64,000 nt of DNA from Batillaria attramentaria (Eukaryota; Mollusca; Gastropoda; Batillariidae), in contig JACVVK020000164.1 of NCBI GenBank assembly GCA_018292915.2, forward strand, positions 454,501-518,500. Reading direction: 5' to 3'. A program made the translations under genes and the position numbers. The notes beneath the pieces are model-generated. The model did no database searches. It saw nothing but the letters and a program-made list of their open reading frames with translations, and was not told the DNA's origin. Every line of letters begins with the position of its first letter. Within the stretch, counting starts at the first letter, position 1. Positions 1 through 64,000 of the stretch are shown piece by piece.

Positions 1-742
1 TAAGTCTTTATTGAATGTACACACACTTGCTACAATATGAACGCCACTATGAAGCAATCATATTAATTTTAGGAAAGCATTTGCCAGCTGTGCTTAGCCT
101 TGACGGACATTGTGCTGCAACAAGCCGTTCAGCCATTTGCATTAATCCATGCATGAACAGTCGAAGACAAAATGCTGCAAGAGTGCTGCATTTACAACCA
201 CCATTTCATGCAGTATACCGGTACATGCATCTTACTGAAGCACAAGACAGACAACAATTGTTGTAACACTGCAAAAAGTACACTCTATGCCTTTATTTTT
301 TTTTTCCTTTTTTTTTTTCTTTGTTGTTGTTGTTGCCTATTTTCTGATGAGAAATTGCAATGTTAAATGAAAAGAAACGAAAAAGATCTGATATTTTTGT
401 TAAATTGTTGTTTTTGCTTCCGCTAATTGTTGAGTGTTCATTTCTCAGCTGTTGGGTCGTTTTGTAAAGACACTGATCTAAACTGCTTTCTACAAAGTCT
501 CTTTTTCTAATACATCTTATCAATCAAAAACTATTTTAAAAAAATAAAAAAATAAAAAATCTAGCCGTGTAATAGCTGTATATGTAAGCCTGTATTTGAA
601 CATGAAGGTTCTGGAAGATCAGCTTTGTTCGGCTTCATGCACTGATAGCAACAGTTAGAACCGATACAGGAAAACAATATACAAACTGCAATCGATCATG
701 AAAGAACATTTACCAGTCTTGTTTGCGGATCTGTATCCTGCA

Positions 743-895
743 AAAGTTATTATCAGACTGCACGTTTAACTTTTTGTAGACTACTTTGACTATGGTGTGG
801 GGAAATTGGGGTAGGGGTAAAAGTTATTATCAGACTGCACGTTTAACTTCTGAAGACTACTTTGACTATGGTGTGGGGAAACTGGGGTAGGGGTA
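743..895 (+). repeat. Tandem duplication, about 76 bp x 2
   Basis: The passage starting AAAAGTTATTATCAGACTGC occurs twice back to back (about 743-818 and 819-895). It runs through ACTACTTTGACTATGGTGTG into a GGGGTAGGGG end. The copies differ at only a few bases, so the duplication is fairly young. Confidence 0.8.
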
Positions 896-2836
896 GGAGT
901 TAGGTCAGGGGTGAGTGGGTGGGTAGCATGGTTTTGTTTTGTTTTGAGGTCTTTTCTGGTTTCTGGTAATCTTTGTGCTCCCATCCTGTGTCACTATTAT
1001 ACTCAAACAATCCATGCAGGGCTTAGAAATTAACTCCAGAACCTGCTCTTCAAACAGGTTGGTCACCTAAAACTTCAATCAAAATTAAAATACAAAAATA
1101 TAAAAAGCACTCAAGAGCACCATGCTACATAACATTCAGTTGTTATGAATGGACAGTCTCGGATGCAGATGTAGTGCCGCCTGCTATAACTCTATGGGTT
1201 ATGTTTGACGTTGTCGCGTGCCAGGTCCGCTATGCTGGTGTCTGAAGCTGTTTGTCAGGACGGCGGTAGACACCAACACAACACACACAACAACACAAGA
1301 CACGAAATAACAAAACTAAACAAACTTCCCAGAATAAAGAGATAAAGTTTTAATCAACAAAGCAGGGCAAAATACTATAAAAAGGAACATGGGGTCGTTT
1401 GAACAAAAATATATTGTTCACTGTTCATGAGTAAAGAAAATAGTAAGCACTAAGAGTAATTGGCAAAACAATAACACGCCAAATAAAGACTATCAACAAT
1501 AAACTTCCGGTACAGAAACAATTAAACCTTCCGCCTCCGCGTACGAACTCCTACGCATCTAGAAAAAAGGTCTAAACCTGTGCAACTAGGACAAAACCCG
1601 GCTGCAGTCCCTACGGCAACTAACCTATACGTAAACCCTATCACCTACCAATACACGACACGACAATCCTACCTACACCCGGCATTATCCCTACCTAACC
1701 CCGCCCCAACACAGAGCCTAGCGACAGACGACACAAGAGCACATTTAACGCATCTTTGGGAGGCCACAAGTCTCGCCTGGGAGAAGACTCCTGGGCAGTG
1801 TTAGTGGCCAGTGCGTAACGCTCAACACAAGGGGTGGGGAAGGGATAGCCAAGAGTTTGAAGAGATTAGGGGTGAGGGATCACGTCTAAACACAAAGTTA
1901 GTAGAGTGGTAAAGACTCGGGACGCATGGAATTACTATTTCCAAATGCGGGTAACGGACAATGGGGTGGTGCCAGTAACCGCAAGTGCTGCGGAGTGTAC
2001 AGAGCCTACACTCCGCTCCAACCCTGGCACCCTCTGTGGACGAAAGAGGCGGGAGAAAGCAAAAGAAACACAAAATGTACAGTACAACAAATTCGACCGA
2101 AGTCAGTGGATTTCTTCCGTAGTGCAGGGGGAATACTCTCCGGACAAACGGAACACCACAGTCAAGACAACCCACCCAGTACCTACCTAAGATCCACAAG
2201 AGCAATGGTCAAAAGACAAGTATCCAACTCAGGTTTAGTACTCTGCCCCACTCGAGAGAGTAGGGTTTTCCTCTGGCCCGAATTTAGAGACAAGTCTCAA
2301 GTCCAAAGTGAAGTCCTGAGTCCAAAGTGTAGAGAGATCCCTGGATTTGAGCTATAGTGATACCATTGCCGTTACTATCGGATAGCATCGCTCGGGACAG
2401 TACTCAGCCTTCCCTCGAGAGAGTGAAAGTTTTCCGTGCCCCTTGGCGCCTATGCGAGAGCATAGACTCGGTAAGGTGTGTGGTACACTTACCTGAAGTT
2501 TCTGAACTTAGAAATTTTCCCCAACTGATACCAAACTCGTTCAGAAATAGGTAGAGTCAGAATACTTAGAAAGACTAGGGAATATTTCTCCCCATTCTGC
2601 TTCTAAAACCTGTACAGCGCTGGGGAAAACCCAAGAACGCCAGGTGTGCAATCTTATCGCTGTTGGTGCTAGCGCTCTCCCTGGCTGATAGTGATACCTA
2701 ACTGCACACACAGGCTCTACAGCATTGCCTAAAAATACAGTTACTAAAAATAACCAAGTCCAGGGCATTTTCATCACACAGATACAGTGCGTAAATAGTT
2801 AGGCGGGTGGTGGGGATGTGGGGTGGGTGTGTTTTT

Positions 2837-2867
<31 letters not shown>

Positions 2868-3137
2868 GGTAATTAGAATTGCCCAAGCAGGCAGGGGTCC
2901 TGGGGCCATTACAGGCAGAATTTGAGGAGCACTGCCCATGGTGTCAGAATGGTTAACCCATTCAACAGGCATTACAACATTAGTCCTAACAATTTTACCT
3001 CACTTTCCAACATGGCCACCATCACGTTTCCGCGGCAACGTGCTGAAGGTGACGTCAAAGTAAAGTACAACACCTAAGCAACACTTCTCCTAGATTTAAA
3101 CCATCTGGCCCACAAATAAAGATGCTGTGCCCCTTAT

Positions 3138-3409
3138 TATGGCTCAGTTGGTATAGTTCGCCCGTTAGGGGGTGCAAATGTATACCAGTCATGCGCAGGA
3201 GGGGCAAATAAACTCCAGTCGTCCACTAATGGGGGCGACTGTATCCCCGCAATGCGGGAGGGGGTGCAAATGTACTCCGGGGTCTGGCGAGGTGAAGTCA
3301 CGTGACCGCTGACTTTGTTCTACAAATTTACTTTATGCAAAATATCGAAGGAGTTGACTGGTATACATTTGCACCCCCTATCAGGCGAATTATACCAACT
3401 GTGCCTCAT
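3138..3409. mobile_element. MITE with about 52 bp terminal inverted repeats
   Basis: The left arm (CAGTTGGTATAGTTCGCC, then TAGGGGGTGCAAATGTATAC) is the reverse complement of the right arm around 3350-3409, with a handful of mismatches. No coding capacity is seen between the arms. This is the signature of a short non-autonomous DNA transposon; the superfamily is unknown. Confidence 0.75.
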
Positions 3410-3508
3410 TATGGTACAGTGTCACCTCCAGGGCTCCAGGCAGCGGGTGCCAGACATACAATGGTACATGTAGTGTCAGTGTAGAAAGAGTTAACGTTGA
3501 ACACTTAC

Positions 3509-3643
3509 AGGCGGCAGGTCCCACTCCTCTCCCTCCTGGAAATTGTCGTACATCTCCTGCATGACGAACTTGCGGTTCAGGAACTTCTCCCGCGACCAGA
3601 TCCACTCGTGTTTCGTCTCCAGATTCGTCACACGGATCATCAC
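3509..3643 (-). CDS. Kinesin exon 17 (last exon in window)
   Basis: [20 protein letters not shown] then [20 protein letters not shown] and WDLPP before GTAAGT. The frame is open at the donor, so the protein continues in exons beyond the window. Confidence 0.88.
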
Positions 3644-6042
3644 CTGATTGTGATAGAGAAGATAAGATACACGCTATTGTCTCAGCTAAGAAATTTGTTG
3701 TGAGAAGATGAAAGCATACAGATTAAATTTCACCTATGGGTACATGTTCTTACTTTGGACAAGTCCATGATGGGAACAAAATCAGAGGATGAAACACACA
3801 CACAAATGGGTACAAAACTGAGACGGACGCTGTAACTTGTAAGGAAAGAAACACTGCATGCATGAGAATGTGGAAAAACAAATGATAAGAAAAAGAGGCT
3901 GAGGTGTAGGAAAATAAAAGGGAAACTGAGAGGACGCATCTCTAGCAAAATCTGCACACATACAAATTAGAACTGTGAGAAGTATATGTCTTCATGTTCT
4001 GCCTAAATGACTGGTGTAAATTTTGTCAACGTTGCTCGTAGCTAGACATGCACAATCCTCACTACTTGAGACCAGATGCCACAGCTGCATACACACCTCA
4101 AGGGCCAGTGCCAGAGAGTTCAATAAAACGAATCAGACATGCAACATACCTCTGTGCGGCCTTTCAGTTCTCCCCTAGCCTCCGGAGAGACGACCATCAG
4201 CTCGAACTTCATCTTCTTCTCCAGGTCCTCTGATATCGAGTTGGCCTGTTCTACGGCCGGCATCAACTCCATGATGTCCTCTTGTAGCAGATTCTCATCT
4301 GCACAGACAGGCATGCAGAAAATGAAGTGATGTGTGAAGGGAGTGAAAATCAGCACTGACTACTTTACCAGGCTGGCGAATTGCTGAGGGAAAAACAGAT
4401 TGAAATGTAGACTAGGGTGAAGAGGCAGCGCCCTGCAGGGGGACCACGGGGGCAATGCCCCACTTTGAGAAAATAAATTTTAGCGTTTTTAAAGGCAGCC
4501 TCTCCTGGCACCCAAAGGTGAAATACTACTGCCTTGATACTGAGATGCAAGAATTGTCAAATGAAGTTAGACTGTCCCATATAACATTACATGTATCATG
4601 CTACATACAGTATGTCGTCAGTGATTTAACATACTTGCCCATCTCATTTTTGCCAACTTTTCAGGAGAAGCAAAAAACTGAATTACTTCCCTTCCACCAT
4701 AGCAAATGCTTATTGCTCTGTGAATCAAATAATGAGTCTTCTGATTGGTGGATGCTCAAATCGAAAGGTCAGCTGATGTAACAGGTCTGCCGAAAGCAGA
4801 CCGTGTCTGCACTGCAAAAATGCCTAAGTCTGAGATAGGCAAATATGTTAATTTCAATCACTGACGAAGTGCAACCTTTTTCCTCCTTCCTCTTCTTGGC
4901 TGAAACCTAGATTTTTGGGCTGAAAATTGCCAAATGACTGAAAAATCCCCAGCCTGCTTTAAATTGTAGTAATGTAGCAGTGAAGCATTAGCTAAAGTTG
5001 TTTGCTGGTGAAATTACAGTGACCAGTAAGTTTTCAGTGTGGAACTAACCCAAAACAACTTCCAGATGATAACAAACTGCTTTTGCATGCCGCATTGTTA
5101 AAACTGTCAGATTCTATCGAACTAATAATTCAGCTCGCCTACCTCTTGATTTGTTTTCCATGTTGACGTCAAATCCAGACCGTTTAGCGATTTCCTCCTG
5201 GGCCATTTCAAACGTCACTTCCGGCCACGGCTCCTTCGCTGCGTCACGCTCTGCAGGGTTGCAGAAGACGAAGTACTGGGTGGTGCCGAAGACAATTCTG
5301 CGACAAACGGTATTAGAAGCATAATAACACCATGATCATGTACAAATAACAGAGTTAAATAAACAAAAGTTATCTACTAAATCGATCAAGTTTTAATTTC
5401 AAGGATATCCAGACATGGAACAAACTGTCATGCAGATGAGAAATCAGTGGTACAGCTTTGATACAAAGGCACTACCATACAGGAAGACATTGTTTGTTAC
5501 GCCTAGGGTGAGGTGCGAATTCCTCTCCCAAATACCCCTGGCTTCCCCTTCCAACCATGCACACACACACACACACACACATGTGCGTAAACATTTTTGC
5601 TACTTTCACACCTGTCATTGTGCTTGAGTGGCATCTTGTTGACGACGGCCTTGCCGTTCAGCAGAAGTCGCATGTTCTGCTCCAGCGGTTCCAGAGAGTA
5701 CTTGCCATCAGCCTCCTGCCGCAGTTCCGCATGACGGCCCATGATGCTAAAACGCACAACCGAGATGAAACAAAGGTCAGTAAGTAATACAGATATGTTT
5801 ACAACAGACTAGGGGACTAAACAAAACAAACAACATTAACAACAATAAGAAGTACACAAAAATGTGTGTTTAGGGTTTTATAATCCTCCCTTTTTTTTTT
5901 TAACCCTTCTCCCTCCTCCTGTCTTCCATGCAGAAAGCGTGCTCACGATGCATTTGGAATCGGGAAAAGGAAGTGGAAAAGAACAAGACCGAGAGAGACC
6001 AATGAAAAACAAACAACAATAAAAAAAAAAATAGAATCTCAC

Positions 6043-6096
<54 letters not shown>

Positions 6097-9000
6097 CTGC
6101 AAAAGCAATAAAATACACAACAGACGGAAAATAAATTTTGTTTTGTGTGTGTCTGTGTGCGTGTGTGTGTTTGTGTATTTGTTGTTTGTTTGTTGTTTAT
6201 TTGTTTCTAGCGGATCTGTCTTACCCTGGTCCCTTCAGCACAATCTCTGTACTCTCCTCACGGCCGTTTCCAATGGTTTTCTCTGGTTCATCGATGAAGT
6301 GGACGATGTGACCACACAGCTGGGGATCCATATTCAGGTTGTAAATGTGAGGCACCGTTTTCCTCTTCTCTGCAATCTCAGCAGCGTGGGAGTCTCCCTG
6401 TGTGAAAAAGCAACTATGTATTCCCGTTCACGAATAGAAACACAGGGGCTTTGTATCCATGCCAGACATTCGTCGCAGGAACCAGCGGCCAAGCAGATCC
6501 TGCGGAGGAAGTGGGGCTGGACTGGACACACCCTCAGGAAGCCAGCATCCAGCACCACACGCCAAGCCCTGACATGGAACCCACAGGGGAAAAGGAAGAG
6601 AGGCCGGCCTCGCAACAGCTGGAGGCGGGACACTGAGGCAGAGTTATATAAGCAGGGGACCAAATGGACTGGAGTGGCAAGAATAGCCCAGAACAGAGTG
6701 CGATGGCGAAGGGTTGTCGATGGCCTATGCTCCACGTGGAGCCAGGGGCCTAAGTAAGTAAGCAGACATTCGTCACAGACTGATTCTCTTTCAAAATGTC
6801 AGATTACTTTCTTACAAAGGTGGACATGTTTTACCATATCTGCACCACAGTGTACAATATTCAGCACAAATGTCCTATACTGTTACAATCAGCCAGGACA
6901 TGTCCTGTTAATAGTTCCCAAAGAAATGAAGCCCTTCATTAGCTTTTACACACATTTTTAAAGATGCATTCTGCAGGTCTTTAACCTTTACGCATCGGGA
7001 CGCGAACCGGCTCGCGTCACTCTCAACAGCTGTAGGCACCGAGCCACGAACCGATTCGCGTCATCCTAAACGGCCAGCAGCTGCATGCGCGTCAGCAGGG
7101 AAGTAGGTCACTGGCCAAGCTCGCGATGTCAAAGAGTTAAAGCGCACAGATCGACCTAGGCTTATAGCAGTGACAAGAATGTGATACCGTTCAGATGTGT
7201 GCAAAATAAGAACCAATTTGAGGATGCGGTTGCTAAGATATGAGCTAATAGCTGAACCAAGACATGCGCCTGCCGCCCACTTCACTTGCAAGTGAAGTGG
7301 TGCTTTTGTGTGAAACAGGCTATAGCTAAGGCCAAGTGCTGTCTCAGTGCAACTCACACGTGGTTGCTGGCAACATTACAAGTTTACAAAAGCTCGACAA
7401 TACACTTTGGAAGGACCACTGACTCAGTACTGGCAGCATCTGTGCAAAGCACGTTTTTGACATGGAGGGCGTTACTCATCCCGCAGGGTGCCGCTTAGGA
7501 CAACGACACAAACCCAGAAAAACAATCCCTGCGGTCACCTACCCCAGCGAGCTGTGCTTCTTTGAGGCGTTCCTCGAAAGTTTTCTGCATCTCTTCCATT
7601 TCTTTCTGGTTGTTCTCCAATCTGCTCTGGTACTCTTCCTCCATTTCCTCCTTCAGTTTGGCCAGCTCTGCAGGCAGAGAACAGGTGCATGATTCACTTG
7701 TCATCCATTTTGAAGCGTCAACACACAGCCACTGCAGCAAGTGACTACAGCAGATGTTAAAGCCTCAATCTGCTTGTCAGGCATACAACAACTGTGCATC
7801 AAAAACAGTCACTTGTCACAAGATATAACAGACCACCTGGAAGATTTGCAAGATAAGGCAGCTTCTGAAGCAGTAAAGCCGCTGGCAGGGATGATCTATT
7901 TTTAGAAATGTATACATGTACTAACAGCAATACATTCAGAACAGAAAATCACTGCAAATTCGAAGAAAGCCATACTTCTCTAATGTTAGAAGCCGCAAAG
8001 TTCAGAAAAAGGTCTTCATACCCTTTTGAGCATCACGTCTTTCAACAAACGCCCTAAGAACTTTGTAAGTGGGCATATTTCTTCCACCATTCAATGCCCT
8101 CTGTCCAACATTTCTAAGATCATAATTTATTTGGAGCTGCTTTGGCAGCTAGGATCATAACAGTTAGACACATAAGCAGCGACAGCCCAACACCGGTAAG
8201 CATCGAGCAGACATGAACCTAGCATTCAAAATACCGGATGGTGGACCCCTGATATGGAGTGAGGCTGGATGTGTTAAATGCCACTGGAAGGAGGCTGGTT
8301 ACCATGGAGATTGGAATGTTTGACAGCTGGCCTTGTCTCAAGCGCTGATTCTTGTACATGTACTTTGCCAGCCAGCAATGCGATAAATTGCTGAATAAAA
8401 ATTACAATATGGTCTTGTGTATTAGTCTACAAGAATAAATGTCCTTTCTCTTATGTATGGGTACTACGTTTGTATGTATGTGCACCCGCGTGTTTACTGT
8501 AACATGAAAAGTGCTGGTTAGCCAAAAAGTTGGGGGGGGGGAGGGGGGTTCAAAAGTCTTGCGGTATATTTTTCTGAGGTTTCGTTGTTGCTATTTTTGT
8601 TTTAAGCAATCATTTTTCTCAACAAACTGGCTTTTTTTTTTTTTAAATTGTTTTCCTCTTCTCGGCCATCTCGGCAGCGTGGGAGTCTCCCTGTGTGAAA
8701 AAGCAACTATGTATTCCTGTTCACGAATAGAAACACAGGGGCTTTGTATCCACGCCAGACATTCGTCACAGAAACCAGCGGCCAAGCAGATCCTGCGGAG
8801 GAAGTGGGGCTGGACTGGACACACCCTCAGGAAGCCGGCATCCAGCACCACACGCCAAGCCCTGACATGGAACCCACAGGGGAAAAGGAAGAGAGGCCAG
8901 CCTCGCAACAGCTGGAAGCGGGACACTGAGGCAGAGTTATATAAGCAGGGGACGAATTGGACTGGAGTGGCAGTTGTTCCCTCAAAGCGCTTTGCTACGA

Positions 9001-12000
9001 AATAGTGGACATGAATATGAGCTCTTGAAGCTACAAAAGTGAATATCAGTATCATCATCATCATCATCATTTACCAGCATCAGAGAGTTCCTCGTCATCA
9101 TCTTGCATGACCTCCATCTTGACGTTGCCTGCCAGCATGGCTTTCAGTTTCTCGTTCTCCTCCTGAAGTTCACGGATCAGTTTATCGGTCGGGTCCTCGT
9201 TCACACTGGCCTTGGTCTTGATCTGTTTGGCACGGTCAGCTGCAGAAGAAAGAAAGAAAGGGGAAAAAAAATCAATCAAATGGTCCATTATCCAAAAGGA
9301 AGAATAGCATGTTGCATTTAGTGACAAAGCGGCAAAGCCATGGGTGCACATCTCCAAAGCAGATGTGTCATGCCAGCACGTGGTGTCCAGCAGATGTGTC
9401 ATGCCAGCATGTGGTGTCCAGCAGATGTGTCATGCCAGCACGTGGTGTCCAGATTTTTTTTAATTTTTTAATGAGGCTAAAATATATGCAATTTGATGCA
9501 TTTTGGCATGATTTTAGTGCATCAGAGCAAGAAACACTTTGCAGAGGAAAGTTTTAAAAATTACACTAAAATCTGCACAATTTGGTGCATATTGGCATGA
9601 TTTTAGCGCATCAGAGCAGGAGACACTTTGCAGAGGAGAGTTTTAAAAATTACACCAAAATCTGCACAATCTGGTGCATTTTGGCATGATTTTATGTGCT
9701 TCAGAGCAGGAGACAATTTGCTGAGGGAATGTTTTAAGAATAAGACGAAAATTTGCACAATTTGGTGCATTTTGGCATGATTTTGGTGCATCAGAGCAGG
9801 AGACACTTTGCTGAGGAATGTTTTCAGAATAAGACTAAAATCTGCACAATTTGGTGCATTTTGGCATGATTTTATGTGCTTCAGAGGTGGAAACAGTTTT
9901 TGTGGGGAGGAAAATTTTTAGCCAAAGGTTGAAATCCACCAAAAGGTGGCCGATATTAAGCCCTGCTCACTTCAATTTCACCTATTTTCTCCTCACCAAT
10001 GCAATTAAAAAGATTCTCAAATTCAGACCTAGGTTCAAATTGATGTGCAGGGGTAACACTTTCAAATTTTGAAAAGACTGAAACCCATGTCGGGGTGCAG
10101 GGGTCAGGGGTGAATTTGAATGAAAAGTTTTCTCACCGTATCGCAGAGTTGACAAAGTTTCTTCATAGTTGATGTCAGCAGGACTCAGCGCAGCGATCTG
10201 GGGAAGAAAAGATAATTGAGCCATGTTGCACTGAGAACGTCGTCAACTCTAGATCAAAAGCTACGCAGACCTATACAAAGCAAGCCTTTTTGTTGTTATT
10301 GTTGGTTTTCTGTGTGTGCTTTTTTTGCCATTCAAAATATACAGGACCTAAAAAAAAAAAAAGAAAAGACAATTAACAGCATCAAAATGACCAAGATTTG
10401 TTTATTTGTTATTGCCTTTTTGAAAAAGCAGCTTTTATGAAGGTTGAAAGGCAGATATAGAACAAAAGGGATTTGATGCAGCTCAAAAGAATGCCACAGG
10501 TCTAAGTATAAGAAGAACTATCTCACCATGATTGTCTTGCTGTTGCCTCCAAGAGCGTTCTTCAGTAGTTTGGTCAAGGACGAATCTCGGAATGGGACTG
10601 AAACATTCAAAAGGTTACAGCTCTGGTGAAAAAGATAGGCCCAATAAAGTCTCTCAAGATCCAAAAAAAAAAAAAAAAAAAGCAACCGCACACAAAAACA
10701 TGTTTCCATATTTCATTACTCTTCCATTCCAGAAGAAGAAAGAAGAAAAAACAAAAAACCGGTCCCGCAGTGAAGCGGTTAGCACTTCGGACCATGGACC
10801 GGGAGACCCGGGTTCGAGTCCCAGCCAAGGCAAGCAGGATTTTTCCTACCTAGGTTGGCTCCTACCCAGAGCGGGTGTGCTACGGGCCCGATGGGGAGGC
10901 TGTTGACACACAGCCAATATTCACATTCTTCACGGGTGCGACTTTGGGGGTGCTTCCCTTGGTATGACACATCTTATGATGTGGATGATTTGATTACATG
11001 GCCGGCACCGCAGGTGCCGCAGTTACCGAGCCTGGTTAATGCCGGGATATTTATGAGAGGAAGCATGGAATGCGGCCCTGTCCCGCAGTCCCAAACCACA
11101 CGGACCTCCATAGCAAAAATTGCCCCAGCTTCCGAGCCCTCCGTGGATTCCACCCATGACCTGGGAGGAACACGACTGGAACTGGCGAAAGAGTTGGGGC
11201 AGCAAAAAAAATAAAAAAATGCAGCATGTCTGTGATCTTACTTTCTATTCACACTAAAAGAGTATGAACTGGTATCTTGACTAGCAGAAAAAGTTGACAG
11301 CAAAGACTAGTTTCAAAGTCTAAAATACCACCAACAGTGCTGAAAACACATATTAATAAATACTTGTACCAGACAGACACAATTAGAAACTTATCTAATT
11401 AACAATTTAAGACGGATAATCCAGTATATGATTTCACGCTGACTTACCTTTCACGTTCTTTCCTGATGACTTCTCGGCCAGGGCGGAGATGCAGTTGCCG
11501 AGGCATGACAGGGACTGGTTGATGGCAGCTCCCTCTTTGAGACGGTCGCCTGTGGCCCCAGTGCTGTCCGCACGCTCACTAGAAGAAGAAAAAAAATGCT
11601 CAATATGATTTTCTTTTTTGTTTTTTTTTTCAGTGGCAGGATACATTCAAACAGAGTGGAAGCAAAACTTGGTCTGGTTTCTAAGTCTGACAGCTTTCTG
11701 ACAGTCACATTTATTTAACTGCACTATTAAAGAGACACATGTTAACTTTATGTGATACCTTTTAGAGTTTTTCGGTTATTAATCCATTTTGTATTTATGT
11801 GTTTGTATATATATTTAAGTTTTCATGTTTAGGGAGTGCGTGAATGTGTGTGCGCATCAGAGTGAGTGGGTGTTTGTGGGAACGTAATATTTTTTTTATC
11901 AAAGAAGAAGAAGGCATTGTAATCTCCCTTTTATGGGATTGAATAAAATAAACTAGTGTCCAAAAGAAACGATACCAAAGTGATCCCAGAGGCCTAAAAA

Positions 12001-13259
12001 CATAGGTCTACGTATCCCACGTCCCAAATACAGCATCTGCGCTCGGGAATACCGGAAACATTTGCTAATGAAATATACCACTCTGAAATTTCTGTATTGT
12101 TCTGCTTTTATTGTATGTCCCTGCCAACCCTTGGTATCGTTTCTTTTGGACACTAGTTTATCTTACGTCTTATGTCTTTTCAACCCTAACAGACTCTGAG
12201 ACTGGCCAGGACAATTTAATATGACAAATGCATGACCCCACTAAAAAAAAACTAGAGAGGCAGAAGCCTCCATGGCTCCCTTGTGACACAGGTCAAGGTC
12301 ATTCACAAAAGTATGTTTGTAGAGCTCTTATCACTATCCAGTATCATGCTAAGTGATGTGTCTGGCGCTCTGAGTTCCTGGCAATATTACAATTTCCCCA
12401 AAACAGTTTGTACAGCCTTGACCTTTGGTCAAAGTCATTCAAAAGAGATCTCATCAATGTCTATCATCATGCCAAGTTTGATGCCTCTAGCATTTGTAGT
12501 TCCTCCGAAAACAGTAATGTTAAAATTCACAACAGACAGCTTTAATGACCTTGACCTTCAGTCAAGGTCATTCAGAAAGGTAGGTCTCATTGCTGTCTAT
12601 CATCACGCCTCATTTGGTGCCTCTACTGTTTGTTGTTTTGAAGAAAATGCCAAGGTTAAAGTTTCCACACAAAAAAAACCGCTTGCATGACCTTGACCTT
12701 GACTAAAAGTCACTGAACACAGGTATGTCTGTAAAGGTGCTGCCAATGTCAATCATCGCACATAGTTTGATGCTTCTGATTCTTCTAGATACTGATAAAA
12801 TGCAAATGTAAAATTTCCGAACACTGTTTCAATGACCTTGACCCTCAGTCAAGGTCATTTAAGATGGTATGTGTGCATAGGTCTTATCACTGTCTATCAG
12901 CATGCCAGGTTTGGCACCTCTGCTGTTCATTGTTTCTGAGAAAATGCCAATGTTAAGGTTTCACAAAACTGTCTTGTACGGCCTTGACCTTGACAGAAGG
13001 TCACTGACTACATGTATATCTGTAAAGTTCTTATCAATGTCTATCATCATGCAAAGTTTAAAACCTCTGGCATTTGTACATTACGAGAAAATGCCAATGT
13101 AAAATTTTCAAACAGAGAGCTTTAGTGACCTTGACCTTGGGTCAAGGTCATTCAAAATGATGTGTTTTGAAAGGTCTTGTGCTAGTCTATCAGCATGCCA
13201 AGTTTGGTGCCTCTACTGTTTGTAGATTCTGAGAAAATGACAACGTTAAAGTTTTCTGG

Positions 13260-13306
<47 letters not shown>

Positions 13307-16300
13307 GACAGACAGACAGACGACGGAGGGTTAATACATAGACTCCCATTGTTACACAAGGGAGCCAAAAATCAAAGCATAAAGTGCACAAAAACATTCA
13401 TGGTAATGATTGGAATACGCCTGTTTCCAATATTTCAGGAAGTTGAAAGTAAACAGTAAACACACCTGCCGGCCAAATCCACCAGGTTGATGACAGCTGA
13501 TTTTGTCGTGTCTTCCCCGGCTGCATTCTTAAACTTCTGGAGGAAGGTGATGCCGACAATGGTGTGTGCACGACTGCAAGCAAATAAAACAAAAAGGAAA
13601 ACATTTTTTATCTTTTCCGAAATCAATGCACACAGGCGATCAATCATAAAAAGCAAAGATGATTAGGGATCACTGATGGGCTGTTGGTGTTTTTTGGGTT
13701 TGTGTGGGGTTTTTTTTGTTGTTGTTGTTTTTGTTTGGTTTTTTTTTTTTGTTTTTTTTTTTGGGGGGGTGTTTTGTTGTGTTGTTTTGTTTGTTTTGCT
13801 TTTTTTAGGGGGGGGGGGGGTTGTTTTGGTATTTGTTTTTTGTTTTTTTTTAATTCTATTTTATTATATTGTGGGGTTTGTTTTGTTGTTGGTCTTTTTG
13901 TTTGTTTGCTTTTATTTTATTTTCTTTCTTTCTTTTTTTTTTCTTTGGGGGGGGGGGGGGGGCACTGTTGTCAGTGTTTCCTACAGACACTCCAGTGCAA
14001 AATGTATGTTGTTACAACCCCTCACCTTGGTTGTGCTAATTATACACCCCTCACACTTGACTGAACAGGCCCACTGTACATAATTTACCTTTGACCGTTC
14101 CGGTCCACTGCCTAATCCAAAACACCTACCAGTACCACACACATCTGTAGCAGCCGACTGTGTTGTACATATGACTCTTACCCAGTAAAGCCACAATAAA
14201 TGGTCACGGTCAGTTGTTGTGAGCCAAATCCTACTCCCTTTCAATAGAGGTTTGACTAATCAATGAAGCAGAAACCTTTTGCCTGGTCACAGAACGATCT
14301 GATAAAAGCCATAAAAAAGCCAGCAGAAGTGGGGTGTAACAGCAGTAAAGAATCAATGTGCCCCCTGGGTAATGCTGTATGTGTACTAAAAGCTCTCTCG
14401 GAAGATCAATGAATTAGAGTATGGTTCAACTGCTTTTGCTTTTAGTCACACACACACTAAACAGTGAACAGGTATTGGGGGGAAAAAAAAGTTGTCTGAG
14501 AGTGGCTTTAGTACCAGAGAGGAAAACTGGGAGTTTGTGTACATGTATGCTTAAGTTCATAGCCGTGAGAACAATTATCGGACAACATACAATTGTCCTG
14601 CATGTAAAACTTTTTTCTTCTTCTTTTCACAAAACAACGGAAAAACAAACAACAAATGCATAAAAACATGGCAGGAATTGGCCTAGGGGCAGAAAAAAGT
14701 CTGACTGATATGTGATACATGTACTGTTAAACTGTCCTGTTTGTTCCACTTCTTTTTCTTTTCTTTTTTTCCCCTTGATGTCAGTGTCAGAAAAACAAAC
14801 AACAAGAAGAAAAAAAACGGCAGAAATTGGCCTAGAGGCTGCAGAATTCCAAGAAACGGCGGAAATTTTTTTAAGTTTTCCAATGACAATACACAAAAAT
14901 GATAGCATTAGCTCCAGCTGCACATGTTGCTATAACAACAAGCACGTTCTCCGGTGTCACTGGAATCCAGGTGACACAGACAAAATGAACTCCCTTTTGT
15001 TCGCTCCACACAACGATGGTGTTACTGTAAGACTCACTAACGCCCAGGTCCCTGCCTTGTGTCTCAATGTAAAATATTCATGCATCAGCTGCCCTGCTTC
15101 CAGCAGACTACGCGGTTTTAGTTCACCATGCAACAGATACTGACCACAGTTGCTGGTGATTAAATCAACGCAAGGAGACACAATTTCTGGCCATTAAACT
15201 ACAATGTATGAAGTGTCTATCTCCCCACCCGCTCTCTCTCCCTTGAAATATTCAAGCCTCTGATGCCGAACACCATGAAAATATTGTGAACTAAAAGACA
15301 AAAAGCTCCAAAATGATTGAGTGCAAATGGGTTTTTAATGTCCCCCAAAAGATCGTCAATCTTGTTAGGGGATGGCTAGCGGCTGTCAGACTATACCATG
15401 AGCTCAGCCACAAGAAAACGGTACATTAATTAATTCTAAAAGGGTTTAGCGCAAATAACCTCAAGCTGAATCACCCCCAGCAGACAAGAGCAAAGAACTG
15501 ACAGCATAACAACCGCACGGCTGTCATTAGGTGCACTCCCGTATGCAAAGCAGGGTTTGGCTGCACCGACAATGGCCGGAGCGTGACGTAAGCCAGTGAT
15601 CACATGTCAATATTTACGTCCAGCCATGGCAGCCTATTCAGCCGGGTCAAGCTAAACAGACTTGGCTGCACGCTCAGGGCAATGGCATTTGTAAACGCGT
15701 GTGAAATCGATTCTGGGTGATGTAGATTCTTTGCTATTTTAGTACAATAGCAATATCCAGAAACCATGCTATAGGTAGGTGGGGGTGGTACTGCCGCGGG
15801 GCGATGTAAGGCACTGCTGCACTAATTTACAGAAGAATGTATTTTCACCTTTTTTTCATGTAATATGTGCACCAGCCCTAAACAGTTTCAAAAATGTCCT
15901 CGATAGGGAACCTCAAATTACCAAATTGTGCTATGTATATATACATACATGAGTAGCGTTAAATGTTGAACCTGTACTTCATCATCACAGACCCTTTCTA
16001 TCTGTTGTACGGTGGGACAAGTAAGGCCTAACGGCAAGTAGTCCCTATGCCTATACTATTGCCAAACATGTGTCCCCAGGGCAAGCAAAACCTGTTTTTT
16101 TGTTGTTGTTTTTTTTACTTTATTATCCCTTTTGGGAAATTCGGGCTGCGTCCCACGGCGGAAGCGTGTCGCCGCGGTGCAGCGCCACCCAATACCTATC
16201 CTATACTTTTTTTTACAATTTTGCTGGGGGAGGAAAGCCGGATAACCCGGAGAGAAAGCCCCGATGAGCAGCCCGGTAGCTGGGAAACCTTATCCTTATA

Positions 16301-19300
16301 GCTAGGGTCACAACCGGCCGTACGGGCTCCTACGGCGGGTCTACGGCCAAAAATCGTGGCAAATCTTGCGAACGGCGCACGGGCGTCCTGCGAAATTTCG
16401 AGGCCGCAAGGATGCCGCAGAGCGCTGCGGCCGGTTTTCGACAAAATCAACAAACTCGACGATCACCTGCGATTTTTTACACACTTGCGTTGGCCGCACG
16501 GCCACTGTACGGCCAACGCACGATTGCCGCAAGTGCATCGTACGACCTGGACATCTCCGGGAGAGAAAAATAGGTCACGATGGCCGCACGATGAACGCAC
16601 GAGTGACGCACGGTTGTCTTGCGTGCTTCCCACGAGGACTGCACGATGGCCGCACGTGATCACAGACCGCAAGTCGGTAGTACGATGTTCCCACGATGCA
16701 CGCACGTGCTCCGTGAGTGCTCCGCAAGGCTGACGCAAGACCACGTGCGGGCCCGGGGGATGTTGGTGTGCAATGTAGAAGTGTTGGTGGGGCGGTCGGT
16801 GGTCTAGTGGTTAAGAGACTTGTCACCAATGCGAGAGGTCACGGGTTCGAGCCCCACTCGGGGCAAAGAATTTTTCCTTCTCGTATGTGGCACCTTTCAT
16901 TCGGGCCGATCGTCGGGGGTTCTCTCCGGGTACTCCGGCTTCCTCCCCCTCTGCTTTGGAAATGTTCAGCCCACCAAGTTTGAAAAATAAATGCATGTCT
17001 AAATTCCGAAATTTCAATAGCTGAGCTGACCCTTCGCACCACGTGATTGTAATACGTTTATGTCCTGTGTGTGAGAGAATGCGTGTGATTCACGTGAGCG
17101 TGCGTGTTGGGTTTAGCTCGCGGCGCTTTGAGCCAAATATTTGGGATAAAGCGCCTATATTAATGCGATTATTATTATTATTATTATTATTAAGTGTTGC
17201 AGTGCTGTGTCAGTGTCTGTCAAGTTGTGTACGTGTCCATAGATTTGTCAAACTCTCTGTTGATAATATCCAAATCCTCTGATGTCTTCTTTCCATAAAC
17301 AAACTACATGTATATAATTATGTAGGCTGGTCCCTATATGCATGAAAAACGCGCGTCGGCCATGGCCGTCGAACGACCGACGCACACCACGCGTACAGAG
17401 CACTTACGATAGCCGTACGGCGCACGCACGACACCCGTACAGCCCGTGCAAACAACGTCAACATCGCACGAACGTCGTACGAAGGCGTGCGACCTCCGTA
17501 CGATAACTGCGAGGACAACGTAGGATCCGTACGGCCGTCGTACGATTTTTGACCAACTGAAATCGCAAGACGTTACCCGTGCGAGACTTGCGGGGAACGT
17601 ACGCCATCGCACGTATATCGTACGCACGATTTGCAACCTTAATTTTTTTTTTCAGATCGTAGAAGCCGCAGGCCGCAGACATTTCGTGGAGATTGCAAGC
17701 ATAAAAAAATCGTGCGGCCGGTTGTGACCGAGGCCTTAAACAGGATGTAATGAAGTACTGACTAAAAAGTGTAGGTGTATGTTCTTTTCTCAAGGGGGCT
17801 AATGTACCATCTCCATGCTCACAGATCGTTCTAAGCTTCTTCTTTGTGGTATCTGTCATCACACCATTTAGACACCTGGACAGTGACAGCTTCTGTAACG
17901 CTTGGTACTGAGACAACTGAAGCATACTTCATGACGTTGCGACCACAATGAGCGCTCCAGTACTGTAACAACAGTCGTAGGATTTGAATGTTTGACTGCC
18001 CACGCACAGTGTAAACAACACAGTATCGCATGAAGAGCTGTACTACCGGTACTCAAGATGGAGTACTTTTGAGTATACACTATAATACAGGCATACTCAC
18101 AAGCGAAACAGTTCCAAAACATAAGTTGGCTCAGCAAAAAAATGGAAACTTTTTGCCCAATTAAGGAGAGAATGTTGCGGCAGGTTTTATTTGTTTGTTG
18201 TTTTTTTTTTCTTTTAAAACTTTTTATCTGTTCATTTCACTTTCTCCACATCTGTTACAATTACCAATGAGGTAACTGTATTAATGTGTCTTTGAATGAA
18301 CAAAGATTCTTTCTGTCTGATTCAAGAACAGCCCTGTCAAGCAGCCACAAACCTCACAAATCAATTTGACCACAGGTGTAATAAAAGAGAACATAAGCTG
18401 CCCCCAAACTGCTTGATTAAACATGGCTAGGCCACGGAGGACCACGCATCCACAGTACGCGCTATCAAGTCATTACAGAAGGGCAAGAGTCATGTTTTAA
18501 CACAGAGCACAAAAGTTCAGTAGCGTGAACTACATAATACAACTGTACATACATGTATACATGTACTAGCACTGTATCAAATGACAATTTGACAAATTTA
18601 TGTGAACGTCCACGAGAAAACCCGGCGTAAGACGCACGCAGCTGTTCCGAGCTAGAGGCTAACAAAGGTCAGTGGGTACAATCTGGTCAATATTGAGATT
18701 TTGCCAAAATCAGGTAGTTCTGATCATCACATCATTAAATTATGATGTCTCAAAAGGAGTTTTTTTGCACTGTAAAGCAAGGCTGTTTCTTTAAGATGGC
18801 TCCAAAAACAAAAAATTGAAAATTTTGCTCTCAAGCCGGGTTTTCTCATGGAACTTTGGAAGGTCACAAATGTTAACTGAGCAGAGTAGGCATCAGTGTG
18901 TTTGGGAAAATGTGATGGTGCATGTGGATGAGGACAGTGGCAGGGGGTATGGTCTGGAAGGAGGGGCTATCATGCCAAGAGAACATTTGATCAGATGAAA
19001 CTGTGGCAGAAGAACGGACTAAGTGGGAGAATATGGCACAAACTTCAGTTGTCAGTGACTACATGGAATAAACAAAAAACCCACATTTTTACCCAAAGGT
19101 AAATAAAAGCAACTAACTTGCAAGTAAAATGACACCATTTTTTTTTATTCGTAACTCCCAGTTTGGAAAAAGAAAGTGTGCATTTGGTTGTTTTATTGGG
19201 TTTTTTAATTTTTTAAAAAAATGTATTTTAACACATGTTCACAATTTTAGACTGACCAGAGATTAACCACTCATCTATCCACTGGTTATCAACAACAATA

Positions 19301-20893
19301 AGTTTCAAGTTTTCCCTCACAAATCGACAAATAGCTGTGGCTGGGAAGGCAAAAATGTCACACTCCAAAACCAAATGTACACATTTTTAACATTTTACTG
19401 GTGGTGGTGGTGGTGTTGTTTGGGTTTTGTGTGAATATTTATGTGCGTGCATGAGATTGCTTGAGTTATTCATTGTCAAAATCATTCTCACCTGCTGGTA
19501 GCGTTCATGTTAGTTGCTGCTACTGTTCTGTTTGTTGTTCCTTCTTCCATTCTCTTCTCAATATCTGCGTAACTCACAACTGGAACAATCTGTAGTCCGT
19601 CCGCTGTAAAATAATAAAAGAGTTTAAGCTCCTGGAAAGCAATAATGAACAGCAGATGAACTAACGAAACACACTGACAAGGTTTTTTTTGTTTTGTTCT
19701 TTGGAAGGGGGTGGTTTTGTCTCCTTTCTTTTTGTTTTTGGGGTTTTTATATTGTTGGATTTTTTCTTTGGGGGTGGGGGGATTGGAGGTGGGAATATTG
19801 TAGAAGAAGCGCCATCATCAGCTTCAAGAAGTGCCTGCCTTCCACGTTGAATAGCAAAAAGATTACAAAACCAAGCACAGCTTGCTCACCGTAGAAACCA
19901 GTCTTAGGATGCTGGCGAATACGCAGACCTCCCTTCTTGGACCCGCCCTTAGGATCGAGAAGATCTCGCACTTGTTCATTGTAAATTTCCAACATGCTGA
20001 AGTTCACCTGCGATCAAAACACCCAAACAAAATTTTAAACACAAAGTCCACTTCCACAGCACGGAAGTGCTCCATGAAAACAGTTCATGTTTGCTGTGCT
20101 TACAGCAGAGAAGAAGAAGAAAAAAAATGGCCAACAAAGAGGAAGAAGAACGTTGGCTGAAACATTTTTTATATGTGTTGAAAACTATGCATTAATAGTG
20201 CAGAAATAGTAACCGTCTCATAATTCTGGCAATAATAAGTGACCCTCCACCACGAAATGAGTCTTCTTGTGCTATTTGTTTATGTTACAAGATGACTCAT
20301 TTCGTGGTAGAGGGTCACAACAATTTATTATGGTATGCTGCGTATTAGTACAGTGTATATGACATGGTGTGCCAATTCCAAAACCCAGGCCGAGACTACT
20401 GACCCCACAATTTGATAAATGACGGTAATTTTTTTTTGTTTTTTAATTGCAGCAGTGGCTGGAGCTCCAACTCTGCTAGGGTAAGTGCAACTCACAAATC
20501 TTCACCATCGCTGAGGAAATGCTATCAACTTTTGGGGAACACATGATACATTTTAATGGTAGTGTTGTAAGTTTCAAAGTCAAACTAAACTACTTTAGTC
20601 GCATGACTACTTAGCAGAGAGTTTAAAATCTACAGTCATCTCACGGTATAACTTATAGTCACTATAACTTCATTCTGCTGCTGACACTCGGAAACTCTGT
20701 ATCCCTCATGTCCGAACAATGACCTTTGGTCAGCGTAGTTTTTTATACCAAGATCCAACTTTTTGGACTGATCTCAGCATCAATCAGATAAGCAGACACT
20801 AAACCATCCTTCGAGCAAAATCTGAAATTGGTGAAAACCCACTTCTTCACTGCCCTCAACCAATAGCTATTGCCAATCATCATCTTGGTGGTC

Positions 20894-20962
<69 letters not shown>

Positions 20963-23457
20963 CGTGCCAGGGCAGCGGAGGCCCTGTATGATGCTGCACA
21001 TTAGTTAGTTTAGTTTAGTCCTCTTTATTCCCTGGGGAACATAGGGCTACAACCACACTTCGCCAGCACACTCGGTTCTGGGACGCTCTCTTTAGTTCGG
21101 TGAGGGCGTCCCTTAAATATTATTATTAACTTTATACCTCAAATTAACTTCAACCTCAATTATTAAGCTTCATACCTCAAATTCTGTCTCCTCCCCAGCT
21201 TCTCTTTTCCCATCAATGCCCTGGAAAATGGCTTCAGTGAACTGAGGCACCACTCCTGCAACACACAAAAAATCAAGGCTTATTCACTTATTCTATAGTA
21301 GTAACAGCCTGTTTACATTTTACCTCCCATTCCAACGCGTATGTCTGCTGTCCGATTCCCTGGGCAAGGTGATGTCAAAGTAAAGTACATCATGTGAGCA
21401 ACACCACTTCCCCTACGGATAAAACCATTTGTGACCCGTTCTCGCGAAAGGGACCGTAAGTCGCACTAGGTCAATCGCCGCTACAGGCATATAAAGAGTG
21501 CCGGGGGTCTGTATGGCGGCCTTGTGACTGTGAGTAGCCAACTTCAACTGCTGATATCTCTGTCAATTTTAGTAGTACAGCTTTCATGCTCATTGAATTA
21601 AACTGTATAACCAGTAGAGTGCAGTGATACATATACTCAAAACTGATAATTTTCGACTTATGGTCCCTTTTGTGAGAACGGGTCACATTTGGCCCACATG
21701 GTGCAATGTGACCAGGACAGCCAGGCAGCTGGTGTTAGATGGACCAGTAGCATCAGTGTAGAAAGAGTTAAAACAATAAAAGGCCATCCTCCACACACGT
21801 CCACATTCACAATCATTCGGAGCTGTGTTGGGTGCGTCTAGCAAAGTACATGTACCACTTAGACAGCCTCACTCAGGTTCACACTGACTAAGCCAGCTAG
21901 TTACCTTTATTAACACCGTAGCCGACGATGGACCAACTTTTTCCGGAACCTGTCTGGCCATAGGCAAACAGTGTGGAGTTGTAACCATTCCAAGCGTTCT
22001 CCAGGATGCCCTTTCCCAGGTCATCATACACACGTTTCTGTGGAAGAAATAGATACATGCAGTACCTTTTGATTTTTTTTTTCCTCCAGCTCCAAGCACT
22101 AATTGCCTATTTCTTTTTTTTAATTAAGATCTGCAACCTTTGTCTGCCTTAATTAATAATAATATTAATGCCTTGCATCTTGCTGCAGTGAAATTAAGGC
22201 TTCAGCCCTCTTACCCCCCCCCCCCCCCCCCCCCACCTCTCCACCCAAAGTACGAGTCCCCTCTAACTCTACCCACTCCCCAAACATCAATTTTAAGTCA
22301 ACTATGAAAACTTATTACTGACGTAATATTTTCCTTTTAATGGTGAACATGGTAAAGAAAATAGAAAGTGCTTTATACAATATTGATAAATAAATAAATA
22401 AATAAATAAATGTCTGTGCCTACTGACCCCAACTTTCTTGACCATGAACCCTGAATCAAACAATTCTCCTTTTGGCCTCAAGTTGTGCATTAGAACAAAG
22501 TGTGTTGCATTTTTCTTCATTTTATATCACACCATCAGTAAGTACCTGGTCAGCAAATTTTCTTCCATTTGCATGAGATGTGTCTGCAGCGTAGTAGCCA
22601 TTGGCGTCTGTTTTGCATCCATCGTGTGACCAGTAGCTATAATCAAAGGTGAATTTCTTTTCGCTGTTGTCACTGGGGTCTGTGATCACAGTGGTCGCTC
22701 CATTCATGTCAATGATGAGCTTGGCATTGCGACTTCTCTCGCGACTGTTGTGTTCACGGTTAAGGATAAAATCTCACTTTTTTTTTTTAACCCTTTCAAT
22801 GCCACACACACTTTGGGTCACTCACAGATAGTATCGCTGAAGATCGCATGGTGTTACCGAGGAAGAGAAACTTACTCTGCCTCTAGAGAGCTTTTTTTAC
22901 AAACACTCGAACAACTGGATTTTGAACAAGTTGGACAAGGGGGCTACAGGTGTAAATCCTGAAATTTTGTGAGCGTGGCAGCGAAAGGGTTAATGTAGAC
23001 TGAAATTTTCTGTCCCACCACTTGATGACAATGATTTTAAAAATATCAGTTAAAAGTAATCTATAATAATGATAATCAAATCTCTTAATTTTTCATCTTA
23101 CAGCTTACATGCCAACTTGGTATGTCAACAAAATGATGACTCGCTAATTTTTATCTCATGACAGGCCTTCCCAAAGAACACAATTACGCAGTATGTACTC
23201 CCAGCAGTGCAAACGGCCTCTTACAGTGCTGAGTAAATACCATGAAAGCGTTTTAGTTACGAAGCTTTAACCAGAACTAAGCGGATCAAGCATGGCACCA
23301 GCAAAGCGAATCGCCCCCGCGGCCATTATGAACTGAAAGTAAAGCAACAGACAGTCTACATACATGTGCATGTGCAAGTGCCCGAAAATTTGTTCAATGA
23401 AAAGGATATGAAAGGTCGCACGCGCACAGCCACCTTTACGTTTTCCTCTTCTGCCAT
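3509..23457 (-). CDS. Kinesin-3 family motor protein with FHA domain, KIF28/KLP-6-like (partial at 3' end)
   Basis: Seventeen minus-strand exons join in a single frame (2103 nt, 701 codons) starting [16 protein letters not shown]. Residues about 6-360 form the kinesin motor. It has P-loop GQTGSGKS, switch I NATSSRAHT, switch II DLAGSE and the microtubule-binding end of the motor [20 protein letters not shown] Glu/Lys-rich neck coiled coil (about 390-450) follows, then an FHA domain (about 465-600) with GRHAEL and a post-FHA region. The P-loop followed by [12 protein letters not shown], and the FHA placement, resemble KIF28/KLP-6 more than KIF1 or KIF13; this is from memory of the families. 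KLP-6 moves ciliary membrane proteins in nematode neurons; a similar role here is inference. The start codon lies in CAGCATGG, with the conserved VAVRVRPF ten residues in. Later exons (tail) are missing from the window. Confidence 0.9.
4150..4298 (-). CDS. Kinesin exon 16
   Basis: [20 protein letters not shown] then [20 protein letters not shown]; post-FHA region. Acceptor TCTGTGCAG, donor GTATGT, ends in phase 0. Confidence 0.88.
4369..4956. mobile_element. MITE family 'CAGGCTGG', copy 1 (intron 16 side)
   Basis: Begins CAGGCTGGCGAATTGCTGA and ends TCCCCAGCCTG, forming imperfect inverted ends, with CTTTAC/CTTTAA flanks that fit a 6 bp target duplication. The body matches 34768-35403 in several blocks, such as CCCCACTTTGAGAAAATAAA and TTGCCAAATGACTGA. 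No coding sequence. About 590 bp. Confidence 0.75.
5143..5297 (-). CDS. Kinesin exon 15, FHA end
   Basis: [20 protein letters not shown] then [17 protein letters not shown]. The last FHA strand (IVFG..YFVF) is followed by the helical extension seen after FHA in kinesin-3. Confidence 0.9.
5612..5746 (-). CDS. Kinesin exon 14, FHA core
   Basis: [20 protein letters not shown] then [24 protein letters not shown] matches the FHA phosphothreonine-binding G-R-x(n)-S/A loop region, with A where many FHA domains have S. Confidence 0.9.
6046..6096 (+). repeat. (CA)n microsatellite
   Basis: A mostly pure CA run with an internal CG patch; a GT-rich stretch follows at about 6145-6175. Lies in kinesin intron 13. 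Confidence 0.95.
6225..6397 (-). CDS. Kinesin exon 13, start of FHA domain
   Basis: [20 protein letters not shown] then [20 protein letters not shown] and [10 protein letters not shown]. Acceptor TTTTTCACACAG, donor GTAAGA. Its first 37 nt and its acceptor are duplicated at 8650-8697. Confidence 0.92.
6479..6762 (+). mobile_element. 5'-truncated LINE fragment with target-site duplication
   Basis: The plus strand encodes [40 protein letters not shown] and [20 protein letters not shown] then stop. This is the C-terminal tail typical of non-LTR retrotransposon ORF2. The 3' end is (TAAG)n. A 16 bp duplication (CAGACATTCGTC[G/A]CAG) flanks it at 6463-6478 and 6763-6778, proving retrotransposition into kinesin intron 12, antisense to the gene. 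Confidence 0.88.
7543..7667 (-). CDS. Kinesin exon 12, coiled coil
   Basis: [20 protein letters not shown] then [20 protein letters not shown]; heptad-like coiled coil rich in Glu and Lys. Acceptor CCTGCAG, donor GTAGGT. Confidence 0.9.
8650..8972 (-). repeat. Duplicated segment: kinesin exon-13 edge, splice acceptor and LINE piece
   Basis: Matches 6358-6679 at over 90% identity. It includes 37 nt of exon 13, its acceptor (TTTTTCACACAG), intron sequence before the LINE, the LINE's left target duplication and most of the LINE. It ends inside the LINE and is followed on the minus strand, after the exon piece, by an A-rich tract. It sits in intron 11. Confidence 0.85.
9075..9239 (-). CDS. Kinesin exon 11, neck
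   Basis: [20 protein letters not shown] then [18 protein letters not shown] and an acidic tail [11 protein letters not shown]. Covers the neck linker and first neck helix. Confidence 0.92.
9359..9450 (+). repeat. 31 bp tandem repeat x 3
   Basis: The unit CAGATGTGTCATGCCAGCAC plus GTGGTGTCCAG is repeated three times with a single A/G change. Confidence 0.9.
9478..9905 (+). repeat. About 90 bp tandem repeat x 4.7
   Basis: TTTGGTGCATTTTGGCATGA recurs at about 9492, 9581, 9671, 9761 and 9850 (period 89-90). Each is followed by GCATCAGAGCAGGAGACA-like sequence and TTTGCTGAGG. Lies in intron 10. Confidence 0.9.
10137..10197 (-). CDS. Kinesin exon 10
   Basis: [20 protein letters not shown]; end of the motor core. 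Acceptor CCCCAG, donor GTGAGA, ends in phase 1. Confidence 0.94.
10527..10597 (-). CDS. Kinesin exon 9
   Basis: [20 protein letters not shown] then KTIM; the conserved PFRDSKLTRLL-type helix of kinesins. Donor GTGAGA. Confidence 0.94.
10762..11214 (+). mobile_element. tRNA-derived SINE, family 3 (about 450 bp)
   Basis: The head shows a Pol III A-box-like AGTGAAGCGGTTAGCACT and B-box GGTTCGAGTCC 33 nt further on. A long unrelated body and an A-rich AAAAAATAAAAAAAT end follow. Only copy of this family noted in the window. Lies in intron 8. Confidence 0.7.
11448..11578 (-). CDS. Kinesin exon 8
   Basis: [20 protein letters not shown] then [20 protein letters not shown]; switch II end and helix 4. 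Acceptor TTCTAG, donor GTAAGT. Confidence 0.94.
11951..12158. mobile_element. Tc1/mariner-type MITE, 208 bp
   Basis: Perfect 28 bp inverted ends beginning AACTAGTGTCCAAAAGAAAC, flanked by TA on both sides. The core GTCCAAAAGAAACG is shared with the termini of the Tc1-like element at 38038-39731, suggesting mobilisation by a related transposase. Confidence 0.85.
12273..13367. mobile_element. Terminal-inverted-repeat element filled with about 140 bp tandem repeats
   Basis: The ends TGGCTCCCTTGTGACA and TGTTACACAAGGGAGCCA are inverted copies. Inside are about seven diverged units of 130-148 bp with shared phrases TCTATCATCATGCCAAGTTT and CTGAGAAAATGCCAATGTTA. Each is punctuated by TGACCTTGAC/GTCAAGGTCA blocks. 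A CA/GACA microsatellite lies near the right end (13260-13321). No transposase. Lies in intron 7-side sequence of the kinesin gene. Confidence 0.8.
13466..13573 (-). CDS. Kinesin exon 7, switch I/II
   Basis: [20 protein letters not shown] then [11 protein letters not shown]. Completes switch I and carries most of switch II. Intron 6 before it is about 5.9 kb, the largest intron fully inside the gene. Confidence 0.94.
13684..13962 (+). repeat. T/G low-complexity tract with G runs
   Basis: Long T and GTTT runs with G10-G16 blocks at about 13807-13820 and 13947-13962. Apparent open frames here are only low-complexity Phe/Gly/Val strings. Confidence 0.9.
14000..16300. other. Kinesin intron 6 sequence with no recognised gene
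   Basis: Ordinary intronic sequence. Two short near-copies of the passage GGCAG[A/G]AATTGGCCTAG occur at about 14670 and 14819, each next to AAAACAAACAACAA. Nothing else recognised. Confidence 0.6.
16306..17729. mobile_element. CpG-rich inverted-repeat element with nested SINE
   Basis: The outer ends GGTCACAACCGGCCG and CGGCCGGTTGTGACC are perfect inverted repeats. The interior (16306-16760 and 17335-17729) is extremely rich in CGTACG, CGCACG and ACGG motifs, unlike the AT-rich surroundings. A family-2 SINE (16787-17191) interrupts it. No transposase frame recognised. Confidence 0.75.
16787..17191 (+). mobile_element. tRNA-derived SINE family 2, full copy A
   Basis: The head contains A-box-like GTGGTCTAGTGGTTAAGAGA and B-box GGTTCGAGCCC. 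The body includes GGGGGTTCTCTCCGGGTACT, CTTTGGAAATGTTCAGCCC and GCGTGATTCACGTGAGCG-type sequence. The 3' end is GCGGCGCTTTGAGCC...AAAGCGCCTAT then (ATT)n. Flanked by AAGTGTTG duplications (16779-16786, 17192-17199). Confidence 0.88.
19492..19603 (-). CDS. Kinesin exon 6
   Basis: [20 protein letters not shown] then [14 protein letters not shown]; leads into switch I. Acceptor TTTTACAG, donor GTGAGA. Confidence 0.93.
19890..20007 (-). CDS. Kinesin exon 5
   Basis: [19 protein letters not shown], the diagnostic kinesin EIYNE..RDLL stretch, then a Lys/Gly-rich loop GGSKKGG. Acceptor ATCGCAG, donor GTGAGC. Confidence 0.95.
20239..20318. repeat. 80 bp hairpin (MITE-like)
   Basis: GTGACCCTCCACCACGAAAT and the mirrored ATTTCGTGGTAGAGGGTCAC form 25 bp arms with one mismatch around a 30 nt loop. 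It starts GTGACCC like the element at 21430. Confidence 0.85.
20897..20959 (+). repeat. (GT)n microsatellite
   Basis: About 31 nearly pure GT units in kinesin intron 4. Confidence 0.97.
21000..21116 (-). mobile_element. LINE 3'-end fragment
   Basis: The minus strand reads [20 protein letters not shown] then [12 protein letters not shown] and stop. It aligns with the [15 protein letters not shown] end of the LINE at 6479. The tail is (TAAAC/TAAC)n. Severely 5'-truncated. Confidence 0.7.
21176..21255 (-). CDS. Kinesin exon 4
   Basis: [20 protein letters not shown] then GEETEFE; motor helix 2 region. Acceptor GTTGCAG, donor GTATGA. Confidence 0.92.
21430..21686. mobile_element. 257 bp MITE with 33 bp inverted ends
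   Basis: GTGACCCGTTCTCGCGAAAG at the left mirrors the right end (about 21654-21686) over 33 bp with three mismatches. It is flanked by ATTT on both sides. No coding sequence. Confidence 0.85.
21905..22037 (-). CDS. Kinesin exon 3, P-loop
   Basis: [20 protein letters not shown] leads into [19 protein letters not shown]. This is the ATP-binding P-loop exon. Acceptor TTCCACAG, donor GTAACT, ends in phase 1. Confidence 0.95.
22381..22411 (+). repeat. (AAAT)n microsatellite
   Basis: AAATAAATAAAT run in kinesin intron 2. A C18 homopolymer at about 22217-22234 is nearby. Confidence 0.9.
22546..22749 (-). CDS. Kinesin exon 2 (residues 17-84)
   Basis: Starts [17 protein letters not shown] and ends FADQ before GTACTT. 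Covers the early motor core, including [12 protein letters not shown]. Confidence 0.9.
22750..23409 (-). other. U12-type AT-AC intron (kinesin intron 1)
   Basis: The 660 nt intron begins ATATCCTTTTC, the textbook minor-spliceosome donor. It ends with TCCTTAACCGTGAACAC, where TCCTTAAC matches the U12 branch-point consensus about 11 nt before the terminal AC. Splicing here restores the conserved kinesin joint RPF|NSRERSR in phase 0. A GT-AG alternative would lose the asparagine and break the frame. Confidence 0.88.
23410..23457 (-). CDS. Kinesin exon 1 (residues 1-16)
   Basis: Encodes the start Met through RPF, the first beta strand of the motor. It ends with TTC directly followed by ATATCCTTTT, a U12-type AT donor instead of GT. 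Confidence 0.88.
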
Positions 23458-26166
23458 GCTGTCTGAAGTTTGCAATCCAACGGGAAGTTCAACACTCCCA
23501 GTGAAAGCACACTAACCGACTAGAAGACTGAAACGATACTACACGAACCCTACCCGGTTATTTCGACAGCCATGTTTGGCGCACTGTTTATACGCACTCC
23601 TGATTGGTTGCTAAGGTCGGAACTTCCAGCACCCCAAAAGGATAATTACAGTAGATTTCCAAAGAAATCGCACACGCTAAATTTAAACCCACAGCATCGC
23701 AGACAAAACTTTGCACAATTTAAACGCATATGATTGAGTCTGTGTGCCAATTTTTAGCGTGAGTTTAGCTATTATTACGAAGATGGCAAACGTAATCTTG
23801 GATGTAAACCGTTTTTCCTTTCGAGCTGTGCGCTATACGGGTGCCGAGGTCTTTCGTCATCAATGGTTTTGTGGTAACGGAGCGCCTGAAACCAATACAA
23901 GAATGGTTCGAGCACGACAGGGCTGGCTGGTCTCTAATTTCGCAATCCTTTACATCTGGCCATCGATTGCATTTCGACATGTTTGAATAATGACTGTCAG
24001 GACGTAATTTGACGCGCTTTTGGTCTCAGTCGCTGTCCGCGGTGTCACAGTGACTAACTTCGCGGTTTAACGGCCGCTGTCACGGTTTTTATTGACTTGA
24101 CTAGACGTTTTGGTAGCCTGCCACTGTGATCAATACGTGTACTGGAATTTCTGTCCCAATAGAGTACACTGAGTGCAGACTGGAGGAATGCAGTGATCAG
24201 CTAGGTCAGTGGTCAGGGCAAAGCTGAGTGAAGCCGGCTGTTCATTGATACTGACAAACTGACTGCACCGGCTATGACATCATGAGGCCGTGCCGGCCCG
24301 AATGACCGCACCGGTACGGTTTCAGTGCAGCTACGACATCGTAATCAGTCAGTCCTGATGGTTTTAAAGTGAAGTGAAAAAAACAACAACTATGAATAAA
24401 TACTTTTTTTCCAACACACTGAGTAATTATGGAATCACTACTGTGACATACAATCAGTAGGCAAGGAAAAATGCTGAACAACGTAGAACAAATTTGATCT
24501 TGACTTTTTATTATAGATTTCAGTAGAACACAGGCCCCTAATGCTGTGGTGGTCTTCGTGACTGATTTTTTTTTTCTCCGTCCCCGTCACCGTGGCCGTT
24601 AAACTGAAACGACCGTTTATCTTGCCTCTCCTGAGTGCGTTAGAATTTCAGTGAAGCAAAAAGGTACATGTATCTTAAAAATAGTTTGTTGGAATGCTGG
24701 ACCATTTCTCCAAAGCATGATGTGCCTCTGCGCGTGATTTGTCAAGCGTAGCAGCTGCAACAACATAAAATGATATGTCAGCCCGCTCCCCATCAGTAAG
24801 TGAATTGGCGTCTATTGGTATATGGAAACTGGAAAATTTGATACCCGCGGCCCGCTACAGCCAAACTAATCTCTGGTCATTTCGATGGACCACCGCAGGG
24901 TGTTTGGTCTAACATATCCAGTAGTCAAACTTCAGCTATGTGGACAACACCTGCTGCAGCGGCGTCATTAGTAATCCGGCGTTGTTGTGTATAGTCCATA
25001 ATTATTTGAACCCAATCACAATACGGATTTCCCTCATTAGCAGTCATTACCACTCACAGCCAAAGGGACATTGTGGGTGGGCTAGTAACACGTAAGTGCC
25101 AAGCCTCTCCTCCAATAGTTGGTGAATAACAAAAAACAAAAAAAAAATCCACGCTGTGTACACTGTGGCCGTCATATCAGGCTACTTGGGTGACCTACCC
25201 CCGTAGCAGTTAATGTTCTGTTTAATTAGAAAAAGGTATTTGAAGTCACTTACTTCAAGCAGTGAAGAGTTCATGGAATTTGATGTGGAATGCATGTTTT
25301 CCTTCCTCTGGGATCACTCTCCTTTTTCCAATATGTAAAACAATGACAAGTTAAAACTGGTGGCTACTAGCAGCAAAATATAAACCTACCCCCCCCCCCC
25401 CCCCCCACGCAGCATATGATGAAGGAAATGAAAAAAAAAATGGGGAAAAACAATGACCGCTGTAAAGAAGACCGCTGTAAAGAAGACGTGCTTGTTTGGA
25501 TTCGGGGATCTTTCTTCATACAACTAGTCATTGTCTTTTCCACCAAGACAAATGTATAAAAAGAAACTGAATCAAGCGTAGCAGTTATGGCAGTCTCTTC
25601 AGTAAGCACCGCTTTCAGCCCATACAGGGAACTGAAAGCCTCAATTAACGGCCATCTATAAGCAATGAGTCTCTTATACAAGTTCCGGAAGATAATTATG
25701 AAACACCGAGCATGTGCCCAAATCTTTGCATCATATTATACTCGTTTTGGTAAATACACCTTATCACAGCAACCAATCAAGTGTCCCTACTCCGATTATT
25801 TCGCATATTCAGCCATTATTAAGCAGTCTGCACTTTCGATGGCTGTTTGTGACCAAAGGACCAAAGTGATATCAATGGACTTTTGATATGACACAACCGG
25901 GATACTAATCTTGCATGTGCACTGCTCTTTGAGAAAAACCGTTCACTACTCACCACGCAGCAACTACTTTAATAAGTACACCCCAAAAATATGGCTCACT
26001 TGGATGTCACATTCCACACTTACCTGCACATGCGGTGACAAGGGAACTTCATAACACCAAAGAAGCGTTTTCTAACTGAACTGTTCGATGTTCGTAAATG
26101 TTTTCCGCGATACATGTCACCTGCAGTGACCTGATAAGTGCACAAGCCTCAAATACAGCCGCTTTA
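23458..26166. other. Kinesin upstream region and intergenic sequence
   Basis: The 5' flank of the kinesin start codon. No TATA box could be assigned. A C17-type run lies at 25389-25407. No exon or repeat family was recognised between 24000 and 26100. Confidence 0.5.
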
Positions 26167-27151
26167 AGGCGCGTCTTAACTATAGCGATCAACCCCGAAG
26201 ACCGAACAAAAAACGCTTCGCCCGAAACATTTTGGGGCCTCGCGAAGCGATTTTGGGCTGTTTGGGCTTCGCTCAACATGTTATGCGAACATTCGCGATC
26301 AACCCCGAATGATTTCGCCAGACGCTATCTGATTGGCTGGTCCAGATTCGCCAGCTATCTGATTTCAAGATGGCGGAGGGTCGCGCTCGCACATGGCCGG
26401 TGTCGGTTCAAAGTTACAAGCATTAATATTTCGGCAATGAAGAAGTTTCTTGGTGCTGCTGGAATACATTGATTAGTAAGGATAGTGTACATTTGACTTA
26501 AAATGTTACAGGTGAAGTAAGAATGCGAAATATCTGTAATTACAGCGTTTTTGCTTCGCATGCTAACGCCGTCTGCTCGCGTGGAGGCTCAGTCGCCGCG
26601 TGGTCACATGAGTACCGAGTCAACGTTCTAGTCGCTGATATTTCAGGCATCTATAACTTTCATGGCTCACTTGCGTCACTCTGATGACTGAGGTAGTGTA
26701 GAATTTTGATTTTGTTTGCTAAAATTGATGCAAAACCGCGACATTGTTGTTGGTATGACGTTTTTCTTCCGCCGTGTGCTGGTGACCGTCTGCTACGCCG
26801 GTGTACCGGCTCGTAACTGTCTGTCGGTTCAGTGGTTTCGTTGGTGATTATTTCGGTTTTTAATGCAATTCATGGTGCAGTTGGGTCACATTGATTAGTT
26901 CAGATAGTGCCCTTTTGAGTGCGTAAAGCCATGTTGTCGTGTAACCCCTTGATTTCCCTCAACAGCTACAGTTGCTACGAGACGCACTTCACTGGTAAGC
27001 TCACAATCGGCGCCATTGCTATTTTCCTTCGGTCACATGTCACGACTGAATGCTTGACGCCTAGTTAGTACGTGGAGGCCACGCCGAATGAAGCCGAAGA
27101 AGTTCGGTTGTCATCGCCGAGGACTTCTTCGGCTATAGTTAAGACGCGCCT
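26167..27151. mobile_element. 985 bp inverted-repeat DNA element with TTA duplication
   Basis: AGGCGCGTCTTAACTATAGC at the left end matches the reverse of GCTATAGTTAAGACGCGCCT at the right end perfectly. TTA flanks both sides (26164-26166 and 27152-27154), the target size of PIF/Harbinger-like elements. No transposase seen, so it is non-autonomous. Confidence 0.82.
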
Positions 27152-27455
27152 TTACAGGGCCCTTTGGATCAACGGCTAAACTAATGGCCGCAGTTATCCA
27201 GCGGATGCATTTTTCCGACTGGGGTAAAATTTCAGCGGACGCAGAAAAAATTCCCGGAGACAACCACAGCATTAGGGGCCTGTGCTCTACTGAAATCTGT
27301 AATAAAAAGTTAGGATCAAATTTGTTCTACGTTCCCCTATATAAAAAGCCTAATTATCCTAGCCTACAAGTCATGTCTCATAATTAGCGCAAGTAGACTG
27401 AGCTGCCGGTACCAGCCCTGTTCACTGAGTGTTGGTTGATTCAGCCGGCGCGGTC

Positions 27456-27731
27456 AGGGCCCGTATGTAAAACTCGAGGTTAATTTAACCCACGGCTACG
27501 GGCCTAACCCAGACTAGGACAAAAGAAACCCCAAAACAAAATTAAATTTTAAAAAAAGGAAGCGAAGAAAGAAAGACAAAAAATCCTTCTATAACGGCAT
27601 AGGCACCTTGCTGGAATGGACCCGCTTCCTGATTTAAAACAAAAAACCAACAGAAAATTTAACTCTAGAGCTCGAGGTTAGACTCTAACCCGCGGCTAAA
27701 CTCCCTATCCCCGACTTTTACATGCGGGCTC
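27456..27731 (-). mobile_element. Palindromic MITE family 'CAGGGCCCG', copy 1
   Basis: Inverted ends GGGCCCGTATGTAAAACTCG and CGACTTTTACATGCGGGCTC. The interior carries AAGCGAAGAAAGAAAG and GGAATGGACCCGCTTCCTG, reversed relative to the other copies. Confidence 0.85.
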
Positions 27732-28499
27732 AGGCCCCCGCCGGCTGGGGTCAGTTTATCGTCCACACCACAACGAGGTAATTGCAGACGGTCCTACGGG
27801 GCAGGTTATGGGGGATGGGGATACGGGGGTATAGTCTGGGCTAGGCCAGTTTATACGGGGGTATACTCCAGGCGGGGTATAATCTGCTACACCGGCTCTA
27901 CTGAGTCCGCTCTGTATATATATGCAGTCCCTCTTCAAGTTGTTTGTATCCCCACCCCCTCTCACCTTGCTGCAATACCCGTAGTTCGGCCAATCCCCTA
28001 TCACCCTCTTAAATTGCAACTCGGCCGGGACTGTCCCATATATAACGGCACCCCGGTCCCTGGACCCCGCCCTCACCGAGTTTCACCCTCACTGAGCCGT
28101 GATGTAACCGGCCACTGATGCGACAGTCTTACATTCCCCTCCCCCCCTCCCAAATCACTTAAGCAATCATCACACGCTTGATTGCTCTAATGTAACATTT
28201 TGATATATTTGGATACCCCCAATTTGTAGCCATTCGGTTGAGTATTTTCGAAGAAACGGGCCTGGACACAATTCACACACACACAGCCGCACGCACACAC
28301 ACACATACGAACAGACGGCGCTCACTGAGGAGGAGAAGCGCGTTCGGCGCACCGTAATTGTCAGCATCGATGACGCACGTCTTCTTACGTCATTGTCAGA
28401 GTTATGTTTCCAAGATCTTTGGTTATACTTGCAAAATCGTCTCTGCGGGAGATCGGCAGTGACGTGCGTTTGTACCACAGATGCTTGCCTATGAACGGC

Positions 28500-28640
28500 A
28501 GGGGCGTAGGAACCACGGGGGCCCTGGGTCCCAGACGCCCCCGTTCTTTTTTTGGAAGGGGGGGCCCGAATATCTTTAGGCCCCCCTTGCTTTTGATAAG
28601 AGGCCCCCCTGCTCTGCTGTCGCAGGACAATCCTTGGCAG
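28500..28640 (+). mobile_element. GGGGCGTAGGAACC repeat, copy 1
   Basis: CAGGGGCGTAGGAACCACGG opens the repeat. GGGCCCGAATATCTTT, CCTTGCTTTTGATAAGAGG and CCTTGGCAGTCAA follow and run straight into a CA microsatellite. The same order occurs at 63067-63240. The CAGGG start resembles hAT-type ends, but the class is not proven. Confidence 0.65.
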
Positions 28641-28642
28641 TC

Positions 28643-28644
<2 letters not shown>

Positions 28645-28735
<91 letters not shown>

Positions 28736-28747
28736 TCTCTCTCTCTA
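28645..28747 (+). repeat. Compound (CA)n(CT)n microsatellite
   Basis: About 24 CA units are followed by about 24 CT units. Confidence 0.97.
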
Positions 28748-28869
28748 TGTAAGAAAATCCCCCCCCCCCCACCCTTCTTCACCCCGGCCGTATGGCTCAC
28801 CCGACTTAGTGGGTCCCCCTTCCTCTCAGCATCTTCCTACGCGCCTGGGACGTGGAAAATTTAGCCCGT

Positions 28870-28906
28870 CCTATGATGTTGTTTCCATTACTATGGAAAC
28901 AACATA
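28870..28906. repeat. Short perfect hairpin
   Basis: ATGTTGTTTCCAT and ATGGAAACAACAT are perfect inverted copies with a four-base loop. Confidence 0.85.
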
Positions 28907-29164
28907 AAAATTAGAAAAAAATCCCTTCAGCCGTTATCGTCAGTTGACTCGAAACGTTGTACTCAAAGCACATTTCCTCCACACGCCACACGCCTCACAA
29001 ACATCGAAGAAAAAAAACGCACGCGCACTGACGTAAAGTAAGAGCGTCATGTTTGATTGACGTGATGCTGGTTTTTCTTGGGGATGTCTCTCCACTTTCT
29101 TTCCGAATTCCTCTGTTTGGAGACGTGGTGTTGTAATTTACTTATGCTATGTCGCCATCATTGT

Positions 29165-29450
29165 GCACTCGCAGAGAAGATACGGGATACAACAGACTAC
29201 AACTCCAATACTTTATGAACAGAATATGCGCGGAGAACAAATTCATGAAAGAAGAAGAATCCAGAACGCTGTGCAGGGCTGCTTACGTACTGAACAGGTC
29301 AGATCTAGAACATTCCTCAACTTACTGGAAGGTTCGAAATCTTTCCAAGGTGACGTAATCTACTGATGTTACTGCACCAGCATGTTCTGGGATGGTCTAG
29401 AAATTCTTTTGCATCGAAATGCAGTATCTTTTCGCGAGAGTCTCTACAAC
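29165..29450 (-). mobile_element. LTR-like dispersed repeat, copy 1
   Basis: Read on the minus strand it runs from TTGTAGAGACTCTCGCGAAA to ATAAAGTATTGGAGTTGTA and is collinear with 50164-50440 at about 85% identity. The other copy shows a TATATAAGCAG box and AATAAAG signal at LTR-like spacing. Solo LTR is the likely class. Confidence 0.55.
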
Positions 29451-29517
29451 TTGACATGTGGAAAGCGGGAATTTCAGTGGGTTTCATTTTTACCACTGAC
29501 TCACACTCAGAAGCATA

Positions 29518-29520
<3 letters not shown>

Positions 29521-29614
<94 letters not shown>

Positions 29615-29617
29615 AGC
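29521..29617 (+). repeat. (GT)n(GTGC)n microsatellite
   Basis: About 36 GT units then GTGC/GCGC units; a short GA run follows at 29632-29648. Confidence 0.97.
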
Positions 29618-29921
29618 GCGCGTCTAAGGCGAGAGAGAGAGAGAGAGGGTCTCTTCTCCGATACCAGTAAGCAATCGTCTGTCAGTCAGGTCTGCAGGAA
29701 GTAACTCTGTCAAAGGGGAACGACTTTATTACAAGAATTTATTCACCCATGTAGAACCTCGCATACGCCAAAAAGTTTGTGACGTCAACCAGCTAGGCGA
29801 GCTCACACGACCTCATGTGTTTGGGGTTTTGCAAGTGCATTGAGGCACGGAAAGGGTTTCCAGTACTTTCTTTATGTCAGCATGCTTGATGTCAGAGAGC
29901 TTGCGTTCGTGTGCGCGCAGG

Positions 29922-30168
29922 CTACATACATGACACAACGACTACGACTGTGACTACAACAGGTCATTGAATGGAAACAACATATTGGGCTGGTGGCTAT
30001 CTTGTTTTGTTGTTGTTGTTGTTTTGAGGGAGCGTTTTTGTTGGCTGCATACATGACACAACGACTACGACTGTGACTACAGCAGGTCATTGAATGGAAA
30101 CAACATACTGGGCTGGTGGCTATCTTGTTTTGTTGTTGTTGTTGTTTTGGGGGAGCGTTTTTGTTTGC
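29922..30168 (+). repeat. About 124 bp tandem duplication
   Basis: TACATGACACAACGACTACG through GGCTGGTGGCTATCTTGTTT, TTGTTGTTG and GGGAGCGTTTTTGTT occurs twice. The copies differ at only a few positions. Confidence 0.9.
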
Positions 30169-30415
30169 TTTTTGGGTTTGTTTGTTTGTGTGAAATGTAA
30201 AATGGACAGTTTACGCCAGAGGACAAGGACAACTTGGTGGTATCCAGGTGATAAGGGAGATTAATCAGATTATTGCCGGGCCATGACCCAGCTCACGCAG
30301 ATCCATTACGCTGAAGAGCTGTGCTTGTAAACGTTATGTCTTGAGAGTACATAAAAGACACGAGACTGTATCTCGCTTGCAAAGCGCGGTAGAACATCTC
30401 CGCACAACAATTTCT

Positions 30416-30517
30416 CGGGGGGGGGGGGGGGGGGGTACTGGTGCTCAGGTGTAGTCTGTGCCGCTGGGGCAAGGACGGTCTACGTTGAGACAGTATTGAA
30501 GTTTGCGTTTGATTTGC

Positions 30518-30590
<73 letters not shown>
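30416..30590 (+). repeat. G-run and (CA)n microsatellite
   Basis: G19 at 30417-30435, then about 35 CA units at 30521-30590. Confidence 0.96.
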
Positions 30591-30595
<5 letters not shown>

Positions 30596-30633
30596 ATCTC
30601 TTAAAGCCCATGGCAGAAATCTTCAGATCACTG

Positions 30634-30727
30634 GAAGCCACTTCAAGCCACTATTGTGCAATCGGCAACGGTCTCAGGCCTAGCAGAGAAGGCCCACGCC
30701 TTGCATAATAGTGGCTTGAAGTGGCTC
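30634..30727. repeat. Inverted repeat (94 bp)
   Basis: AGCCACTTCAAGCCACTATT and AATAGTGGCTTGAAGTGGCT are mirror copies around a loop of about 40 nt. Confidence 0.85.
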
Positions 30728-31281
30728 CTACTGGTGTGCAGTGGCTTGTTCTTATCGTATAGTGGGCAGGGCATGGGCGGTAGGATGGCGGCCACATAGC
30801 ACACAAACCGCCTCTTGTCAAGTAATTCAGTTATTGTGCTCTTGCTGCACACACAACTCCTGACTCAGATCCGTGACAAATATAGCACAGAACACCGGTT
30901 GACTTTTCGACTTGAACAGGACACGACTGAGAATCCGTGACCAGCCAAGCGTGACAAACCCCTGAAGGTGTGTCTCATATCTCCTACCCTGTACACACGT
31001 AACCGGGTCGCAAAGGGGGGCAGTTTCATTCTCTCGTCCTGGGAGAACGAAGGCGTAAAATGGTTTGAGGGGCAAATGATACACCTGAAGCTTAATCTTG
31101 GTTGTGTGTGTGTAGACGCTCTTTTCTGTTGAACAACTCACAATATTTAATGAGTGGCTACGCAGGTGTCGTGAACTGTATGTGTTTGCAGCACTTATCA
31201 AGTTGACTTCATGTTCGCCGCGCTGTATGGGGTATAGTGCGAGTCAGTATATTGGTGAAAGGGTGGGGATGAACCGTATGA

Positions 31282-31332
31282 GGGTGGGTGGGTGTTTGGG
31301 GGGTTTAACGTCCTTTTCCACCACATAAGGGC

Positions 31333-31369
<37 letters not shown>

Positions 31370-31452
31370 ACAAATATTTGGCCCCAGCCGGGATTCGAAC
31401 TCAAGACCAAGACATTCAAAGTTCAACGCTGTAAGGCTGGGTTATCCCGGAT
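31282..31452 (-). mobile_element. SINE family 1, copy 1
   Basis: GGGTGGGTGTTTGGGGGGTT, AACGTCCTTTTCCACCACAT, AAATATTTGGCCCCAGCCGG and GATTCGAACTCAAGACC run in the usual minus orientation. The middle of the SINE is replaced by an expanded (AG)n tract. Confidence 0.85.
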
Positions 31453-31663
31453 CAGAGAAGAATATGGTAGCAGGTTGTCAGTGTAGATTACTTTCAAACC
31501 GGTGACTATCGTATTGTTTTGGAGATAGCCTAGGCGTATAGTGGGATAGACACAGGGAAATTAGCACAGGAGATCCAGTACTGTATCTGTTTGATTTTGT
31601 TGTTGTTGAAGTAACAGGTCTGTTGAATGGATTAATAAAATAATTTTGCATAAATGGCTTGAT

Positions 31664-31666
<3 letters not shown>

Positions 31667-31722
<56 letters not shown>
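31667..31722 (+). repeat. (GT)n(GTGC)n microsatellite
   Basis: About 19 GT units followed by GTGC units. Confidence 0.95.
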
Positions 31723-32155
31723 TCAGTGCGTTCGTACGTGCACAAATAAAAATGAACAATGAAAGTGAAGAATAACTTACGTCATTACTGCACAAACATA
31801 TTTACAGGACAAACACGACGAAGGCGCATGCATTCTTATGTCCTCCACCTGCCTTGAATACGTTATGCAAATTAGTGGAGCTATATTCGACCCAGACAGT
31901 CCATGTATACTATGTTTATTCCACCCCCATCGAGTAGATATATCAGATTACGGATCTGCCTACGTACTGAGGAGACGCAGTTCATGCTAAGTAGTATTGT
32001 CGTAAACTGAAAGCGGCGATCTGTCACTAGTTGACGATAGTCGCAAGACAGTGCATTGTCACAGCGGTGTGTGTCACTGTGTGTGTGTGTGTCAGCGTAT
32101 TCATGACCGTTGTTCCGTGTCAGTTGTTCAAGTTGTCAGCAGTGTGCGCTGTAAG

Positions 32156-32213
32156 ATGACTTTTGCTGTCCTCACGTGGCTGGTTTTGGGGGTCACCACG
32201 CTCAGTTTGTCAG
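32156..32213 (+). CDS. Ly6-like exon 1 (signal peptide)
   Basis: ATG in GTAAGATGA context, 19 codons plus one base, donor CAG|GTATGC. Confidence 0.85.
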
Positions 32214-32302
32214 GTATGCTGAAAGCTACATTTTCTGTAAGGTACAATGGCGGTTTCAGACACCAGGAACATGCTGTTTATAAATATAGACACATGTATA
32301 CA

Positions 32303-32375
<73 letters not shown>

Positions 32376-32424
32376 ATTGCACCAGTGTATATACGGAACC
32401 CATCGTATAATATAGACACATGTA

Positions 32425-32459
<35 letters not shown>

Positions 32460-33119
32460 ATTGCACCAGTGTATATACGGAACCCATCGTATAATAATTA
32501 TGTAAGGCCTGTATAGATGTGTAGTCACCGCGTGTATGTGAATTACCTACGCACTCCTGAAGTTAAACGGGAAACATTGTACGGAGTGGCTCAAAACGCT
32601 TCTGATAGCATTTCGAAAGAAATCAGCGAAGCAAGACAATATTATGACTCATCTACTATACAAGTTTCCGTCCGGTTATGTCTCAAGTAGTGAATGGGCT
32701 AAGTGTTTATAAAACCCATGGCACTTAGTCCATTTTACAAACTGAAGGTAGACCTGCCTCTAAGATGATGAAGACAGTCTGGTCCTGTAGATGACTACGT
32801 ATCGTGCGAAGTTTGTAATTATACAGAGTCCACGAATTGATTGTCGATAATACAAGTAAAAGTTCTGTGCATTCAGACATTTTCCGGATGTGGCTCTCTC
32901 TCTCTCTTCCTGTGGGGGAGTCGGAGTGACCGAAAGGTAGAGCGCTGGACTTTTAATTCTCAGGTCGTGAATTCGTATCCCGGCTGGGGCCAAATATTTG
33001 TGTTGGCTTTTTCATCGTTGCCCCGTCTTTGATATCACCCGTATGTGGTGGAAAAGGACGTTAAATCTCCAAACACTCACCCATCCCAACCACCCACCCA
33101 CCCACCCACCCTCTCTCTC

Positions 33120-33215
<96 letters not shown>

Positions 33216-33226
33216 TGCGCGCGCGC

Positions 33227-33277
<51 letters not shown>

Positions 33278-36200
33278 CGCACTTGCGAGTGCAAGTGACA
33301 AGCAGTAAATACAAAACTGCAAATTACATGCACAAGGAAGCTGTTCAGCAGGTGATCCCGTAATAAATAATAATGCTGCGACACATTTATATCTGTGTAT
33401 CATATTCGTATCCTACTCGTCTCCCAGTATATGACACACCACTACAGTAAGCTAGAATCCCTGGCTTTACAAAAAAAAAAAAAAAAAACAACAAAAAAAA
33501 AAAAACAACCCGAGAGTGCCCTTATGACTTTGTAACTTTTACTGCACAACCCACGTTAGTGTACACCTGTGTACACTCATCACGCGGGCGAAACAATATT
33601 TTATATTTTATTTCATATACATGTACTATATATTAACGCTTTGGAGTTTCAGTTGTCGGTGAGAAGGATTGAAAGGGACCGTTCAATGACCAGAAACCGA
33701 TTTGTACTACTACGTCACTGCAATCTTAAAACTTGACGCTCATGTTTTAAAATAACCACTTTACTTGACAGCAGCCGACGTCAGTCGAAACTTTTGACAC
33801 GGCTAGCAACGTAAAGAGGTCGTCCATTTTGATACCCCCCTCCCCCCATGAGGTTCTCCGATCCCCCCCCCCCTCCCGCACACACTCCTAGATCACAACG
33901 TGTCCACTATTCTGAAATAAAACCGTCGGGGCCCGCATGTAAAAGTCGGGGTTAGGGAGTTTAGCCCCGGTTAACCTCGAACTAAACTAGCTTTGGGTTT
34001 TTTTTGTTGTTGTTTTTTAATCAGGAAGCGGGTCCATTCCAGCAAGGTGCCTATGCCGTTATAGGATTTTTTGGTCTTTCTTTCTTCGCTTCCTTTTTTT
34101 AATTTAATGTTGTTTTTGGGTTTCTTTTGTCTAGTCTGGGTTAGGCCCGTAGCCGTGGGTTAAATTAACCTCGACTTCTACATACGGGCCCTGGTCAAAG
34201 TATAATCGCCCAGTTCGGACCGTTCAAAGCAAATGTGTTGCCCTTGAAAACCCACGAAGATTCACTTGATCAGTAAGCTTTCAAGCGATCAAATTGTACG
34301 CAGGCCTTAGTCAAGACATGCAGATTTGAGTTCGTAAGCTCATCCCTGTTCCGGGTTCTTCGCTTCTCTTACGCCCCTCCGACGACGCCCAAGTCGGGGG
34401 TTCTCTCCGGGTACTTCGGCTTCCTCCCCACCTCTGCTTTGGAAATGTTCAGCCCACAAAATAAAAAAACAATGCAATTCTAAAATTCCGAAACTTAATT
34501 TTTTTCCACTCATCTGGACATCTTTAATAAGTCAAAAAACATGAAACACCAAATTGAAAATAAAATCTCTTTGATTCTGATTGCAACAGCATAATTATGC
34601 AACAGAAGCATTTTAACCGGTGCTACGACTCTGTAACACCCTCCTGATATCGTTCATTGTACACCTACCACGTGTGACCTGGCCAGTCACGGTTTGCTCC
34701 CACTCAAAGCCGAAACTTAAATTGCTTAGTCGCGAAAATGGTCGCAATGGCAAAACGGAACATCTGTCAGGCTGGGGAATTGCTGAATGAAAAAAAAAAA
34801 GAAAAAAAAAAAGACTGAAATACAGGCCGGGGTGCAGCAGTAGCACACAACTGTGGGACCACGAAAGCAACGCCCCACTTCAGAAATAATAATAATAATA
34901 ATAATGAGTATTGTATAGGCGCTTTACCCAATTTCATGAATCGACTCAAAGCGCCGCGAACTGAACCCAACACGCACGCTCACGTGTATCACACGCATTC
35001 TCTCACACACTGGACTTTCACACATTACAATCACGTGGTGCGAAGGGTCAGCTGAGCTATTTAAATTTCGCAATTTAGAATTGCATTTATTTTTCAGATT
35101 TCGTGGACTGAACATTTCCATAGCAGAGGGGGGAGGAAGCCGGAGTACCCGGAGAGAACCCCCGAGAAAGACAAATTTTAGCATTTTTAAAGACATTTAG
35201 TAGCCTGTACTGGCACAGAGAGGGAAAATTTATACTGCCTTGGTTCTGATATGCTAAACTGAAGTCCCACTATTACATGTATCATGATTATGTGTGCAAC
35301 CTTTTCCCCCTTCCTTTTTTTTCGGCTGAAACTTGGATTTGTTAGCTGAAAGGATAGGAAATTTGACTAAAAATTGCCAAATGACTGACAGCTCCCCAGC
35401 CTGATCTGTTCATCTGGCATACGGCTTTAGAGCTTTGTAAAGGCCGTTCTTAACCGGGCGAACCACCAGTCTGGCGAACTTGTTCGGCGAACTGAGTATT
35501 GTCGGACCGTTCAAAGCAAATGTGTTGCCCTTGAAACCCCACAGAGACTCATTTGGTCAGTAAGCGTTCAAGCGATCAAACTGCACGCAGGCCTCAGTCA
35601 AGCCATGCAGATTTGAGTTCGTCCCTGTTCATGTATGCTCGTCCCTGTTCCGGTGTCGTAGAATATTTCGGAACCAGGATAAATCGGAACCGGTTCCCAA
35701 AAATCCTAGGCTATTTCGGAACCATTCCCATTTTTCCCGCACCTGTGTCCCTGAGTCAGGATAAATCGGAATGGTTCGGAAAAATCCTGCCACCAGGGCC
35801 AGGATAAATCGAAATGGTTCCCATTCGTCCGGTTCCGAAATATCCTTTGACACCGGGTCCGTCTCGTCTCTCTCGCCTGCGACGACGCCCAAATCGGCTA
35901 ACTGAGACCGAGCCGAGCATTCAGCAGCACAGTACATTTTCAGCCTGTTTAGAGATTATTGCCTGCATGAGTTGTCTCCCTTGCCGCAACAAGCACGCAT
36001 TTTTCGTGGCAGAACACAAGGCTGCCACGAAAAATGCGTACATGCTGCGGGTCTGCATATGCACGGGGGGACAACTCATGCTGGCAATAATCTCTAAACA
36101 GGCTGAAAATGTACCATGCTGCTGAATGCGACAGTTTTCACCGCTTCTGTGCACACTGTGAAATAACACGGGGACCTCAAACTTGTTCGCAACTGTCCAT

Positions 36201-39200
36201 CTTCCGTGTCACCGAGTAGTTTTGTTTTTTCCTTCACGCATCACGTAGCTCGGCTCCGTCTCGGTTAGCCCGATTTGGGCGTCGTCGCAGGCGCCTAGAG
36301 AAGCGACGGACCCGGAACAGGGATGATGTATGCTAAGAAATTGGATATGACTTATAGTCCCCGCAAATACTTGACTGTTCAAACACTGGTGTCAGGGCTT
36401 CTTATCCGAAGCTGAGTGGCTTACTAAGTAAGGTAAGGTACCGTAGACGCCAAACACGCAACTGTAGTGAGACTAAGGGTTTGTTTTAATTACGACATTC
36501 GATCCGAACGTCGGGGGTTCTCTCCGGGTACTCCCCCCCCCCCCCCCCCCCCTCCTCTGCTTTGGAAACGTTCAGCCCACAAAATTAAAAAAAAGAAAAG
36601 TAAATCTAAAATTCCGAAACTTAAATTGCTTAGTCGCGAAAATGGTGGGTGGGTGGGTGTTTGGGGGTTTAACGTCCTTTTCCACAACATACGGGTGATA
36701 TCAAAGACGGGGCAACGATGAAAAAGCCAGCACAACTATTTGGCCCCAGTCGGGATACGAACTCACGCCCCGAGCATTAGAAGTCCAGCGCCCTACAATT
36801 TGGTCACCCCGGCTTCCCCGCGAAAATGGTTATAATGGCAAAACGGAACATCTGTTCATTTGGCATGAGGCTTATAAGAGCTTTGTAAGAGTCACTTTTC
36901 CTCTCAGAACTCATAACTAACATAGAGACTTCGATATTTTGTTTTTTCAGATGCTGGGTTGTGTCCAACATGCAGCTACGTAAGATCGTCCGATCCCTCT
37001 GTTGGCTACGAATGCGTGGACGACGTATATGCCAGTCCGCACACGCAAAACATATCCTGCGACTTCTCTACACACAGCTGCTGGATTCTGGTGGATTACA
37101 ATACACCAGGTAAGGGTTTTTGTTGCAGACGGCCACGGTGGAGTGATCACCTAAAGGTGCAATGCTTTTAAAGGCCTGCAATCTCAACAAAAAGCCGCAA
37201 ACATTCTCATTAGCCTGTTACCGAGGGCATGGTGTGGCCTGGGGAAGTCTGCTGTCTTCAGTGAGTGTCTGTCTGTCAAGTCCCAGACTGGCTGGACGTG
37301 ACGGACGTCTGGGGGCTGCCCACGCGAACTGTGAAATCAGGCTGCCCGTGGCTTTTATAGGGGTTTTGGAGTCGCTGAGAACTCTGTAACTGTGACAGAG
37401 TGGACTGTGCATTTTAAACAGTCGGATAGGTTGGGTTTTTTTTGTGTTTTTTTTAACAGTCGGATAGTTTTTTATTTTTGTTTTATATTTTAACATACTG
37501 TTTTCTGCTTTTCGTGGAGATTGCAGACGTTTAATATTTTTATGCTCAGAGATCGTATTGAACTGATTTGGTGGTGTTTATAGCATCACACTGCTTAAAG
37601 GTCTGCAATCAGCAAAAAGCCGTAAAAATTGCGGTTTTTTTTGTTTTTTTTAAAAAAAATGCGACTCCTTCGACTGTGCATAATCAGGGCAACTATGTCA
37701 CAGTTGCAGAGTTTTCAGCGCTTCGGGGACCCTTACAAAACCAGAGCACGAGTTTACCGTGAAATTATTTGGCTTTTGGTCAGTGAGCGAGACACATCGT
37801 TACAGTGTCTAGCGGATGTTGAGTGCTGCACGATCTTTCTCGCTCAGTGTCAGAACGCAAACTGAGCTGTGAGTCAGACTGCCCTTGGAGAGTGACGGCA
37901 TCTCAAAGTCTGGCACTGAGAAAACAGAAGGGTACACAATGACGCGGCTATAACAAGGACTAAGCGAGAGTCTTGTTGGCACGGCCAACAGCTGAATCAG
38001 TAGGAGAAATTGAATTCTGTGTGTATACAGCATTGTATACTGACGTCCAAAAGAAACGCGAAAAACAGTGTCTAGTTTCATTTAAAAATCGTAACAAAAT
38101 TCAAATTTCGTTAATAATGTCCAATTTTTTGTACAGCACAACACTGACGTATTGTCCATAACACAGTAAGGTTGCGGTGACGATGCGCCATTTGCGCTTA
38201 ACAGAACAGTCAATAGCGAGTATGGCCCCCATTAGCATCGATGACGGCCTGGCAGCGGCGGGTCATTGAGCGGACCAACGTGTTGCTGGCTGCCCTGGGA
38301 ATGTTGGCCCAGGCCTGCCGGACGGCCTGATCAAGTTCAGCGACAGTTGTGGGCCTTGGGACCACCCTATTGAGCTGTGTCTGGAGCAAATCCCAAAATA
38401 GCTCAATAGGGTTCATGTCAGGAGATAACGCTGGCCAAGGCATCACCTGGATGCCCGAGCGCTGCAGGGGGTCCTGGGTAGCCCTGGCAGTGTGGGGGCG
38501 CGCGTTGTCGTGCTGGAAAACCCAGTTCCCGTGGGCCTGAAAAAAAGAGCAGCACATGAGGGTGCAGCACCTGGTCCATGCGCCGCTGCGCTGTGATGCC
38601 GTTGCCGCGTCCAGGACCCAGGCCTTGGAAGATGACGGGTCCCAGCACCTGGTTGTGGCCGAGGCTGGGCCCGCCCCAGGCGTTGTTTTCCACGACACAG
38701 TTGTCAGCATAGCGGTCACCTCTTCTTCTCCATACCCGAACACGCCCGTCGGCATGGTCAATGCAGAAACGGCTTTCGTCGCTGAAAAGCACGTTCTGCC
38801 AGCGAACATTGTTCCAGTTGAGGTGGCCTTGCGCCCATTGCAGGCGTGCCTGTCTATGGCGCACGGTAAGGTTGGGTCCCCTGGCTGGATGGCAGTTCCT
38901 CAGCCTCCTGGAGCGCAGTCGCCGGCTGGCCGTCTGCCTAGAAATGGGTGCCTGGTGTGTCCCTATAACAGTTCTGGCTGTTTCTGCACCTGTTCTGAAG
39001 GGATCTTGAGCATGGATGCGGAAAATGTGGCGATCTTGCCTTGGCGTGGTCACTCGAGGTCTGCCGCTCCGCTGGGCATCAGCAGTAGCGCCAGTTGTCA
39101 CGAACCGATGCTGGAGACGATAAATGGTGGAAATGTGGCATTGGAAAGTCGCAGCCACGGCTTCTGGCGTGTCCCCAGACTGCAGACGTCCAATGGCCCT

Positions 39201-40505
39201 CTCGCGTTGTGCAGAAGTGAGTCGTGGCATCGTGATAGCGTCGAATGAGGGACTGATGAAACCTGTATCTTTGTGCCCTTTTTATCCCCTAGTGACAGTA
39301 AACACTACTCACTGCTCAGGGTGGGTGGGTGTTTGGGGGTTTAACGTCCTTTTCCACCACATAGGGTGATATCAAAGACGGGGCAACGATGAAAAAGCCA
39401 GCACAAATATTTGGCCCCAGCGGGGATCGAACTCACGACCCGAGCATTAAAAGTCCAACACTCTACCATTCGACCACCCCGGCTCCCCACTCACTGCTCA
39501 GCTTTTGTGCTTTGCTTGCACATGCAGCTGAACTGCACATGAAATGTGTCACAGCTAACTCGGGCTTCACGTGGACTGCAAGTGCGCTGATGCGGTAAAA
39601 TTCACAGAACGCTTCCCTCAAACATCGGTCTTGATATACTGGGTGCCAAAAATAACGCAACTTTTGTTAATACCGGAAAAAATGAATTGAAAGATGGAAG
39701 ATATTTTTCGCGTTTCTTTTGGACGTCAGTATAGTTCATGAAGAGCTGTAGTCCATTTGCCGAACACATGTAGGTGGTTTTGGAAAGATATCTCTGATAT
39801 TATCTACCTTATAAACAGAAAGTACGCTGTTATCAGAGACTCAGCTGGATACGGGTGGGTGAGTGTTTGGAGATTTAACGTACTTTTCCACCCCATACGG
39901 GTGATATCAAAGACGGGACAACGATGAAAAAGCCAGCATTAGGCCCCAGCCGGGATACGAACTCACGCCCCGAGCATTAGAAATCCAACGCTCTACCATT
40001 CGGCCACCCCGGCTCCCCTCAACTGGATACATTTTTTTTTTAAATGTATAATTATGCTGGAAAGCAACGTACGGTGAATAATAATTAAAAAAAAGCTGCT
40101 GTAGAGCCAGCCTTCACCCCCTCCCGCACATGCGCGCGCACACACACACACCACAAACGCTTCCGGTCCCTAAATAATTACTGACACTGACATGTACAGT
40201 GTCTATAATTTATTTTTATTTTTATTCTTTTGCAATTTTCAGATTACACGGTGCTGCGGTCACTTTCCAGGAAGTGTCAGGCAGGGTCTCCCAAGAATGC
40301 CTCTTGCAACAGTAACACTCCAGCCCAGTGTACCTTTGCCTGCCGCTCTGACCACTGCAACACGCAGGACGGAGATTTGGGGAGATACTTTCGAGGGTCC
40401 GGTTCGACGGGAGACAATTCAGGTGGACGCAATGGCAGCGGTGTAGTTTCCCTTGGACTCTGTCTTCTGCTTGTCGCCGCATGGCGGCGCCATTTGGGCC
40501 TTTGA
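32156..40505 (+). CDS. Ly6/uPAR-type three-finger protein, secreted or GPI-anchored (3 exons)
   Basis: Exons 32156-32213, 36951-37109 and 40243-40505 join into 159 codons plus stop (TGA), with phase-1 joints at both introns. Residues 1-20 ([20 protein letters not shown]) are a signal peptide. The mature part starts GLCPTCSY and has ten cysteines. It ends with the family signature [11 protein letters not shown]. The C-terminus [14 protein letters not shown] after a Gly/Ser-rich linker fits a GPI attachment signal. One exon for the signal and two for the finger domain is the usual Ly6 layout. Ly6 proteins act at the cell surface as receptor modulators or ligands; the partner is unknown. The introns (4.7 and 3.1 kb) are full of transposons. 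Confidence 0.87.
32282..32494 (+). repeat. Duplicated unit containing a GT microsatellite
   Basis: ATAGACACATGTATACATG, (GT)n and GGATTGCACCAGTGTATATA then CGGAACCCATCGTATAAT occur twice. The first copy has about 34 GT units and the second about 13. Confidence 0.9.
32915..33110 (+). mobile_element. SINE family 1, copy 2
   Basis: Plus orientation: tRNA-like head GGGGGAGTCGGAGTGACCGA and GGTAGAGCGCTGGACTTTTA, B-box-like GTGAATTCGTATCCC, then the standard body and a (CACC)n end. Confidence 0.88.
33122..33276 (+). repeat. (GT)n-(GTGC)n-(GC)n-(GT)n compound microsatellite
   Basis: The longest dinucleotide tract in the window. It is interrupted at about 33197-33231 by GTGC and GC units, a possible Z-DNA-prone stretch. 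Confidence 0.97.
33928..34192 (+). mobile_element. Palindromic MITE family 'CAGGGCCCG', copy 2
   Basis: GGGGCCCGCATGTAAAAGTC at the left and CGACTTCTACATACGGGCCC at the right. Interior has GAAGCGGGTCCATTCCAGCA and TCGCTTCCTTTTTTT. Confidence 0.85.
34202..34390 (+). repeat. Dispersed duplicate of 35507-35660
   Basis: CCGTTCAAAGCAAATGTGTT and AGTCAAGACATGCAGATTTG recur with about 90% identity at 35507-35650. A degraded end CCCTGTTCCGGGTTCTTCGC also matches the far side near 36322. The duplication is part of the 34.2-36.9 kb transposon nest. Confidence 0.75.
34393..34495 (+). mobile_element. SINE family 2 internal fragment
   Basis: GGGGGTTCTCTCCGGGTACT through TTGGAAATGTTCAGCCCACA and ATTCTAAAATTCCGAAACTT. 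No tRNA head and no (ATT)n tail. Confidence 0.8.
34768..35403. mobile_element. MITE family 'CAGGCTGG', copy 2, split by a SINE
   Basis: Starts CAGGCTGGGGAATTGCTGAA and ends CAGCTCCCCAGCCTG, with an exact 6 bp ATCTGT duplication on both sides. The paralogous empty site GGAACATCTGTTCATTTGGC lies at about 36846. A SINE family 2 piece (34884-35162) interrupts it. Confidence 0.88.
34884..35162 (-). mobile_element. SINE family 2, headless copy nested in a MITE
   Basis: (AAT)n then AGGCGCTTTACCCAATTTCA, AAAGCGCCGCGAACTGAACC and GAAGCCGGAGTACCCGGAGA. It stops before the tRNA head. AGAAA flanks both sides. Confidence 0.85.
35652..35854. mobile_element. 203 bp MITE with GGTGTC ends
   Basis: GGTGTCGTAGAATATTTCGG at the left and CCGAAATATCCTTTGACACC at the right. 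Inside, AGGATAAATCGGAA-type phrases recur about four times. It interrupts the phrase CCTGTTCC|GGGTCCGTC of an older element. Confidence 0.8.
35855..36322. mobile_element. Older inverted-repeat element around the palindrome
   Basis: GGGTCCGTC...CGACGACGCCCAAATCGG (35855-35916) mirrors CCGATTTGGGCGTCGTCG...GACGGACCC (about 36247-36316). The 211 bp palindrome is inserted between the arms. Confidence 0.75.
35918..36128. mobile_element. Near-perfect 211 bp palindrome (foldback MITE)
   Basis: CATTCAGCAGCACAGTACAT mirrors the far end. The match continues through TTCAGCCTGTTTAGAGATTA and the inner GCATTTTTCGTGGCAG/CTGCCACGAAAAATGC. Arms are about 95-100 nt with an 8-10 nt loop. Confidence 0.88.
36510..36625 (+). 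mobile_element. SINE family 2 internal fragment
   Basis: CGGGGGTTCTCTCCGGGTAC, a C20 run, CTCTGCTTTGGAAACGTTCA and ATCTAAAATTCCGAAACTT. Paralogous to 34393-34495. Confidence 0.78.
36646..36818 (-). mobile_element. SINE family 1, copy 3
   Basis: Exact target duplication CGCGAAAATGG at 36635-36645 and 36819-36829. The body is complete. Confidence 0.92.
36951..37109 (+). CDS. Ly6-like exon 2
   Basis: [20 protein letters not shown] then [20 protein letters not shown] and [13 protein letters not shown]. Acceptor TTTTTTCAG, donor CAG|GTAAGG. Confidence 0.9.
38210..39230 (-). pseudogene. Tc1-like DD34E transposase, single frameshift
   Basis: Starts [20 protein letters not shown] with a paired-like helix-turn-helix ([19 protein letters not shown]). 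First catalytic Asp in [12 protein letters not shown], second in FQHDNARPH, Glu in [14 protein letters not shown]; 34 residues separate the second Asp and the Glu. The frame is continuous except at about 38540, where a run of seven T (minus strand) shifts it by one base. Six T would fit both halves. Length across the shift is about 340 residues, normal for Tc1. The enzyme cuts and pastes the element at TA sites. The shift could be a true mutation or a homopolymer sequencing error. Confidence 0.92.
39320..39488 (-). mobile_element. SINE family 1, copy 4 (inside the Tc1 element)
   Basis: Exact 13 bp duplication ACTCACTGCTCAG at 39307-39319 and 39489-39501. Confidence 0.95.
39853..40017 (-). mobile_element. 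SINE family 1, copy 5
   Basis: Target duplication CTCA[G/A]CTGGATAC at 39840-39852 and 40018-40030. Confidence 0.93.
40243..40505 (+). CDS. Ly6-like exon 3 (finger end and GPI signal)
   Basis: [20 protein letters not shown], then [20 protein letters not shown], then the Gly/Ser linker, hydrophobic tail and stop. Acceptor CAATTTTCAG. Confidence 0.9.
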
Positions 40506-40540
40506 CGCGCATCGCAACACAGACACACGCTTCAAAGACG

Positions 40541-40935
40541 CTATATATTCCTTTCAAACATAACACTGCGCTTGACACCCTAGAAATGCTTTAAAATTCA
40601 CAAAAAAAATCACAAATTCAGCAGCCAAAGACTCATGTGCAGAGTAAATTTCAACAAATTCCAATATTCCGGGTTTTTTGGGTTTTTTTTTTTCAATGCT
40701 AGCAGCGACCACATATCCCTTCATTCCTCTGTCGTCTGCTAGCCCTTGTGCCAGCCGTGCATGAATACAAATAGACCATGCTCATTTTTCCCCTGTGTTT
40801 ACAATTACCTGACATGAAACTTATTTACGGCAAAACTAACAACAAACCCCCCTGATTGCCACTTCTACTCTGTACACAAATTTAAAAAAAGGGTAAAAAA
40901 AAGAAGGGTATTTCTTACTACATCCCGGGAACCTG
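40541..40935 (+). repeat. Dispersed repeat in the 3' flank of the Ly6-like gene
   Basis: CGCTATATATTCC, ACACCCTAGAAATGCTTTAA, AGAGTAAATTTCAACAAATT and GGCAGCGACCACATA-type blocks are collinear with 44517-44905 at about 80% identity. It begins about 35 nt after the stop codon, so it may form the 3' UTR. Confidence 0.85.
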
Positions 40936-42343
40936 TAAAAACCCCTGAAACTCATTTATCTGCAAAAACAATCTACCACTGCATAGCTCATCCAATTTCA
41001 AGATGCAGCGCTGAAGATGAGCTCTCAGAACTTCTTTGTTCTCCAACAGCAGCATTTTTACTGATCCAACACCTACATGAAAAGTCAGGCAGCAAAGGCA
41101 CAGTTTTTTCATGAATGCGCACCAGCTGAGACCAACAAAACACCAGTTCTTTTCAAAGTATCACCTCATTTCTTTTAGAGCAAGTTGAAAGGGGATGGGG
41201 GTGTCTGTTGTCTCCCCCACGCCCAATTTAGCCTTGGTTTTGGTCATCCTTGTATACAATGGAATCGATCGTGATTGCAAGCTGTTGTATCATAACTTGT
41301 GAAGTGCTTGAAGCTTTATATATATGTGTGGTTGTTTTGCTAGCTATAAGAAAACTTACTACATTGTTTTATACATATTACGTCCAAGTGAATTGGTGTC
41401 CTGTGCCTTGATTTCTCGTCTGCAAATACTAGAATTGAATTAAAGGCAGTGCTTTGAGAAAGAAAAGAATAAAAAACAACAAAAACAAAACAAAAAAAAA
41501 GAGTGATGTGTGCGTGCGAATAACCAACCATTTAACCAAGCAGCCAGTCAGCCAGCCAACCAACCAATCGACTAGGCAAACTTTAAAAAAAATTCCTGAA
41601 GCGAACCAAGGTTTTGTTTGTTTTGACTTTATATTTTCTAAACATTTCTGTCTTAATAAAATAATTTAATCAAACTGTTGGAATTTTATTTTAAAAATGA
41701 GAAGTACTTGATAGCAACTGTGTATCAGCGTAATCAGCTCATGCGCCAGCCCGAAGACTATCCTCAAACCTGAGGGGATTGCTTGCTGTCCCTACACACC
41801 GCACTGTGCACCTGGGAGCATGCGATTCTTCGGGGCTAAACTCTAGACTGGTCACGGCGATTGTGAGAAGCACTATAAACGCCAATAAAGGCCTTTTCAC
41901 ATGAAGAGTGCCTGCAGCGAACTCGCAAACTCGAGGAGTGGTTTTTCTGTTCACACGATACCAGCGTGCACTGGGCGCACAGCGCTGCCAGTCTGGCGTT
42001 AGACAATACACACAGCGCGCGGGCGGCGATTGTCTCGCTCGGCGAGGAAAAAATATTTACAGGCGTCGCGGCGGCGTCTCTGGGGAGTGCCCGATACAAG
42101 CGGATTTAATTGGCCCTGAGAGCAGTTTACCGCTGGTAGGCCTGCAGAGCCGCAACGTGTGACAACCCTATTAGGCATTACCCAAGCTGCATGCTCCGAT
42201 TTCGCCTCTCATCTCATCTCTGCCAACTTGCTAATCTGATCCGTCTGCCGTCAGTGCACTGCGAGCGTGACTCGTAAGCAGTCAAAACCTCTTCGCCGCG
42301 CGAAACACGGAAGCAACCGAACTGGAACTTTTTTTACGTTTAT

Positions 42344-42600
42344 TTATTTATTCTTCAAGACCTTCTGGGGGAACGTGAAGAAGAAGAAGAAGAAGAAAAC
42401 AACAACAACAACAACAAAAACCCAAAACAAAACAAAACTATAAACAAAAACAAAAACCGAAAAGACCACATCAACAGAAATAACAAACAAAGCAAAGCAT
42501 GCGAAAGTAAAAAAGAAATCAAGACACACAAAAAGAGTGCTAACATAGCAAACAACATAAATAAGAACAAAAAGAAAAGAAAACAAAACAAAAAATACAG
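42344..42600 (+). repeat. A-rich low-complexity tract
   Basis: AAGAAGAAGAAG, CAACAACAA and AAACAAAAC runs; a second A-rich block lies at 42749-42802. No coding signal beyond composition. Confidence 0.9.
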
Positions 42601-42748
42601 ACTCGGTTACATGGAAGCGCATTCCGAAACCCTACGCCAACAGTCGATTGATCACATCCGGAAAGTAGTTCCCGGGAAACGTGAGCCTAGTTTGATTGTC
42701 GATGGTTTTGTTGTACCTGTTTAGCGTGTTGGTAACAGATGTCATAGC

Positions 42749-42780
<32 letters not shown>

Positions 42781-42920
42781 GAAAGAAAGAAAAAAAAAAA
42801 GATGTCATAGCATCTTAGATATCTGTATTGACAAAGACATTGAAAAGGACACCGGGATATAAAGGACGCTTTTCCGTCATTTTTCCACACTGTGGCTGAG
42901 ACTGGGTGATAGTGACGTCA

Positions 42921-43176
42921 CTCACTCTCTCACTCTCGCCTTTAGTCCCTTCTGGGGTATAGGCCGCCGACAAGTGTTCTCCAGGCCTCTCGGTCCTGGG
43001 CCAGTCTCTCCAGCTGTCCCCAGCTGTGTCCCATGCTTTTGGCATCCGCCTCCAGGTCGCGTCGCCAGGTGTTTCTTGGCCGGCCTCGTTTCCTCTTCCC
43101 CTGTGGGTTCCAGGTGAGAGCTTGCCGTGTGATGCTGGAAGCGGGTTTTCGGAGGGTGTGGCCTATCCATCTCCAG
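42921..43176 (-). mobile_element. 5'-truncated LINE fragment with 10 bp target duplication
   Basis: The minus strand encodes [40 protein letters not shown] and [20 protein letters not shown] then stop, an ORF2 C-terminus related to the 6479 LINE. AGTGACGTCA is duplicated at 42911-42920 and 43177-43186. Confidence 0.9.
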
Positions 43177-43185
43177 AGTGACGTC

Positions 43186-43465
43186 AGGGCCCGCATGTAA
43201 AAGTCGAGGTTAGGGATTTTAGCCCAGGGTTAGAGTGTAACCTCGAACTAAACTAGCTCTAGGGTTTGTTTTTTGTTTTTTTGTTTGTTTAACCAGGAAG
43301 CGGGCCCATTCCACCATGGTGCCTCAGACGTTAGAGAAGGATTTTTCCTACCTTTCTTCGCTTCCTTTTTTAAATTTAATTTTGTTTTGGGGTTTCTATT
43401 GTCCTAGTCCGGGTTAGGCCTGTAGCCGTGGGTTAAAGTAAACTCGAGTTTTACTTACGGGCCCA
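43186..43465 (+). mobile_element. Palindromic MITE family 'CAGGGCCCG', copy 3
   Basis: GGGCCCGCATGTAAAAGTCG at the left, CGAGTTTTACTTACGGGCCC at the right. It abuts the LINE target duplication directly. Confidence 0.86.
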
Positions 43466-43581
43466 GGTTACAATCGAAGCGAGCTGTGTGAGGCCTGCTA
43501 TACATTCAGTGATTGAAAATTCGGCTACTGTGGTACGGAGAAAGTTCAGACTCTTTGCTGTTATTGTGCTCGGAGGCATTC

Positions 43582-43908
43582 TCAATACATCATCAGAGGA
43601 TACATGACCTCATTCAAAGCGCGGTACAGTGTACAGGCTGTTCCGTTTACCAGCTTCACCCACGAGCACGTCGACGAGCGAGCGCACTTGCCAAGACATC
43701 GTTTGACGTCATTAGTTGTGACGTCATTCTCCATCACAAACCAGCTTGATACTGTGGCGTTCACGATGCTGAAGACTGCGTCAGATGCGGTTGCTGGAAG
43801 GGGGAAAAAAAAACTGCGAAAGCGTGCAAAGTTCACGTTATAATCATTGCATTTTTTTCCACCAGTATTGGTATCCTCTCTCCTACCTCTCCTCCCCCCC
43901 CCCATACA

Positions 43909-43989
<81 letters not shown>

Positions 43990-44175
43990 GCTACTACTCG
44001 TGGCGTATAAATGCTAAGTGTGTGTGTGTGTGTGAATATAAGTGGTGTCTGAAATCACAAACTCATCATAATCACCAAGGTTTTTGCTATGTTTTTCAGA
44101 GAGAGAGAGAGAGAGCGAGTTTACCTGCAATGTTCCCTCGAACCTTCTCGTACCACACAACATTTTCCGGCGAAC
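43582..44175 (-). CDS. PAN/apple-like domain exons (two exons, 5' end unresolved)
   Basis: Exon 44125-44175 (SPENVVWYEKVRGNIA) has acceptor ACTGTGCAG and donor GTAAAC. Exon 43582-43793 (ASDAVFSIVNATVSSWF, then CLGKCARSSTCSWVKLVNGT, ACTLYRALNEV, stop) has acceptor TTCCAG. They join in frame. The cysteine pattern C-x3-C-x5-C followed by ACTLY resembles a PAN/apple fold, used in secreted binding proteins. The first exon needs one base carried in; exon 1 of the lectin gene (48898-48937) supplies exactly that phase and a signal peptide. The pair could thus be an alternative 3' end of that gene, or part of a separate neighbour. The stop could also be skipped by an unseen donor. Confidence 0.6.
43912..43990 (+). 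repeat. (CA)n(CG)n microsatellite
   Basis: About 31 CA units then about eight CG units, in the intron of the PAN-like exons. Confidence 0.97.
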
Positions 44176-44516
44176 CTGCACAGTGTAGTTGAGACAGATG
44201 ATATCACACATTACGCATCACTGTTGTCGGGTAATGTCAGTCACGCTAGGCATGTACAAGCATGATAGAAATAACAACGGAAAGAACAGTTAGGGAGAGG
44301 ATGTAGACCGGAGGACACTTGGCCAAACACACAAGAAAGAACAACAGTCCGCAAGCAAACAAAGAAAGAAATAAGGACAACAACGGGCAGCACACGCTAA
44401 TAGACAGCCACAGACCGCCGTTAAAACAGTGAGCATAAAATCTGTATTTCACGGAACTATTATCACATGCCCCGGAAGCTGTTCGTGGCTACGTACCAGA
44501 GATGCAAATCTGGAGG

Positions 44517-44905
44517 AAAACGCTATATATATTCCTCTTACACATAACGTTGCAGATGACACCCTAGAAATGCTTTAAAATTCACCGAAAAAAATCACAA
44601 AAATCAGGCAGCCATAGACTCATGTGTAGAGTAAATTTCAACAAATTCCAATGTTCCGTTTTTTGCCAATGTTGGCAGCGACCACATACCCCCTCATTCC
44701 ACTGTCGTCTGCTGGTTCTTGTGCCAGCCGCGAATGAATACAAAATAGTCCACAAGCCAGGTTCATTTTTCCCTAATTTTACTATTACCTGGCATGAAAC
44801 TTGTTTACAACGCCAACAAAAAGCACCAGATTGCCATTTTTTACACACACAAATTTTAAAAGGGGCAAAGATTTTCTACAATATTTAGCCGAGTTCTTAC
44901 TAAAT
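44517..44905 (+). repeat. Dispersed repeat, second copy, beside the lectin stop codon
   Basis: Collinear with 40541-40935. It ends about 10 nt from the lectin stop codon, in antisense orientation to that gene, so the lectin 3' UTR would be built from it. Confidence 0.85.
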
Positions 44906-44915
44906 GACCCGGAAG

Positions 44916-45162
44916 CTAATACCGTTCTGTAACCAGCATACCACGATCCTGGCAGACAAATGGCCTCAGCATATCACAGCGAGTAGTTCTCAGCAAGTTG
45001 CCCACGCTCCGTACACACACCTCTCCAGCATTCATGTTGTCCGGCTCGCCATGTTCCCAGTGCGCAATATTCCACGTGACCGGTCCCTCGTCCAACCAGA
45101 GGAAAGAGTCAACCCCGTCATGCTTCATGCCAATCCAGATCTCATTGGCTACAGCTGATGAC
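44916..45162 (-). CDS. C-type lectin exon 3
   Basis: SSAVANEIWIGMKHDGVDSF to FVCQDRGMLVTERY and stop. Acceptor TTCCGGCAG. Holds the calcium and sugar-binding loops. Confidence 0.9.
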
Positions 45163-45343
45163 CTGCCGGAACATGTATAATTCGGTGTGTACGACTGTCA
45201 GAATGGTGAGAAATACGGTTTGGGAGAAATTCAAAGACAAAATAAAGAAAGAGAAAGCATACGGAAAGCAAAGCAATGATCAGCACATACATACTTGACC
45301 ACAACACACAACACCATACAACACCATATAACACAGCCAGGAG

Positions 45344-45411
<68 letters not shown>

Positions 45412-47902
45412 CAAGTACAGCCATGCTGAACTGAAGACAAGCTTGTTGTGCTCGGCCTTGTGGAAATTGTGTGAGTGCATTTTCTATTTGTTCAAAATGA
45501 ATTAAAACTGTTTAAACCAAGACAAGCTCCCCCCCTCACAACACACACTGAGACAGGCAGGCAGAACATACTCACGCAACCACTACCACCAGAACAACAA
45601 CAACAACAACAAGCAGCCACATAAGGAAATGCTAAAACAAGACTAAGCTTAAATATAAATAATAATTAAAAAAAAATGAAAAACAAATACCCCCCCCCCC
45701 AAAAAAAAACAAAACAAAAAAAAAAACCCACAACCAACAAAACAAAACAAAACAACAACAACAACAACAACAACAACAAAACAACACCAACAACACACAA
45801 ACAAAAAACAAAAAACAAAACAAAAACAAAACCAACAACAACAAAAAAGCCAAAAACAACAACAAAGAACCTTGAGATTTTCATTAAAAAAAGCCAATAC
45901 GTCAAAACGAATACAGCTCGCACAATGCAACTGGGGGAAAAAGCGAACCGCAGTTTCATTAAATCAATCACAAATTCAGAAATTGCAACTTCTCTCAGGC
46001 AACGGCGAAAAAAGACTGTAATGGAAAATACAATTTCAAATATAAGCCATGTTTGCCAAGCTCCCATCTCCACACTTTCATACAACACCGATAATGGTAT
46101 CGACTAGAAAAGAAAGACAATCCACACACACACAAATACGATAATGGCACGGAGCACTATCTCTAACACCGAAGGGATGTTGACAGAACTTTCAAACTTG
46201 GACTGAAAAGTGAAGAATGTGAAGAAAGAGCAGTCGTGTAATATGGCGGCTAATGCCGTTTTCTGGCCAAAATATATTTGCCGTCTCGTTGAAAACATTA
46301 GAACAAATGAATGAACGTGACTATTTCAGTCACAAGACCTCACCTCTAAGCACGAATGTAAGTTGGTGGGTGGGTGTTTGGGGGTTTAACGTCCTTTTCC
46401 ACCACATAGGGTGATATCAAAGACGGGGCAACGATGAAAAAGCCAGCACAAATATTTGGCCCCAGCCGGGATCGAACTCACGACCCGAGCATTAGAAGTT
46501 CAACGCTCTACCATTCGACCACCCCGGCTCCCCGGTAAGTTGGTGTAGTTTGGTGTCTTATTTTTCTGGTTGCATTCGAATGCCAACGCTGTATAGTTGG
46601 ATTGGAGGTGGCGTGTGTACACGTTCATAATGTGTCATTGGTGCCTCTCCAACCCCCCCCCCCCCCGCCCCTCACCCCCAGCAACAACAGCAACAAGCCG
46701 AACAAGCAACAACAAGAACAAAACCACCACCGTCGTCCCCCTCCTCCCCCTCCCCACCGCCCCCCCCCACAACCCGCCAACCCCTAAGAAAAGCAAAAAC
46801 AAGAACCAAACACCAAACCAAAAACCCAAAGCAACATTAAAAAACCCTACATTAACAACAACAAAAACATAACACCCCCCCCCCCAAGAAAAAAAAAGAA
46901 AAAGAAAAAAAAGTCAACTAACCAGCCAGCAAAACGTCTACAACAAAGACCCCCCCCCCCCCCCCCCCCCGCAAGAAAAAAAAACAAAAACAAAAAAAAC
47001 AAAACCAAAAAAAACCCAAAAAACCCAAAAAACAAACAAACAAACCCAAAAAACCCATATAGACAATAAAATAAATAAACAAAATAAAATAAAAAATAAA
47101 AAAAGAAGGAAAAAAAGGAAAGAAAGAAAAAGAAAGGAAAGAAACAAAAACAACAACGAACAAAAAAACAAAACAAACAACAAAAAAAAACAACCAAGCT
47201 CTCCCCGCACACCTCATCCCCTAGCCTTTGCGTCTCGTACGAAAAAAGAACCACCACCACCACCACCACCACCACCACCACCAACAACAACAATCGATAC
47301 ACAGAACATCAACTCACATCGCCAGATCCATGGCCGTCTGAAGGTAGGCACTGAAGCCTTGTTGCTGTGGAAACGCAGCCAGTCTCAGCCCGTCGTCTTG
47401 ACAGCGGATCACAGCCGAAGCGTAGTCAAGTTGCGCCTGGTAATAATACAGAGCTGCCTTCACCAGCAGACAACCTGGACGTGACAAGAATGAATGACAT
47501 CGGCAATGACAATGACAATGAATGACAATGAAATTTTATTTTTCAACGGTAGAAATTGTAGCACACGTGCCAGTTTATAATTTGCCGTTGCTAGACTACA
47601 AAATGAAAATGTCAAACAAAGGCAGAGACAAGAGACCCACCCCCCACTCACCCCCCGAAAAACCCCCCATAAAAGACCAAAACCAAACAAACCAAGCAAA
47701 AGACATACAAAACAAAACAATAGAAAAAGAAAAACAAACAAACAAACAAACAAACAAACAAACAAACAAGTAGACTAAAAGTAAGATAATATCAAGTCAG
47801 CGTGAGAATATCAGTCTGACATGTACATGGCAGAATTACATGAATTACATTTCATTACAATACGCTCGACTACCTAAATAAAGCCTGTAACTGCTAGAAA
47901 GT

Positions 47903-48000
<98 letters not shown>

Positions 48001-48680
48001 CGACAACAGTACGGGACAACGAGAAAACATTCAAGTGGGTGGGTGGGTGTTTGGGAGTTTTAACGTCCTTTTCCACCAGGTATGGGTGATACCAAAGACT
48101 GGGCAACGAGAAACAGACCAGCACAAATATTTGGCCCCAGCCGGGATTCGAACTCACGATCCCGCTGTACCGTTCGGCTATCCAGGCTCCCCGAAAAGAC
48201 TCAGGTAAAATCACAAGACACAATACCTGCACAGCCCAATACCACATACATTTCATGGACAATACAGTAATTTGAATTTAGAAATTCGAATACAGAATTA
48301 CACATTACGGCGGGAAGTAGGGGAATGGGATGGGGGTGGCTGCTTAAATATTCTTACGTCACACTAGTGGAATGGAATATATGAGATGAGATGAAACGAA
48401 ATTTTCGAAGAATAAAACGAGATAAGCAGATACACAATCCTTCCATTTTGGTCTTGTGAACTATAAGTAAGTACTAGGTATGAAAAATGATAAAAAAAGT
48501 GAAGGGGAAATGAAACAACATAGTCACTATATCAAAAACAAAACTAAACCAAACATCGCTTTTATTTTTGTTTGTTTGCTTTTGTTTGTTTTGTTGTTGT
48601 TGTTTCTGAAGTTGAGTGTTGGTCATTTGTGTAATAGTTCCTACAAAAATATGAGTGAAAAAAATTATTCTTATAAAAGG

Positions 48681-48757
<77 letters not shown>

Positions 48758-48937
48758 ACCACCACCACCACCACCACCACCACCAACAACAACAACAACT
48801 GATGCGACTGAAGATATATACATTTCACATTTTATATACAATGATTATTCAAATACTTTTATCTTTCGTTGTACTTAACCAGTTAATGTCTACATACCTG
48901 TCAAAATCAGGAGCGTGCATCGGACAGCTGTAGCCAT
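44916..48937 (-). CDS. Secreted C-type lectin-domain protein (3 exons)
   Basis: Exons 48898-48937, 47318-47474 and 44916-45162 join into 147 codons plus stop. Residues 1 to about 21 (MATAVRCTLLILTGCLLVKA) are a signal peptide. The lectin fold is compact: a tyrosine-rich start (ALYYYQAQLDYASAVIRCQD), FSAYLQTAMD, the hallmark WIGMKHDG, WNIAHWEHGEPDN, VCVRSVG and CDMLRPFVCQ. Four conserved cysteines are present. At the sugar-binding site the motif is E-P-D, between the mannose-type EPN and galactose-type QPD, and the usual WND calcium motif is replaced by RCDM. Calcium-dependent sugar binding is therefore uncertain. Such proteins often serve innate recognition in molluscs (inference). Confidence 0.88.
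45347..45410 (+). repeat. (CA)n microsatellite
   Basis: About 32 pure CA units in lectin intron 2. Confidence 0.97.
45590..45870 (+). repeat. A/C low-complexity tract
   Basis: CAACAACAA, AAACAAAAC and C10 runs in lectin intron 2. Apparent Asn/Lys/Thr frames are compositional. Confidence 0.92.
46369..46534 (-). mobile_element. SINE family 1, copy 6
   Basis: Target duplication GTAAGTTGGTG at 46358-46368 and 46535-46545. Lies in lectin intron 2, same strand as the gene. Confidence 0.94.
46640..47294 (+). repeat. C/A low-complexity region next to lectin exon 2
   Basis: C runs (C12-C20), AACAA, AAATAAAT and (CCA)n-(CAA)n tracts end 24 nt before the exon-2 donor site. Confidence 0.92.
47318..47474 (-). 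CDS. C-type lectin exon 2
   Basis: GCLLVKAALYYYQAQLDYAS to AYLQTAMDLA. Acceptor CGTCCAG, donor GTGAGT, ends in phase 2. Confidence 0.88.
47905..47998 (+). repeat. (TC)n(AC)n microsatellite
   Basis: About 13 TC units followed by about 31 AC units. Confidence 0.97.
48035..48192 (-). mobile_element. SINE family 1, copy 7
   Basis: GGGTGGGTGTTTGGGAGTTT, CCAGCCGGGATTCGAACTCA and GTTCGGCTATCCAGGCTCCC. The head is shortened by about ten bases around the anticodon-arm region. Confidence 0.86.
48689..48799 (+). repeat. (AC)n(ACC)n(AAC)n microsatellite
   Basis: About 34 AC units, nine ACC units, then AAC units. Confidence 0.97.
48898..48937 (-). CDS. C-type lectin exon 1 (signal peptide)
   Basis: ATG in CATCATGGC context, 13 codons plus one base, donor CAG|GTATGT. 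Confidence 0.85.
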
Positions 48938-49185
48938 GATGAACTGACAAGATCAAGAACAAGCGGAACTGACTGACGAAGTCACAAATGGCGTTTGTGC
49001 GCGTGCGAGCCAAAAGGGTTTGTCAAGCATTTTGGACTCAACAACCTTTCAGCCGCAGGCTAACTCACGGTGGTTAAACAAAACGGACTGGCGTTTTTTC
49101 CGGTGCTAAGATGCTGTAAATCATGGCATCAACAATCAGCGGGTTCCCACTGCCACAGCACCGCGAGTGAGTGAGTTTAAAGTGG

Positions 49186-49590
49186 AGGCGGTCGGTGGTC
49201 TAGTGGTTGAGACCTGTCACCAATGCGAGAGGTCAGCGGTTCGAGTCCCACTCGGGGCAAAGAATTTTTCCTTCTCGTATGTGGCACCGTTCATTCGGGC
49301 CGATCGTCGGGGGTTCTCTCCGGGTACTCCGGCTTCCTCCCCCTCTGCTTTGGAAATGTTCAGCCCACACAATTTGAAAAATAAATGCAATTCTAAATTC
49401 CGAAATTTAAATAGCTGAGCTGACCCTTCGCACCACGAGATTGTAATGTGTTTATGTCCGGTGTGTGAGAGAATGCGTGTGATTCACGTGAGCGTGCGTG
49501 TTGGGTTCAGTTCGCGGCGCTTTGAGCCGATTCATAAATTGGGTAAAGCGCCTATACAAAACTCATTATTATTATTATGATTATTATTAT
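49186..49590 (+). mobile_element. SINE family 2, full copy B
   Basis: Head GGCGGTCGGTGGTCTAGTGG with one short deletion before GACCTG. Body and (ATT)n tail as in the 16787 copy. TTTAAAG/ATTAAAG flanks. Confidence 0.9.
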
Positions 49591-49785
49591 TAAAGCCGCG
49601 CAAGCCACAAAGACTAATTCGCGGCTGAGTGTGCCTGCACTACATGAAAAAACAAAACCAAAATGTAACGTTGGACAAAGGATGCAAACTGGTCTACAGG
49701 GCAATATCAACCTAGGACATGCAGGAGACGCTGCACCTTCATGCTAATTTCTCGAACTCCCGGTTACAAAAAAGCGTAGAAAACA

Positions 49786-49966
49786 GGGTTGGTGGGTGGG
49801 TTTGGGGGTTTAACGTCCTTTTCCGCCACATACGGGTGATATCAAAGACGGGGCAACGATGAAAAAGTCAGCACAAATAATAATTATTTGGCCCCAGCCG
49901 GGATACGAACTCACGACCCGAGCATTAGAAGTCCAAAGCTCTACCCTTCGGCCACCCCGGCTCCCC
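49786..49966 (-). mobile_element. SINE family 1, copy 8
   Basis: Exact 12 bp duplication GCGTAGAAAACA at 49774-49785 and 49967-49978. Contains a small AATAATT insertion. Confidence 0.94.
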
Positions 49967-50163
49967 GCGTAGAAAACAAATAACAATTACAACTGGGTAA
50001 AACAAAGATAAATACTAAGCGCATATACCCCACATCACCGCGTGTTTTCCCGAATTGGAAAAGTCATAGCACAGAAAAACGCTTGGATTTGCAGTTGTCG
50101 GTTAGAATGATTAAGAGGGGGTCATTTACCACCCAGAAACCGACTTCGACTAAACATTACTTG

Positions 50164-50440
50164 TTGTAGAGATCGCGAAAAGCCACTGCATTTCGATGGA
50201 AATTTCTAGACCATCCCAGAACATGTTGGTACTCGTACAGCGGTAACGTCAGTAGATTACGTCACCTTGGAAAGATTTCGAACTTGCCAGTAAGTTGAGG
50301 AATGTTCTAGATCTGATCTGTTTAGTATATAAGCAGCCCTGCACAGCGTTCTGGGTTATTCTTCTTCTTTCATGAATTTGTTCTCCGCGCATCTTCTGTT
50401 AATAAAGTATTGGAGTTGTATTCCGGTAGATTCGTCGTTT
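50164..50440 (+). mobile_element. LTR-like dispersed repeat, copy 2
   Basis: Begins TTGTAGAGATCGCGAAAAGC. TATATAAGCAGCCCTGCACA at about 50328 looks like a promoter box and TTAATAAAGTATTGGAGTTG at about 50399 like a polyadenylation signal. Collinear in reverse with 29165-29450. Neither copy has flanking coding sequence, so both look like solo LTRs. Confidence 0.55.
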
Positions 50441-50549
50441 TTTAATTTTAATTAGAGACTTTAAACTGCGTAACGTTTTTTTGGTTGTAGCTAAAACCAA
50501 AGACATAATATTATACTTCTCCAAATGAGCTGAACCCAGTGATCGTTTT

Positions 50550-50801
50550 CCACCAAACAAATATCGAAAGTGGACTCGCCCGAGGCTAAGTGCGAGTACT
50601 ATACTTCACAGCTTTGTGGTAGGTCCTGCCATCCATGTTTCGGTAGTGGACGCGTCCAGAGCGTTTATCTGCAAGTACTGTGAATGCAGATTCCCACTGC
50701 AAGTGAACACTTTTCAAGGAAACACCATATGACGTGAGGGAAGTATTTCCCCAGCCCTGTTTTCAAAGTGGACCCGCCCGTGGCCCACAAAAACTTTCCA
50801 C
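50550..50801 (+). repeat. Diverged long-period repeat left of the tandem array
   Basis: AAGTGGACTCGCCCGAGGC, TAGTGGACGCGTCCAGAGC and AAGTGGACCCGCCCGTGGCC recur at about 50570, 50645 and 50765. The same phrase continues on the other side of the array. Confidence 0.6.
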
Positions 50802-51008
50802 AAAGGTGAGTACTATTAATTAACCACTGTCCACTAAAGGTGAGTACTATTAATTAACCACTGTCCACTAAAGGTGAGTACTATTAATTAACCACTGTCC
50901 ACTAAAGGTGAGTACTATTAATTAACCACTGTCCACTAAAGGTGAGTACTATTAATTAACCACTGTCCACTAAAGGTGAGTACTATTAATTAACCACTGT
51001 CCACTAAA
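50802..51008 (+). repeat. 34 bp tandem repeat x 6 (left end of the array)
   Basis: AAAGGTGAGTACTATTAATT then AACCACTGTCCACT, six copies identical apart from the edges. Confidence 0.96.
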
Positions 51009-54000
51009 GTGAGTGCTGTCCAGCACGATTCACTAAAGTGAGTAGTTCCGGGAAGTGAGTTCTGTTCAACGCCACTTACTAAAGCGATTTCTGGTCAACA
51101 CTATTCACTAACGTGAGTTCTGTTCAACACTGTTCACCAAAGTGATTTCCGTTCAACACTATTCACTAACGTGAGTTCTGTTCAACACTGTTCACCAAAG
51201 TGAGTACTTTTAACCGGTATTCACTACAGTGAGTACTGTTCACCGCTATTCACTACAGTGAGTACTGTTCACCGCTATTCACTACAGTGAGTACTGTTCA
51301 CTGCTATTCACTACAGTGAGTACTGTTCACCGCTATTCACTGCGGTAAGGACTGTTCACCACTATTCACTAAAGTGAGTACTGTTCACCGCTATTCACCA
51401 CAGTGAGTACTGTTCACCGCTATTCACTAAAGTGAGTACTGTTCACCGCTATTCACTACAGTGAGTACTGTTCACCGCTATTCACTACAGTGAGTACTGT
51501 TCACCGCTATTCACCACAGTGAGTACTGCTCACCGCTATTCACCACAGTGAGTACTGTTCACTGCTATTCACTACAGCGAGAACTGTTCACCGCTATTCA
51601 CTATAGTGAGTACTGTTCACCGCTATTCACTACAGTGAGTACTGTTCACCGCTATATTCACTACAGCGAGAACTGTTCACCGCTATTCACCATAGTGAGT
51701 ACTGTTCACCGCTATTCAGTAGAGTGAGTACTGTTCACCGATATTCACTCCAGTGAGTACTACTCACCGCTATTCACTACAGCGAGAACTGTTCACCGCT
51801 ATTCACCACAGTGAGTACTGTTCACCGCTATTCACTAAAGTGAGTACTGTTCACCGCTATTCACTACAGTGAGTACTGTTCACCGCTATTCACTACAGTG
51901 AGTACTGTTCACCGCTATTCACTACAGTGAGTACTGCTCACCGCTATTCACCACAGTGAGTACTGTTCACTGCTATTCACTACAGTGAGTACTGTTCACC
52001 GCTATTCACTAAAGTGAGTACTGTTCACCGCTATTCACTACAGTGAGTACTGTTCACCGCTATTCAGTAGAGTGAGTACTGTTCACCGCTATTCACCACA
52101 GTGAGTACTGTTCACCGCTATTCACTACAGTGAGTACTGTTCACCGCTATTCACCACAGTGAGTACTGTTCACCGCTATTCACCACAGTGAGTACTGTTC
52201 ACCGCTATTCACTACAGTGAGTACTGTTCACCGCTATTCACTACAGTGAGTACTGTTCACCGCTATTCACTACAGTGAGTACTGTTCAACACGATTCGCT
52301 AAAGTGAGTACTGTTCAACAAGATTCATTATAGTGAGTACTGTTCAACAAGATTCACTACATTGAGTACTGTTCAACAAGATTCACTGAAGTGAGTACTG
52401 TTCACCACGATTCACTAAAGTGAGTACTGTTCAGCACGATTCGCTAAAAGTGAGTACTGTTCACCGCTATTCACTACAGTGAGTACTGTTCAACACGATT
52501 CGCTACAGTGAGTACTGTTCACCGCTATTCACTACAGTGAGTACTGTTCAACACGATTCACTACAGTGAGTACTGTTCACCGCTATTCACTACAGTGAGT
52601 ACTGTTCAACACGATTCACTAAAGTGAGTACTGTTCACCGCTATTCACTACGGTGAGTACTGTTCAGCACGATTCGCTAAAAGTGAGTACTGTTCAGCAC
52701 GATTCGCTAAAAGTGAGTACTGTTCACCGCTATTCACTGAAGTGAGTACTGTTCAACACGATTCACTGAAGTGAGTACTGTTCACCGCTATTCACTGAAG
52801 TGAGTACTGTTCAGCACGATTCGCTAAAAGTGAGTACTGTTCAGCACGATTCGCTAAAAGTGAGTACTGTTCAGCACGATTCGCTAAAAGTGAGTACTGT
52901 TCACCGCTATTCACTACAGTGAGTACTGTTCAACACGATTCACTACAGTGAGTACTGTTCACCGCTATTCACTGAAGTGAGTACTGTTCAGCACGATTCG
53001 CTAAAAGTGAGTACTGTTCAGCACGATTCGCTAAAAGTGAGTACTGTTCACCGCTATTCACTACAGTGAGTACTGTTCAGCACGATTCGCTAAAAGTGAG
53101 TACTGTTCACCGCTATTCACTACAGTGAGTACTGTTCAGCACGATTCGCTAAAAGAGAGTACTGTTCAGCACGATTCGCTAAAAGTGAGTACTGTTCACC
53201 GCTATTCACTACAGTGAGTACTGTTCAGCACGATTCGCTAAAAGTGAGTACTGTTCAGCACGATTCGCTAAAAGTGAGTACTGTTCAGCACGATTCGCTA
53301 AAAGTGAGTACTGTTCAACACGATTCGCTAAAAGTGAGTACTGTTCACCGCTATTCACTACAGTGAGTACTGTTCAGCACGATTCGCTAAAAGTGAGTAC
53401 TGTTCAGTACGATTCGCTAAAAGTGAGTACTGTTCACCGCTATTCACTACAGTGAGTACTGTTCAGCACGATTCGCTAAAAGTGAGTACTGTTCAGCACG
53501 ATTCGCTAAAAGTGAGTACTGTTCAGCACGATTCGCTAAAAGTGAGTTCTGTTCAACACGATTCGCTAAAAGTGAGTACTGTTCAACACGATTCGCTAAA
53601 AGTGAGTACTGTTCAACACGATTCGCTAAAAGTGAGTACTGTTCAACACGATTCGCTAAAAGTGAGTACTGTTCAACACGATTCGCTAAAAGTGAGTACT
53701 GTTCAACACGATTCGCTAAAAGTGAGTACTGTTCAACACGATTCGCTAAAAGTGAGTACTGTTCAACACGATTCGCTAAAAGTGAGTACTGTTCAGCACG
53801 ATTCGCTAAAAGTGAGTACTGTTCAGCACGATTCGCTAAAAGTGAGTACTGTTCAGCACGATTCGCTAAAAGTGAGTACTGTTCAGCACGATTCGCTAAA
53901 AGTGAGTACTGTTCAGCACGATTCGCTAAAAGTGAGTACTGTTCAACACGATTCGCTAAAAGTGAGTACTGTTCAGCACGATTCGCTAAAAGTGAGTACT

Positions 54001-54476
54001 GTTCAGCACGATTCGCTAAAAGTGAGTACTGTTCAGCACGATTCGCTAAAAGTGAGTACTGTTCAACACGATTCGCTAAAAGTGAGTACTGTTCAGCACG
54101 ATTCGCTAAAAGTGAGTACTGTTTAGCACGATTCGCTAAAAGTGAGTACTGTTCAGCACGATTCGCTAAAAGTGAGTACTGTTCAACACGATTCGCTAAA
54201 AGTGAGTACTGTTCAACACGATTCGCTAAAAGTGAGTACTGTTCAACACGATTCGCTAAAAGTGAGTACTGTTCAGCACGATTCGCTAAAAGTGAGTACT
54301 GTTCAACACGATTCGCTAAAAGTGAGTACTGTTCAGCACGATTCGCTAAAAGTGAGTACTGTTCAGCACGATTCGCTAAAAGTGAGTACTGTTCAACACG
54401 ATTCGCTAAAAGTGAGTACTGTTCAACACGATTCGCTAAAAGTGAGTACTGTTCAACACGATTCGCTATAGTGAGT
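51009..54476 (+). repeat. 29/30 bp tandem array of about 117 units
   Basis: Three zones. About 51009-51200 holds degenerate units. About 51200-52280 is nearly pure 29-mers (GTGAGTACTGTTCACCGCTA then TTCACTACA). About 52280-53460 interleaves them with 30-mers (GTGAGTACTGTTCAGCACGA then TTCGCTAAAA). About 53460-54476 is pure 30-mers differing mainly at one G/A site. Every unit carries GTGAGT. The 30-mer zone is open in one frame (decapeptide STVQHDSLKV) only because 30 is divisible by three. Confidence 0.96.
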
Positions 54477-54529
54477 ATTATTTGACGCTATTCACTAAAT
54501 TCCCCCACTCTTCTCTCGTAGCTCCCTCC

Positions 54530-54870
54530 CCGGCTTTGTCAAAAATGGACTCGTCCGGCTTGGTAAATAAGACCTCTTCACCAACCAAATGTGACTACTC
54601 ATCGACGCTTGATGAAGCAAACGCGTTACTACTCAGCCCCTATGTGTCAATAATAGACTCGCCCGGGCCCGTAAGAACTTTTCCATCCGTTACTTCAAAG
54701 AAATTTCCACACTAATATGCTCGAAAACTGGAAGAAGACTACCCTCTCTCCCCGTATGTCAAACCCGCTTGGACTCTTCCTCGGTCCATAAGAATATGCC
54801 ATCCCATCCCCTCGGCCTAGCGGCTGTGTCGAAAGTAGATTCGTCCCTGGTCACTAAGAACATTTCAACC
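54530..54870 (+). repeat. Diverged long-period repeat right of the tandem array
   Basis: AAAATGGACTCGTCCGGCTT, AATAGACTCGCCCGGGCC, CTTGGACTCTTCCTCGGTCC and AAGTAGATTCGTCCCTGGTC recur about every 110 bp, each followed by AAGAAC[A/T]TTT-like sequence. Same phrase as at 50550-50801. Confidence 0.6.
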
Positions 54871-55051
54871 CTAGCCGAACACACGTCACTACGCCCCCCC
54901 CCCCCCAGGGCCTCCCCCCCCCTTTTTTCTGTCTTCCAAATCTTTCATGTGCACCAACACTCCACCAACACTCCGCCAACACTCAGACGTTAGATACATG
55001 ATCACTACGTCACTACGCTACCCCCCTCCGCCCCCCCCTCCTCCCCTATCA

Positions 55052-55102
55052 CTCACACACACACACACACACACACACCACCACCACCACCACCACCACC
55101 AC
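55052..55102 (+). repeat. (CA)n(CCA)n microsatellite
   Basis: About 13 CA units then about eight CCA units. Confidence 0.95.
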
Positions 55103-55106
55103 TCTT

Positions 55107-55228
55107 CAATGCTCAGGTCGCGAGTTCGAATCTCGGCTGGGGCCAAATATGAATAGGCCCCTATTGTGTTGACCTTATTCTCGTTGCCTGTGTTTGAACA
55201 CCAATACGTCGTGGAAAGACGTTAACCC
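55107..55228 (+). mobile_element. SINE family 1, 5'-truncated copy 9
   Basis: GGTCGCGAGTTCGAATCTCG then CTGGGGCCAAATATGAATA and GTGGAAAGACGTTAACCCCC. Lacks the A-box part of the head and is more diverged than the others. Confidence 0.8.
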
Positions 55229-55296
55229 CCCAAACAAGCCGCCATCCCCCCCCCCCCCCTTTGCCTTCCAGCTCTGTTCATGTCCACCCACGCTTC

Positions 55297-55594
55297 AGGG
55301 CCCGTATGTAAAAGTCGAGGTTAGGGCTTTTAGCCCCGGGCTAGAGTCTAACCTCGAAATAAACTAGCACTAGGGTTAATTTTTTTGTTTGTTTGTTTGT
55401 TTGTTTGTTTGTTTTAAATCAAGAAGCGGGCCCATTCCAGCAAGGTGGCTAAGCCGTTACAGAAGGATTTTTCTCTTCCTTTCTTCGCTTCCTTTTTTTA
55501 AAATTTAATTTTGCTTTTGGGTTTCTTTTGTCCTAGTCTGGGTTAGGCCCGTAGCCGTGGGTTAAAATAACCTCGACTTTTACATACGGGCCCT
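55297..55594 (+). mobile_element. Palindromic MITE family 'CAGGGCCCG', copy 4
   Basis: GGGCCCGTATGTAAAAGTCG at the left and CGACTTTTACATACGGGCCC at the right, perfect inverted ends. The best-preserved copy in the window. Confidence 0.9.
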
Positions 55595-55887
55595 GCAACT
55601 TGCAGAGGTTACCATCCCCACCCCCACCCCCCTCCCTCCTAGCCCCCTTTTTCCCCTCTGCAACCCCTCCTCTGTCTTCCACATCTATTGTCTCGTGTTA
55701 CGCTCACTGTAAAGTGTAACAGACGCCTCTTTGAGAAGTCGTTACACAGGAATTCACTTCACGATCCATCCCAGCGTCTCACGGTGTCTCGCTCAACCCT
55801 TGGCCTCAGAACAAAGACTTGTCTGTTAATGGAGCCAGCTGCGCGTGCTGATGTCCTTGTCGAGAGCGCTTCTTTACGTCTGGCGGG

Positions 55888-55918
<31 letters not shown>

Positions 55919-55940
55919 GGGGGGGGAGTGGGGGGGGGCG
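55888..55940 (+). repeat. (GA)n and G-run tract
   Basis: About 13 GA units then G-rich GGGGTGGGGGGGGAGTGGGG. Confidence 0.93.
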
Positions 55941-56114
55941 AGATGGTGACACGTCATAGACAATGTCACGTGTTTATGAGTACGTCGGTCACAGTCGTCG
56001 GTCTAGTCCTGGCGTGAGCTTACGTCGTGTACGCGGTCGCAAGCGACTGACACGGAACGCGGATTTCAAAGTCTCGGCTGAATTTCTTTTGACTTCTGTC
56101 GTTGTGTTCACAGC

Positions 56115-56285
56115 GGGTGGGTGGGTGTTTGGGAGTTTAACGTCCTTTTCCATCACATACAGGTGATATCAAAGACGGGGCAACAATGAAAAAACCAGCG
56201 CAAATATTATCCCCAGGCGGGATTCGAACTCGCGACCCGAGCATTGGAAGTCCAACGCTCTACCATTCGGCCACCCCGGCTCCCC
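56115..56285 (-). mobile_element. SINE family 1, copy 10
   Basis: Exact 12 bp duplication TGTGTTCACAGC at 56103-56114 and 56286-56297. Confidence 0.95.
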
Positions 56286-56318
56286 TGTGTTCACAGCATT
56301 TAATAATAATAATAATAA

Positions 56319-57421
56319 TGTAGCGTTGGTGGGGGTGATGGGGATAAAAGTGTCCTCACACCAGCAACGGGGGTTCGTTGTTTCGCTGATGAAGGAACGG
56401 AGATGCAGGAACTGAAGTCACCCCCTCCTCCCCCCAGAGCTGGAACACGAGTCAGCTGGGCTGTCGTTGCTGGACTGGCTGACGAGTGAAGTACCATCAC
56501 TGAAGGACCTTGTGATGGTAGTGTAGATCAGAACACAACATTGCCTAGTGTCCTCGTCTGCTTACTGACATCACTTGTGTGGACTTCAGAGACAGCGTAG
56601 GATGACGTGACAGCTGTCAGTGGAAGTAGGGTGAAGTCTCATAGCTGAAGAGCAGAGTGTAAAACAGCATACCGTGGAATTCTGAGGCTGGATACTGTCG
56701 ATGTCGTTGATGGTAGAGGTCGGGAGTTGAGAGCCGAAGACACTTATTGGGCGCCAATGTAGCGTTGGTGGGGGTGATGGGGATAAAAGTGTCCTCACAC
56801 CAGCAACGGGGGTTCGTTGTTTCGCTCACCGACACAGTTTTCAGACAGTTCCAATTATATTTATTTAGTGGCCTCTCAGTCAATCAATCAAACCACTCAA
56901 GCCGTGAATGCAATCCAATCCCATGCAATGAAACTGAACTGAAGTGAACTGAAGTGATCACCCTGCAAACAAGTTTACAGTATTGTTAAAAAAGAGAATA
57001 CACATCATTCAGCAACATCACAACACTCATACACTTCATTTACAACATACAGGCTTTCATCCAAAAAAGACTTACAATAAATACCTCTAGAGTGCAATAA
57101 TTCAAAATACAAGTACCAGTACATACCTCATCAGGGTGACAAAGGTGAAAAATACAAAAAAACCGCAACAGCAAGTACAGAGATGTTGCCTCCTTGAATG
57201 GACAAGTAAAACTGAACTAGCTCATACACTGGCTACTAGTGAGGTGAACAAGTGAACTCAATTCAAGTACATGTATCACACACATAAAAAGCATGCAACC
57301 AATGGTTCATGACTGGCTCTGCAGGTTAGATAGAGACCAACTGGCAGTGCATGTTGTTCATGCATGACTGACTTTCCACACACACTCACTCTCCCATTCA
57401 CACTATGCCTATCAGTTTGTG

Positions 57422-57474
<53 letters not shown>

Positions 57475-57570
57475 CAACTACATCTACTCACATACTAACC
57501 CTTACACACTAATCACTAAATACTAATTAACTACTTGTGAATAATTATAGAAATAATTCACTCTGCCACA
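56319..57570 (-). mobile_element. Deleted LTR retrotransposon (one full LTR, leader, 69 bp of the other LTR)
   Basis: On the minus strand an 813 bp LTR (57570 to 56758) starts TGTGGCAGAG and ends CAACGCTACA. It holds an AATAAA near 56850 and a GT microsatellite (57422-57472). One base later comes TGGCGCCCAAT, a tRNA primer-binding-like site with a CGCC core. About 370 bp of non-coding leader follows, then a 69 bp piece (56387-56319) identical to the LTR 3' end. (ATT)n lies on both outer sides. No gag or pol. Confidence 0.8.
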
Positions 57571-57586
57571 ATAATAATAATAATAA

Positions 57587-57795
57587 TAGGCATTTTTGGT
57601 AGGACTTCGTAGGGAGGACTTCGCTGAGCAGTGTAACTCATTTACAGTAAATAAGGGTCACAGGCCAGAAGCCGCGATCGGCTAACGCTCTGCGATTCGC
57701 TAATGGTAGGTACCCCTAACGTGACAAATTGACTTGAAAATGGGTTATGCTGATGAGCGAAGTCCTCTTTACGAAGTCCTACTAAATATGCCTAA
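57587..57795. mobile_element. Foldback MITE with about 45 bp arms
   Basis: TAGGCATTTTTGGTAGGACT and ACGAAGTCCTACTAAATATG-CCTA mirror each other. The arms include two copies of GGACTTCG. Confidence 0.86.
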
Positions 57796-57825
57796 CAGTA
57801 ATAATAATGTTCCTTCCAAAGAGAG

Positions 57826-58001
57826 ACGAGCCGGGGTAGCCGAATGGTAGAGCTTTGGACTTTCAATTAATGCTGGGGTCGTGAGTTCGAATCCCGGCTG
57901 GTGCCAAATATTTGTTCTGGCCTTTTCCTCGTTGCCCCCTTTGATATCACCCATATGTGCTGGAAAAGGACGTTAAACTCCCGAACAACCACCCACCCCC
58001 A
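57826..58001 (+). mobile_element. SINE family 1, copy 11
   Basis: Head GAGCCGGGGTAGCCGAATGG, B-box GAGTTCGAATCCC, body to CACCCACCCCCACC. Flanked by CC[T]TTCCAAAGAGA / CCCTTTCAAAGAGA. Confidence 0.92.
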
Positions 58002-58707
58002 CCCTTTCAAAGAGAATTCAGATTTGCGAACTGCACTGCCAACACCACGGCTGTGCCTCCTTCTGCAACTTCAGTTTTGTTGTTGTTGTTGTTATAGGTG
58101 CTTTTGTTGTTGTTGTTGTTGTTGCTTTTTGTCAAACAAGTTTTCGTCAGTATTCTCGGCGATTTTGAAACTACCCGTGCACCTTGTTGCTCGCGAGTAT
58201 AGCTACCAGTTTTAAAGCGGCACATAAAGAAATCTTTTTCAAGGAACGCCTTTGGAAGATGGCTGGCAGATATGACGTTATGTTACCATGGTGACTCTAC
58301 GTTGTTTGCCTCCCGACGAGGTTTTTGTTTGTATTTTTTGTTATCACTTTCATTTATCTATTTACTTTTTGGGGCTGCAGGCGGAGAAGAGAATAATCTC
58401 ACTGTTCTTAGATTGCCTGAGTCAAATCCCCCGGGCTGTAACTTTGTGACACAGGAATGAAACGTACGTGGTCTTCAAGAACTTTTGTACAGTGCATTTT
58501 GTTTCCAATTTCACGCGTATTAACCCCGAAGGGCATCACCGAGACAGGGGCCAAGGGGAAGCATCTACGCGACAAAGTAATGTCCCCTGGATGTCGTCGT
58601 TTGTCGGGTTTTCTTCATTGTTTCCGACCTTGACGAGGGGAAAAAAATCCAGGGTGGACACGGTGTGAAGACTCGGCCGGGAACATCGGGAATGTCTTGT
58701 CCAGATC

Positions 58708-58708
<1 letters not shown>

Positions 58709-58747
<39 letters not shown>
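58709..58747 (+). repeat. (GT)n microsatellite
   Basis: About 19 pure GT units. Confidence 0.97.
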
Positions 58748-58748
<1 letters not shown>

Positions 58749-59213
58749 TGTAGCCTACTTGATGTACTTGATCAGATAGTCTTGAATGGGAGTTTTCGTA
58801 GACGTTATGACTAAATTTGTAGGCATGATCATTCACAAGATATCAGGATTTGAATGATTTACTACTGTACATGATGTATCTATTTGTCCCCTGAAGCCGA
58901 AAATTTGGTGAAAAAACAAACAAACAAAAAACAAAACGGTTTGTGCTTTATTTAAATCTATTCTTATCATCGGCTTAAAAATGAGAAGGACAGAGGCAAA
59001 ATCATTAATGAGTGATAAAAATGGTTTGTGATAAGTGTTACTTTAATGTGAACCACACCTGCAGGCAGCAACAAAGCGTGTCATTTAGGGCGCTACATTA
59101 TTACTATCAACCCCCGTCTTGTAACTGTCTGTCGTCAGAACAGTCACCTGTCGTCTCTCTCTCTCTCTCTCTTATCACGCCATAAATAAAACTGTTTTAT
59201 TCATTGCCATAGT

Positions 59214-59275
59214 AGTCATTATCAGTTAGTGTTAGTCATTATCAGTTAGTGTTAGTCATTATCAGTTCGTGTGTT
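59214..59275 (+). repeat. 20 bp tandem repeat x 3
   Basis: GTCATTATCAGTTAGTGTTA three times, the last with C for A. TC microsatellites lie on both sides (59155-59171, 59391-59414), then a C18 run at 59457. Confidence 0.9.
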
Positions 59276-60164
59276 TTCCCCACTGGTTATACGTTAGCCT
59301 AATAGACTGCTTAGCAGGACAGTTGGTAAGTTAGGCAGGTTATGCCTACTAGGCTTTATCCTGAAATAAACGTTTCAGTCAGTCACTCAGTCTCTCTCTC
59401 TCTCTCTCTCTCTCACCCTTCTTACCCGCCCACTCCGTCACCACCTCGTCTCAGCCCCCCCCCCCCCCCCCCCCACACCTCACCACCCTCCCCTCTCCAC
59501 CAGTGCGTGCTGTAAAGGAGGAAATTATTACAGGAAGCAAGTCCGTGAAACTGACACAACAAGCTGTCCGTCAGTTCGTCATAGTGGCGCCCTCTACAGG
59601 GATTCCACCTTTTCTCCTTCTTTCTTGTCGTTCTTGACTCAGGGTAAAGAAGCAGCGGCCTAGACCGAGTGCTTCATTTGCTTGAGTTTGATACAGTCTT
59701 GTGTTCTCGGATGTAGTATTTTACTTCTGGTTCGTTTTCTTTCGAAAGAAAAGAAAGATCTCGTTGACTTTCAAGAAAGTCTTTCCTCGGACTTGTTCTG
59801 TCTTTAAGACTGGCTGTGGGTGAACTGTTTGGAAAATGGAACAGATAATATCATCTGAATCTTTTTGACATCACCACCGACAACAAAACCCACTTCATTT
59901 TTTTTTGTACGAAGCATCTGTGGCAGTTACATGCGCCATTGGTGAAAATGTAGTTTTTTATTCGGACATCAAACCAAAAGGAACTTTTCTCTTTGGCTGT
60001 GCAAGCAACCACGGCTCTCTTCACTGAGAAATCTGATTTTCCCCTGGAACGTCGAAGGAAAGCAAAGGTACCCTAGGTCTTCAAGAAGGTGGTGTGTGAA
60101 CTTGGATTTTGACCGCATTTGGACAAAACTTTATCACGTATTTGACCAGAAGCCAAATCGAACA

Positions 60165-60216
60165 ATGGTTTTTAAGTGGACGGAGGCAGTTCTTCTTGGA
60201 CTGGTGTTGCATGTTG
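60165..60216 (+). CDS. Putative first coding exon (signal peptide), gene continues beyond window
   Basis: MVFKWTEAVLLGLVLHV then a perfect donor TTG|GTAAGT. A Lys/Trp start followed by a hydrophobic core fits a signal peptide, and AACAATGG is a good start context. No later exon was recognised to 64000, so the product is unknown. The 500-600 nt before it are unique, non-repetitive sequence consistent with a 5' UTR. Confidence 0.5.
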
Positions 60217-60519
60217 GTAAGTAAAATGCAGATTGTTAGTCCGTTAGAAATATTATTATGATTTATTCAATGCAGGCATTGTGCAATAGCTGTTTGGTCT
60301 GCAGCAGATATGTGGGCGTTTTCGCAAAGACAGAAAGGAAGATAGAAACAATTATTGTCTTTAACTTTTATTTTTTAATTTCTCATTTTCTCAATTTTCT
60401 TGTTGATATGTGTGGTTTTCAAGACACTGTTTTAGAACGTTTGAAATGTCCCCTGAAAGCAAAACTGCCACTGATGGAAACAACATTAATCCCACCCACC
60501 CGATTTCCCTTTCCCCATC

Positions 60520-60733
60520 CCCCCCCTAAAAAAAAAACAAGAACAACCAAACAAACAAACAAACAAAAACAAACAAAAACAAACAAACAAAAAACAAACC
60601 AAAAACCAAAAAAACAACGAACAAACAAACAAACAAACAAACAAAAACAAAACAAAACAAAAATCCCCCCTCCAACCCCCCCCGACACCCCCCCCCACCT
60701 CCACCCCCCCCCCCAAAAAAAAAAACAAAACAA

Positions 60734-60779
<46 letters not shown>

Positions 60780-60892
60780 CCGCCCCCCCCCCCCCCCCCA
60801 AAAAAAATAAATAAATAAATAAATAAAATAAAAAAATAAATAAAAAATAAATAAATAAAATAAAATAAATAAATAAAAAAATAAAAAAATTG
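60520..60892 (+). repeat. A/C low-complexity tract with CA microsatellite
   Basis: AAACAAAC, C-runs, (CA)n at 60734-60776, a C20 run, then AAATAAATAAAT. Confidence 0.94.
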
Positions 60893-61477
60893 CCGTTTCG
60901 AAAAGAGAATTGTGATTCCCTTCATAAAACTTTAACATAGCTCTCTTGCCCGTGTAACTTCTTCAACATAATATAATAACATATTGTGAACTCGTCATAT
61001 GAAAACACAGGGAATGGCATATAAGACTGAATATCCTACAAATACGTACAGGACGTCACCAACACTTCAGTGGTTACAGGCTCTTTTCATTACCATTCTA
61101 TTTGCATTTATAGTGACGCTGAAGCCTACAGTACAAAGCTTTAAACCAGCGGCTACAAGGAAAAGCCATAAACATGAAGAGAAAAATCAGGCCATCTAAG
61201 GAAGGAGACAGAGAACATGTAGCCTACATTACATTATGAGTCAGAGAACTTAATGAGGCAATTAGTGTGTGTGTAGCGTCCCTCTCGCCTCTGTCTGAGT
61301 GTCTCTGAACAAGGTGAGTTTCCAGCACGTTCACAATGTAGATAATAAATTGTGTCGCTTGAATCAGGATTTTCATCGCTTCGTGGAGGAGTGAAGTGGC
61401 TTAACCGTTGGTCCCGGGTTCGAAACCTAGATGATGTAGAGTCCAAAACTGGTTCGGGTCTTCTTTCAGTGTCGCCG

Positions 61478-61479
<2 letters not shown>

Positions 61480-61544
<65 letters not shown>
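61480..61544 (+). repeat. (CA)n microsatellite
   Basis: About 32 pure CA units. Confidence 0.97.
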
Positions 61545-61546
<2 letters not shown>

Positions 61547-61570
61547 GACGAACAGAGAGAGAGAGAGAGG

Positions 61571-61737
61571 ATGTGCTGGGTGGGGAGTATTTGGGAGTTT
61601 TAGCGTCCTTTCCCACCACGTAAGGGTGATATCAAAGACGGGGCAACGAGAGAAAGGCCAGCACAAATATTTGGGATTCGAACTCACGACCAGAGCATTG
61701 ATAGCCCAGCGCTCTACCATTCGGCTATCCCGGCTCC

Positions 61738-61739
<2 letters not shown>
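61571..61739 (-). mobile_element. SINE family 1, copy 12, between GA microsatellites
   Basis: GGGAGTATTTGGGAGTTTTA, GGTGATATCAAAGACGGGGC, ATTCGAACTCACGACC and GGCTATCCCGGCTCCCC. Short (GA)n on the left and (GA)n at 61740-61778 on the right; lacks the GGCCCCAGCCG block. Confidence 0.88.
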
Positions 61740-61779
<40 letters not shown>

Positions 61780-62204
61780 ACTGAAAGCAAATGTTTTCCA
61801 CAGACTGAAAGCTTGGCAGAAGGGAGGAACGGGGGGTCTGAAAATACAGACGTCATTTACCACAATATCGCGGAAAACAGTGACGCAAACAGCCCACAAT
61901 CGCTAGTGTGGTTTGTATATACACACACACACACACATAACCATAACCGGAATTCTAGGCAGGCAGCCTCACGAAACAGGAAGACAGGGCAAGATGACAG
62001 GGGGCTTTGGACAACTGGAGACCTGACCCCACTGAGCACTAAGTTCGTGATGATGAGCGATTGTTTTCCCTGCCTTCACTGCCAACAGAGAAACGGTTAC
62101 GCAATGGGCAGACGGCTGAAAGGAAAAAAATGGGGACATGCTGACGGGTAGTCGAAGTGCCCAGAATGACGCGGCGTGGTCAAAATGGTGGATGAGTGGG
62201 TGTT

Positions 62205-62619
62205 GGGGCGGTCGGTGGTCTAGTGGTTAAGAGACTTGTCACCAATGCGAGAGATCAGGGGGTGCGAGTCCCACTCGGGGCAAAGAATTTTTCCTTCTCG
62301 TATGTTGCACCGTTCATTCGGACCGATCGTCGGGGGTTCTCTCCGGGTACTCCGGCTCCCCCCCCCCCTCTATGCTTTGGAAATGTTCAGCCCACCAAAT
62401 TTGAAAAATACAAAGCAATTCTGACTTCCGAAATTAAAAAGCTGAGCTTATCCTTCGCACCACGTGATTGTAATGTGTTTATGTCCAGTGTGTGAAAGAA
62501 TGCGTGTGATTCACGTGAGCGTGCGTGTTGGGTTCAGTTCGCGGCGCTTTAAGCTGATTCGTGAAATTGGGTAAAGCGCCTATACAATACTCATTATTAT
62601 TATTATTATTATTATTATG
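62205..62619 (+). mobile_element. SINE family 2, full copy C
   Basis: Head GGGGCGGTCGGTGGTCTAGT, B-box degraded to GTGCGAGTCCC, body and (ATT)n tail intact. Confidence 0.9.
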
Positions 62620-63066
62620 TTTTTCTTGTTTTTTTGCGGGGGGAGGGGGGGGGGTGTTTTTGTTACCGTGAAATCTCGCAGTCACGAATGTTTAACCTCG
62701 ACATCTTTTCCGAGTTATGCACTCTGACACGCTCAACTTAGTGACCTAAATAGTCTGGTGCTGCCATTTTCATAGTGAGATATAAGTACTACCGAAACCT
62801 CATGAATATTGAACAACTGCTGACAGTCACTTCCCAACATAATTATTACTGTGCGTTTCTTGTCTTGTAGGGCGTAGGAATAGCCATAAATTTGTCAGAT
62901 GAGTCAGTTTTGTTCGTATATCAATCTGCAGACTTAATTTTAGCATAATTTTTTTTTATCCTGAAAAACTAATTAAGCTTAGTCTGGCTAGCTACGTCAC
63001 GTGTCAAACTCACGGTACTAAACATGTCAGAATGGGTGTTTGCAGTACCCAACGAGGTCACAGTCC

Positions 63067-63240
63067 AGGGGCGTAGGAACCACGGGGGCCCTGGGGGCCC
63101 AGGCCCCCGTTCGATTTTGGAAGGGGGCCCGAATATCTTTGGGCCCCCCTTGCTTTTGATAAGAGGAGAGGGGGCCCACCAGTGGTGCCCCCCCCCCCCC
63201 CCCGCTCTGCTGTCGTAGGACACAATCCTTGGCAGTCAAC
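63067..63240 (+). mobile_element. GGGGCGTAGGAACC repeat, copy 2
   Basis: Same order of blocks as 28500-28640, including CCTTGGCAGTCAA directly followed by a CA microsatellite. Confidence 0.65.
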
Positions 63241-63293
63241 ACACACAGACGCACACACAGACGCACACACACACGCACGCACACACACACACC

Positions 63294-63370
<77 letters not shown>

Positions 63371-63376
63371 GCGCGC
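63240..63376 (+). repeat. (CA)n(CG)n microsatellite
   Basis: CA units with GACG interruptions, then about 30 pure CA and about ten CG units. Confidence 0.97.
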
Positions 63377-63583
63377 TATCACAAACACCACCAGCTGACA
63401 TCTATGTTCGTTTGTTCCACCGTTTCTTCGCCTTCTGATTGATGTCAGCTATGTGTAATTAACTTGCTCATGATTTTCATGCTGTAATTATGATGACCTT
63501 ATTTTCTGTGATTTTATACTGTGGGTTTTAGCGTGCATCTCTAGCGCCCCGGGTGTGGGGTCGTCAGCTGGTGGTGGTGGTGG

Positions 63584-63663
<80 letters not shown>
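63584..63663 (+). repeat. (GT)n microsatellite
   Basis: About 39 GT units after a GGT run. Flanking phrases GGTTTTAGCGTGCATCTCTA and GCGGTTTAGCGAGTATCTAC (63526 and 63725) are diverged copies of each other. Confidence 0.96.
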
Positions 63664-63665
<2 letters not shown>

Positions 63666-63769
63666 CTGATTCATGAAACTTCTCTGTAATCGGTGGTGAC
63701 GTTTTTCAGTGATTTAAGCTGTGCGGTTTAGCGAGTATCTACAGCGCAGCAGGTGTGGGGTTGTCGTGG

Positions 63770-64000
63770 TCATCGGGTACGCTAAAGCTAAAACCAGTGA
63801 GCTACTCCAAAATGTGTGTATATGATGACTGAAGTGCGAAAGAGTATTACATCATACGGTCGGGCCTACGTGCCACACACACGTACACACTCAGTCACTC
63901 ATCAAGTTTACACTATCCCTCGAAAGAAACAACTGACAAGAGAATGAAAATCAGAGTGTACATTTATTGAAACAAAAGCGGTTACATGAGGATGTTGAAA
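63770..64000. other. Right-edge sequence, possible minus-strand transcript end
   Basis: TTTATT at 63963-63968 reads AATAAA on the minus strand. No exon recognised; a gene further right could end here. Confidence 0.3.

What the first reader, a model, noticed from the sequence alone, without database searches (positions are those of the whole stretch)
22750..23409. AT-AC (U12-type) first intron in a kinesin-3 gene
The intron starts ATATCCTTTTC and ends TCCTTAACCGTGAACAC. Donor and branch point match the minor-spliceosome consensus, with about 11 nt from branch point to AC. Only this splice gives the universal kinesin joint RPF|NSRE. Standard gene finders that demand GT-AG would lose exon 1 or shift the start. 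It ties this motor's expression to minor-spliceosome activity.
Basis: partly seen in the sequence, partly recalled or inferred. Interest (0 to 1): 0.8.

Follow-up and report, generated by a model that had tools for sequence, protein, structure and literature searches.

The report
Ancient AT-AC intron in KIF28 gene
A snail motor-protein gene contains a rare kind of intron that gene-finding programs often miss, and traces in database proteins suggest the same intron sits at the same spot in many animals, so many deposited versions of this protein lack their first piece.

Summary
Confirmed and extended. On the minus strand at 22750-23409 a 660-nt phase-0 intron starts ATATCCTTTTC and ends TCCTTAACCGTGAACAC. 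Removing it gives ...[14 protein letters not shown]..., colinear with C. elegans KLP-6 and KIF1A. In my 17-exon model of this KIF28/KLP-6-type kinesin-3 gene the other 15 introns have good GT-AG pairs; this one has none in the range searched. The genome (by assembly statistics Batillaria attramentaria) has U11, U12, U4atac and U6atac genes. A second KIF28 gene has an AT-AC intron at the same codon boundary with the identical 11-nt donor. Deposited annotation of both genes loses the joint. In 13 database proteins reading back into the intron, the residue before the joint is H or Y (NAC codon) in 12; of 9 long enough, 8 can encode TCCTTRAY 9-12 nt upstream (1-2% expected). They come from molluscs, an annelid, arthropods, anthozoans, a placozoan and a sponge-like transcript, in both KIF28 types, so the intron probably predates the cnidarian-bilaterian split. 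Splicing in Batillaria RNA was not seen, no DNA of other animals was read, and a regulatory tie to the minor spliceosome is inference.

The parts
23410..23457 (-). Exon 1 coding part, [16 protein letters not shown] (strand beta-1 and the RxRP motif, names recalled); no upstream in-frame ATG before the in-frame TAG
22750..23409 (-). AT-AC U12-type intron 1, 660 nt, phase 0
23399..23409 (-). 5' splice site ATATCCTTTTC, identical over 11 nt in the paralogue's intron
22759..22766 (-). Branch site TCCTTAAC (presumed branch A 22760)
22750..22751 (-). 3' terminal AC
22546..22749 (-). Exon 2, [17 protein letters not shown]...FADQ
3512..22037 (-). Exons 3-17 of the KIF28/KLP-6-type kinesin-3 model (rest of motor, coiled coil, FHA), all introns GT-AG; some boundaries differ from the deposited model (17 gaps); the 3' end beyond 3512 was not modelled

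Best explanation
This is a genuine U12-type (minor) intron of the AT-AC subtype, between the codons for RPF and NSRE in a KIF28/KLP-6-type kinesin-3 gene. By the established mechanism, U11/U12 would recognise ATATCCTTT and TCCTTAAC together, U6atac would replace U11 at the donor, and the minor spliceosome would remove 660 nt, joining strand beta-1 and the RxRP motif to the rest of the motor. If the intron were retained, the frame would run 17 codons into a stop, giving no motor. Shown here: the sequence, the frame, the snRNA genes and the paralogue's intron. Inferred from proteins: position and subtype are old, shared by both KIF28 types and by anthozoans, a placozoan, a sponge-like lineage and bilaterians. 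Not shown: splicing in RNA from this species, dependence on U12, and any regulatory role.
For: Exact motifs and frame. No good GT-AG alternative in the range searched while the other 15 introns have one. Joined exons align without a gap at the joint to KLP-6 (8e-22) and KIF1A (3.4e-17). The 700-aa model matches KLP-6 over model residues 3-700 (654.9 bits). U12 127.8, U11 94.2, U6atac 94.0 and 92.2, U4atac 68.7 bits, all above cut-off, with the pairing stretches of U11, U12 and U6atac present. Paralogue intron C563:114918-114393, 526 nt, ATATCCTTTTC...TTTGTCCTTCACTGAACACAC|AAC, same codon boundary; the best shared stretch by blastn is the 11-nt donor (E 0.12), the rest E 1.5 or worse. Proteins with only lgn/jgi sources, on contigs about as long as the coding sequence and so read here as spliced transcripts, carry the RPF joint in 46 of 48. 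Read-through N-termini: 12 of 13 end in H or Y; 8 of 9 testable are compatible with TCCTTRAY 9-12 nt upstream, against 2.1% of random 10-mers from the same proteins and 1.3% of random open window pieces. Tree: a 99/95 branch divides the KIF28 types, and each side holds anthozoans, a placozoan protein and bilaterians.
Against: No RNA read of Batillaria spanning 22749/23410 was available. Phase 0 is a minority phase for minor introns (about 22% on average in PMC10639083, passages seen). The paralogue's branch site (TCCTTCAC) departs from TCCTTRAY by one base. One read-through protein (Elysia marginata, P0177) has K before the joint, so that intron probably ends in AG. P0033 (only PY) could be exon 1 sequence, and P0082 is a chimeric model that fails the branch-site test. 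Exon 1 is absent from 2 of 48 transcript-like contigs (P0075, P0204). The tree's root is not fixed.
Confidence: 0.95

Rival explanations
1. The junction is a normal GT-AG (U2-type) intron and the AT-AC motifs are coincidental; VAVRVRPF is on another small exon or is joined through a cryptic GT.
For: The deposited annotation does not use the AT-AC joint (P0001, P0200). Loose U12 donor/branch pairs occur by chance in 64 of 100 simulated windows.
Against: The best GT-AG combination in the range searched scores -6.5 and would not give the conserved joint. The paralogue repeats the identical donor. Relatives' read-through residues are NAC-type, not NAG-type, in 12 of 13. 46 of 48 transcript-like contigs carry the joint.
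Confidence: 0.02
2. An AT-AC intron removed by the major (U2) spliceosome, as known for a few AT-AC introns.
For: Termini alone do not fix the class (established knowledge, recalled).
Against: The strict U12 donor ATATCCTTT, TCCTTAAC with its A 10 nt from the end, no pyrimidine tract between branch site and AC, and minor snRNA genes present.
Confidence: 0.02
3. A pseudogene or assembly artefact with a fossil first exon.
For: The deposited model is marked partial.
Against: An open 700-aa model over 17 exons with GT-AG at the other 15 introns and similarity to KLP-6 over model residues 3-700; an independent gene with the same intron.
Confidence: 0.01

Closest known systems
U12-type AT-AC introns (minor spliceosome introns)
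   Same: Donor, branch site, branch-to-AC spacing and AC terminus; snRNA genes present
   Different: Phase 0, the minority phase for this class; immediately follows the first coding exon of a kinesin. My searches listed no paper whose title or abstract start reports one in a kinesin gene
KIF28 / C. elegans KLP-6 (kinesin-3)
   Same: Motor, FHA, conserved N-terminal joint; KLP-6 is the best solved-structure match
   Different: The klp-6 gene's introns were not examined; C. elegans lacks the minor spliceosome (recalled)
Other kinesin loci of the same genome (C243, C282, C190, C90, C12)
   Same: Similar N-terminus (for example [30 protein letters not shown])
   Different: C243, C282 and C190 have no intron at the joint; C90 has a GT-AG intron two codons later; C12 has a GT-AG intron 8 nt later in another phase
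[quoted passage not shown]
   Same: AT-AC introns kept within a gene family
   Different: Here a motor protein, first coding junction, traced outside Batillaria only through mis-annotated proteins

Membership tests
U12-type AT-AC intron | 5' splice site matching RTATCCTTT | tested here: met
   ATATCCTTTTC at 23409
U12-type AT-AC intron | Branch site TTCCTTRAY-like, about 10-20 nt from the 3' splice site | tested here: met
   TCCTTAAC at 22766-22759, branch A 10 nt from the end
U12-type AT-AC intron | AC terminus giving the correct frame | tested here: met
   RPF|NSRE, colinear with KLP-6 and KIF1A
U12-type AT-AC intron | U11, U12, U4atac, U6atac in the genome | tested here: met
   pairing stretches of U11, U12 and U6atac
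U12-type AT-AC intron | Spliced RNA across the joint | tested here: inconclusive
   Not seen for Batillaria; 46 of 48 transcript-like contigs of relatives carry the joint
U12-type AT-AC intron | Loss of splicing when the minor spliceosome is blocked | not testable with these tools
   needs experiment
KIF28/KLP-6 kinesin-3 | Kinesin motor followed by FHA | tested here: met
   PF00225 336.4 bits, PF00498 40.7 bits
KIF28/KLP-6 kinesin-3 | Closest to KLP-6/KIF28 rather than KIF1 or KIF13 | tested here: met
   654.9 bits to KLP-6 against 381.3 to KIF1A and 356.6 to KIF13B; best-listed named relatives are KIF28/KIF28P
KIF28/KLP-6 kinesin-3 | MATH domain at the C-terminus (reported for KLP-6) | not tested
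   my model stops at 3512

The most novel reading that the evidence does not exclude
The AT-AC intron at the beta-1 joint was fixed in a single KIF28 ancestor before the type A/type B duplication and before cnidarians and bilaterians separated. It has been kept in both types because it works as a gate: no functional motor is made unless the minor spliceosome removes this first intron, which would couple output of the KIF28/KLP-6 motor (linked to cilia in C. elegans) to minor-spliceosome capacity in many animals.
Probability: 0.2. Interest if true: 0.7.

Novelty: new member of a known kind. Interest (0 to 1): 0.55.

Why it matters
If right, KIF28 is a further gene family carrying a very old minor intron, in the first coding junction and in phase 0, the phase that one theory holds minor introns lose most by conversion (Moyer et al., as told in PMC10639083). 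Two paralogues that kept the same AT-AC subtype make a natural test of why minor introns persist. Practically, 68 of 143 genome-derived KIF28 models in my sample lack or garble the exon 1/2 joint, so trees, domain counts and constructs based on them start without beta-1 and RxRP. The residue run that intron read-through leaves before the joint (such as FLN..H, ILN..H, SLT..H) offers a simple way to look for missed AT-AC introns in protein databases. KLP-6 works in cilia (PMC9314371, passages), and loss of a minor-spliceosome protein disturbs cilia (PMC13216214, passages; kinesin and KIF occur 0 times in its main text), so KIF28 is a candidate to examine.

Tried and rejected
GT-AG alternatives for the junction were scored and rejected. 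A Pfam scan of exon 2 alone found nothing, probably because it is short. I considered that the joint intron might be shared by kinesin-3 genes generally; the five other kinesin loci returned do not have it. No vertebrate name stood in the three listings of 120. Literature: 'U12-type intron' + kinesin + AT-AC gave 0 papers; 'U12-type introns' + kinesin 4, 'minor intron' + kinesin 10 and KIF28P 15: listings with titles and starts of abstracts seen, bodies not read, none reporting a kinesin minor intron there. Main-text counts: kinesin and KIF 0 in PMC7367187, PMC6865273 and PMC13216214, kinesin 0 in PMC10639083. Supplementary tables could not be read, so the intron may be listed in one.
Full report
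What is there. Reading the minus strand, exon 1 ends GTGCGCGTGCGACCTTTC and is followed at once by ATATCCTTTTCATTG; 660 nt later comes TTTTATCCTTAACCGTGAACAC and then AACAGTCGCGAGAG, which is NSRE. Joining at AT...AC gives [33 protein letters not shown]. phmmer against solved structures puts C. elegans KLP-6 first (8e-22), then KIF1A (3.4e-17); the printed alignments run through the joint without a gap. The upstream frame closes with TAG at the 19th codon above the ATG with no other ATG between, and reading into the intron ends after 17 codons.

Gene model. From stop-to-stop frames I assembled 17 exons, 23457 down to 3512, coding 700 aa. With hand-set splice-site weights the 15 introns after the first have a best GT-AG pair scoring 4.7 to 10.4; the best pair found for intron 1, in the ranges searched around the two exons, scores -6.5. 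The model has a kinesin motor (336.4 bits) and FHA (40.7 bits) and matches KLP-6 over model residues 3-700 (654.9 bits). Against the deposited protein it is 96.3% identical over 699 columns with 17 gaps, so some of my exon boundaries differ from the annotation. The nearest named relatives are KIF28/KIF28P of other gastropods.

Where the window comes from. The assembly has 863 contigs and 715,342,989 bases, and the window's contig is 1,288,332 bases long. The Batillaria attramentaria genome paper gives 863 contigs, 0.715 Gb and a contig N50 of exactly 1,288,332 (PMC10382545, passages seen); its stated total, 715,684,482, differs slightly. The protein database lists 'BaRGS_00021280, partial [Batillaria attramentaria]' on a contig of that length (P0001).

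Machinery. The genome carries U12 (C160, 127.8 bits), U11 (C21, 94.2), two U6atac (C331 94.0, C72 92.2) and U4atac (C23, 68.7), all above Rfam's cut-offs. The alignments of U11, U12 and U6atac show the pairing stretches: U12 GAGUAAGGAAAA, U6atac AAAGGAGAGAAGG, U11 AAAAGGGC (which stretches pair is recalled).

The second copy. A protein search of the genome found another KIF28-type gene on C563. Its exon 1 reads [15 protein letters not shown] and is followed by ATATCCTTTTCTAAATT; exon 2 (NSREINRNA) is preceded by TTTGTCCTTCACTGAACACAC. The intron is 526 nt at the same codon boundary. A blastn comparison of the two introns finds the identical 11-nt donor (E 0.12) and otherwise only short matches of E 1.5 or worse. 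Five other kinesin loci came up: C243, C282 and C190 run through the joint without an intron, C90 has GTAAGT two codons later, and C12 has a GT-AG intron 8 nt later in another phase.

What annotation did. P0001, the deposited protein of the window gene, begins RERSRNA, so exon 1 and the first two residues of exon 2 are missing. P0200, the C563 protein, begins MTEENVRVATTIKNPED, a join inside both exons. The genome paper used Augustus and EvidenceModeler with transcript and homology support (passages). The 209 proteins listed in three searches were aligned at the joint and sorted. 'Joined' means RPF (once RPM) directly before the joint, even if the N-terminus above is short. Of 48 whose only sources are lgn/jgi with contigs of about 3-6 kb (read here as transcripts), 46 are joined and 2 lack exon 1. 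Of 143 anchored on genome contigs (both Batillaria proteins included), 75 are joined, 56 are truncated or garbled (a few lack more than exon 1) and 12 read back into the intron. Of 18 with no contig given, 11, 6 and 1. These are the best-listed 120 per search, not the whole family, and ordinary first-exon loss was not controlled for.

Traces of the intron in other animals. In the 13 read-through proteins the frame continues upstream of the joint. If introns there ended in AG the residue before the joint would be K, E or Q. Instead it is H in 10, Y in 2 and K in 1, as expected for NAC. Nine have ten residues upstream; 8 of these can encode TCCTTRAY with its end 9-12 nt before the joint: LFLNDFH, FLNSNPH, SLTRAH, SLIPEH, ILNSLLH, FLNISH, SLTDSH and ILNSTK; in the window the same frame reads ILNREH with 9 nt. 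The rate for random 10-mers of the same proteins is 2.1%, and for random open pieces of the window 1.3%. By their database names the 13 are Potamilus, Lottia, Magallana gigas and Elysia marginata (molluscs), Capitella (annelid), Macrobrachium, Panulirus and Centruroides (arthropods), Nematostella twice and Paramuricea (anthozoans), Trichoplax (placozoan), and the unnamed P0205, which groups with the sponge Corticium at 100/99. Weak members: P0033 shows only PY and could be exon 1 sequence, P0082 is a chimeric model, and P0119, P0144 and P0198, like P0033, are too short for the branch-site test. The Elysia protein keeps the branch-site trace but has K, so its intron probably ends in AG.

Age. 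A tree of 42 motor-region sequences is divided 21 to 21 by a branch of 99/95 support; each side holds anthozoans, a Trichoplax protein and bilaterians, with the window gene on one side (type A) and the C563 gene on the other (type B). The tree has no outgroup and is rooted for drawing only; the two sponge-like sequences Corticium and P0205 and the Nk52 sequence (an ichthyosporean, recalled) fall on the B side. Read-through traces occur on both sides: P0063, P0082, P0108, P0119 and P0186 on A; P0123, P0144, P0147, P0177, P0198 and P0205 on B; P0028 and P0033 were not in the tree. The simplest reading is one AT-AC intron present before the duplication, hence before cnidarians and bilaterians parted. 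This rests on proteins; DNA was read only in Batillaria.

Known or not. AT-AC U12 introns are a known class. Molluscs are among protostomes with relative enrichment of minor introns, about 22% of minor introns are phase 0 on average, and the same paper says many minor introns may be unannotated in many genomes (PMC10639083, passages seen). My searches listed no paper reporting a minor intron in a kinesin or KIF28 gene (main-text counts), but most bodies and all supplementary tables went unread and may list it.

Function. Exon 1 supplies beta-1 and the RxRP motif of the nucleotide pocket (recalled), so without this splice there should be no working motor. Whether that makes the intron a regulatory gate is untested. 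[quoted passage not shown]

Noticed in passing
window 6357-6656 and 8650-8949: A 300-nt direct repeat, 97% identical; one copy covers the 3' splice site and the first 41 nt of my KIF28 exon 13, the other lies in intron 11: probably a recent local duplication of an exon start.
   Followed up: partly
window 38213-39281, minus strand: Tc1/mariner-like transposase broken into two overlapping frames (HTH_Tnp_Tc3_2 48.3 bits, DDE_3 36.6 bits).
   Followed up: partly
P0177 (Elysia marginata): Read-through N-terminus keeps the branch-site trace (ILN) but has K before the joint, suggesting an AC to AG change of the intron end.
   Followed up: no
G000 C563:114393-114918: AT-AC intron of the second KIF28 gene has branch site TCCTTCAC, one base off TCCTTRAY, and ends ACAC.
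   Followed up: partly
P0205: Unnamed protein from a Trinity-style transcript name whose open frame seems to retain the intron's 3' end; groups with a sponge.
   Followed up: partly
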